A stretch of 64,000 bases of DNA, taken from the NCBI GenBank assembly GCA_030141605.1, contig JAQGDQ010000169.1:186001-250000 (forward strand), read 5' to 3'. A program made the position numbers and the translations under genes. This document shows positions 1 through 64,000 of the stretch, one piece after another; within the stretch, counting starts at the first letter, position 1, and every line of letters starts with the position of its first letter. The notes under the pieces are model-generated. The model made no database searches, was not told the origin of the DNA, and saw only the letters and a program-made list of their open reading frames with translations. This stretch comes from Tubiluchus corallicola (lineage: Eukaryota; Priapulida; Priapulimorpha; Priapulimorphida; Tubiluchidae).

Positions 1-3000
1 CCATTTCATGACCTCGGATCATTTTGCTACTAAGTTTATCGTTCTATGTTGTTTCTAAGCTGAGATAATCCACGTTGAAGTTGAAGTGCAGGTTACATGC
101 TGAAAAATTTCACTTTGAGAAAATCGTTATTAAAGTTAGCCATTGTTTTTGTCGCAATTCTGCAAAACACTTAGCAACCAGACAAATGTTGGTTGCTACA
201 GACTTTGCAAGAAAACATTGATGTAATGTTTAGATATAGTAGATGACTCTTTCTGACAAAGATCTGGGCTTGTCAACAGAAAAAACCTGAAGCAAAATGA
301 CTGCTTCCACGAGCTACTATCGGGGTTTGAACATGCAAGTTTTTTACAAAGCAGTACTAGTTTCCAGCCAGAAAAGTGGGCATGGGGTTACAAAATTAGA
401 TTTTTAGTATTTTTTTCAACATTTTCTTGATAATTTGATACTACCATATACAACTCCAATATATTTAGCATTTCGTTTTTATAAAATACGAAAAATTGAC
501 ATTTGACCAAATTTTTGTGTCATTCTATTTTGAAGCATCATAAAGTAGTTTTAACTATGTCGACTTAAGGATGGTTTTGGTATGCAAGCACACATATGAT
601 TCATTTAGAGGTGACCGTAGCCATATTACACAACTACAAGTGTTTCATTCACACTTTTCAGTCTGAACAGAATAGCAACAAGATAAATTACAGTTTTCAT
701 TGTCTCTCACATACCTCTTGCAAACAGTATTGGAGTCTTCAATACTGTTAGAATAGTTGTTAAGATTCACGATATAACTGTTTATTATTTTTGTAATAAA
801 TATAACTATCATAACGTATGTGAAAGGTAGTCCTACATTTAACTTAAATAAATACTGATTATACATGTTGGGAGTCACTTAGCTCATTAAATGTAAGCCA
901 CTTAGAAAAAAATTCTGTCTTATCTCATGAGCTCAAAAGATTATTGAATTGTACAGCACACATACAGATAAGACAGAACCAAATGTGGAAGACTGATAGA
1001 TAGATAAGGAAAGATATTTAGATACGAAATATGGGGTTACAATGAGCTCGCTCGATTAACCTCTACGACTCTTATATTTTAAGAGTGGCAGTATGCTATG
1101 GTATGGAATGCAACTTGTTCAAGCGTCACAACACTTTACAAGTAAAAAGTAAAACTCGCCTAAAACATTTATTAGTTATAATTGAATGCATGTACAAACA
1201 AACTTGCAGTACCGGGTAACCGATAACGGTATTTGAGTTCAAGAGAATCTGTGCATGTGTAACAGTGTAAGTGCGGTGTATGGGTTAGCGTACCAAACGG
1301 TGCAAAACATACATTACCTCTGAATATAAAGTAATTGTTGCCAATATATACGATTCATTATCCAAATTGAAGCCACATGTTTTCTAAGCCATTAACATTC
1401 CAAGTTAAAAGAGGCAAAGCCAATATATTTCGTGATCCAAAGCTTTGGCAATATCCAAGTTGAGCGTCGACAGAGGTTAGTACAAGTTGTACGTATCAAC
1501 CGAGATCCTTAATATTAACTGTGGCGTGCGGAAAGAGTTGAATCGTTTGAGCTGAGAGATAATAAGGACATCCTACGTTGCATTATTTAACTTATTTGCA
1601 CGATCAAGCCATATTCTGATAAACATCTTCAGCATAATTTTCATCATCATTACCATACGCCCGTCACGTCTATTGTAGACATTGGGCAGGCAGAATTCTA
1701 AAATAAAAGAAATCTGCCTTCAGACAGATTAATTCTGACTTTAATTAGCAGAAAAATCGAAAAATGTGACAGATCTTCGTGACTTTGTTAATTTTGTCAC
1801 CACTGACTTACGAACAATTGATTTTGTTCCACCCTCCAAGACCAGTGCTGGACGAACGCCGATAAATAGTTACATGCATTTTTAATGTGCCTCTATTGTT
1901 GCTTTCTATGCTGCTGTTGTTTTGTTTTGCTGTTACGGGAAGAATATCAGGAAGTTATGGTTAATGATACACCGGATTATATCGACATCAAGAATAATGT
2001 TTACATCGCTGAATAAGCATTCCAAAAATAATAATAATGGTTGATTGTGTGGGCACAACATTCGGTCAAAAACAGATTGACTGGCATGGTATAACAGTGT
2101 ACAGGATGAGTTTGCAAGATGGCACTGGAATGACAATGAGAGTATGAAAAAAACATTGACCTTAAGATGAGTAAAAATAGGTAAAGAGGCACAGAGCTAA
2201 AAACAGCATTTTTGTGGAAGATATTAGTTAAAATAGGAGTTTGTAAATGCTACTGGAAATAACTACTGTAGTTACAAGAGAGTGTACTAATTAGTAATTT
2301 TCACAAACGTAGTTATTGTTTGTATTTTCTTTTGAAGACGGAAATTGAGTTTGAAAGTTTAATGTCATCAGTTACGGTGTTCCATAGTCTTGATTCAGTA
2401 CTGGCTACGAAATGCTTTGCCACGCAATTATTTCTGCAAGAATTAATAAAAAAAATTCATTTCATCTTGTTGCATAGCGAGTGTTTTACTTGCTAATATT
2501 TCTTAATTTTTTTGCACTTTTGAAATGAATCACATTAACTATTGGGTCACCAATCTAAATAGGTGACTTCCTTCAAAACAAAGTTTCATTTCATGAATTC
2601 GTTCAACAGGATATTATCAATTTTTATAGTTTCATTAACATTAATAATTTATTACAAGCTCTGAAAACAATGCATTAAATTTTAGTTTTAGAAGTGTTTA
2701 ATGCCCATTTGTTCATCTTAAACCAGTGCGGAAGTTGAAGTGTTAGTTAGTTTATTATTTATCGTTATTTGGTATTTAATATATATATGCTGGCATCATC
2801 AGCAAATTGAAAAAAAATCAAATTTTGTATACTATTTTTATATATAGAAGCGAACATCAGTTATTGAAAAATGTAGTAGCATGTGCAATGCACAGATTGT
2901 GATCAAAATGGTTGCAACCAAACAGGTGTTTAGGCAAGAAGTTTGCGACGAATGTGTTTGTGAGTACAAAAGTTGTGTATGTGCCTTGTGCATAATTATT

Positions 3001-3894
3001 ATAGTTTACCCTTAGAGGGCTCTGCAGCAGATAAATACACTAGCTACCTTGTCTAGAAAAGGTAACTTATCATGAAGTCATTCGCCACACCTTCGCAACA
3101 TAATTATAGTGAATTGTATATGGTTAAGTTATGTATACGGAATGAGACAAATAAACTAAACCTAATCAAGTGTTTGGTCAGGCTATGCGTGGCTGGTGTA
3201 TAGTGACAAGACAAAAATTTTAAATAAAACTGCTTTTAATTGATTTAATTTGTTCTTAAAATGCTACGCTAGATGGATGTTACAATTACAAGCACCAGCC
3301 AGAGGGCACCAAATGCTTTGAAGAACCAAACACTTTCTGATATTTATTCAGTGAATAATTAACTTCTGGCCCAGTCACCTTCAATTATTATTCCAAGATA
3401 TACTAAAATTTGTCGGATGCATATATTATAAGTCTCGTGATGTTTTTGTTAAAAATAAATTTGAAATTTCATATCTGATTCTTAAAACATGACCCCTTCA
3501 GATATGTTACTGAAGTACAGTATAATTAGTAATTACACTTGCTTAAAGCATTTCAAACATCTTTAGACATTATATAAACAGTATAATAATGCACAGTGGC
3601 ACATAAGATTTTCAAAGCTGCAGTTTTTCGTAACATTGCTTACCACCTATATGTGTAGGTCCTCAAGTTTGAACATAAAAAAATTTAAGTGTATAGACTT
3701 TTTTATAGAGTACTGGTAAACATTATTATCATCATCATCGTCATCATCATTATGGTTAACCATACAATTATTATTAATATTATCAGTGTTTGTAATTTAT
3801 TGGTTAATATTTTCATTTGAATCCTTTTAACAAGTAAAGCACCAACAACCATGCACCAACTGTGAGAGGAATATATCCAATGGGTAGACGATAT
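1..3894. other. Intergenic, no gene recognised
   Basis: AT-rich DNA with only short ORFs that lack recognisable domains, good splice context or codon structure. Simple-sequence stretches such as a TCATCA-rich run near 3721-3750 are present. I see no RNA gene or clear transposon here. Confidence 0.5.
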
Positions 3895-4088
3895 CATTTT
3901 TATGTGGCAACAATATACACAAACTTCAAAGTGTGGCAAAGTATGTGTGATACCGTGGATACCCCTTCACCACCTGTATATGATATACGACACGTATATA
4001 GGTGGTGAAGGGGTATCCATGGTATCCTCGGTATCACACATGTTTCGCCACACTTTGAATTTGTGTATATTGTTGCAACATAAAAATG
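3895..4088. repeat. Near-perfect foldback (long inverted repeat)
   Basis: Two arms of about 85 bases face each other across a loop of roughly 12-15 bases centred near 3985. The outer ends are CATTTTTATG and its complement, and the inner ends are CACCACCT(G)TATA and its complement. Mismatches are few. The right arm carries an extra ten bases that look like a local duplication of a GATACC unit. Transcribed, it would fold into one long hairpin. It is most likely a foldback MITE, with a small-RNA precursor as the alternative. No clear target-site duplication was seen. Confidence 0.85.
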
Positions 4089-4390
4089 GGCGAACAAATT
4101 AACATGCATCAATAAAAAGTGTCTGTTTGCATGATGACGTGCAAACAAATTGGTGAAATTTTGAAATAAAAGTGAAGTTATCAATTCAGAAAGAAGCATG
4201 AAAGTACGACGTCGAAATACAGTGAATTTGATCTCGCAAACTAAGAAGAGTTTGCTCATCTGTTAAAGAAGTGGATTTAGTGGAATCAAAGGAATGAGAG
4301 GAACAGTGATTATTTTTCAAAAAGAAATGAAAAAGAGTTCTGCTATTGCTGGATTCAGTTCAGGGAGCGCATTTCGAGAAGTGCAATTTG

Positions 4391-4774
4391 TGAAAGTTTG
4401 AAACGCAGGTTGTACAGAGTGTACGAGTAGAAAAAGCACTATAATTAATTTAAATTTGTAGACTAAGTGTTATCCTTTTGGTTTCAGAAAAAATAGTCGG
4501 GTCTATCTAAACGTGCAGAAGTTAATAACTCCCACACTCTAAACTGTAGTGTAAAATTTTAAAATGATTTACCAATGAAAGTTTGAAACCCAGAGTGTAC
4601 GAGTAATAAAAGCACTATAAATTAATTTAAATTTGTAGACTAAGTGTTATCCTTCTGGTTTCAGAAAAATACTCGTGCCGATTGATCGTATCTATCTAAA
4701 CGTGCAGAAGTTAATAACTCCTACTTTCTTAACTGTAGTGTAGTGACTAGTGTAAAATTTTAAAATGATTTACA
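4391..4774. repeat. Two-copy tandem duplication, period about 185 bp
   Basis: Copy 1 (about 4391-4573) and copy 2 (about 4576-4774) both start TGAAAGTTTGAAAC and end AAAATGATTTAC. They share long matching blocks, including the stretch ending TTTGTAGACTAAGTGTTATCC. Copy 2 has small insertions near 4670-4690 and 4741-4752. No ORF is preserved, so this looks like a local segmental duplication. Confidence 0.85.
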
Positions 4775-5058
4775 AGGTTACAATTTTTTTAATTAGACGC
4801 ACTTCAAACTTTCTCCCACTTTCTGATTACCTTGTTAAAGTAAACAATAAAGTATGCAATGCGAAATTTAATCAGTATAAAATTATTCAGATAAGAATTG
4901 ATGATGTAGGAAATTAATTATTTCTAATACTGGACCTAGTATTGGAATTTGCTACTGAATAGCATGAAATCAGCTAATTCGATTAAATCTTTAAAAAAAT
5001 GAAGAAATGTATCTTTAGTGCATGCTCGCATCTTTACAGTAATTAACATACCTAATTA

Positions 5059-5219
5059 TGTGCATGACAGAATGACTGATTGCTTTGTATTGTGTAGGAG
5101 TGCTTCCCTATTCATGTGTGCATATATGCAGACAATATGTGTGCATGAGAGAACTGATTGCATTGTATGTGAGTGCATGAGGTGTCGAGTGTGTAATATT
5201 CGTGTATGAAGACAGTATG
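5059..5219. repeat. Weak two-copy repeat with GTGCATGA starts
   Basis: Two diverged units begin GTGCATGACAGAA and GTGCATGAGAGAA, about 90 bp apart. Each runs through ACTGATTGC and TTGTAT and ends near a GACARTATGT block. The similarity is patchy and could be partly low-complexity TG-rich sequence. Confidence 0.35.
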
Positions 5220-5689
5220 TAGATGTAATTGATACTGATACCTGCTTTGCATGTCTGATTTTATTATTATCTTAGAGATTTGGTAATTGCATTCAAGCTC
5301 TCTTTTTATAATATCTAAATTTTGAAAATTGTGATGAGTTCATTCACATCTATAATTCGCATCGGTTCCCTTATTTCCGTGTTTCGAATAATAATTTCCG
5401 TGTTCCTTTTTTCGAATAATCTTTTTTCTGTATTCATTCATGCCATTTATTAAGTTAACACTGCATAAGTTCTCTTATAGTGTTGTTTTCATGTTTTAAT
5501 GGTTTATAACTTATTTATGTATTGTTTTATATATACATGAGCAAATTTGCATGGTATATAATAAACATAATCAGAATTAGCTTGAAAATAAAATGCCAGT
5601 CATTAAATACTATAATTGTTTCTCTCGTAACTACACTTTTGAATTTGAGAACAGCAGGGATCTATTTTGGACTCACTATCATTTTTACT

Positions 5690-5850
5690 TTGTGCATATG
5701 ATATTCAAGGTGTGTCAGAGATAAGAATTATTTTTATTTGCTGATGACACATGTCTTAATCAATAATCTTAATGGCTTCAGTAATATAAATAAGGCATTA
5801 CCGGATGAATCATCATGGATTTTAGCAAACAAGCATTTGCTGGTTTTAAG
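5690..5850 (+). mobile_element. Decayed non-LTR reverse transcriptase fragment
   Basis: A short frame encodes LFLFADDTC, with the FADDT block (5737-5751) corresponding to the catalytic Y/F-A-D-D motif of LINE reverse transcriptases. About 30 codons later there is a W-x3-NKHLL stretch resembling the NKLSLN block that follows it in this family. Stop codons and frame changes interrupt it, so it is a dead fragment. No flanking element ends were identified. Confidence 0.5.
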
Positions 5851-6899
5851 ACAATCAACACGTTAAATTTTTGACTCGTGCATCCATCTTAAATATTGAT
5901 TTAATAATTAATATAAGTCTATTTGAATTCTATATAATGTGCATATTGTTAATGAAAAATTCTAGATGGTTTGACATGGAAGGCCGACTCCAGACTAAGA
6001 TAAGCACACCAAGAACAAGTCTAGGCGTGAACTTGGAGCGTTGTATCCTTGGCTTAAGTCAAGCAAAACATGTGTTAAGTAAAATGGGATTTTTGTTTTA
6101 CGTGTGTTGGTTTCTTTTAAGCCCTTTTCGTATTTTGCCATATTTTGTGTATATGATTCATTCTTATACAGGTCATTAATCTAATAAAATTTGATTTTTG
6201 ATGTTGAAATTTATTTTTCATAGTAATGTACAACTAAAGTGCTCAGATAAAAGTATGAAAACTAACAATCCCTGAATTGATTTGTAGCATTTTGGAAGAT
6301 GTTCACATACATTTCTGAAGCACAGAATTGCTGGAAATTTAACTACTACATTGATTGTGCAATTCCTTCAGTCATATAGTCAAGATGTTAGTCCTTAATG
6401 TCCTGCAATTAACAAACTGCAGTTTACAGAAAAATGCAATGAACAAGGGTAATTTTTTAAATTGCAATCTTAAACTTATAGCTTAAAAGCATAAGTAACA
6501 GTTATATAATTGGATTACTAGTAATTTATAAATTCGGTTAATTTATGCGAACTATGATAGACTAATCTAGTTATGTAATTTAATGAGATGCAGTTTGATG
6601 TAAGACTGCAAAGTGTACAAGAGCAATTTTTGAAATCGTGTAAACTTCATGGCCAGAACTAAATTAAAAAAAATTAGAATTGGATGTCTATTGATTAATA
6701 AATCTAATGAAGTTTAATTAGATTTCTTATTAAAACTCATCAAACACTGATCTCACTTCTCTAACAATTATTTTGCACCATTTGGCATATTTGCACAGCA
6801 TTTGATATTATTTCTTGCAAAATTTTTGTCACAGTTTTCACTGATTTGGTCATAAAATCTATGAACCTTAACAATGAATTGTAGCTTTACAAATACTAG

Positions 6900-9800
6900 A
6901 TGAAGCAGTCGGTTCACCACCATCTATACTTCGATCTCGTAAACGACCTACTCTTCGACATAGTTCTTGTGAGTATTGCAGTTATAGCCTCTGGAGTGGC
7001 ATACATATATGTACCTGTACAAATTGTCTACTGATTTACTTTTAGTAAAATTATGTGCTTTTCATCTTGGATTTGTATCAAGAAATTAACCATTATATTT
7101 ATAATTTTGTGTATGATAAGTTAACGATTGTTAATTTACTACTCTATCAATATTATTATGTTTAGATACTCCAGGAAATACACAAGTTGGTGTTGATACA
7201 CTGAGTTCTTCAGTTTTTCCTGAAATGCTTCCAGATATGGTATCCTGTTTTTTTTTCAAATCAGTGTTTTATGCAGTGGAAATGTCATTTATAAGAGAGA
7301 TAGATTTTCTTTTTTTATTTAATTACAAACTAGATTTTACAAGTGCCAGAAGTTAAAAAATATAGTTTAGCTTAACAAAGATATTAAGTTTTATATATCA
7401 TGAACAGGTAAATATATTGCGAATATATAAATTTACATATAGACTAATTATGATGAAATTCTATTTATGTTATTACAGACGATGAAACTTGATGACAGTT
7501 TACTTGAGACTACAGTATGCAGGAAAAGGCAGAGTGAGGTACGTTTAATGGAGCTTGATGAGTGAAAAATTGCAGGCCCACTAATATATAGAACCAAGAT
7601 CTTGTGGGTGTTAGTTACTATATCATCAGCAATGTAACGAGATAATAAATAAATTTTATCCTTTATGAATATCTCCATTCAAGTAACATTAGTATTATTA
7701 GCAAAAGCTGTTTTTCAGTTTTTGCAGTGCACTGTAATACACTGGCAGTGCAGTACGTTAGCTTTTATTATATTATTTTAAATTAAGAAACTTCTTAGGT
7801 TAATGCGCAAGAAATCACTTCATCTAACATCACCATGCTTTTGGAAGGAGACCCAGAACTTGCAGGTATATTTAATAATTTTCAATGGGAAATAGTACTC
7901 TGTTTTTCTCTGTTACTTCGCTTACATATTAATTTTCTTACATTTATGTTTTTTTACAGTTTTTTAAACTATGCTGTTGATATAAAGTTTAAGATGCTAC
8001 ATTTACAAAAAGCAGTTTGCTTTTCTTTGTATTATTAGCTTACTTGCTTTGTATACCTGATGATGTGTAAACGTGTTTAATTGTAATAGGCTTTGTCGTT
8101 TTTTAAGTTGCTTTTTTTGGTGTGAAGTTTGCTAGTTAAATTATTAATAAATGTCATCTCTAGATGCTCTTTTTTTGCCTTCTTCACAGAATCACCTACT
8201 TTGTATGGAAATTTTCATAGGCTTACAATGGCCAAGCCAACAGAACATGAGATTCTGAGTTTAATGGAAGATTTTGTACAGGTATTGAGCCTTATTATTA
8301 TTACTAGTACTTAAATTGCTGCAGTGTTTCTTTGCTAGTCTGTTGGATTATTATCGATTTTTAATCAACTCCAATTTGTAAATTCAATTATTTTATAAAA
8401 TCCAAGGACACTTGTGTTTAAAATAGAACTCATTTGAGGTTCTGAAAAAGAACTATTGCCTGATCAATGTCTAAACACAAATTTAGTCACTTATTTTTTT
8501 CCTGTCATTTGCTGAAATTTTTGTTTTTTGTGTTATTCTTGAACCTTGTAAGTTTCAGTGCAAACTGTTTAGAAACCTGTTTAAGCTTCAGTTAATTTAA
8601 CAGGTAACATCTGAAAGGGAATCATTTCTTCGATCACTGGCACAAAAGGCTGCTCCTGGTCAACCCAAACTGCGGCGAGTGATCGATAGCTGGACCCAGC
8701 TGAGTCAGGAGCATGAGACTTGGAAGCTTTTACATACATTATATTTTGATCGCCTGCAATCAAATTTAAGCACTGACTATGATGAAACAATGGATGTAGA
8801 TCTCATGGCATGAATTTTACTGTATTTTTTATAATAGTCTGTTTACTCTGTGCAGGAAAGTAAATGCGGGTTTTTTGTTTATGTTTCTTGTCAAATGATG
8901 TTTTATACATTTACATTATTTCGCTCATTTTCCAAATGAAATGTGGGTGAATCTTGCTATTCTTTTCAATGACAGTTTTAAATGAAACGATTTAAACACT
9001 TTTTCACTTTAATTGCATATTTAAAACTTTGGAAGGTTAAATTCAAAGATCAATTCCTTCAGAACTGTAAGAGTTTGCTGCATTTTGCATCTGTTCTTGA
9101 AAAACTGCTCTCACTAGCAGCTACATTATATTTGATAATTTTTGTAGGTTTCTACTCCTCACACAATGGATTTTCATGCAAAATTATATTATTAAATGCA
9201 TTTGCTTACCTTAGACAAATTAAAAATTGATTTTTCACGTGTAGTGTTTGCACTACAGTATTTGCACTGTAACAATGTACCATATCACTTGTGTGAAATT
9301 GGCTAATGCAGGCAATGTCAACAATCCAGACATAACACTGAGAAACTGGTCTCAAGTCCACTCTATGCTTAAGGAAACATTCCTGTTAAAAGATGAAAAG
9401 ACCTTAATTTTTTCTTGGCAGATCAGTTGGTGTTTTTCCTGGAGCCCAAAATAGCAAACAATTTTCTTGGGCTGTAGCAAATAGGCGATCAATAAAATAG
9501 TGTGTACAATCACACAAGTGTGTACCAGACTAAGCTACTCAATAGGATAAGTTGAAGTACCTAAAAATTGCGTGTTTTTTTAATTTAGTCCAATTAAATC
9601 ACTTATAAATGTGTAAAGAAATAGCATGATTGGATAGCCGAGATTCTTCTGAAGAGAACAGTACCTAATTTGTAATAATTTAGTTATCTCTGTGCTCATA
9701 CAATAGCAGAAAAGTCTTAGGTCTTATTATAACTATTTTGAATGGTGCTGTCCTGAAGGAGCTAAACTTGCACACCCGATGTTTTTTCAATGTTTTTAAA

Positions 9801-12800
9801 TTACCATGTCATTTTATTTATAGGGTCCAAATATAACTGAGCGTGAAATTATAGACAATTTGTACAAGAAGGATTCTTTAACGAGGCAGAATCAGGTAGG
9901 GTTACTCCTGGTTTCATGGAAACTGAGGCTTTTTTGCATTATGCTGATGTAAGTTTATACATTAAATAACGTATGCCGTCCATATCAGATATTGTGAAAT
10001 CGGGGAGTGATGCTCACGAAACTATTAAAAAAATCATTTCAAATCTATAACACTAATTGTTCAATAGATTCTACTTACTATGTATTCCCATTTTTCACTT
10101 CTTGGTCTCATGCATCTTGCTAAACTAGCCAGATATAATGTTTTTTGCTTTGGGTTCAGCATTGATATCAAGCTTAAAAAGTGATCCATTGTATATACAA
10201 TACGAACAAAACACATGATGAATTCTTTTATCTGTCGCAAGCCAATTATGATTTAGAAACAGCTGTAAAAATTGCAGTGAATGTCTATAACACAAATTAT
10301 TTAAATTTAAATATATTTGAAGAATTGATGTATAACATTAAATCATTTTTGCAAGTTTTTGGCTAAAATGGCATAATAATTTCTACATAGTTTATAGTGT
10401 TTGCTTTTTCTAAAAATCCATGTGTTATCTGTTGTGTTAACTTTTTTGTATTGTACAATGTGAATGTAGTGATTATTGCGTATAATTTAAATTTTTGCTA
10501 GAATTCAAGTTAGTTTAACTTTTGTGTTCTTAAGGCACAAGCTCATTCTATAATTTCTATAATTGTTTTTTCAGTTGGTTATTGATTGGTTAGAACAGTC
10601 TGCTGCAGCACAGCTGGACTTCAAGTATGACAAAGTGGAATATTTCACTGATTCTTCAGCAATGTGGTGAGTTTGATTTTTATGTCCAGTATTCCAATGT
10701 TGTGTTCAAAAAATTGAGAGAACATTACACACCTTTAAGTGGTTGCCAAAGAGTTGTTTATAAAATTGTTTCTTTTGTTTAGCTGTTTGTTTAAATTTGT
10801 TGATGTAATCACTAGTAAGCTGCTTTTGTTTATTGATAGCATGTCTTTGGTGTTATTATTGTAGATACAGATGCCAAGTTTTTGTCTTTTAATATTTATA
10901 AGATTTATTTTGCTTTTTTCATTATAATTGTGTTGTTTGGTATTGCTATCATTGAATACTGTTTGATAATTGATCATATAATGTAACTAATTTACTTTAA
11001 TTAGTAATGGCATTAGTTATTGTGCTGAAGGTACATATTATTGGGTATCAAAATGTAGTTTAGACATGCAGATAATTATAGTATTTAAAAACTAAGTAAA
11101 ACTTAGTATTGGCTTTTGTGAGACATCACTGGTATCTCTAGTGTATTTTACAATACACACATATATGTGATAAATGCAAATTTGGTTGCCATACAATTTT
11201 ATTTAAACTCAGTAGCTGTTCTAGTTCTAATAAGTAGTAGGCAATCAGTTTTTGCAATGTAATAATTTTGTTAGTATTTCAATTGTAATTGACAAAAATA
11301 TTACAGATAAAAACATGCTAACTCATTTAGCAAATTTTAGTTAGGACAAGCTCAATGCTTTTGGCTTGGTGTCCAATTCTTTTCTCATCACACCTGAGAA
11401 TCGAATGTGTTCTTCCAATTATCTTCTTTAGAAAATGATCACTCTTTGTCAGAAACATTATTTGCACAGCGCAACCTGGCAGTGAGAAAAAAGCAGCAAT
11501 AATGGAAAAACAGGAAGTTTAACCATGCTGCACTAATGAAACAGCAAAGCGTGAGATTTCCACATTTACCAGTGATGTCATGCTAAGAATTTTGCACACT
11601 GTACATCAATGCTAATATTTTTTCATCTGTCATGTATAGTGCATTGATGTAAGCTGTGATATGAGTTTAACATTAAAAATGTTTTCACTGCTGCTTTAAA
11701 GCAATAAATATGTAAGAAATATATTGTACCAGGTATTGTGCAATTTACATTGATTGATGTTGTAACTTTTAAAGCATCAAGGTTATTTCCCTTTACTTTC
11801 TAGGGAGAATACTTTACACTACTTAAAACAAAGAGGAAAAACAGTACAGTTGAGAGTTGATCGGCCATTAATAGATGAATTTGTAAGTAATTCTGCTAAG
11901 ATATTCATCTTGCTGATAAAATACCTACATTCATCCTGCTGATCATTTTGTAGCTTAAGACCAATTCAGTCTAGGTTTTCCCATGATATTGTCCTTTTTT
12001 TGTAATTATGAAGCTTTTATGTTTTAAAAGTACAATAATTCTTTTTATTTAGCAGACTCTTTTTGTGTTGAATTCAATTTTTACACATTTAAGTGAAAGC
12101 TTTATCACAAAAAGTACCTGCCAGTACTTTTTCAGTAGATATTCATTAACTGGCCGATTATTGTGTTGTCTTTTGTAGGATCCTGATGCTCCTATTAGGC
12201 AGAATAAGCCTTTGGCGGATCTTGACAAGGTAGTGTAGCACCATAGCTCTCACATTTGACTTCCGTGCACATTTTCATGTATTGAGCAAATTATCATTAT
12301 TCGATCTTTCTTGTTTTAGTTTGACATAAAGCCTTGTAGCGAACATGCTTTTATTTATTCAAGATGAATAGTTTTGCTCATCTTTCCCTGACACATTGCT
12401 TTATATAATATACAGCTTTTTCTTACACTTGTTCGACTCTCCTCCCAATTTTCACCTTGATTTGCCATAGATTTGTAAATTACATATTATCATTGACTTT
12501 ATAACCATGAGTAGTGCTGATAATAATGCAAATGCCGAATTTCATTTGAAGTAATTTTTGTTGCCAAAAACGGTTTTAAGGCATGCTTTTCGCATCTGTT
12601 TTGCAATTTTTTTATAATAATTTCAGACCTTTAGTGACAGAGATTATTGTGCTTTTAGGAAGATGAAGTTAGACTACTCAAGTATGTGTTTGGACTGCTA
12701 AGAGCTGGCCAGTTGGATGAGGTTTGTGGCTTTACATAGTTAGGAGATATCATAGTAAAGTCTGTTTTATTGAGTGGTTAGGTTTATATATGTCATTTAC

Positions 12801-15800
12801 GCCAAATACTCTAGAAAAATTACGTATTACTAACCCTTAGTTTTGCATTGTTCCTGCCCATCTAGCTGCTTTTTTTGGTTGCTTTCAAGCATTTACAATT
12901 TGTAAAATTTTGTCTTCTTTGATCAGATCACTTTGTTTATTTGACCAAGTTCCTTTTTTGGCAAACTTATAACTTAAGCAAGAATGAATAAAGAAACTTG
13001 AAACGAGTAAAGCTAGGAATTTAAAGTTAAGTTTTCAGTTCTTTGTGCTTAAAAAATGTCACTTATTTGACCAGTTTCAAAGTCTAAAACAAGTTATTGT
13101 AAATTCAAGCAATTTATTGAATTACTTCTTATTTTTGAACTTTTGAACAAATGAATGGTCTGGACTAGTTCATTGAATTACTTATGCAAATTGCTTTCAT
13201 AGTGAAATGAACATTAACATGAGAAACTACCTTGTTTAAAGCTTACTATGTTAGGAAATTTCAGCTTTAACAAAATGCACTCTTTGCTTAAAAACTTAAA
13301 ATTTGAAAATGTTTAGTTTTTGAAGGAATTAATCACTTTCAAATCGTAACGTTTCTGTATTTTCATTCACACATCCACAGGCTCAGCGACTTTGTGTGAA
13401 ATGTGGTCAGTCATGGCGTGCTGCAACTTTGGAAGGCTGGAAGTTATTCCATGATCCAAACTATTCCAATAATTCAACTGTTCAACCAAATGAGGGCAAT
13501 CCAACTCGTGATATTTGGAAGGCTGTATGTTGGAGAATGTGTGAAGAGGTATACTAAATAATTGATTGTTTCGAGTATTTTTTTGTTGCTGTACAAGTGG
13601 TCATATCCTTTTTATCAAATGTTATGAAATTTAGGGTACCAAAGAAATGTGTTTAATTGCTTTGATTGTTGATGTTATTCTGCTTTTTCATTTGCTGATT
13701 TTGACATTCTTACTGCTAGGTCCTAAAATCTTTTTTCTTACCGCTAATATTTAAGTGCAAGAGTGACTTTCCATGGCAACTGGGTGTCCCTCCTTAGTCT
13801 AACAGTTTAGACGTCAGCATAATCATAATGGTCTTTTCTTTGTTTTTAATGCATTGCGTTTTTTAGTTTTGGAAATTGCTCAAGATGAAAGGTTTATCAT
13901 GCCTCAAAGACATGTGTAACCCCTTAAGTGGCACACAATATATGCATTTTTACCATATTTTAGCTTGTCTGCTGCTGTGTTAGCATTATTTTAATTTCCA
14001 ACTGGAACTCATCTTGCTAGAACAGTGAGCATGTTATAGGATACATTAGCTGGAGAAATTAGAACATTCATTCCTATTTAGAATAATTCTCTCAATTTAG
14101 TCCTATTTAATCATGTAGCACTAGCTATGTAAAAAATGCATAGGATTTTATGATGTAGTGTTTAATACTTGTTAGTGCTGTGCTTTCTTAATTTAAATGT
14201 TTTAGTGACAATTTGATATGTTTAATCTTAACTTCCATGCATACATTGATTTATAATTTCAGGAGCGGTATCACTTGTATGAGCGTGCAATCTATGCAGC
14301 GCTAAGCGGAAATCTTAATGCAGTCTTACCTGCTTGCGTAACGTGGGAGGATTGTCTCTGGGCTTACTACAGAGTGATGGTTGATACCCGTATTGAGCAG
14401 GAGATAAGAACCACCAGCATTCGATCGCACGAAAGTTTGCCACCTGCTTACTACAGCAAAGTGTAAGAATTACTAGGTTATGAGTAGAATTTGCAATTCC
14501 TTGGCCCATTAGAAACAGCATATCCAGACTGGGACTGATAAGTATGTGATCCGTCATGATCGGCTGAGATCGTAACTGACTGAGTATGAAATAAAAATGA
14601 CGGGAAAATATGATCGTACTGCAGTGTATACGATTCAGCATGTAAAAACATTGTTTCCTATTTACTTTCTACTTGTCTTGTTTTATTCTTTGGTCTATTT
14701 TAAACATTGTCTTGTTTTATCAGTGCCTGTGTGGTGAGTACAATCTCAGTAATTTGCATACAATCATCCTGGCAGCAATCACATGATTACTGATTTCTGG
14801 GCCTGCTTTGTCAACTCACGTTAGGCCCACAATACACATGATTATGCTAAACGTATCAAGCATAACACAAAAAAATTGTGATATGTACTGCAGACAGTGA
14901 TATCATGTACAAATGCAAGATGCTACACGTTTTATTTTTATGAGGCTGCTGGACGAGCAAAAACGGTAGCTAGCTGCTGTTTCTCTTATGTATACGGTAG
15001 ATAATATTACAATATTTGCAATATTTGCTGCAATTTTTCAAAATGAATGAACAAGCCGTTTAATTGTACCTTAGAGTAACCAGTACATGGAGAGATTGGT
15101 TTCTCGAAAATGTGACTGCTGTTTTTATATTGAATTTTCTCCAGTAAGCTATCAGGTGTTTTCATTGGTATGTGGGGATAATTAAAAAAATTCTCTTCGT
15201 CAGCTCTCACCAGACACAAAGTTTGGTTGTCACACCATGGCACGAACTCAATTTGTCAACCATATGCACTCATTAGATGGACGTTTCACAAACTTGTATC
15301 TATTAACATTATCAAGTTTTACAATAGGTGCAGTTCATTTCCATGCTTTGTACATTTTATTAAAATAATTAAAGGTGTAACATTCCATTGTTATTTTGCA
15401 GACTTACTCCAGAGTCGATTTTTGAGGAACTGCAATCAAGCTCGAAGCAGGTGCAAATTTATCTAATTCAAACTTGTCCAAAAACTGAATCTAGCATGAG
15501 AAGAAAAATTAATAATTGCAAATTTAAGAGAATATGATAATTAAAAGAAATGGTTAATTTTAGCAAAAATCATGTTCATCCTCAAGTTCTTAAGAAAGCT
15601 CATTTGTAACCTGTCGCACTAAAAAAGAAATGAAGTATAAACTATCCATGTTTTTATCACTATGACGGCTGCATTTTATTGCTTAACATATGATGATACA
15701 TTTTTTGTTAATTTTGTTTTCTATTTGTACTCCTACTCAATCTTACAATAATATTTATCAGCGCCTGACCTATTATGCTGAATGTTGCAAAATTAGTTTT

Positions 15801-18800
15801 TTAAACTCTTCATGTTGCACCACATACAGCTTACTACAGAGACAGTCACAGCTGTAATTAAAAAAATGAAAATTGCTATCATTGCTGTTACTGTATTAAC
15901 ATAATGCTTTGTTTACTAAACTACTTGAAGGTAAATTACTACCTTGTCCATGTAAGCTACTTGTAAAATGAATGCCAAATTTGATATCATTGCTTATCAA
16001 GTTCAAAAGAAGTTTGTTTATCTTATACCTTGTTGCAGGGTATTGCTGAAGAGTGCTCTACACCATTTCATGTTATTCAGAAATGTATAATCCTCAATGA
16101 TATAGATATGCTACTAGATGAACTTGATGATTGGCTGGAGGATCATGAGAAGTATCCACAACCACAGTTACTTCGATTTATGACTCACTTGGTAATCTTC
16201 CTCAAAGTGGTTGGATTAGAAACTAAGGTATTGCAATTAATCATCTTTATACGCTGTTTTTTCACTTTTGTGTTGCAAATGTGGAATTAAATTGCAAATA
16301 TCTGGCCAACTTTTCTACTGCATGTGCATGACCAGTAGTCAGTGCTCAATGAGTACTTTTAAAAATAATTTTCTTTTCATATAATTATAGCTAAAATAGA
16401 TATTTCATATAATTATATTATTAATGTGGCTCACATTATGGTTGGACAGAGTGTAAACAAATCCCCAAGTAAATTGGAATTTTAAACACAAAGTGCTTAT
16501 GCATACAGGAGTTTAACATTATATTGTTTATGAAAGACAGTAATTTTTTATTCACTAATTTGTTTGCAGTTTTAAAAATCTGTCTGAACAAAAGAATGAC
16601 TAAAAGTTTTTTAATCTTCTGCATGTAAAAACTACTTTGCTAGTGGTAACTGATAATTTTGGTCTCGTGATTTCTGTCGAAGGCTGACACTTGAGGCATT
16701 TCAACTCGTTGGTTTAAAGAATAATGTTATGTGATACGTCAATGTGTATTCCTCATTTTTGTTAATTAACAGTGCTTCCTGCTTTGAACAATCTATCTAT
16801 CACCAGGTACTTTTTAGTTTGGAACAGCTTACAGCTGAATTGATTTTTGTTTGATTCGTGAATTTTTGAAATTGAATAACTTAATTGTATTATGTTGAGC
16901 TTTGATTTCTAATAATGCCTTTTCTGACAATTCTAAATTTTTTAGGATGAAGTTTGTGTTTCTGTAATAGAAGCTTATGTTCAGGTGAGTATAATGTTTT
17001 GCAAAAAAATAAAGTACATATTATGTACATACATGGTACACAGTAAATGAAATGACACTACTTTGAAAGCCTTTGTTTTTGAAACTTAGCACACATGTTA
17101 AATTTTTATGTAAAGTATACTGATTAGCTTATTCACTCTTTATATGGCCTTCCTGTTTTAAATACTATTGCTGGGCTTTTTGGCACCCTTAATGCATTTG
17201 CTGAAAAAATATTAATGTGTATAAAGCTGTTGTTTATCCCATTTTTCCATCACTCCATTGCTCTTCTCTCGCATGGCTATTGGCATAAAAATAAGCATTA
17301 GTTGCCAGTATTTGTTAATGTTTTTATTAACTGTGCCTGCTAATACAAACCAAACTTAGTGACATAGAAACATACTACCTATAGCATGTTTTATGTAGCT
17401 TAAATTTTCTTCTTGTACAGATCTGTTGTTAATACTGACTGATGTTGAATGTATTTCATGTTCGAAGTCTTTCAGATATAAGGTGTGGTTGTTTATATTT
17501 TCATTGGTGTTTTTGTTTATCGTGTAATTGCGTTACCCAAGCAACAAACGCTTGTTGTGAACATTAATTAACATGTTTTTATTTGCAGTTTTTAATTAAC
17601 AAGAAGTACAAAGAGCTTGTTGCATTTTACGCATCCATGCTTCCTCAGGATGGTCAGGTTTATTGGTACGCAAAATTTCTTGAAGGTAAGCAAACATTGT
17701 TTTGTCCACTTTTGTAAAAGGTAACTGCACTATAGGATAAAGGTTGGATATAATTATTCTTACTGAGTTATGGGTTTTTAGCCTTTAATCTCTTCAGTTT
17801 GCTATTGGTGTTCAAAACGAAACTTATTTCTGAGTTATGCTATCGAATTTTACAGATGATTTCTGGAGTAATATATGTGTTAGCTGTAGACTAATGCTTT
17901 TGGATGTTGATAAACAAGAATGTACCACGAGCTTGCAAAATATTTTTTGTTCCTGTTTATTCATTATTTAGACATTCGTGGTACTGATGAAAGGAGAAAG
18001 TGCTTAACTCTTGCCAGTGAGGCTGGTTTGGATGTCCCTGTTATCGCAAAAAGAGTGGTAGAGAACATACGTAATCGTGACATTTCTGAACTAACATTTG
18101 CGATAGCTGAAAGTAGCGCTACTCTTGATACAGCCACGTCATCGGTATGTTGAACATTTTTAGTTAATTATTGTGAGCTTTCTTGCATTAAATGAGTTGT
18201 AAAATTGTGGCAATGCCTATAACAAGTCAGCTAAAGTGAACATGTTTTTATAAGTGCTGGCATAACTAATCCTTGCTACTCCTATCAAATAACCAGCAAT
18301 AGTTTTCTTGTTTTGTATTCATAACAGAGAACGACTATGATTTTAATATTTTGTTTCATTTGTACAAATAATTATTCAGTGTTAACTATCGGTATATTTT
18401 CTTTTTGCTGTACATTTAAATTAATACAATGACATTAAGTTAATTTTGAAGTAGTTCACTAGATACACAGTTTCAGATACTTCTGATTTACATAAAGAAA
18501 AGCATTTACTCACGCTTTAGCATTCTTATTGTGTGGCATTATCGTATATCACATGAAATGAGGTTTCTGTTTCTATGCAGAGCGATCGACAGAAAATTGA
18601 AGCAATTGACTGGTTAGTGTTTGATGAGACGCAAAGAACAGAGGCAGTGAAGCAAGCTAATGCTATTATGCGCATGTTCTTAGGTGACGACTATTTACAT
18701 CACTACTTGTTATATTTTACATCATTAATTGTTTGCTTTAATTTTTTTGGGTGTTTTAGCTCTTAGAAAAAAGGTTTCTGTTGGACATTTTTGTAATTAG

Positions 18801-21800
18801 TGGTGCGTATTGAGATACTTAAACTTTGAGACACTTGTTGACAAATAGACTAGATGCCAAGTGCTAGTCTTAGATGCCTTACTTGATATCACGGCAAACT
18901 TATATCAAGTTTTACAATAGGTGCAGATACAGCAGGTCACTGTATCTCATAGTATGTAAGAGGCAAATGCTTATTTAAAGCTCATCCCATTACTAGTGTA
19001 GTAGTTACTAGTGACTAATGCAATATTTTTTGTTTTTGGGTTGCAGGACTTAAAAAGCACATGGCAGCTAAAGAAGTGTTTCATAAAATTCCCAGTGATT
19101 CTATTGACGTCATAATGAGACTCACCCAACTGCGGGTACATGCTGAGATATTTTTGCAAAATGTTAACATATAATTCTTTAACTTAATAATTTATAATTG
19201 CTAAGATGCAGAGACTGTAATAAGTAATCATAATATTTTTTCATCAGAAATTTTTTTAAAAATCTGTTGTAGGATCTGTATGAAGTTGGGAGTATGTGAA
19301 AATCAATGAAAATTTTGATAAAATATTTTTGTGTAATTAACAAAGTGAAGTTAACTCTTAAAGTTTGTTTAAACATTAATTTGTAGAGTGGAAGCACTGA
19401 CTTATCAGCAGAAGATGATAATGCAATTAGAGAATATTTGTGCATGCAAGCATATTTGGTAAGCTATTTTTTATGATCTTCTCTTACTGTTAAACTTTTA
19501 ACTGTTACAACTGTGATTTGACTTACAAAGTTAAATAACTTATTGGCTGCCCCAGTAACTGTTAACATTCTTAATAATCTGTCAAATTACGAAAGAGTAA
19601 CGTTACTTTGCACATTTTAACTGGTATATTGTTTTCATATGTAGATGCAAATGAAAGAGAAGTATCTGTTATTCTTCTTGAAGCAAGTTCGTTGTAGTTC
19701 GTAGAGAAATAATTTTCTGATAAAGAAGCAAAGAAAGTCCACAGATAAGGCTCTGCAAAGAAAATTGATTTTTAAGCAATTATTCTTCATTTAGTAATGT
19801 CCATGGATAATTATATTAAAAAGTAGTGCAGTAAAGCAAGTGTTCTGTCCTGGGGAATTTTAGTGCTTACTATATTTACTACTTAGACAAGAGCAGCAGT
19901 GTGAGTATCTTCCATAAAAGATGCCAGGTGAGCAATAGATAGCTGGGTTGGCCCCAAATTTAGCCGCGACTAGATTGACAATATGATTTTAGTATTTATG
20001 AAGTAGCTTGATGTCATAAACTGAGGAAACTGATGGAAATTAATAACTGAAAACCCCATTGATAAAACTTCATATTAATGTTGGTTGCAGGCAAAGGACT
20101 AGTTTATTTTTAGATATTTTCTTTGTGATCACATGCAAAGTACTGAGAAGTTTATGGGTTTTTGAAGTACAAATTATATGTGTTGCCATCACAATTGAAA
20201 GCTGCTAAAAACCTAAATTATAAAAAACATTATTTTCTAGAAAGCAATGTGATTTTTCTATAATTGTTTGTGTTTTGTTGTAGGATGCACAGGATTCCTT
20301 TAATGACTGGTTTGAACAGTTTCATCATGGCTCGCCAGAGAAGCCAGTATTGGCAAAAGGTGCAAGCTTTACCGAGAGTGTTACGTATGAACATAAATTA
20401 AAGCAGTACGAAGCTGATATGCAGAGGTGTGTTTCACTAATTTTTATTTTTTCATGACTCTACTGAACAGTTTTATAACAATTTGGTAAAGCATATTTTG
20501 GCTGTACGTACTTATTGTGGTAATTATTATCCAAACAAGTCAAAGTTTAAAGCCGGTTTTTGTATTTAGTGAGATATGATTAGTTCTTAAACTCTAGAGC
20601 AGGACATTGATGCTGTAGGCAGAGGTGATGTGTCTTACATCACCATGATTCATAGTCTTCGGCTTTCTGTGTAGTGTTTTATAATATGACTGTCTGCCTG
20701 TTTTACTATGAGCAATCTCTGGATTGCTTCTGGTAAGTGGTTTGATCATCGTTCGACACACATAAGTAAACATGCTACTAGACTGCAATTTTTTGGTAAT
20801 TATTCTGTTTCTTGAAAATTAAAGGATTATCTGAAATGGTTAATGTACTTGCTGTATATGCAATTTTTGCACAATAATGCAGAATACATACAGTATTTGT
20901 AGGTCTGTATGTGAAAGATCTGCATAAGGAAACTGTGTTTATTTCACAAGTATATTTTTAGTAAGGTATTGTTTGGAGAGTCTTATCTTTGTATTGTCTC
21001 TTCATTTTTTCTGTACTGTATTACTTGCACTGATGTGTGTTTTTTATTATGCAGATGGACCCATTCAATTAAACTTCAAACGAAAGCCACCACAGATAAG
21101 CTTTTTAATGTCTTACTGTTTGCTGGTGGATGGCTGGTTGATCAAAGAATGGTATGTAATTAAAATGTTCGTTCACTTTTTGTGAATAAATTTATACTTC
21201 AGTTAGCAGTCATGTATTTGCATTTATGCATTGTTTTATAGGGCGTCGTTAGTTTAGTTTTTTACAAATTCCAAATTTCCAAAGGCTGGTGATGAAAGAA
21301 TGTTTTGTAAAAGCTTAAATATATTAACAGTTTCTTCCTCATTGGATCAAAATTTCTTATATATTGGCTTGATGTGGCAGCAACTGCCTATACTTAGCTT
21401 TATTAAATTTTACATTTTTTGGGTGATTTCAACCTATATCTTTTGAAATTCAAGTAATAACAGATAACCGTTATTTTCCTAATAACAAGATCGTTGCATT
21501 TTTAGAAAGTCTATTGTATTTCCAGGACTGTGAGTTAGATGAATGTCGTCAGAATCAACTTGATTTGTTACGACAGTTGTATATTCCCATGGTAGCTGTT
21601 CTAATTCACACAGTATTGCAGTCAACCAAGCAGTATCAAGAATGTCTTCAGCTAGCTGACTACGTAGCTTCAGAGAAGTATCAGTTGTATAAGGTAACAT
21701 AGATTTTCATTGTTGAGGCTTTCTCATTTTAGGACATATTTTACTCTTTGTATTTATCAAATAGACGAGACACCAGTGTGACCTCACCAAGTACATTTTT

Positions 21801-22362
21801 TTAAATTGCCTGTTTTAGGAGTCATTAGATATTTGTTTAGATATGCTATAACAACAGTGTTACTTAAAGATAATTTCTTACCTGTTTTACCTACCTACAG
21901 TCATTTGCTATCTACTTGTAAACAAAACATGCATAAGTATTTGGTAGTTTCACATTTAAAAAACTGCTGAAGTATTTCTTGCTCTTTCGACACTTAGTAG
22001 CATACCATTCTGCAAACATTTCTGTGGATCAACTTCTTTAACTGATGGCATTCGGTGTAGCACAACTGCCTGTATGTTATTAAATTTTAATTTTTTTTGG
22101 ATGTGTTTTTGTATTGTTGTACTAAAAAGTAAAAAGCGATCATAAGTAGCTTGGATTGGTGGAAATCCTGCCTTGTGACAAATTTAACAATTTATTCAAG
22201 ACACACTTAAAATGTAGAATTACACTTAACTGAACTTATTTCAATTTGCAGGCATTCAGAAAAGAAGAACTGAAGAAGTTTTTGGAATTATTACGAGAGT
22301 CTTCTCTTCACTTGCTTGCAGAGGAAAATGATCCTTTGGGATACGGTTCAGAAAATCAATAA
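6900..22362 (+). CDS. Nuclear pore complex protein Nup107 (25 exons, N-terminus missing)
   Basis: Nup107 is a scaffold subunit of the Nup107-160 (Y) complex of the nuclear pore, needed for pore assembly and mRNA export. Exons: 6900-6968, 7166-7239, 7479-7538, 7799-7865, 8190-8281, 8604-8795, 9824-9895, 10575-10666, 11804-11882, 12179-12229, 12659-12721, 13381-13548, 14263-14462, 15402-15450, 16039-16227, 16946-16984, 17589-17685, 17972-18144, 18581-18683, 19047-19135, 19387-19458, 20284-20426, 21055-21151, 21526-21693, 22252-22362 (stop). All junctions are GT-AG and codon phase is kept throughout, giving about 869 codons against about 925 residues in human. Diagnostic blocks are [45 protein letters not shown] and [12 protein letters not shown], all typical of the alpha-helical Nup84/Nup107 fold. 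The first listed exon begins mid-codon, so at least one upstream coding exon is missing from the model. No truncation or frameshift seen. Confidence 0.95.
8796..9823 (+). other. NUP107 intron 6 (largest early intron)
   Basis: Non-coding by phase analysis. The exon ending at 8795 uses a GTAGAT donor and joins the exon starting at 9824 in phase 0. Short ORFs at 8982-9230 and 9248-9454 have no recognisable similarity and are probably chance. The other NUP107 introns are similarly AT-rich, and I saw no RNA gene in them. Confidence 0.6.
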
Positions 22363-24150
22363 TCATGACTGTTATAATAAACAATGAGTGACAAAGTCAC
22401 TGTAACTTCTTGCAAACATAGACACCTACACATGGCAATTATGTGGGTCAATTGCATTTAATGTATTTGAGAAGATTCTTCCTTCAAATGAGAAATCTCA
22501 AGGCAGGTGTCTTGTTTCCCTTGTTATTTGCCGTAGGAAAACAGTCAAGGATATGGCAAAATGTTACAGTGTTGAATGTTGACATTATGCCCCGAAAGTT
22601 GGTGTATTCTATTGATAACAAAGAGAACACATCTTTGATCTCTGTGCAAAAGGTATTTTGTCTTAAACTTGTATTGCTAAAGGTATCACCTTTGTGGTCA
22701 AGAAAACGTTTTCTTACTTAGTTTGTGTTTGGTTTGAACCACAAAGAATAATTAGTATTCAGGCTTGTATTGTTTTTATAAATATATATATATATTGTAT
22801 AAAGGTGACATCAGGTGGAAGATTTATCGAAGACTGAACCAAATAATTTATCATTTCTGATACAGTCAAACCAAAAACCTTGTCATTAGTCTATTTGAGA
22901 CAGGTGGTAAGGTAATATCTTTAGATATTAACAGCTAATCTACCTTAGGATCTTCAGTCATTTTAGTAATCCTAATGTGTATGCCATAAGTTTGTAATGT
23001 TAGTGTAATGTAAGGTTTGTAGTGTTGAATTAGGAAGACATGTACATCTTAGTTTACTAACTGTTGTTACATTCCAGTACAAGGGCTCTCTTAACACATT
23101 ATAAGCCCCCGGACAAAGCAGTGCACTGGGGCCCCTACCTACATGATCACTCACAAGAATAAAAATGTAAATGATCGATAAAATTAAACGTATATTTACT
23201 GTAATGGTACGTCGAACAAAATCAATGTCCAAACATTAAAAAAACATGCTGTACAGCAAAGATACATCAACACAAACGTTTGATTAGTGTCAAAGTCCAC
23301 CTGTAAGACAATAACAAATATTAAAAAAATATAGTTTAGTATAGTACTTATTTATTGGCAGCAAGATGCAACATACATAGATTAGCATGCTCGTGCCCAG
23401 CTTCCCCGTGTGTTAAAATGGTCCCGTCGAGTACAAAAGGTCTACCTCTATCAACATCAACAAAATGAGAAGAATCCAAGAAGCCTGTTCATGTGCACTG
23501 CAATCATGCCAGAATATATATGTATACCCGCCACAATTCTCCTTGATGTGGAAGTGCATCAAACAGTTGTATGTATGAAGTCTGTAAATATATAGTAACT
23601 AATATTCTTTTGCCAAAAAGCTGTTGTTTTGATTATTCGTAGCAGTTTTTATACCAGCATTTCAATGTAAACCACAGAGCTGGCATTACAACCAGGTACT
23701 CTGTGTACAATGAAAACAGTAATTGATGTTAGCAGTATTTCCTATATTTAATCCCACCCGGAAAGTGGGATAAGTCATTTTTTCTGATTTGAAAACTTTT
23801 TTGAGAAGAAAACTTCTACATTTTTGTGAACTCTTTTTGTAAAGCCGGTATTGTAATAAAAGTTAGAGGTATTTGTATATGTAATCACTTGTTTGCAGTC
23901 ATTGGTAAATTTGCCCTGGCAATTAATTATGGTATCAGTCAACTGTACTGGTTAGAACAATTGCAAAGCAATTGTAGTCATAAGGCAATAAACAAAAAAA
24001 CACTAGCCAAAGTGTAAAGAAAAAATTCTGTGAATAGCTGGCTTAAAAGCTATTGTAATAATTCTCCACAAAATATTGTTTTAATTGTAAAACATTTAGT
24101 GAAGAAACTAGAATAAAGAGCTGAGGAATTAACTTTAAAGGGGCGAATTG
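22363..24150. other. Intergenic and NUP107 3'UTR
   Basis: Begins with the NUP107 3'UTR. An AATAAA lies at 22376-22381, only 14 bases past the stop, so a more distal poly(A) site is likely. The rest has short ORFs without recognisable domains and an (AT)n run near 22785. No gene recognised. Confidence 0.5.
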
Positions 24151-26267
24151 ATGTGTTTACAATTACGTAAAGCAGCAGAAAACCCTCAAAATTATAAAAA
24201 CAGAAGCAATGTGCATAAGTCCATGAAGGTACATGTGGGTGATGATTATAATTATTTCATTCGCACTTATAGTTGCTCAGCATGGCAACTAGTTACATAT
24301 GGTTGTTATCTTATCAAACAAACATGTCTGATGGGCGTTCATTACTGGTTGAGGCCGGCAGCATGTGAACTGATTAGTTAGTAAGTTTGTTCAACATGTT
24401 AATGTGTCTGTGCAATTTGAGATTGTATTCCAGTTTAATGGTTAAAAAAATATACGGATTTGTGTGTAATACATCTCATTATTAAAGCAAGAATGAATTT
24501 GAAGATGATGTGGATAAATCCAATTTTGTTTTAATTACGAGTTTTGGTAATCAAATCAAGTGGGTCGCTGGACTAAACATACTGCACATGGAGCCAAATA
24601 CTATTGTGGCAACACTCAGAAAGCTTGGCATTCGTGATAGTTGGAGAGCCTCAAAATACTACAAGCATGATCCTAATGTGCAGTATCAAAGTGGACGTGG
24701 CAAAGCTTCAACAAATATTAACAAGAAAGCAAAACAAAATGTGCCATCTTTGAAGAAAGGAAAAATAAGTGATGTGATGACTTCACTTGTTGAATGTAGA
24801 CTGGAATCAGAATCTTCTTTACTAGATGCGCTGTCAATTAGCAGTTTGACAGTTAAAAAACAACGTAAAAATTACTCTTCAGCTTGTCAACCTGTCCGAA
24901 GTGCCAACTTTAGTGCTTTAACAGAACATGTGGCTAAGCAACAAAAAATCAAACAAATAGCTGATATGCCAGGCGAAATAAAACAGGGAAAGGCTGTTTC
25001 ATCTTTAGAATTAAGTGCAAAAAAGATTAAGACAGCGGGGAAGCCAAGTAAGAGAAAAACTGTGTTGGAAAGTGTGTCAAATAAGTGTTCAAGTGAAAAG
25101 TTTAAATCTCTGATTCAGGAGCAACCAGAAGTGGGAAAATTAGTTCGTAAAGAAGAGACAGGAAGTATCAAGATGGAAAATCACATCAATCCAAGAGTAG
25201 ATGACATGCGAGCAGAAAATGTTCTAGAACAGTCAAGCAAACAAACTAGCATAACAACAAATGAGTCAATTAAAAAAAGTGAAGTAAATGATCAATTACA
25301 TACACATGTTACTTTAGACTTAAAAGAAGATTTGCTCGTAGCATCAGCAAAAGTAGATCATGTCGCACCTATTGAAAAACCTAATACAACCGGTATGAAA
25401 AATAGGCGAGCTAGTGTTTCCAGTTTCATGCGACCAATCAGAAAGTCAAGCGGTGTAGTTGCACCGTTTCTAGAATACAGAACACGAAGCATTGTCGCAC
25501 CATGGCCGCCAAAACGGCGCATGAGCATCGCAACACTGCAATCTATGAACCAAAGGCTGAGCAATGAACTTTGTCACAGCAATACTAGTTCCACTGCAGA
25601 AATCTTTAAAATTGCGAGAAAGAAATCCGTAGGAGTTGGCTCACTGGAAGCATTAGCCATACCAAAGAACAAACAGTTACAATACTTTCACAAACAAACA
25701 CCAACTGAAATAGTTATGAAAACGGAGGACAGCAAACCTCAACAGAATGATGAAGATATCGCCCATCCAGTTAACATGACGGATATTGAGCTTAAGATCT
25801 ACAAATTCCTCTCATCTTGTTCAAAAGGCTTAACTGCTCCAACACAAAAAAAGAAACCAAGCTCAGCTCCGCAGCACCAGCGTAAAAGGAGTAGAGTCTA
25901 TCATCAGCCAGTAGTGCATCACCTCGGCAAGTCTTGGTTACCTGTGCAAATGATGGCAACTTCAACTCAGACTAGTTTTGGTGAAATTACACTGGATGAC
26001 TTACAGCCAAAGTTACGACTGCCACCTTTTACGCTGCCCTCCATCTACAGTGGAATACCAACTCCAATTTCAAGAGTAATGAGCAAAGCAAGTGAGTCTC
26101 AGTTCGACGAGAAGAAATTTGTGAATTGGGAGGAACTGAAACAAACTCGTTACTTGAGACCACCTTCAAGACAGTTTTCTAAAGAGAAAACCAAGAGTGA
26201 GAGTGGTTCAGAATTCAATGTTAAGCAAGTCCATTTAACCAATACTTATGCAAATATTATGTTCTAG
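24151..26267 (+). CDS. Unrecognised basic protein, about 669 aa, two exons
   Basis: I do not recognise this family. Exon 2 (24488-26267) is the longest uninterrupted coding stretch in the window. It is in frame from an AAAG acceptor just after a TAA, and has no good ATG near its start. A phase-matched exon 1 (24151-24380, GTAAGT donor) ends in two bases that complete a Tyr codon across a 107-bp intron, giving 2010 nt in frame. The N-terminal part is rich in aromatic residues and Cys (for example GVHYWLRPAACEL). The middle and C-terminal parts are Ser/Lys/Thr/Gln-rich and look disordered, with basic clusters such as KKKPSS and QRKRSR. The C-terminus carries a proline-rich stretch (LRLPPFTLPSIYSGIPTP). 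No membrane segment or signal peptide stands out. It might be nuclear from its basic patches, but that is a guess. Exon 1 is less certain than exon 2. Confidence 0.6.
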
Positions 26268-27162
26268 ATGCCCCATATGATTTGTTAGACGTCTAGTATA
26301 TTTTTAATTAAAAATGACATTTGCACAGACACTGAAATTATTCAGCCAGTTTATTTAGAATATCACAAGTGACATCACATTTTTCGTATTCGTAGTTGTT
26401 ATTTGAAATGTATCGATTTGTTTGTAGTGGTCAGCATAGAGGAACAAAGTACTAGTTTCCGATATGGTGTAAAACTAATTTAGTTAAACCAGTTCGAGTA
26501 TTGCATTGAGGGAGACTTAAGTATGATATTTCTAATGTGAAACGAATTTGATTGGCCAAGTAGTTTTATGTAATCTAACAAATATAATAGTCTATAAATG
26601 AAGATTATATGCTAGTTTTTCTTAGAAAATTTTTTTATTATCGTCCATAATCATGTGAACGCTGCTGCATGTCAAATAATTGTCTGACACTTCTTAATTC
26701 AATTCGATAATCATCTGGCTTTTCATAACAGCCTGTCACAAAACACAAAGTTATAATTAATATTTCTTAGTTTGACTTTAGCTGTATTGTTTACTAGATA
26801 CAGAATAATGCAAGCAACTCAGTAATGACTAATAACAAATTCTTTCTAATAGAATCCTGAAATCCTGACAGTGAAATGTTAAAGAAATACTATATCTGGA
26901 ATTGAACAGTACAACAGTATATTTGAAATAAAAAAACTGTGCTTAACGCACAATTATATATCCAGTACTGGTTCTCTGACTAATCACTGCCCCTCTCCAT
27001 ATGGCTGAACACACAGCCAAACTCATTTTTTTTACTTCTACCTAAAATTCTGCACATGAGAAGAAAGCTTGTACTACCTTACTAAATTCTCATTTCTTGA
27101 CATTTTGAAAAAAACGATTAAAAGCAGAATTGTAAAACAAAGGAAAAAGTTCCTAGTGTAAT
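26268..27162. other. Convergent intergenic region
   Basis: Lies between the stop of the unrecognised plus-strand gene and the stop of NOP56 on the minus strand. It should hold both 3'UTRs. A TTTATT on the plus strand near 26350 could serve as a minus-strand poly(A) signal. No other feature seen. Confidence 0.5.
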
Positions 27163-27819
27163 TTAACTAATACTTTTCGACATTTTCTTTTTTTTGTGTT
27201 TTTTCATACTATCATGTGTGTCATCGAACGCAGCAGTTTCACTGACATTTAAACGTTCCAGCTCTTTCTTTTTCTTCTTTGATGAACTGATGTCATCATT
27301 TTGGCTCATGTCTAATGTAGACATTGCAGACTGGCTGACATCCAAGGATTTATCGTTTTTCTTTTTCTTCTTTTTAGCTTTCACCTGATCATTAGTTTCA
27401 CTCTGATTCAGAGAGACATTCTCGGCAACTTGGCTAACCTCTAAGGACTCATCGTGTTTCTTTCTCTTCTTTTTAGGTTTTGATTCATCAGCAATTTCAC
27501 TTTGAATCAGAGACACATTCTGGGCAGCTTCACTACCATCCAATGATATATCATGCTTCTTTTTCTTCTTTTTGGAAGATTTCGTCTGACCTCCAGTCAG
27601 GCTCTGATTCAAAACTGTACTGCCAGTGTTATCATTCATATGTTCATCCTGAGTATCATTTAGTTGACTCTCATCCATAGTTGAGTGTTCAACCTTATGC
27701 TTCTTGTGTTTCTTTTTCTCTACATCTGCAGTTATATCAGAAGCATCTTCTCTTTCAGAAGCTTTTCGTTTCTTTTCTTTCTTCTTTTCCTTCTTCTTCT
27801 TTCTTTGTTCTTTCTGAAC
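27163..27819 (-). repeat. Lys-rich tandem-repeat tail in the last NOP56 exon
   Basis: The last exon encodes about 218 residues dominated by poly-Lys clusters. Near the C-terminus a unit of about 30 residues recurs four times: a run of Lys, a Ser-Leu-(Asp/Glu/Asn)-x-Ser segment, then a Ser/Gln/Asp-rich spacer (for example [32 protein letters not shown]). NOP56 tails in other eukaryotes are also KKE/KKX-rich. The regular phospho-site-like spacing between Lys blocks is notable here. The opposite strand shows pseudo-ORFs rich in Phe and Ser that are shadows. Confidence 0.8.
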
Positions 27820-30800
27820 CTGAAACATTAGATAACAAGGTCATTCCATTTATGGACTAGTGATGCACGAAATAAATAAAATAATTTTGTTCTAGAATAA
27901 GTACTGTAAAGAAAGCAGACATTTTCCAAACCTTTTATTTAGGATAACTTAGACTGCAAAATAAGTACCACATTTCTCATTTCTTGATATTGTCTTTGTA
28001 CTGTGTGATTACAATACAAAAACAACTAAGCATTTTTTATTGCAAAAATAACATGTGCACAATCAGTTACTTTTAAAAACTATTTTAAGCATAAAATAAA
28101 AAAATGTATATATAAGTATTTGGTATGAAGTCATACTGCTTCAGTAGCTTCTTTCATAACATCCAGGTTTTTCCGAGGAACTTCCCCACTTTCATAAAAT
28201 TTCAGCCTATCTTCCACTTGCTGTTTCAACATGTCACCATATATATGTGTCTGCGTCTCTGAAAATGTACAAAGAACTTGAAATATGCACTCCTTGCTGT
28301 CTCATCATCAGTCAGCCAAATGAGACAAGGAACTAACTTGCAACTTATAACACATTTAGAGCAGGTTTTTCTTGCCTAACTCCTAGTGAAACAGAGAGCC
28401 AGCAAACTTCTAATAACAGGGCATAAATGGTATCAAACATTTGCTTTGCTTTTAAACTGGGAAAACCTGAAGAAAGAATACAAACAAGCTGCTGGCAGAG
28501 AGTTTCATAGAACTCATGTTTGAGAGAAGATATGACTGCTAGGATGAGTGATTGTTTTTACACAATTTGGCACACTGCAGCCAGACTCCAGCATTCAATG
28601 ACAGAATCTACTCAGTTTGTGGCGAAACAGGAATTTGAATCAAGGCTGTCACCAAGAAGGGCCAGAGGTATCTGTTAAAAACATTTGTGTGTGAATACAT
28701 TCTGCCATTATGAGCGGATAACTGGAATTAAGTATGACAAATGAAGCTGCTCAGACCATGTCGAAGCAGTTCACTTGTCCATTAACTGATCAGCCTATAG
28801 ATGTCAAGAGATACAGCAAATAGGGTTTACGATTAATGTATCTAGTTTCCAGATAGACAAGTTTTTGTGTGGATCAACATGCATTTTTGTTGCACAAAAG
28901 ACGTGAATAAATACTACTGATTCTCTGAGACTTCACATATATTTATTTATGGATTTATTTATTTATATAATACGCTACTTTCTCGAAAACTGCTCAACTG
29001 TTTACTAAACAAACTCTCTCGATTTCCCTTGGTCTCACAAGGGATTATTTTTCAATTCGGTATGTCTGTGAGGAACCATGGGCAAAACAACCTCCAAAAA
29101 TTGGCTTTTTCCTGTCTCTGCAAAACATGTAAAACAGAGATCTGAAAAACAGGATAAATGGAGTGGAGTGCTATACAAGTATACATTATTAGAAAGAGCA
29201 TTCCGCAGAAAGTGTAACAGGCAATTTGGTTTCCCAATGCCCACTGCGATGAGCATTTTTCTAAACACATCCACCGAATTTTTCTGAAACTTTAACCAGG
29301 CACCGTGTAGAAAATTCATTGCGGAGAATCTTCACGGGAGTCTTGGAGAATAATCTATAATGCACAAGAACGAAATGAAGCCTACAAGGCGGATATAATG
29401 TAACGATAAAAACAATGATTTTTTTTTCAGACTAGCACAAGTCTCTTAACAAGTGCCACCGTTCAGGAACTATATATCACAAAAGAGTAAAGTTATAGTG
29501 TTCAAACTCAGTTATTTCTAAGATTACATCAGTATTTCATGCAGAAAATCTCTGCATAAAACCGTCGAGCGAGTTTCTTTTCTAAGTTACCACTGCTAGC
29601 TGTGATTCATTGTGTCATCTACTGAAAACTGAGTGTGCTTGACTGCGTAGCAAAACTCGACCTTTGGTGCCTCTGCAGGTGGAAAACACGATTGGTTTTT
29701 ATCCGTTTAAGCTTAGCGTGGGTTATTTTTTTAAAACTTTGTTTGTTTTTGCTTGGTTCACATTAAACTCTCATTACTTTTTCTGAATCTACCTCTACAA
29801 ACCCACATTAGGCCCGTAAATAAAATCACGGGGTGGTAAAATCCCTCGTAATAAGAAAGTTCTTGTAATATTAGAGCTCACTGTAAGCAAGGTGTAAATA
29901 AAATACATAAATAATATATATATAAGGCATAAATACATATATTAGTTAAGTCTAAGATTTGGCAGGACTTTAAACTTTCCTTGTAATAACCAGAGGCTCA
30001 TTATAACAGGCCCCGTTGTAAGTAAGTGGCTTATACTGTATTGCATAATCTAACGTATTTTAACATTAAACTATACCTGAGAAACAGTCAATCCTAGAAG
30101 CAACTGAACATTTGTTGGCTAAATAACGGGAAATGCGACCCTTGTTTTTAGCTCCTGCTCGACCAATAAATGTGGAATGGAAAATAAGACCATATTTGGG
30201 GGTATTACCTCGTGTCTTCAAAGCTCTACAAAAAAAATAATTCAGTTAATCTATAATAGTCTATCATTATAATTTATCATATAATCTAAATATTTAATCT
30301 ATAATATAAAGATTTTATATATATCTTTATCTATTTAACGTGGATTGACATAATAATTTATTTGATATTTTAATACGTGCAAATGAAACATTTACAAGCA
30401 AAAATAAAATATTACAAAAAAAACATATCACTAATGATTTAAAGACAAATGTGGCAAACAGAATTATACACATCGAAAATACGTGTATATAAATTAAACA
30501 TGTCAGGTTAAATACCAATTAATATAATGCTCACTGGAAAGCATAGTTAAAGTGACTTTCTAAATGCATCAGTGTTTGCAAAGCCCCTGACTTTCACTCA
30601 ATAGCTTATTTGCAGCAGCATGGAAAGAGTAATTATCATGAGTAACAAGATAAAACAGATGATTAGCAAGGGGTATGATTAACTCTTGAGCGGATAGTAA
30701 CTTTGGAAAGTTTGAATAATAACTCATAGCCATGCCAGGCGAGCAGTTAGCTTAATGTTGTGGTTAGCTATTTACAAAAAAATCAAATAATCTGAGGTTC

Positions 30801-33800
30801 AGAACACGACTGATTTTTTTCAATCTGTAAAAACTCACCGAAATAGTGCTTTCTCAGCACCCAGAATTTGGACTGTAGATGCAGGATACTTTGCCAAATT
30901 AGTTAAACTACCAGCACGAGATATTAATCTTGCACCAACCTACAAAATTCATTTTTATATTTAGGGAAACAGCTCACTATTAAATTGCTTGGAATATGAA
31001 CTATGTTCAAGTATAGAAGAATCAAACAAAAAACCAAAATTACCTCTGAACACTATATAATATTATAAAGACTTTCTAAAGAGAAACTTCTACATTGTAA
31101 AAACACATTCTGTATTCTGCAATCCTGCAAGCACACAATGCAGAAAGGAGGAAATCAGTAGAAGCTTCCTAGCAACCTACTGCTGAATTTCTTTTCAGTA
31201 AGCTTCTTTTTAAAAATAGTCTGTCTAATAGCAATGCCTTAAGGAGCGTTTAAATTTTACAAGATAATGGAAAAGTATATTATAACAGCACCCATTAACA
31301 AAAATTAAACACTACCAGACAATAAAAAAAGTTAAAAAATTGTTCTGTCACAGTTTAGAGCATAAGTTGCTGACAAAAAATTCAACAAATTTAAAATGAC
31401 ATACTGATTCACCAATCAGGTGTGAAAGGTTAGGTGCTACGCTGTTCATGCGACTAATGAGATAATTGTGCAGTTCCTTTCGATACTCTGCAAGTGAGAT
31501 AACTCTTGTGGCAAACCTCTCTATGTTGATAAGGTCCAGTGGAGATATATCCATACCTGAAAATATATCTGCAAAATGTAATGAAGCCATGCCTTTTATA
31601 GGAAATGATGTATAATTGATTTCAGAATGAATATTGTGAATCACCACAGTAAGAGTCAAACTCTCCTAGTTGAACTAAAAGTTAAAAGTTTACTGAATAA
31701 ACAGGTGTGACTTTGACCCAACAAGTCTTCAGAATGACATTCATTAATTGTGAAGGGATCTTATTCAAAGCTTGAAACTCATTAAGATGGAGGTGGGCCT
31801 GCTTGGCTCATCAGAAATGTTGAAGCATAGTAGAAAGGTTTATAAACATTCCACCTCAACAGCATTTCTCAGCAGCCGGAAGCAAATCTGAAACATACCC
31901 ATAGAAGATCTACTGGCATCCAGGATCGCTTGAGCTTTACTGCTGTCCATCACTATTTCTTCCAAATTTTCCATATGGTCTTCTGAAAGTTCCTTACGGT
32001 TCTTGATAAATCTTACTACCTTGGCATACAAGTAGTTGTCACTAACGATCTTGATCAGCTCAGGAAAATGATAAGAATACCATTCTCTAAAAAAATGCAT
32101 ACTCCAGAATGTAGTAGAAAAATGAAATGAAATGTAGATGCACTGTATCATTTAGGCTGTTTAGGCAGGAGATTAAAATTTTTTTATTTATTTTTATAAG
32201 CAAAACATATATGAGAGTACTGAAATCTCAGACGGTGTTTGACCAGTTATAACTCGGTAAACCTATAGGACGCCAAACTCTGTGACAACTTTTAAATTTT
32301 ACAAGGCATGACGTTACACATAATGATATAAAACTGTAATAAAATTGACAGATAAAAGTGTCATTTGCAGTTCAGCTTATGCACAACTATATACATAATA
32401 AGTAGCTCCTGCTGCTGAGTGTTGGACCTTGTAGTGCCAAACTGTAAAAAATAAACTGTATGGCAAAATAAATTAAGATGGTCAGCGGTCATTAGACTGA
32501 AAATGATGCAAGACGGTTGCCCATTCACACCACAACTTTCACATATTATGCTTGACGTAGGAAGATCCACATAGAAATGTAGAAAACAGCCACCATAATA
32601 AAGCTGATGTTTATTAACACCTGAAACTGATGTTATGTAATGCGAGGCTCAACATAACAGTTGTAAGTAATGCTGGCATCACTTTTGCTTTAGAATGCCA
32701 AGTGTGGTTCTGTTTTTATTTAGCATCCCATAAACGGCAAGTTGTTTACATCATTAATTTCCAAATTCTCTTGTGAATAAAACGATTCTTGTATAGCATT
32801 CTCACATGTTTTTAGCAAAACACACAAAAAAGTAAATATGACAAATAATTGGATTTAAAACAGAACAGGTGAGGGCTGCTTGATTCAAGGAAAATTATTA
32901 AGCTAATCGAGTTATAATTTTAACAGGTCAATTTACCGTATTCTCATTGCAAATGTATTTATATCTTTGTCAAGCTGGTCTAGCAGACTGATAGCTTGTA
33001 TTATCATATTGTCCACCCGGTGTACATTAAACTTGACTTTACTTCTTGAGTAGCTGTGACCAAGACCCAGTTGAGCTTTAGACGAGGTTTGCTCTGTTAG
33101 TCCCTTCACAAGAGTACCAAAATGCAACCGAATTCCTGCAAAAGCAGCAAATACATGAATTATAGAATTTATTTTTACTGGCTGGTAAATTTATACTAAG
33201 TGTATATTAAGCAGTTGAAGAGATATATATTCTACACAGGTACTATGGAAAAGTGATGCAAAGCTTACGACTTTCAAAGTTACTGCCTGTATGAGGAGAA
33301 TCTCCCATCTCGAAAAGCTAATCCGACTGACCTGTATGATGAGATTCTAATGTCACGCTTAATATGCAAATTAACTGATGCTTACGACAGTAGTAGTAAC
33401 TCTTGTGCAATTGAAGAATAAGCTTTTGAAAAAAAAAAGGATGGTGGTGTCCTCTGTTGTCTAAAAAGGCAATATACAAGCTACAAAAAAATCTAGTGCA
33501 AACCTCGCAAAAAATACTGCCATTTGCTGAATGCTGGCGTCTTCCTATGCTGTGATGCTGCTTTCTGTGTAGCCTTTTTTGTTTTTTAACGATTTTTGTC
33601 TATTCAAGTTGCTCAGAAAAGTTACAGTGTAAAATAAATTAGAAACCACAATGCCAGATTCGGCATCGAGTCATCAGGCGATGGTAAGTGAAGCCAATCC
33701 ATACATGCAATTAGATATGGGTGGTTCAACTTCGTATGGTTGATATTTTATGTACATGCAGGATAAAGATTCTAGCTATAGGCCTGTCTATGCCTTCATT

Positions 33801-36103
33801 TCTACACTAGAACGGCTATTGCTTATTCCCGTGTTTGAGGCATGAACTGCTGCACTTACGTGTTTAAAAAGTAGTTGTTTGAGACAGCGGCAGCAGCAGT
33901 GATGGTGGTGGAAGGCACACCAGGTATGATGGCAGCAACCACAGTAGTGACAGTCTATGTGGTAGAAGTGGATGTGATGTAGTTGCAGCTATACTAGTGA
34001 TAACATTGCAGTGACAATAGCAATAGCGACTTTTCATTTTCTTAAAATAATCCCATGTGTCAGCAAGAATATGAATTGCACGACAGTGAAGAGGTTAAAC
34101 TATAACATGACAGCACCTCTTATTATTAAGGCGGTTCATTCCAACAAACTGTCATGCTTCCCACAGAACATTCACAAGCATACCGGTTACCACAATTTAA
34201 GCATTAATGACTAACAGTTAGTAACAGCCCTCATAGGACTTTCTTAAGAAGATGTTGCTCAGGTAATGACTATCAATGAAATGCACATCACAGATGAAAC
34301 TAGATCAGAATAACCGGCATGAGAGTCAAACATACAATTCATAAACTACAATGAACCAAAAATCTAACCTACCTAAGAAGCCCAAGAAGTTTCTCATGAG
34401 ATAACAATGTGATTGTTTGCAGTTAACTTCAATTACTATATACACAATCACAGTAAATGCATGAATCAGCAACACTGAAAAACTACTATACCTCTGAGGA
34501 TTTCAGGCACAACTCCAGTGTGTAGACAGGTGATTCCAAGCTCTTCACTTATTGCTGCTGTAAGTTTGGCATCGGACATACCAAGAGGAGCACTCTTTTT
34601 ACTGCCTGTCTTCGGGACATTTGTCTCAAGAAACACCCGCAAATCTTCGTGCAGCACCCCTAGTATTTGGTAAAAATGACAGTAGATTAAATCTTTACTA
34701 AAGTAAATGAGATTCAGTACAACTGATCAAAAGCAAACGAACTCAAGGCCCCTAAATAACATTTTTCAAATTTTTTTTAAATGTTTATGTAGCAAAACAT
34801 CTAACATAAAGCTGCAATTTGTGTAAATTAAAATATCTTACTACACAAAAAATGCTTCTTCTGCACGAAAAAATTTCTTTGATGTTAGGACTACAACAAA
34901 TGTGAGACATATTATAAGCAAAAAAAAGAAAGAAAAGCAAAAATTTTTGAATAAAGAATTGTTCATTACTTTCCTTGAAAGATAAAAATGTGCAATTTAG
35001 GAAAGAATGCCAGACATAAAAAATAACAACTACCTAACAGCTGTAGGTATTTATGATCGAAACACTGGCTGTTGATGGCCTTACCTTCAGATATACTGTT
35101 CATATTTTCCAAAGCATTTGTTCCACTCTTAAATGGAGAAAATGCTACCAATTTTACAAAAGAATTGAATTTTGATAAATCATCTACAGTTGCTTCTACA
35201 GAGGCTAGATTCATGCCAATTTCTTCCATTTCCTTTACGCGAAACAATGCATAACCTGCTGCATGTTCAAATAATGTGTACAGACGAGCCTAAAAATAAC
35301 AAAGTCACAGTTATAATGGCTTATGAGTACCCATCATACAATGTCACATATAGGTCACGGTGAATATTTTTATAAGCGCATTTTAGTTAAAAGAGCTTTT
35401 CACAACTTACAAAAAAATGTTAACTAGTTCCCTTTATTCTTTCACACAAATATATTTGTGAAGTTTCCAAGAATGAGACATGAGAATCGTTAGCAGGGAG
35501 CCAAATCTGTTGTTAATCTACTGAATAACATAAGAAAGTTATCATCAGCAATCACTTTAGCAGCTATGTGAATAATATGTATTATCCGGTTTAATGCAAC
35601 AGTAGTAAATCATATTGTGTACTTGAATACATTTCAATGGATGTCTGTGTGGGAAACGCTTTAGTGTAGTACTCTTGGTACTCACTACACAAAAAGATTC
35701 TCTTGTTTTTTTTTGGGTCGACAGAAAATTAATAAACAATTTTTTAATATTTACATACTAAGCTAATACTTTATAAAGAAGACTGAATATGATCTCTAAT
35801 GGATGATTTCAATGTTTTGGTACACCTAACAAACAATATTCTGTGACTATGAAATATGAAATACTTTAGAATATGTTTAAATGTGGAGTTTGTTGAGAAA
35901 GCATTAAAACATAAATGAATCAAGTATTTATCCAGCATGATCTTTAAACAAAATTTAACATGTTTTATAACAACTTTGCTGCATCACATTTCATACTAGT
36001 AGCCTGAGCGATATTACCATTAAATACTAAAATCCACTGTGTTCTAATGGCATATTAGCATTCAATGAAATTCTACATAAAACATACTGTAGTTACTTAC
36101 CAT
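27163..36103 (-). CDS. Nucleolar protein 56 (box C/D snoRNP core protein)
   Basis: NOP56 pairs with NOP58 in box C/D snoRNPs and directs 2'-O-methylation and early pre-rRNA processing in the nucleolus. Exons, 5' to 3' on the minus strand: 36103-36101 (ATG only), 35289-35085, 34659-34492, 33135-32937, 32086-31899, 31556-31405, 30939-30839, 30225-30077, 28258-28137, 27819-27163 (stop TAA). Phase is kept throughout, giving about 647 residues against 594 in human. Domains in order: N-terminal NOP5NT segment ([15 protein letters not shown]), coiled coil with the [12 protein letters not shown] block, NOSIC and Nop domains ([53 protein letters not shown]), then a Lys-rich tail. The Nop-domain blocks are very close to the animal consensus and match NOP56 better than NOP58 or PRPF31. 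Confidence 0.96.
28259..30076 (-). other. NOP56 intron 8 (longest NOP56 intron)
   Basis: No coding exon fits here. Short ORFs near 29035-29319 on both strands have no recognised similarity. The part around 29820-30040 contains GCTCATTATAACAGGCC and ends TTATACTG, which on the minus strand reads CAGTATAAGCC followed by TTATAA-type blocks. That resembles the ends of pogo/Tigger-type DNA transposons, but I could not find the matching second end. Confidence 0.4.
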
Positions 36104-36151
36104 AATGATTACATGTGTCTTGTTACCAGCTAAGAAATTCTACTCAAAAAT
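36104..36151 (-). other. Probable 5'UTR part of the NOP56 start-codon exon
   Basis: On the minus strand a pyrimidine tract and AG (just above 36151) precede about 48 bases leading to the ATG at 36103-36101, which is followed at once by a GTAAGT donor. This suggests a small exon bounded by introns, with a further non-coding 5' exon upstream. Alternatively transcription simply starts nearby. Confidence 0.4.
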
Positions 36152-36159
36152 CTGAAAAA

Positions 36160-39100
36160 CAATTAAGAAATTTTTTTACGTTAAAAGCAAAATTTATGCT
36201 GTTAAGCTACATACAAAGCAATGAGATTACTGACCAGCACATATTGGCTACCACTTGTCATACATTTTTTTATTGACATCCTTTAAAATTGTCTCAACAT
36301 CTTCATTACTTTTTTGTTTTGTATTTTTTTAAATAATTTGTACTGTTTCCTCAAGCAACCTTGTCAGTGTGAGTAATTAACGTAAGTTTGTCTTGCACTT
36401 TCATGTAATAAGTCAATATCATTCAAGCTGTATCACAGTATGACGTCAGGTGGACTTAAAAAATCCTGAATGAGAATATTTTCTTGATACAATGTAGGCC
36501 TACAATATAAGAAAATGTCTAAAAATTTCTAGACATATTTGTGCTAGAGTACTAAAAAAAGTACGAAAATCCAGCTACAATTTTTAATACAATTTACAAA
36601 ATTACAATGTGCATTGCAGAACAGAACATACTTAAATCCATTCATCATTTTAAATAATTATAAATTCTGTTCTGCATAAACATATTGAAAATTTTAATTT
36701 TAAGCTTGTTTTGATGTTGAAACATTGAGATCAGAAATACATCTTGTCGCTATTTATGTGGGTGCTAGATCTGTTGGTGTTTTTTCTTTTCTGGATCAAA
36801 TGTTTACCAAATCAGGCAGAACTGTAGAATTTAAATGCACTTATCCCTAACAAACAGAGATGCACAGCACATCAATTTTTCACATCTTAACCTTTCTGGG
36901 CTATTATTCATTTCTATGTCTGTAGGAGTGTAGGTTATTGCTATCATTACTTTTCAATGTTGGTGACCATGATAAAAATGAATGATAATGATGACTGCAA
37001 TGATTATAACAATAATATTGATGGCAACGATGAGAAAAAACTGAATAATGATAAAGATAATGACAACACTGATAATGATAGTCATAGCCATAGTGACCGT
37101 GATGATGGTTAGTATGGAACAGGAATAAAAATCACAAAAACAAAAAAAACCCAAAACAAGACAGAATGAGAAGAAAAACAAGCATAAGAAGAACATGAAC
37201 AGGAAAAACCACGCTAAGAAAAAAAGAAAAACAATTGCAGGCACAACAAGAACAATAACAGAATTTAAAGAAGATAGTGACGATATTGGCAATGATGATG
37301 ATAAAGGTAATATTGGTGATAACGGCGAAAAAGGAACAGGAAAAACCACAACAAATAGAATTACGAAGAACAAAAACTAGATTCCCCACAATATAAACAA
37401 GAACAATAAGAATTAAACAACAAGAACAAGTCAAAAAACGAAGAACTGGAAAGAGATGACTACTTAAGATGGTGGTGACAGTGATGATGATGACAGACGA
37501 GTACGGAACAGGAATAAGAACAAGAAAAACCACAAAACATGCGTGAAGAACAATTAGAAAACAGAAGTACACGAACAAGAAAACCAGAATTAAAGCAAGA
37601 ACAAGACAACAAAAACCAGAACAAAGGGAAGAACATGAAGAAGAAGCGGATAGTTGTGTTAATGATGATGAGGACGATGAAATGGTGATAAAAGTGATGA
37701 TGATGATGACAATGATGTTACAGTGACAATGACAATGGTGAACAGTATATCAATAAAAACCAGCATCAAAATGTAGTAAAAATAAACACGTATGTATTTT
37801 TGATATGAAAAACAATTTATTTTTTAATACACTTGACAAATTAGCATACGTGGAAAAGAGGTTTGTGGACTGGAGCGGGAATATATTATATATGCCTTGT
37901 TTATATGCACGACACAATGACACAGGGACACAAGTCATTATCAGATCATAGATATAATGGAAGTAAAAGTACAGATTAACGGCCATGCTAAATCATGATT
38001 GTGTTACCCTGTTTCAATAAAGACAATCGCTCATGCGTAGCTTCTTGTACTTTTTTCAGTGAGTAATGTATAGCAATGATCTGGAATCATAATGCCTAAA
38101 AACTATAATATCATCAAAAATTGTCCTATATTCTAAAAACATAGAAAATACTAGGAAGTGAAAAGTTGTGAGAGTGCAGAGATGCACAGTCTGCGAATTA
38201 GCAGAATTGCAGACACTGCTCAGCCATTTTTTTTATTTATATCTATTTTTCTTTGTAATATATTATTGGGATGAAAAATAAATGATTTGATTTTGATTTG
38301 TGGATCCACACTACTCACAGACCTAATGGTACCAGCCTCTTCCTTTAACACTGTTTGCAGATCCAGTTTAACAGATGGAATGTTAAATTTTCTGAAAACT
38401 CGAGTTCTTTTTAATGCACAGGCCAAAACCATGCGTAACTAGTTACTCAATAGCCAGCTTCACGCCTAACAAACCCTCACTGTGCACAAACGAATCTAAT
38501 CAAATTAAATTCCGTTTCAGAAATTGTTTTTATGGCCAATCTCAGCAAAATCGCGAATACAGTTACTGCATGGAATCTGCGAATTTCATACGCAACCACC
38601 TGAACCACGTCTGCGTATAAACATGTGGAGTTGTCAAAGCAGTTAATTAATACTACCATTAGTTAAACTTCTACCGTTATGTAAATAGTGTTGTAAAATC
38701 CTATATACTGCAATTTCACAAACAATGAACCACCAAAGACAATAACAAAACATATGACATATATTCAACTAGACTCCAACGAACCTACGTCTTGATATCA
38801 GCCATGCTTCTGGCGCAATTACAGAATTAGCGTAATAACAGCAACGCAACATCATTGGCAACGACGCCTTTCTTAATGGTTTGAGTTTGACTTACGGGCG
38901 TTTTACAGCCCTATAAGTCTGTAACTATCTCATTCAAACAAATAAGGACCTATATGGTAACTGTCTGTAAGCGCCCCTCTTTCAAATGTCTTTTGAAACT
39001 GTCAACTGATGAAAAACCAGTTAACTACAAGACTGTAGTAGGCAGTCAGTCGGGCAGTACTCCAGTAGGAAAGGCGTCTATCGCTATTATATAGCAGCAA

Positions 39101-39600
39101 ACTAGCAACATTAATTAATTTTTCAAAATGTTGCTTGTTAATAATAATTCGTGTACTATAATGTTACTGGCTTAAATAGTTATTTATTATGGAAGGTTTC
39201 GGGAGTTTTAGGACTGAATAATTTTTTGTTTACTTTTATATGTACTTTTACAAAAAAAAACATATGTACCATACATACTTATATACAAGTCGAATTTTTG
39301 GAAGACGATTTTAAGGCGAAACTTTTGGGGTTGACTTATACTTACGATATTTTTTTGGGAGATGTCGCCAAAGAGTCGTCTACAATACGAATACGTAAAG
39401 TAATAATCCTTCATTATACGCTTCATACGCTGGACTGAATGAACACTCATAGTGTGATACTTCACATCAGAGAATGTTCGCATCTTGATATTACTTCACA
39501 AGATTAACAAATATTACTGTATAATTATGTTAATGTATGTTAAATTAAGTTAAAATTATATATTACCGGTAAATAAACTACCGACGGAGCACTCGATCAG
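36160..39600. other. Intergenic, low complexity
   Basis: No gene recognised. Long minus-strand ORFs at 36954-37373 and 37132-37578 translate to monotonous Phe/Ile/Val/Ser and are artefacts of simple sequence. Around 39290-39360 paired AAGTCGAA and TTGACTTATAC segments look like remnants of DNA transposon ends. Confidence 0.5.
36955..37740. repeat. Purine-rich simple-sequence tract
   Basis: Cryptically simple sequence of interspersed GATGAT, AACAAGAAC and AAGAAAAAC units on the plus strand, strongly purine-biased over nearly 800 bases. The bias opens long artificial reading frames on the minus strand. Confidence 0.8.
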
Positions 39601-39604
39601 AACA

Positions 39605-39628
39605 TCTATGTCTATGTCTATGTCTATA
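39605..39628. repeat. (TCTATG)n microsatellite, 5' copy
   Basis: Four hexamer units, the last with one change (TCTATA). The same hexamer recurs at 41754-41771, directly after the retrotransposon 3' end. Confidence 0.85.
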
Positions 39629-41589
39629 ACATGGAAATCACCAATGTTATGCGTGTTTTATTGGCAAAATATCGATTACCAGCATACAGGCGTATATATA
39701 ACACAACTATGCAGAGGTATTAATTTTAGTAAATTATTTTTTTTCTTCAAATGGGAATGTGATGAACCGCAGGATTTAATTGCATCATTGCTTCATTACT
39801 CTGCCATTGTTGACATCATTTACTATGATCTTACTAATTTACTGAACATCTTAATATTTTATGATCGACTTGTACACAGGTAATATATAAAATAATGCAA
39901 TTTTTGGTCTTAAAATGCACATCGACTTGTACACACGTATACACGGTACTTCGTTTTTTATGATTATAAAAATTCATCGAAGTAAACAACAAAGTTGAAG
40001 ACACACAGCGCAGATAGGAGTGTACATTTGATGATACTCATTCGGGGCAGAGATGAATGGTTAAATACCCATTAAATTATACATTGCAAAATTTACTTAA
40101 CACGGACAAACACCATCATTCTATGAGGATAAAAGTAAAACAATCTATTAAAATGTAGATATTAAAATTTATACTGAACTTAATATGTGTTTGGCATATT
40201 TACGTCTTTATTCATAACAAAGATGGAGCTTGCCAATCTTTAATGTGAGAATTTTGCATAGAAATTACTTATGATGAGATTATGGCAAGTTTCATTATGT
40301 CACTTCGTATTTCAGTTAATTTTCCTCTATATTTGCGCCGCTTGAAAATTGTTTTAATCATATTGTAATTGTTGACAGAAATAACAAAACCTACCAATCT
40401 CCTAAAGGATTTAGGCCATGTCAGGATTTATTGCAAATTATTGTGAAATAACGATCTGTTGCGAGTGTACAGAATAACTTTCTCGTCCTGAATTATGATT
40501 CAAAAAAACTTCTATATTCTTCCCTATTTTCACCGTATTTAGAATACAGCATACTTACCTATGGCTCAGCACCCAATTCCACATTGTATCCCCTAATTAC
40601 AAATCAAAATAAATTTATAAAGCTTTGGACAAATACAAATAGAAGAGCCCATGTTACACCTTTATACCACCAGCATAAAATCTTAAAACTTCAGGATATA
40701 TATAAATTAGAGATGGCCCAATTTTTATATAGGTTTAAACATAATATGCTTCCTGAAATTTTTCAGAATTATTACAAATCTGTAGCCCAGATGCACGAGT
40801 ATCATACACGATTTGCCACTAACCAAACTTTCTATGTACATAGATTTAATACTAACAAAGGGCAAAGATCTCTATCTTATCAAGTTGCTTTGTTGTGGAA
40901 CAGCCTGTCTAATGAACTAAAAAATGGCACCTTTAGCAATTTGATAATTAACTATAAATCCTTTCTTATTTCTAATTACCATGTGTGACTTTTCTGCTAA
41001 GATTAAATCTGATAAATCTTCCCTGTTAGTGTTAATGTATTACCCTTGAGCTAATCTATTAACTATAATTATATTACCATACTACATCTTCTCATCAAAG
41101 TGTAAAATTGTTATTATTTCTTCGCAACTATGAAAAGGGAAAGTAAACAATAATCTTCAAATAAATCAAGCAACTGCAACAGTTTTCTCATACTTAATGT
41201 TTTATAACTGTGCCTGCTCCAATTATGTTTTTACTACCATATTATGCTTTTCTTACTTCATATATATTCACTTTATTATGATTCTTCTGCTCATTGTTTC
41301 AGAGTTATTATTAAGTTTTTATTATATTTTGTTTGAGTTTATTACTACATATTTTGTTTCTTTCACTGATTTATTATTTATGTTTTTTTTGGTTTGACTT
41401 TTTTCTATTTTTTTGTTTTAATCGGTTAGTTAAATGCTTTATATATTTTGTTAATCATCATTTCATATTTTTCATTTTATTTCTTTATCGCATAGCTTAC
41501 TTAGTTGTTTTGCTTTCATGTTTAATGTATCCCCCCATAAATTCATGTTAACAGCAGCACCACAAATTTTTTACAATTTTCACTAACCT

Positions 41590-41639
41590 GAGAAGGGTAG
41601 CTGACTTGATGACCAATTGGTCTTTCGCTACCCTTTCTC
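41590..41639 (+). other. LINE 3'UTR hairpin
   Basis: GAGAAGGGTAGC (41590-41601) pairs with GCTACCCTTTCTC (41627-41639) with one bulged base. The loop contains the perfect palindrome GACCAATTGGTC (41611-41622). Hairpins at this place in LINE 3'UTRs are known to be recognised by the element's own reverse transcriptase in several families. Confidence 0.7.
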
Positions 41640-41751
41640 CTGCACGCCCTTAACTCTTTCCTTTATGCTTAATTTATCCTTTTTAATCAATAACTAAAAA
41701 ATAATAATTAGTCAATTTTTTTACAGGTGTAAATGAGGAGATAAATAAAAA

Positions 41752-41771
41752 TGTCTATGTCTATGTTTATG
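41752..41771. repeat. (TCTATG)n microsatellite, 3' copy
   Basis: Two perfect TCTATG units and one TTTATG follow the A-rich end of the LINE. It is probably the simple-repeat tail of the retrotransposon. Confidence 0.8.
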
Positions 41772-41814
41772 TCCTGTGAATGCGTTCACCAAGACGTATT
41801 TCATTGCACTCAAA

Positions 41815-44800
41815 ATGGTTGCGTCCGTTTTGCATGCATTTGTGATTTTGTTCTTGTTGCTTCTAAATGTTTTTGATAGTATAATAACTTCTGAAGACAT
41901 AGATAAGGCTTTTACAGATAACCTTCCATTTCGAAACACATCTTTGCCGTGGGATGAGCGTGTAAACGATTTGGTTAGCCGTCTTAATTTACAAGATATT
42001 GTTTTACAACTTGCTAAAGGCGGTGCTGGAATTCACGGCGGTCCCGCTCCTGCAATTCCTTATCTAGAAATTGCGCCTTACCAATGGAACACAGAGTGCC
42101 TACGTGGAGATGTAGAAGCTGGCCCAGCTACTTCATTTCCACAAGCTATTAATCTCGCTGCTACCTTTAGGTATTACTGTTATGAATTTTTTTTTATTTT
42201 TTTGGCTTGACGTAATCCTCTTTGTCATCAAGTTTACCTTATTTTATAATTTGCTTACCTTTGAACAGATTAGCAAACGTTTTTTGGCAGTGCTGTGCAA
42301 AATCAATAAGTAGTTTGTGTTAAATTATAGTGCACTTGGTATCACTGTATAGGAAGTGGAAATTTGTCACACAAGTAGATTTTTTTATATTTTGGTTTAT
42401 GACTGATCTAATGTCTTCTAATTGAAAACTTGAAGCATGAAGATACATTTTTTCTGAGAAAGCCATAGTGGTCAGAGGCGCAACGTCTAATATCATGGTC
42501 AGTGACAGTCGACTACATATAATAGTGCAATCAAGTTAATTTTAATTTAAAGTGGTTGGTCAATGCTTACAGTGGAGTACAGTCATTTCCAAGAAAAGTT
42601 TTTTGCCAGTGAAATTTTCGCCCAACAAAAAAATTACTTCCCATAAAAGGCTTTTCCCAGAATTGCCATTTTTCAGAACCATCATTTCTTAAGAAATAAA
42701 ATTCACAGAAAATGTAACAAATCATTTTTAAATTGCAGTGATGTATTACACAATAAAAAGTAGTTTGATTTACCAAGTTTAGTAAGTGTTTGTTTTGCAA
42801 AGTAATTACAGTATTGATTAATAGGGATAAATTGATCAAATAATGTAGTCAACTCGTTAAAGCAAAATTAGGTTTGTAACATCAGAAGGATTAGGTAGTG
42901 AATCACGTTAATCTTTACACATAACTATAGTATTGATTAATAAGGATAAATTGATCAAATAATGTAGTCGACTCGTTAAAACAAAAAACTAGATTTGTAA
43001 CGTCAGAACGATTCGATAGCGAATCACGTTGATCTTTGACATAGCTATAGTATTGATTAATAGGGATAAATTGTTCAAATGATGTGGTCAACTCGTTAAA
43101 GCAAGAAGCTCAATTTGTAACGGCAGAACGATTAGGTAGCGAATCACGTTGATCTTTGCACATTCCCACGTTGATCTTTGCCTTTGAAAAAAGTAACCGT
43201 GATTTTTCTGTTAAGAAATCTTTCTGGGAAATGTTTTTTCTGTGAAACGAGTTTTCTAGGAAAAAAATTTCTAGCAGTTTTTTCCTGGAAAGTTATTTTT
43301 TTAGGAAATGGTTCTTCTATGAAAAATCTTTCTGGGAAACGGACCTATACCGCTTAGAGTATTTCAGTAATGTTTCATGCAGCTTAATTTTATGTTAAAC
43401 TGTGATTGGATTCCGTGAAAATGAATTGGTTGTAGAGGCCCACCCTTCCACTTCCTGGAAACTGGTACAAATCCTTTAACCTAATCCAAAATCATGGAAA
43501 GTGTCATCACGTAAATGATGTGTATAGATCACTGGATTTATCTGACAGTCTTAGCAGTATCTTGGAGGTCCGTCTGCCATGGTTTACTGTGAGAAAAATT
43601 CAAGGAATTGGTACCATTTTTACTTCCATCTCCAAAGATGAAATGCTCTGTTTTCCAAGAAATAGTATGACAGCTATGTAAAAGGATCCACGCTGTTTAT
43701 GGCAGCAGAAAAGAGATGTAGGAGACAGCTGAGCAAGACCTGGCAGGAGGTGATTACAGGGTTTACATGAGACAACTAATTAAACACCTTTACAGTTAAC
43801 TCCTTAAGTTGCCATAAGCAGAAAACTGTCCTCAACAAGTAATAACTGTTGTAAACTAACCAGTTGGATAATACAGAGACCTAAATAGATTGAGGATGAT
43901 GGTGAATATGACTCATAATTACCATCATCCTCGTGAGTTTTTTTTATTGTGCAGTTGCAATTTTATATTGGTTTTATGTTTCAGTGTAAGACTTGTGAGC
44001 AAAGTTGCTGAGGCCACATCTATTGAAGTGCGAGCTAAAAACAACAATTATACCAGCCATGGGCATTATGAGGATCACCAGGGTCTGAGCTGTTTTAGCC
44101 CTGTTATTAACATCATGCGTCATCCTCTATGGGGACGAAATCAGGTTAGGATAATAGTCATTCATAGCTTTCACTATTCTGAAAAAACAGAGCTAAATAT
44201 GCATTAAATGCATGTTTGTGCAGTTTATATATTGTTTATATGTTAAATTACTTAAATTGTTAAGTTAAGCTTATCGTAGGAGTTACTTATTGTAGGCATC
44301 ATGTCAGTTATTAATTTTGAAAAAAATGTAGTAATATGATTAAAATGCAAGGACAAATTTATAACACAATTTAATTTGAAATACATTATAGAATTTTATA
44401 CTTGCCTAGTAACTATTTATAATATTCCCGTTTGTTATTTTGAATATGCAGTTATTTTTATTAGAAGCTGTTTTTCCTCGCTCAGTTAAATATAGTAACA
44501 ACAAGACGAGTTAGTAGCACTAAGATAGCACCAATAATGCAACGTAGTAGAATAATGCAAGTTATTTTAATTATACTGGCTTGCCTTTTTAGGAAACTTA
44601 TGGTGAGGACCCACATCTCACAGGCAGACTAGCTGAAGCTTTTGTCAAGGGTTTACAGGGAGATCACCCAAGGTATATTCGTGCAAATGCAGGCTGCAAA
44701 CATTTTGATGTCCATGCTGGTCCGGAAAATATTCCTGTTCGCAGAGATGATTTCAATGCAAAAGTATGCGTTGAGTAGCCTAAGTTCTGTATTTGGTTCT

Positions 44801-47800
44801 TTTTCATACTTCCATACTTATATATTTCTAAGGATTTTGTTTACTGGTTTTGATTTTGCAAGGCCTTCACGCACCCATACATGGCTTATACACATATACA
44901 TACAATCATATTTTTTAAGTGCAGATTTTCTATTTTCTTCAATCACCAAATGCTATGTATGTGGACTTAACCACTAAAGTACAATTATTGCAAAGATTAC
45001 AGTTGCCTTATTTAGTTACAATGTAAGCATTTGATCAAATGTCCCATCTTGACGTAGCCAATCCCCTTCAGTTCTTCCCTGCCCATTCTCCATCTTCATT
45101 GTCGACCACGTTTTTTGATCGAACATCTCATTAATGTAGCTGTTACAATTTGGGTGGCTTATTCGTCCTCTGGCATTTAGGCTTGTGTGTGATGCTAATC
45201 CACATGTACTAACATTATTATGTAAATTCGTTTATATGTATTAGACTATATATAGGAAAATCAAGATAAACAATGCAGATAACAAGATAACAATACAGAA
45301 TGCACGTTTTTTGATCAAACACCTCATTAATATAGATGTAGCAATTTGGGTAGCTTATTTGTCCTCTGGCATTTAGGCTTGTGTGGGATGCTAATCCACA
45401 TGTACTAACATTATTATGTAAATTCGTTGATATGTATTAGACTATATATAAGAAAATCAAGATAAACAATGCAGATAACAAGATAACAATACAGAATGCA
45501 GGTCTGAAGCGCGTTAGTAAACTAATTTTTTTTCATATAATATGATTACATCGTATTAAAAATTATAAAATTATTAAAAGTGGAAAAACGTCTTTGAAGT
45601 CAGTACAGACTTATATGACCTCTATGTCACTTGTCTATCAATTATCATAGTTTGAAGGCAGTAAATGCTGGTAAAAGTTGACATACTGATTAAAAGAGTA
45701 AAATAATATTAATATTTTTTGTGATAAATTACAGCCATTCCTTCCTACACCAAAATATTCATTTAGTAAGTAGTAGTATATTTCTGTATTTGCAGTTTTT
45801 GCAGTTTGGCTTCCTTATATAGTTTACAATGCAAGTTTATAGATATATTTTATTTCATATAGGAACATTGTGGCTACCTTAACTGCTATGTCAGGATGAT
45901 GTGAATATTAAAAATACCTAATTTGTTTTTTTTTACTTTTACCTGCATCTACTGTCCTGATTACTTATTCATTTTTTTGTAATTTTCTCATTTTTTTCAA
46001 AATCCTATTTAGGTGACAGAGAGAGATTGGCATTTAACATTCCTACCTGCTTTCAAGGCGTGTGTTAGAGCTGGTACTTACAGTGTTATGTGCAGTTATA
46101 ACAGGTACTTACTTGGATTTTCATTGTGAAAATGAGCTCTTCTACATTTTTCAATTTTTGTTCAGTATATTTTGCCAATCGATGCTGTTATGACAGACTG
46201 CTTTTCTTAAAGTTAAATTTCCCTCTTTTCATTTAATATGTAGTAGATTTTTTTTTTGAAAAGTGATTGTGTTTTTTTCAAATTCTTTGCAACATTCCTG
46301 TTTTGTTTCTTTAGAATAAATGGTATTCCAGCCTGTGCCAATAAACACCTGCTAACAGACATTCTTCGTACTGATTTTGGTTTTACTGGGTATGTTGTAA
46401 GTGATGAAGGAGCAGTAGAGAATATTATTACTTGGCATCACTGGCTGAATAATTCCATTGATACTGCTGCAGCATGCATTAATGCTGGTACATTATTACA
46501 TTCACTTTTTAGGAAATGGGCAGCCATTTTCTTCATTGCCATATGCACTTTTCTGCAAATCTGTCTACACAGTTGAGCTTCATTTACTTATTTTTTATCT
46601 TGCAATCTGACATATCATGTATGGCTATAAAGCTTTTTTCTCTGAAAATGTGTATTTTTTGGGAAAAGCTACTACAATTTTTGTAATATACTTAATTGCA
46701 GATGTTTTTTTTATTAAAATCCATAAAAGATTAAAGAAATCTTTAAGACTCTTAAGAAGTTTTGTGATTAGTGTGGTATAAAGTTTCACTTTTAGAAATA
46801 TTTCAAAAGCTCATATTGCGAAATGTGCATCTGCTTTCATTCAGATGTGCTGTGTAGGACAAAAATTTAATAAAACTAAGGCTTTTTTTAACTTTTGCCT
46901 ACTGTCACATTTTCCAGGAGTGTTTTAATATTGCTAGAGGTAGTGCAGGCTACTTGCTTTGAAGACTGCAATGTCTGGGCTTCCAAAATGATATGAATAT
47001 TGTTAAATTATTGTAACACTAATTTATCATAACTGTGTAATGTGCAGATATTGCATCTCTTTTATTTTGATGTTTTTCTTTCATAATTTCTGTTATTTGT
47101 TAACCGTAGAGAACATTGGTATGTTTTTGCCTGCGCTTTGGTAATGCAATTGGCTGTTTATGATTAGCATTTACTGGAAAAACAAAAACAGAAAAACAAT
47201 ATATAAAATATTTTAGATATAATATTGTAAATATTTAATGTAGAAGGCGGCATGTACCTAGTAAAGGTATTTCTGCACCTTTAATAATTAGGTGAGGGTT
47301 AAGGGAACTAATATTTATTGCTTTAGTTCTATTTGGACCCAATATAATAAGAAATTTTGTACTGTTAAAGGTTTAAATCTGGAATTGTCTGGAAATAAAA
47401 AAGATAGTGTTTTTACCTACTTAACAAAAGCAGTGAAGATGGGCAAAGTCTCGACGAAAACTATTCAAGAGCGAGTGAAGCCATTGTTTTATACAAGAAT
47501 GAGGTTGGGTATGCATTCACGTCTATCATTACACTGCTTTTATGTTGGTATAATCTAAAAAAGTCTGAGGATGGTAGCAGTTTTTTAAAAAAGTGACAAA
47601 TAGTATTAAAAGATTATTTTTTATTGTATTATGGCTAGTGCTTTAGTAAGTTTACATTATAAATTTTATGTATTGTCGATATACATGAAATTCAAATGTT
47701 GAGATTATGGTAAAATGGTTTTTGATACCAGTTTTTAGATTAGATTTCGAATTGAAATGCCATAAATTTACCTACAGAATTTAGGAAAACAAATACTTAT

Positions 47801-50800
47801 GCAAGATTCTGCTTCATACTCATATTAATTATAAAAATCACTAAGTTGCATTATTCTGTAGGTGAATTTGATCCTCCATCTATGAATCCATATAAGAGTC
47901 TGAATTTGAGTGTTATCCAGAGTCCAGAACATCAAGCATTATCAGTGGAGGCTGCACTAAGTAGTTTTGTTTTGCTCAAAAATTTTGCCTCTTTCTTGCC
48001 ATTGAAAACTAAGTTTAAACGACTAGCTGTAAGTACTGCCACTATTAAGTTACCTTTTAGATGATTATGTAAACTCATTTTTCCCTTTAAAGTATATATA
48101 AAAAACCACTTATAATTACAAAATTTTTTTGACCCTATACCATATTCATGCATTGTATCACATATTGCATTTGCAGTATATTATATTCATCATTGTTTAT
48201 TTAACATTCAGTAATACCTGTATTGCTACTCATTGTGAACATTTTGCCTGGAAAATGAAAAATGGTCATATGGTCAGATTCATAATATACGGGTAATTCA
48301 AACTGCAAGGTCAATGATCACCATATCAATGATGGCATGACACATTTCTGAAATTAACATTTTCAAAATACATTACATATGTGTTTATTTTCTGGTGCTA
48401 GTATAATTTTCATTTGTTATGTTTTGAAGGTTATTGGCCCAATGGCAGATAATCCGCTTCAATTATTTGGTGATTATGCACCTCAGTATGATCCTCAGCA
48501 CACAACCACACCTCTCAAGGGGCTAAGTAGCTTGGCTAGTTCAGTAAAATATGCTGCTGGTTGTAACGATACACCATGTTTGAGCTACAACAAAAGTGCA
48601 ATTTATGAAGCAATTGCTCAAGCTGATTTGATCATAGTCTGCCTAGGACTTGGTAAGAATTTCTTTTACTATCTGATGTGGATTAGTGGGCTAAATTAAT
48701 GATCAGAACCAGTAGATGGAGTAGTTTCTAGATTTCCTGTCTGTTACTGGACTTGTAGTATCATAACAGTCATCAACAAACTGCAGGAATACCTTTATCA
48801 CTCTAGCCATTATACATTATATAACTGGATTTTTAGACTTTACCGGATTGTTTAAAGGAACACAATTAATGTTATTATTTTACTGTTGTACTGTAGTTCA
48901 TGATCAAACCACATTATCTCTTCTCACTTGATTTAGAATGTGCAGACATAAAATTATAGATCACATTGGTAAAAAAATTGATTTTAAAATGTTTTATTAA
49001 GTGCGCAAACCTAACCCTGCAAACATGTGTTAACAGAAATTTGCTAGAACTTAATGTCGTTTGTTTATTAAAATTGCAACTAAAGAATATGTATACCAGT
49101 TAACAATTTTACAAGCTTGTCTTTTGAAATTCTGTTGACATTTTGTAGCTACATATATGGTGCTGCATTTTTTGCAGGTCAAATGCTAGAAAGGGAAAAC
49201 CATGACAGAAAGAATTTAGATCTTCCAGGATATCAACTTCGTTTATTACAGGATGCCGTCACTTTAGGTGAGCAGGTCAGCTTTTTATCGGCCATACTTT
49301 CCTATTTTATGGTGTTCATATTTTTTTGATTAAACATTTATAATAACCACAAGATGGGTCTATTGGTTTTCTGTTGGGCACCTGTTTCGAATGTACTCAA
49401 ATTTGAAGTTGATTTCTTATTGTGTGCCTTGATTTGTGGTGCTTAGTTACCTAGCAATGCATTTCTAAGTATTGAAGTGCTTTTTGAAATATATGTGTTT
49501 ATAATAATAGAAAAGTTCCACTGTAAGAAATTTAAAGTAACATGTTTCAATAAAACACCTTGTGGCATATTCACATGAAAATTGAAAACTGTAAATCATT
49601 GAACTAATTTTTCAATTAGTGCTGTGTATTTTGTGATTTTTGTGACATCTCCAATTTTGTTTTTTGCTCTTAGTGTTCTAGTTATTCCATTGCTTACAAA
49701 AAATGTAAAAATTTGTCTAATGAATTTTTGTGAGATTTTTTTATTTTCTTGCAGGTATTGTTTTTTTCATTGTGACCCTTATTTTTGATTGTGTTTAGAC
49801 TCTGTCACATCTGACCTGATTCTTGTGTCACGTCCAAGTTCATTTCTACGTTACTTCTTTATATCGGTCACTTTGATTTTTAGCAGTCAACCATTGTTTG
49901 TCACATGCTTACAAGGTTGTTTTCATTTATGGTAGGAAAAGCACCAGTTATCCTCACATTATTTAATGCTGGACCACTTGATATTAGCTGGGCAAAACAG
50001 TCTAACAGAGTAGTAGCAATTATTGAGTGTTTCTATCCAGCACAAGCTACCGGGGAGGCCTTACGAAGGCTTCTTTTGAATGAAGGCCGTAGTGCAAATC
50101 CTGCTGCCAGACTACCAGCAACGTGGCCATCATCGATGGGACAGGTATTATTTCTCATCAGCTAAGGATAATGACACCATTATGGCAACCTTATCTTAAG
50201 TAGAGCAGCATATTGCTAAAGTTTGAAATCTGTCTTTTAGTCCCAAACACTTGTTGTGGTAGTCTATTCACCAGGCAAATGATGAAGTGGGTTAAAGTTA
50301 TTTAATAAATCACCTGAATCAACTGAACGGCCCTGTTAAAGAAGTTGGAGAACTGGCCCTAAACCAGACTAAGGTCAGCTTTACTATGTACAATGAGAAT
50401 TTTAATAATTGAGGCTATGTAAAATGAATTTTGCCCTTAAAGCTAATCAACATTTTCTTGTTACCATGGTTTAAATAGTTTCTTGTGAATTCCCAAATTA
50501 GTTTACTTGCATTTTAATTTATTACAGTGGACTTTGTTTCACCTTTTGATGTATCTAGGTTCCACCTATGGTGGATTACACAATGGATGGTAGAACATAC
50601 CGTTATTTTAAAGGAACACCTCTTTATTCATTTGGCTATGGTTTATCATATACCACATTCCATTATGATCTGCTTCAAGTAACACCACCTGTTGTACGAT
50701 CTGGCGAAGATGTACATGTTCATGTAAAAGTGTCAAACACTGGAAAATATGACGGAGAAGAGGTATAAATAATAATACCTCCTATAATAATTATTCTTAT

Positions 50801-52044
50801 AGTAAATGAAGTTTGTAGAACTATCTTTGCAGTCTATTTAAATGTTGACTAGCCCATAACTTATTTCTAACAGATTTTCTAATTCTGTATGATTAAAATT
50901 CTCAATTGAATTTCTTGACAACTTCATTATTGATGATATTTGGACTAAATTTTACATTACTTTTGGTCAAGAGAGTTTTAATTAAATTGACTTGCATTTT
51001 TTAAACATTGTGTAACACAGTTGTGCATAGGTCTATTTTAAAGTTTAGGAGTTCATGTTCATATTTCTTAGTTTTCAATGCACTCATATACAATATAAAG
51101 CATAATATTGTCGTATTAGTAGCAGCAGCATGTTTTGTGACTAACCAGTGGTCATTTTAATGATTCATTGTTTATCACATTTTTTATGTTCTCCTGTCTC
51201 GTTATTTGCATTTTAGAGCACTTGTTAAAATTTCAGTGAGTCAGTGATGAATGTAGTTAGTCTATATATTACTTAGTTGTTTTTGCCCTGTAGGTTGTTC
51301 AGGTCTACTTGTCGTGGCTGAATGCCACAGAAAAAATGCCAAATGTTCAGCTTGTTGCATTCCAGAGAGTTTTTATGAAGGCTCATTCTAGTCTTCATGA
51401 ACCTCTGCAATTAATAATTCAGCCGGAGCAGATGGCTGTATATATAGATGGAAAAGGGTTTTCTATACTGCCAGGTATGTTTCATCTTGTTACAGTAAAA
51501 TTGGGTGAATTATAGCAGATTATTTTCATGCTACAGGTATTGTTATATATCTTTATGTACAGTTTGTAACTTGCAACTTTTTGGAAATTTTATTTCTCAA
51601 AAGATGTAAAACAGATATTCTTTTTACTTTTTTGTGTTGCGAAGTTATGAAGTTAAACACAATATTTTTACACTTACTTTCGATATATGATGTTGGGAGT
51701 TTTTGTATTAGATTCTGGACTGGCAGTCCAAGGTTCCAAGTTCGAGTTTCAGTGCTTGTTGTGTTTTTTGAATTTTGCTGATATCACATCAACTTTGTGG
51801 CTGCCAATATAAATGTTAGTGCTTAACAAGAAATGGGAAATAAACTGTTGGGGTAAACAGGCTGATGACTATTGAGTAAAATTGTTAATGACATATACAG
51901 ATATATTTTTTAGATGCAAGATATAAGAAAGTGCATGTTTTTCTATTTCTAGGGGATTTTGTTGTTTATGTTGGAGGACAGCAACCATATCAGAAAACTG
52001 TTGTTCCATCAAATATTCTAAAGGGAGCATTTTCTATCAAATGA
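41815..52044 (+). CDS. GH3 beta-xylosidase-like glycoside hydrolase
   Basis: Exons: 41815-42170, 43985-44144, 44593-44763, 46013-46104, 46315-46487, 47371-47508, 47862-48028, 48430-48652, 49178-49267, 49936-50144, 50559-50762, 51294-51474, 51953-52044 (TGA). All junctions are GT-AG and in phase, giving 751 residues, a normal length for GH3 xylosidases. The start at 41815 gives a classic signal peptide (about residues 1-22, with FVILFLLLL core), so the enzyme should be secreted or lysosomal. The N-terminal barrel has YQWNTECLRG (89-98, equivalent to the Y-x-W-W-N-E-x-L-H-G motif), GEDPHLTG, the catalytic-pocket CKHF (207-210) and SDEGAV with the predicted nucleophile Asp290. The second domain has DLPGYQ and FNAGPLD. 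The C-terminus is a fibronectin-III-like domain (VKVSNTGKYDGEEVVQVYLS). Substrate is unproven; beta-xyloside is the best guess and beta-glucoside possible. Confidence 0.93.
42570..43354. mobile_element. TIR element (mariner-like MITE) in GH3 intron 1
   Basis: The left end reads CAGTGGAGTACAGTCATTTCC. The right end, complemented, reads AGCGGTATAGGTCCGTTTCC, so the ends are imperfect inverted repeats. A TA dinucleotide flanks each side (42568-42569 and 43355-43356), as expected for Tc1/mariner-type insertion. Subterminal regions on both sides are full of TTTCT-GGAAA motifs in opposed orientation, and the core holds three 120-bp tandem repeats. No transposase ORF is present, so the element is non-autonomous. 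Confidence 0.6.
42810..43168. repeat. Three tandem copies of a 119-120 bp unit
   Basis: Units start at 42810, 42929 and 43049 with AGTATTGATTAATAGGGATA and end near GAATCACGTTGATCTTTGCA. Copies differ by scattered substitutions and short indels. A partial fourth piece (ACGTTGATCTTTG) follows near 43170. They form the core of the surrounding inverted-repeat element. Confidence 0.9.
43892..43932. other. 12-bp perfect hairpin before GH3 exon 2
   Basis: GAGGATGATGGT (43892-43903) and ACCATCATCCTC (43921-43932) are exact inverted repeats around a 17-base loop. It lies about 50 bases upstream of the acceptor of the exon starting at 43985. Confidence 0.85.
45107..45500. repeat. Two-copy tandem duplication, period 196 bp, in GH3 intron 3
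   Basis: Copy 1 (45107-45302) and copy 2 (45303-45500) both begin CACGTTTTTTGATC and end ACAATACAGAATGCA, and are highly similar over their whole length. No ORF is kept. It lies inside the intron between the exons ending 44763 and starting 46013. Confidence 0.92.
51705..51765 (+). repeat. Possible tRNA-derived SINE remnant
   Basis: The segment CTGGACTGGCAGTCCAAGG followed by TTCGAGTTTC resembles a tRNA anticodon arm and T arm (internal promoter B box). A clear A box and acceptor stem are missing, so it is not a working tRNA gene. A related stretch occurs at 52944-52980. Confidence 0.3.
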
Positions 52045-52437
52045 AAAATTGTGTGTCTTTTCATTTACCAAGAACTTATACATGGTCAATATCATATGCC
52101 TCTTTTGGAAATTGGTAGCTGGCATTCCTTTTAATGTCATATACTGAAGTTAAACATTATTGTTGATTAAATATTTTCTAGTTACCTCATTATTCTGGTG
52201 GTCAGTTTAATAAGACTTACAACCGAAAATAATAAGAAATTGCAAAAGCTGCCATCAATCAAAGCAATCTGCCAGCTGTTTCAACTGTTCAGTTGCTAGT
52301 CAAGTTCATGAACTTCAGAATCATGTAATTAAATGTTTTTACCATTCTCTGTTTGCTGCTGAAAAATAATATAGGTTGTTGGTTAACTCCTTTTGTTATA
52401 ATAAAATTTATAAAAACTTTATTTTACTCTGTGTTTT

Positions 52438-52443
52438 AATAAA
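52438..52443 (+). terminator. Likely poly(A) signal of the GH3 gene
   Basis: AATAAA about 390 bases after the GH3 stop codon. A second one lies at 52400-52405. Confidence 0.45.
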
Positions 52444-53274
52444 GTGCAAATAATATAGAACTACTTAAAGTGTTACATGTTTGATTTTTTGTTTCACTAA
52501 ATTTATGATGATATTGCATTGAAATTTAAAAGAATAATAAGAAAATGATTTCTAATTGTCATTTTATTATTATTATTTTGCTTTTTGGTTTTAAGGGATA
52601 TAGTACATTTGCGTAAGCAAGGCTAGGTTGTAAACAAACAAATTTTTAGCACGAATATACATGTAGATATTAAAATTTTGTGGGTGTTTTCCCAAACTAT
52701 AATGGCATAAATTCCCCACTTTAAAAGCCTGTATTGCACATGCCATATTCAGCATTCTTTTTTTTTTAATGAATTTAGAGCCTGAAATGATCCACGGGTA
52801 TTTAACTAGTTATTTATAACTAGATTTCGAAAAGAGCCCCCCGTGCACATTAATTTTATTGAATTTTAAAAACAAAAGGGTCTGAAATACAGTGCTCTAA
52901 ACATGAAAAATCAGGACTGAGCTTGGGTCTGAATTAGGCTCCTTGGACCAGTAATCCAAACGTTCCTGGTTCCACCTAAGTGGGTATGTGATCTATTGGT
53001 CTGTTCATGGTGATAAATATGTCTAAATAATTATGTTAGTGATCAAATCCAGCTCAATCACTTGTGACCTTTGCACTTTTAAATTGTAATTCGACCTGGT
53101 TTGATTTTAAAAATTCAATACAGTACATCAAATATTATTGTTGTTCATGCCATCATTAAATTTTGTATTACCACATTGATGTTTTAGTTTGTTATGTTTT
53201 CATTTCTCATTGTCTCGTATTTTGCTTTCATCGAGGCTGGAACTAGAAACAAAACTGAGCTGAATCTTCACTTC
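52444..53274. other. Intergenic between GH3 and antizyme
   Basis: No gene recognised. It holds a tRNA-like fragment near 52944-52980 (TTGGACCAGTAATCCAA and GGTTCCACC) and must contain the antizyme promoter. An open frame continues upstream of 53275 to 53194, so the antizyme start could lie a little further 5'. Confidence 0.45.
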
Positions 53275-56200
53275 ATGTTTTCAAACAGTGAGTTTTCTGT
53301 TTTTGCGTATTGCAAAATAAACAAAGACAGAGAAGCCATTATACTTGATTTTTGTCACAACTTTTTTCATAAATTAGACATTAACATAAGAATGAGCAGC
53401 AAAACAAGTATACGAAAAAGCAAAATGGATTCTATAGCGAAGAATAAAAGTATAGGCATCACGAGCGAACAGACAAATAAATCGTGGTAAGTTGCATTTT
53501 TGACGATCAGCAAACACTAATTATTACACAAGTATACCTTTTTGCCTCCCGACTGATCACTAAATTCTAGGCGTTTGTAACAACCGAGACCTAGGTGCAA
53601 ACTATATGCAAGGAATTTTGCCTGAAACCTGTCCACTCTCAATGGCATCCTTGGAAAAAAAACAAAACCGACGTGTTAGGTTAGCTGAAGAGGCTGACCT
53701 TTGTACGATGTCAACTCTGGAACAACAGAGAGAGACCATTGACCTCATCAACTGTTATTAGATAATTAATGGAGCATCCATCCTCAAGGATTTTTTCATG
53801 CCCCCTAGATCCCTCCGTGGATACTCAACGCGGTCATATTCAATTTATATTACCCTAAGTCAAAATCCTGTGCAGTAGCCCCTAACTGTTTTAAGTATTT
53901 TGTCAAAGCTTACTTATGTCTATTTGTTAATTATTTTCGTTTTTTTCACTTAGTTAGTACTTTGCTGTGTGTTTGTTTGCTGAGTAAAAACTGAAGACTA
54001 AAATCATGTAATCTGACATAGTTAGAATATTTGTAAAAATATATTCTATTATAACAGTATAGTCAGTTTACAACTGCAGACTAGTCAACTTTAGATGGTA
54101 ATAATATTACAGCGTACTTCAACAGGGAACCAAAGAGTACATGGAGATTAACAGTAAAATAATAGCAAATCTTACATCACAGGTAGGAAGTAACTAAGGT
54201 GATGGAGGGGAGTGCTAGAACAATTGAAGCCATACTGCTGTCACATGGTTTTTGTTTGTTGTGTAGGCCTTTTATTTTGCCAATTGAGGCTTAAATTTAA
54301 ACTAGATATTAGTGTCACTGTTATCATAATTATTGTACTGATAATGCTATCAGTACACTGTCGGTATTTATTTATTTTACTATACGACTTTGCATCATTG
54401 GCACAAATAATTTTTAATTCCTGCAGTTGTAAGTGATGACTGTGACCAAGAGGCACAAGAAAAAAATTAAGTGAAACATTCTAACTTCAAGTATACTTAA
54501 GTCTCATATATACATATATATATATATATATAAGTATTAATGATATACCTATGTGTGCAGTAGGTGCCGATTAATAGACTCACGGTTAATAGACTCAATT
54601 GGGTAATTAACTCAAAAATGCCTGGATTGGGCCGCTTCTATTCAAATATACATAAAAACTGTCTGTAATTGACTCAAATAACTCCGATTAATTGACTCAG
54701 TATTTTTTCTTCACCTTCTTACAATAAGATGTTTGTATGTGCCCAAAGAACCTTTCCTACTTTTATGTCATCTTTACTTCCCTTTGGTGCACTATTATGT
54801 AGAAACAATCATAAACATTTAAACACTTGTGAAGCGCTCTTCTTTTGATGCTTTTGCTGCAAATCACCCTTTCAGGCTTAGTCAGTCAACAGTCAAAGAT
54901 GCAGGTAGAGTAATCAGCCGGTATTCCTTGTGACTTACAAGACTAAGCATTATACAGCAAATAAGAGCAATGTAAGTGAGCAGACGATTCAGAACTGTTT
55001 TAGTCCCGCACAACAACAAATTTTTAACGTTTTTATAATTACGAGAACTTTGTTGGCCAAGATCTTCGCTAGAAAATGAAGCAGCCAACTTTTTGTAATT
55101 TTTGCAAATAAACTTATATATATTAGTATTTTGAAATATTTTTTCTAATTTTTAACTGCATGAAAGAATTTAGGGATTAGTTCGTTTCTAAAATTCATTG
55201 AAAACTGTTTCAGTGCATAGTAGGCTGATGAGTCATACTTCTATGCCTTTAATACTACACCCATCGATTAATAGGTTCAGTCGGTTAATTGGATCAAAAC
55301 ACGTTGGTCCCAAAGTGAGTCTATTAAGTTGTGCCTACTGTATATAAGTATTAATAACTGTAATGTGATTTAACATGAAAACATTAACTAGCTTCTGATT
55401 TTCTAACATTTTGTGCAGTTAAAGCAATTGAAATTTAATGTGGGATATAATTTTACTTGTCGAACCAGTTATAACTTTTTGGCATTATATTTTGTTGTAT
55501 ATATTCATAAAGTTTCATATATTATGTTTTATAGAGTTTAAATGATGTGCAAATCACTCCTACCTGCAAACAGAGGCTCATTATACTGTTTGTACATTAA
55601 TAAACATTTATCATCTTCATCGTCATTTCACTGCAACAGCAAGGTTAATTGTGAAGTATTAGTGATACTTGTGATGTTTTTTCCATTTAGAAGTCTGAGC
55701 AAGTATGGCAAGACTGAAAAATATTGTACCTGTTATTTTTGCATGGCAGTGCTCTGACTCTGTTAGCAGTTTGGTGTTGGTCATCATGAGTTTTTTTGTA
55801 GTTGTTGAACGTATATGAATGATGATCAGATTTTTAACAGTTTTTTGCAAACTTCCTATAAATGAACTTTAATGCATTTTCAGGACACAAAGGTTTATTA
55901 GACTTGACGCTGGGCCTCAGCAGTGCTCCTGATGTCACCAATGAAACCATTGTACCGTCAAGCCACTTTGATAGAAACGAGTTTGGAAAATGTAGTTTTG
56001 TTATTGATGAAAATCTTATAAAAAGTTTGGTAAGTTTAGTACTGTAGTAGTAGGGCTATGGGTTGAATGCCGGTAGTTAGTGGGTCATTTTTGTGGTAGA
56101 GTCTTTTGACAAAATTTTTTGTCTGTCAGTCTTTTTGAATCCAGCGAAAAAAGAAAAAAGATGTTTGAAGTAAAGTCTGTAAGAGAAGAAACTTTTACCA

Positions 56201-58818
56201 AAATCAATCATTTGTTTGTTGGAATTTTCAGTGGGAACAGCCTGAGAATTTCAATGGCTTTATTACAACATAGCGAGTCACTTGAAATAAACGTCCTATT
56301 TTCTAACATGATGAACTGTGTGTTCAAAACAGAATTTTTTGGGTGGTGCCACTGTATTACAGCCTTGGTTTTTTTTTGTGTACTAACAGAAAGTGACCTC
56401 ACCCATTGTCAACCAACTCCACCCAGATTTGTCTTTATTGGCCATGCATTTCTGATGTGTCATATGTAACTTTGTTAGTTAGTAGTGATGGGCTGAGCCA
56501 ATCAGTGATCAATAGGGATGAGCATGAAACTTTCGAAGTGAATTTGAACGAGTTTTTTGTTCAGATTCAATTTGTACCTAAAATTATAGATTCGAATAAT
56601 TCAGCCCTTCAACCCCATACATTCTTTATCATCATGCAATCAGCACAGTTTATCTGTAGTTTCTGTGAACAATTTTTAAACAAATTATTATTGTTTTTAC
56701 TGCAAAACCGAATCAAGTAATATGCGGTTCTTTGTGAGGCTGCTATTTATTAGTAATTCGAAAATCTTTAAAACCGAATTTGAATCAGATTCGAAAACAA
56801 GCTGAAATTCTGCTTGATTCAAATTTACTTTATGATAGAGAATGTGCCTCTAGCGATTGCTGATGGGTGAACTAACAGTGGCGTTCGGTTGTGATCGGTG
56901 ATCAGTGGAGAATTTCTAATTGGCTCACATTAAATTATTGATTGGTTCGGTAAACTATTGAACTCAGGACGTAAAAATTGCTAAAATTTATGAGAAAATG
57001 AAGAATAAAGTATTTAAAATGTACGCCAAGTTTTGAAATGTTTAGCATATCGTTACGATAAAATTATTTACATGCAGCAACTTTACTTCATTCACTTACC
57101 TTTTCGATGAGGTACCACGTATAAAGTGCATCCACCAAAGACACACAATATTCAAATAACGTAACATAGGAATTTTTAATTATATAGTCCAGCAAAGCTT
57201 CAAAGTTGCAATGATACATTTTGTTTTGATTAATAAAATTGGATAAATGATTACAAGAAAGTATTGATGTTTCATCATTGAAGTCTTGTGGGTAGTATAT
57301 TTTGACCTGTAAAATAATTGATCAGACAACACATTTTAAAAATAATTTTTATAGCAACATTGTTTATGTAGTCTGTTTTATCCGACTTGCAGTCGATTGG
57401 TATTGGTTAATGGCAAAATCGATTTGCTCTTGATTAGCTCGTTGTACCCGAAAATGAGGATCGGCCCGTCATTGTAATAGTTAGTATTGTTGTTGATTAG
57501 TGTTTTAGAACTTGGACACAATATGCTGTCATGAATTTGCAATACTTTAGGGTACTGATGCAAAAAGCAATAGTTATATTGCAGAGCAGATACACTTTCA
57601 ACTACGTTTGACGAATTCGCTAAGTGTGCATTGGGATACTCTTGTGTGTGGGAAAATTATGTATGTCATGATACCTGCTGGAGTTCTGCCTGATGGCTCA
57701 AAAGAAAGGTACTACAAAGTACAAAACTCCTTGAGCACGTCATATTTGTTTAATTTAGCATTTAGACAGTGCAATGAACTGTTTGTTTCAAATGCAGCAA
57801 AGAATATTTTTCTTTAACTAACCTGCAATGTTTGAATAGATGGTTGATACAATATCTTCAGTTGACATGTATTTTAGTATTTATTTCTATCTTAGTTGTG
57901 GTTCAGTCATTATATTTTCTGTTTTTATTGCTATACTAGCTTTGTGAGTTTGCTGGAATATGCTGAAGAAGTTATGGAATGCTCACAAGTTATCATTTGT
58001 CTGGATAAGAACAGGAAAGACAGGGGTAAATAAACATCATTTAAAAATGCCTAGTATTTTTCTATAGTAATTTACTATTCAACTTCTGTTGGTGGTATAA
58101 ATAAAATGTACAGGTGAATTTCCTTAGTTTCATTTTCATGGCACAAATATATTGCATACAATCTTTTACATGTATAAATTGTATCATATTATTTCTAGAG
58201 TACCAGCTATTTTTAAATAATTCTTGATAACCATGCATGTAGAATCTCCGAGCAAGTAGTATGTCCTTCTCTTACGAGTTAAGAATAAGACTATTAGTCC
58301 TGCACTTTGAAGTCTTTGCAGTTATATACAGTGAAACTGGTGGAAATTGTAATGTAATGGTGTATACATTATACTAGCAGTGCTCAGTGAGTTGTAACCC
58401 AAAGTTTGTCCTTTTTTTGTTAAAACAAACCTGGCAAAAAGCTGAAAATTTCAAAATTTTCTAAGACGCTTGTAAAAAGTGACAAACTCGATTGAAATTG
58501 TGCATCTTATTGATTATGCTTAGGTCTATATTCTCTGTACAATGTTAATACTGGTTTGTAATGCGAATTAATAAAATACGGAATTGGAGTGCTACATTCG
58601 AATATAAATTCCAAGTAGAACATTCCAGCGAATCATCATGAATATGATACATATTCATATTAAAATTTAAAGCAACTAAAGTGGATTTATTTTTAGCTGC
58701 TCTGGTGAGAATGTTCATGTTTTTGGGATTCACAAGCTTGCCTCCTTCAGCAGTTACTCCACAGAATAGTGCGCCTCAGTCTGCTGATTTGCTATACCTA
58801 TTGTATAGTATCGACTAG
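53275..58818 (+). CDS. Ornithine decarboxylase antizyme, +1 programmed frameshift
   Basis: Antizyme binds ornithine decarboxylase, sends it to the proteasome without ubiquitin, and blocks polyamine uptake. Exons: 53275-53486, 55884-56029, 57587-57708, 57940-58025, 58697-58818 (stop TAG). Frame 1 runs through exon 1 and into exon 2, ending at TGA 55930-55932 after QQCS. The main frame continues +1 from GAT at 55931 and gives 142 residues, making about 228 in all, as in human OAZ1. Identifying blocks are VHWDTLVCGK, YVMIPAGVLPDGSKE, SLLEYAEEVMECSQVIICLDKNRKDR and AALVRMFMFLGF, matching the conserved ODC-binding core in order. Every junction is in phase on both sides of the shift. The first ATG is uncertain: 53194, 53275 and 53392 are all in frame; 53275 best fits family length. 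The C-terminal 25 residues are divergent. Confidence 0.93.
53630..53830 (+). mobile_element. Decayed LINE reverse transcriptase fragment in antizyme intron 1
   Basis: The stretch encodes STLEQQRETIDLINCY (53711-53758), then a stop, then IINGAS and, after more damage, FFMPPRSLRGYSTRSYS. This order matches the C-terminal region of CR1-like/pol-like LINE proteins (the TLE-RR-R-D-I block followed by KIING). Stops and frame changes show it is dead. Confidence 0.55.
54508..54532. repeat. (TA)n microsatellite
   Basis: A run of alternating TA with few interruptions, just left of the pogo-like element. Confidence 0.85.
54557..55340. mobile_element. Pogo/Tigger-like TIR element in antizyme intron 1
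   Basis: The left end CAGTAGGTGCCGATTAATAGACTCAC matches the complement of the right end, CAGTAGGCACAACTTAATAGACTCAC. Variants of a GATTAATAGACTCA block recur at least five times near the left end (54567-54700) and again near the right end (about 55264-55325), like the repeated binding sites of pogo-family ends. The internal 600 bases hold no transposase I can recognise, so it is probably non-autonomous. A 15-base direct repeat, TATATAAGTATTAAT, occurs just outside both ends (about 54527-54541 and 55341-55355). Confidence 0.7.
55924..55934 (+). promoter_or_regulatory. +1 ribosomal frameshift site of antizyme
   Basis: TGC-TCC-TGA-TG. The ribosome reads TCC in the zero frame at the P site with TGA in the A site, then moves to GAT in the +1 frame. 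In the antizyme family, rising polyamines raise the efficiency of this shift, closing a feedback loop. The site and the residues just before it (GPQQCS) follow the usual animal pattern. Confidence 0.93.
55939..55952 (+). promoter_or_regulatory. Short hairpin just 3' of the frameshift site
   Basis: CAATG (55939-55943) and CATTG (55948-55952) pair perfectly around a four-base AAAC loop, seven bases after the TGA. Vertebrate antizymes carry a stimulatory pseudoknot at this place. Whether this small stem is part of a larger stimulator is not shown. Confidence 0.45.
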
Positions 58819-60190
58819 TTGCTATTGCTGTGATTTGTAGGAACTTGTGCATCATTTTAATAATTGCTATGTAAACTGTTACGTTATATATTTTGAGTCT
58901 TTGTTAAATAAGTTATTGAATGAAAAGTCAAAGTGTATGATACTGTGTATATAATTTTCTGCACACCGAGTTCTTTTAACAGTTGCATCTAAATTTAAGT
59001 ACTTTGTTTAGAAACTTAAATATATCGAATATGGATTTGTTAACTTTTTTGTCAAGTCAGCTCTGTCGCTGACCTTTATTTTAATTCTGAACATTTCGAA
59101 TTTCCTTTTTTCCTTTGCTATTAATTAGAGCTTGTGATTAAGATTACCAAATGAATTAAACTACTGTGAAACTGGATTGGCATTTGTAATGCTTTTCTTG
59201 TTTAGTTTGCTGTAGATATATTTTATAATGCTTTATGAGTTGTAACTTTGAATGTGTAATAAGTGTGGAATACTTGAAAACTACATTTTGTAAATTTATG
59301 AAGGAATGATATCTCTTATCTTAAATAATTATCTTTTATTGTGAATGCTACTTGTGTGTTAATACTTGTTTATCTATATAGCAAAATTGTTAGACTCATT
59401 TGGAAAAACTTTGTTCCTATTTAACATTTCCCATGCACTAACTGTGCTGATATTTTCATATTTAGCATTTGGAAGATAATATTTAGTTGTAACCTAAAGG
59501 TATGTTGCAGATTTTGATGATTTATTAAGAAACTGCTATTCTTAAACATGATTGTATAAACTGATTTTTTTATGTACATGTATATGTTTATTTGTGGCTA
59601 CTGACTGATTTTTAAGCTTTTATTTAAGGTTTCTAAATTGTTTAATTTGCATTCCATTTTCAGTTGCATGATTTATTAAAAGTTCCCTATTTCTGTCTAT
59701 TAAGACAAGATCATTTTTATGCTTTAGGTGCTAAATTCTTTTGTGTTACAGCGTATGATCTGTTTCACTTTTTTTATAACTTGCTTAGGAATTGAAGTGA
59801 AAATTGTTAGTTCCTCTTCTCTTTATTATGTTTTGGCTAACTATAATTTTGATTACAATACAAATATGTCATTCAAGTTCAATAATAAAAATTTACAATT
59901 TTTGATTACCTAATAACATGTAAGTTGTATTATATTTTAGTGTAACTGCTTTTTTAAAACAGTTTGACATTTTACAGGCCTGGGTCCCATGTGGTAGCAT
60001 CACTAGCTCATCCAAAGTGACACTGAAGTCTCAATTTCACTGAAATGAATGCAGTTAAATAAACTTGGCAAATTCTTTAAAATTCTCGCTATTACTGGTA
60101 AAGTTCAAGTTAAAAAAAATTAGTAATAGATGACATTGACCTAAAGTGTAATTCCTAAGTAACCAAGCATGGCAAACTCGATTACATTAA
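58819..60190. other. Antizyme 3'UTR and intergenic
   Basis: AT-rich DNA without recognisable ORFs. An AATAAA near 59883 could be a distal poly(A) signal for antizyme, but I cannot place the transcript end. Confidence 0.4.
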
Positions 60191-60196
60191 TTCACG

Positions 60197-60660
60197 ATGC
60201 TACATGATTCACAATGCTACATTACGCAGATGTGGTGTGGGACCCATCAAGGCAAAACTCTTTGCACAGTAGAGAAAATTCAACGAAGAATGAGCAGGTT
60301 GATTCCAGGAATGAGTAACCTAACTTATTTTCAAAGGCTTCAAGAAATTGGTCTAGCCGCACTTAAGAATAGGTGCATGAGACAGGATAAGATACAAACT
60401 TTTAGAATTCTACGTGGTATTGACAAAACACGGATGATTATCTTACAAGATTATGTCAACAACAGACAAGAGGTCATTCATACAAATTACTCAAGCATCA
60501 TATCCAGGCCAGTTGGTCAAAACGTCAGCATGTATATTCCTAAGTAAGCGGGGTTGTCAGGTTCATTCAGGGTTGTCAATCCATTGAACAGGCTTCCAGC
60601 AAATGTAGTTGAGGCAACAAACATTGAGTAATTTGATTAAAGGACGTCAAGACAAACAGT
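60197..60660 (+). mobile_element. Decayed LINE reverse transcriptase C-terminal fragment
   Basis: YADVVWDP (60223-60246) is followed, after a frame change, by EKIQRRMSRLIPGMSNLTY, RLQEIGLAALKNRCMRQDKIQTFRIL and GIDKT. A further frame change leads to the RVVNPLNRLPANVVEATNI block. This is the characteristic end of CR1-like/pol-like LINE proteins. At least two frame breaks and in-frame stops make it a pseudogene fragment. Confidence 0.75.
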
Positions 60661-61047
60661 GGCAGCAGAATTCATCAAAATTCATAGATCCCATATTACC
60701 CAAATGGGAACAAAATGTTCTGATAGCATGACCTCCCTCTATCTGCGGTGGTGCCACTATATTTAGGTTTAGTAGAGTGGTGGGGCATTCAGGCTAATAC
60801 CCCCATCACTGGATGGAGCTTAACGCTTATTAATTTAGTACGACACTTTACATAGCATTACACTGGAGAAAGTATTCTAAAACAGTTCTGGTGTCTTTTT
60901 TTCTTTGAGCAAGTGTATGCCAGACATTGCTACGGGCGAGGGTGGTTCGGAAAGTAAACTATTTGAACTCGAAAACCCGTCAAGTGATTGTTTTTAAAAG
61001 ATTCTCCATTTTGAGTTCGTGGAAAACTAATCAAAGATTTTGTTGTT

Positions 61048-62172
61048 GGGCACCGAGTAATCCACTAGCCGAAGTAGGACAATTGGCGTACATGGGCTAA
61101 CCCAAGTAGGACACTAGAGACAGGTCGCGAATTGAGTCATTAGGCCCTACGTGTACTGGCACCGTATGTTGTCCTTGTTTATGTAATAATAATAATAATA
61201 ATTAAAAAAACGTCATTACACGTTGAATAATTTATTATACAGCTGATAAAATAAAAGAATTTTATTCTGAGCTGGTAGAACGGACAATATTAAATTTGGT
61301 TTCGATATTAATGTTGTTGAAGTGAAATAAACACACTTTTTAACGATTTCAACATTGTTTAAGGTATATCATTTTATCATTTTTTATTCTGTCTCGCTTC
61401 ACAGACAGGCGATCCATTTCACTACCTCTTGGACAAATAATTGTTTTCTCCTAAGCAAACGTTCTAGCGATCTATGTGCCTTACATGTTACAATACTATT
61501 GATATTATTAAAATTAATTGTCTTTGCTTTTTCTAAATGTTAGGAATTACTTTTGTGTTTTGAAGGCTTACCAGCATCTGTTTCATTTTTAAACTAGCAA
61601 TTATTTCTGTAATAACCGTGAGCGTAGTTTCTCTCTTTAAAGCATTAGATACTTAGTATAGTGTTATAATGATTTTAATGGAGCTAATAATACTGATGAT
61701 ACGATTGTAAAAATACATTTGCTTAGATGTGCTTAGATGTGACAGATATGGAGAATGGAAAAAAATTTGAACTCAGATATATTAATGAACAGTGAAAAGA
61801 AAGGATTACTAGAAATTAGAAATCTAGTGAACGAATGCATGGAATACAGGATAAAGACAAAAAAGACATTAAACTTGGAAAAGACAACTAAAAGATCGGC
61901 GTTATAGAATAAAGGTAGAATACCCTATAAAGGTGCCCGCCTCTGATAGGTGGAGAGAGTCGAGATCGCAATCGCAAGGACTATAAACTATAAAGTTAGT
62001 TTTTCCCTAAAACAAATTTAGTTTTATGATGTCATCATAATTCTCGATTCTCGCATATGAATCGTCAGTGCCTTACGTGGGCTGCCCATGTACGACACTG
62101 CTTTTCCGCAAATTTAGCACATGCTTTTTAGCGGAAGTGTCCTACTTCGGCTAGTGGGTTCCTCGGCGCCCT
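61048..62172. mobile_element. 1.1-kb element with long terminal inverted repeats
   Basis: The left end GGGCACCGAGTAATCCACTAG continues CCGAAGTAGGACA. The right end, complemented, reads GGGCGCCGAGGAACCCACTAG and continues CCGAAGTAGGACA, about 34 bases with four mismatches. A second inverted block, GTACATGGGC, follows inside both ends (about 61088 and 62083). No transposase ORF is visible. An (AAT)n run lies near 61185-61202. No convincing target-site duplication was seen. A non-autonomous DNA transposon is the best reading; the superfamily is unassigned. Confidence 0.75.
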
Positions 62173-63030
62173 ACATTTATGTATAAAGAAAGAAAATATC
62201 AGGAAGTCATTCATAGATAAATATCTGTACAGTGTTGCCTTTTATGTGATAACTGTCGGAACATACGATAATCTGAGGCTTCATACCGTACAAAAAACGA
62301 ACCGTACGGTTATCGATAACTTAATATAAGAGTAAGAGGTGTCAAGAGACTTTTCACAAGTTATTTTTCAAGATATCTATTCCATTTCCTACTTTCATTG
62401 TGTTGCTATCTCAATTCTTTTACAATACTTTCTATGGAAGTCTGGGTTTTGTTTTACGTCGCATTTTGCTGGAACGCATTAGCATTGTTAAGCGAGTACT
62501 TACTGTGTATGTATACAACAGACTTACTTAGTACCAGATGCTGGGTATAAGTGAATCTGTTGTGCTCATTGAATGCGATATTTTTATACGACGTTCAAAA
62601 TAAAAAACTTCCTCGTTGATGCACAGTGTAATGTAGAATTTTACTGTTGCAAAAATGGCTCCTTGTACATATTAATTATTTTTGTCTTTGCCCATAAAGA
62701 AGTTTTGACCTTTAATTGCAAATTTATTTAATATTATTGTAAGCGAAAGCTTTCCCAACTTCATGTGCAAATTTGTTGAGCAAATGCTGCGTAAATAATA
62801 TTTTAACTGTTTAATTGTCAGTCGATAAGAAAAATGTAATGGCATAGCTACTGTAGATAATTATAAATTTTGCAAAAGAAAGACTGCATGTTGGGAGGGA
62901 AGGTTAATTGTTGGTTTCAAATGGTTGGATTACGTAGCACCATCACTATGCAAAGAACAATTATATTCTGTGGCTTTATTATTTAACAATAAAAAGACGT
63001 TTAAGTTTTTCATTACACTACGACTCTCCT
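62173..63030. other. Intergenic upstream of the zinc-finger gene
   Basis: AT-rich sequence with no recognisable gene or repeat. It should hold the 5' exon or promoter of the zinc-finger gene. Confidence 0.4.
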
Positions 63031-63040
63031 TTAGGGACAT

Positions 63041-63931
63041 ATGATGGATATGGAAGAACAGTTGCTTTACTTTAAGTGTACGGCTTGCTCGGAGTGTTTC
63101 GTGTCAGAGGATATCTTTTTTGCTCATACCCGTACCTGGCATTGTAAGATTCTTATCTGTGTGGGACAAGATACATCTTCTGCACACATTTCTAATTCTG
63201 ATAAAAAAGACTATGATAACAGGACCAGACTTGAATTGGCTGATGACCCCAGTCAGATTGCTATAAAAGAAGATGTTTCTGGAGATATGCTTAATGATGA
63301 TAGCGACATTGAAATGATAGACTCTAATATTTATTTTAGACACTTGTCAGAGAAGAGTGATAATACTAATAAGGAGCTTGCATGTCTAAATTCTTTTTCT
63401 TCTAGTGGAAGATTTGAAAGTGACTGCTTAAACATAATGTTTGATTCTCTGGAACAGGACAACAAGGAAAGTGTCTTCTTGCAAACCAGTATGCCATCTT
63501 CCAGTAGCTCACTACCAAAAATTGACATTATGTTAATGCAGCAACAGCATCAAAGTTTAGTGCCACAGCCAGCTCCTAGTGAAGGACGGTTCCTTAAGCG
63601 AACCAAAAGTTATCAGAGTAAGAGCAACTTTAGGAAAAAGCAAAGTGGACAACTGCTTATGAAGAGGAAACAGCAGAAGGTTTGGAATGAAGTAACAACT
63701 GTTGGCAATACTGAACAAAGTGAAGAACTAATGAAGACTATAATGAGCAAGAAGCAGTATGCTTGTACTATGTGCTTTTATCATACAGAAGTGAAACAAA
63801 ACATGGAAAAACACATTAGAATACATACTGGTGAAAAACCATTTCATTGTTCATTGTGTAACAGGAGTTTTACTCAGAAAACAAGCTTGACCAGACACAA
63901 TCAAGCACTCCATACCTCAACCGATGGCTAG
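63041..63931 (+). CDS. C2H2 zinc-finger protein, 296 aa
   Basis: Probably a DNA-binding nuclear protein; the specific family is not recognised. The ATG at 63041 follows a CTTTAG acceptor-like site (63034/63035), and an in-frame TAG overlaps that site, so the coding region starts here and any upstream exon is untranslated. Fingers: an N-terminal degenerate one (about residues 12-34, CTAC then HTRTWH) and two C-terminal ones (about 241-263, CTMC then HIRIH; and 269-292, CSLC then HNQALH), the last two joined by a TGEKPF linker. Between them is a long acidic and Ser-rich stretch, then a basic segment (KRTKSYQSKSNFRKK). It ends four residues after the last finger (STDG then TAG). Codon use and intactness suggest a real gene; no frameshift is seen. 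Confidence 0.85.
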   Translation: MMDMEEQLLYFKCTACSECFVSEDIFFAHTRTWHCKILICVGQDTSSAHISNSDKKDYDNRTRLELADDPSQIAIKEDVSGDMLNDDSDIEMIDSNIYFRHLSEKSDNTNKELACLNSFSSSGRFESDCLNIMFDSLEQDNKESVFLQTSMPSSSSSLPKIDIMLMQQQHQSLVPQPAPSEGRFLKRTKSYQSKSNFRKKQSGQLLMKRKQQKVWNEVTTVGNTEQSEELMKTIMSKKQYACTMCFYHTEVKQNMEKHIRIHTGEKPFHCSLCNRSFTQKTSLTRHNQALHTSTDG

Positions 63932-64000
63932 TTCAATTTTCATGAATTGGAGTTATCTGGTTGGAGTGGTTTCTTTTTGTTGTGAACCATGCAAGTTGCA

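Follow-up and report, generated by a model that had tools for sequence, protein, structure and literature searches.

The stretch of DNA analysed here, henceforth the window, comprises 64,000 nucleotides of contig JAQGDQ010000169.1 (positions 186,001 to 250,000) in the Tubiluchus corallicola assembly GCA_030141605.1. Its forward strand contains a gene of five exons, between positions 53275 and 58818, organized as two overlapping open reading frames: ORF1, with 86 codons counted from the ATG at 53275 (and fewer from the later ATGs), and ORF2, with 154 codons in the +1 phase (Table 1). The initial annotation had described a five-exon gene with two frames that each splice in phase, joined at an antizyme recoding site reading TGC-TCC-TGA-TG at 55924-55934; reading of the letters confirms the site, and the exon chain was recovered with four GT-AG introns. 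Upstream of this gene, the same strand carries exons of glycosyl hydrolase family 3 (PF00933, PF01915) at 46247-46573 and 49884-50162, in a gene that by eye may begin near 41749, and a Nup84/107 exon at 15985-16287. Nop56/58-like exons (Nop, NOP5NT) lie on the reverse strand at 31843-32151 and 34969-35289, and a lysine-rich ORF with no Pfam match on that strand (27166-27840) may be the tail of the Nop56/58-like gene. At the window end, the forward strand holds a C2H2 zinc-finger ORF (63035-63928) whose five Pfam matches all fall under the curated cut-offs.

Table 1. Features of the window gene (window positions) and exons of the second gene (positions on contig C67).
Feature	Coordinates	Strand	Remarks
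Exon 1, coding part (ORF1, zero frame)	53275..53486	+	Phase 2 end before gtaagt; start codon uncertain
Exon 2 (ORF1 end, shift site, ORF2 start)	55884..56029	+	Acceptor ttttcag, donor gtaagt
Shift cassette	55889..55935	+	Sole exonic blastn match to C67:2001-16000
+1 recoding site TGC TCC TGA T	55924..55933	+	T55930 inferred as the skipped base; identical at C67:8920-8929
Expected 3' stimulator region	55933..56013	+	Structure not above chance
Exon 3 (ORF2, ODC-binding core)	57551..57708	+	ORF chain, Pfam, product search
Exon 4 (ORF2, ODC-binding core)	57940..58025	+	ORF chain, Pfam, assembly profile search, product search
Exon 5 (ORF2 end, TAG stop)	58697..58818	+	ORF chain, Pfam, product search
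C67 antizyme exons	8874-9025, 9818-9969, 11065-11150, 12591-12709	+	Read from C67 sequence

Exon 1 is 212 nt long (remainder 2), and its zero frame runs on into exon 2 as ...LDAGPQQCS and ends at the TGA at 55930-55932. The +1 frame is open from the GAT at 55931 to the end of exon 2 and then through the three following exons, up to the TAG stop at 58816-58818. The spliced message contains many stops in the +1 frame of exon 1 and many in the zero frame soon after 55932, so that neither frame alone spans both parts. The five exons join into 724 nt, and omitting one base at the motif TGA yields a product of 240 residues that ends at the same TAG. The codon preceding the UGA is UCC (TCC TGA T, 55927-55933), which is described as the shift site in a substantial majority of antizymes (PMC5009743), and a shorter upstream ORF overlapped by a downstream ORF in the +1 phase is described for the family (PMC2375905). 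The start at 53275 is a choice among several in-frame ATGs rather than a result: the zero frame of exon 1 is open from 53188 and offers ATGs at 53194, 53275, 53392 and 53425, the last of which has the context aaaATGg and would leave an ORF1 of 36 codons, whereas for the in-phase ATG at 53179 a stop codon intervenes before the open frame. Several ATGs are likewise described for the abalone antizyme, with four in an ORF1 of 51 residues (PMC4551804).

Absence of a match between the +1 product and the Pfam ODC_AZ profile had been named beforehand as the outcome that would speak against an antizyme; the product scores 71.7 bits (E 5.9e-20) against a cut-off of 24.2, and the match of the fusion covers positions 27-114 of the 114 in the profile (PF02100). 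A SCAPER_N match overlapping ODC_AZ reaches 18.2 bits, below the cut-off of 25 for that family, and ORF1 taken alone returned zero Pfam matches (E up to 1). All four sequences matched in the PDB (4zgy, 5bwa, 4zgz and 1zo0; E 1.4e-23 to 1.4e-21) carry the name antizyme, and we take these structures to be human and rodent. Over 89 residues, the core of the product gives a gap-free alignment with 4zgy_B (antizyme 1), with 42 identities (47%), and it may correspond to antizyme residues 95-176, which are reported as the minimal ODC-inhibiting peptide (PMC3170320). Taken together, the reading frames and the protein matches indicate with high confidence that the window gene encodes a conventional animal ODC antizyme, presumably made via a +1 shift at UCC UGA. 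As such, it is an added member of a known family, for which frameshifting itself is textbook knowledge.

The new element is that the same assembly carries a second antizyme gene, on contig C67, with an identical shift site and a matching gene structure. When the entire assembly (343.5 Mb, 2344 contigs) was searched with the ODC_AZ profile, two matches came out, both above the cut-off, corresponding to the window gene and to C67. A search of the assembly with the window product (E up to 10), which may miss weak matches, gave eight matches, of which five fall in the window gene, two on C67 and one, weak at 14.2 bits, on contig C1597. The C67 gene presents TGC TCC TGA TGT at 8920, exactly as in the window gene, and its product scores 69.0 bits against ODC_AZ and matches 4zgy_B with E 4.7e-22. 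Of 162 aligned residues, the two products have 73 in common, and identity to the 4zgy_B core amounts to 42 of 89 residues for either product. The positions of introns 3 and 4 coincide between the genes in both codon and phase. For intron 2 the phase agrees and the positions differ by no more than about four residues, in a stretch that aligns poorly. Intron 1 also agrees in phase, with the start of exon 2 in the C67 gene lying farther from the shift site by two codons. The first exon of the C67 gene was sought in C67:2001-8860 by requiring phase 2, one of a small set of donor words and an ATG 10 or more codons upstream. Two candidates with one common ATG came out, neither of them convincing, and exon 1 is left unassigned.

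The assembly also contains bacterial contigs, as indicated by intronless decarboxylase genes with bacterial-looking neighbours on contigs C274, C2335 and C1597; for the gene on C2335, the best identity among the 80 records listed, mostly from Rhodospirillales, is 55%. A sponge host, considered in view of these bacterial contigs, was dropped: the assembly contains 98 matches of the cys-loop receptor domain, and sponges are not known to have such receptors. TTAGGG arrays, with 63 forward and 45 reverse overlapping matches, argue against an insect or a nematode, and the 47% core identity to human antizyme 1 suggests an invertebrate host. A search for COX1 gave no match. Intron 1 of the window gene holds a repeat of 173 nt (54558-54730) with the recurring text taatagactca, which matches the opposite strand of C67:8123-8293 at 73%. 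Despite the bacterial contigs, the presence of this repeat on both the window contig and C67 argues for a shared host of the two antizyme genes. A scan of IMG/VR viral contigs with a three-sequence alignment produced 48 pattern matches and 0 confirmed relatives.

The shift motif taken by itself carries little weight. The window holds two copies of the octamer TCCTGATG against 1.44 expected, and 45 of 100 shuffles contain at least two copies, a near-chance frequency that leaves the weight on the context, namely the protein match and the paralogue with the same site. That the octamer merely happens to lie between two unrelated open stretches, as its expected count would allow, is a reading to which we attach a negligible probability, refuted as it is by Pfam and PDB matches extending across the exon chain and by the second gene.

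Splicing might instead bypass the TGA if the exon 1 donor were joined to an acceptor in exon 2 located past the stop. Four of the five AGs in that part of exon 2 (55962, 55974, 55995 and 56025) would, if used as acceptors, place ORF2 in frame with exon 1, and the one at 55974 is preceded by 12 pyrimidines in 20 positions, inside the range of the real acceptors (12, 12, 15 and 11 of 20). The other three have 10, 6 and 8 pyrimidines, against 11-15 in the four real acceptors, although the first of them falls just below the range. A bypass message would moreover lose the residues around the shift, which are kept in both copies, and the shift site is identical in two genes whose products otherwise agree in 73 of 162 residues. 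Other routes lose the ORF2 frame: skipping exon 2 altogether does so, as does splicing to exon 3 from either of the GTs that precede the TGA in exon 2. We regard removal of the stop by splicing as very improbable, and retain frameshifting at UCC UGA as the preferred reading.

Conservation around the site is apparent at the DNA level. Comparison by blastn (E 1e-3) of window positions 53400-59000 with C67:2001-16000 yields two matches, one of which is the intron 1 repeat. The other pairs 55889-55935 with C67:8885-8931 (83% over 47 nt) and constitutes the only exonic DNA similarity detected between both antizyme genes at that threshold. In a span reaching from ten codons before the site to two codons after it, and with Met and Trp excluded, 7 of the 10 residues that are identical in both products are encoded by identical codons, compared to 20 of 61 elsewhere (Fisher p 0.036). 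This difference lends modest support to a constraint acting on the RNA, of the kind that a 5' stimulator would impose. Among the residues upstream of the site, the G-P pair in LDAGPQQCS occupies the codon positions at which Table 2 of PMC5009743 has G-P for fly, fish, frog, bird and mammalian antizymes 1 and 2; DAGP in the window gene stands where that table has GPGP for human antizyme 1, and DAGPQQCS where mammalian antizyme 1 has GPGPRWCS. Metazoan antizyme genes with the UCC_UGA_U shift site, such as that of Haliotis diversicolor (PMC4551804), resemble the window gene in having a short ORF1 that ends in UCC UGA, an ORF2 in the +1 frame and an ODC_AZ core, and the abalone gene is reported to show the same TCCTGATGT around its site; here, two copies are found in one assembly, and the window copy lacks a detectable 3' structure.

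The 3' side of the site differs markedly between the two genes. On C67, a stem of 14 pairs is predicted to begin 4 nt past the UGA, and the 60-nt fold has an energy of -38.4 kcal/mol. Folding z-scores relative to shuffled sequences are -5.99, -4.91, -4.29 and -3.53 for 60, 70, 90 and 120 nt, with 0, 0, 0 and 1 of 300 shuffles as stable, and -3.51 for 81 nt (1 of 200 shuffles); the 40-nt fold, in which the stem is incomplete, has a z-score of +0.92, with 247 of 300 shuffles as stable. Synonymous codon shuffles are as stable in 1 of 1000 cases under uniform usage and in 2 of 1000 under the usage of the gene itself, and the segments around the stem are the most stable among 150 60-nt segments in the exons read. 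Eight possible pairs, one of them G-U, between the loop and a stretch located 12 nt past the stem could generate an H-type pseudoknot. A crude stacking-energy search assigns it -47.5, against a shuffle mean of -20.6, with 0 of 200 shuffles as good, while the standard fold contains a local hairpin in competition with its second stem. The predicted stem is hence the firm part of the structure, and the pseudoknot is perhaps best taken as a proposal. The six matches returned by Rfam for the C67 region at E up to 10 all lie far under their gathering scores.

The corresponding region of the window gene shows no structure above chance, with z-scores of -0.7, 0.67, 1.06, 0.45 and 1.14 for 40, 60, 70, 90 and 120 nt, and 0.26 for 81 nt. 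Synonymous shuffles were as stable or more so in 925 of 1000 and in 874 of 1000 cases, and Rfam gave zero matches for positions 55850-56060 at E up to 10. The pseudoknot search, which covered H-type designs within 85 nt whose first stem starts 2-10 nt past the UGA, other designs being possible, found 96 of 200 shuffles as good. According to PMC2375905, 3' stimulators such as pseudoknots are common in antizyme messages but not defining, and no single feature is universally conserved. Mammalian antizyme 1 has the same UCC UGA shift site as the window gene. It is reported to carry a 3' pseudoknot 3 nt from that site (PMC5009743), where none was found in the window gene.

The presence of a strong 3' structure in the C67 gene and of no detectable one in the window gene implies that both copies probably shift at different efficiencies, and we expect the C67 message to be the more efficient of the two. 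The absence of structure above chance in the window gene, and the greater AT-richness of its exons 2-5 (GC 0.405, versus 0.492 in C67), could also be read as signs of a decaying duplicate that has lost its stimulator and left the C67 gene doing the work, a scenario compatible with antizyme descent. Yet all five exons of the window gene are open and its four introns retain GT-AG boundaries, its core is as near to antizyme 1 as that of C67 (42 of 89 residues in each case), its Pfam score is slightly higher (71.7 versus 69.0 bits), and the argument assumes a loss, that is, an ancestor that had the stem. Decay of the window copy is thus unlikely in our judgement. As a tentative alternative, which we hold at somewhat less than even probability, the two genes may split antizyme control between them, sharing the shift site and the 5' context and having opposite 3' signals, with a very stable stem or pseudoknot in C67 and none in the window gene. 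If so, the pair would answer different polyamine ranges or tissues, as an independent parallel to vertebrate antizymes 1 and 2 versus 3, and would amount to a natural experiment on what a 3' stimulator does.

Copies with weak or no stimulators beside a better-equipped one, as proposed for the window gene, are described in PMC5009743 for mammalian antizyme 3 and for a zebrafish brain and retina antizyme. Antizyme 3 is said there to be devoid of all known stimulatory signals and to shift at a very low level; it lacks the 5' G-P codons that the window gene keeps, and the likeness is meant as an analogy. Fly, worm and 'lower eukaryotes' are described as having single antizymes (PMC5009743, PMC2375905), making a pair with unequal stimulators in this assembly mildly unexpected. 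A planarian study likewise describes one antizyme in each of two species (PMC5574924).

For the family, polyamines are reported to raise the share of ribosomes that shift, and the product to bind ODC and lower polyamine synthesis and uptake (PMC5009743). Under the corresponding model for the window gene, ribosomes translating ORF1 would arrive at UCC UGA, where a fraction would terminate. Others, holding tRNA-Ser in the P site, would move forward by one base to read GAU and continue into ORF2, which encodes the putative ODC-binding core. More polyamines would lead to more shifting, and a feedback loop would be completed as the ORF2 product switches off both ODC and the uptake of polyamines. 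We infer the occurrence of the shift, its polyamine dependence and the action on ODC from membership in the family. A candidate target is present in the same assembly, where an ODC-like gene with introns was read at C2326:7170-8600 (+). The ODC-like exons of C2326 appear twice in mirror orientation, at 7170-8600 (+) and 49839-51269 (-), with almost equal scores, as would result from either an inverted duplication or an assembly artefact.

Gene callers that ignore frameshifting will split or truncate both antizyme copies. The useful part of this locus is the matched pair, with the same host and shift site, a similar 5' context and opposite 3' structure: if both genes are expressed, swapping their 3' regions would gauge the share of 3' structure in shift efficiency and polyamine sensing.
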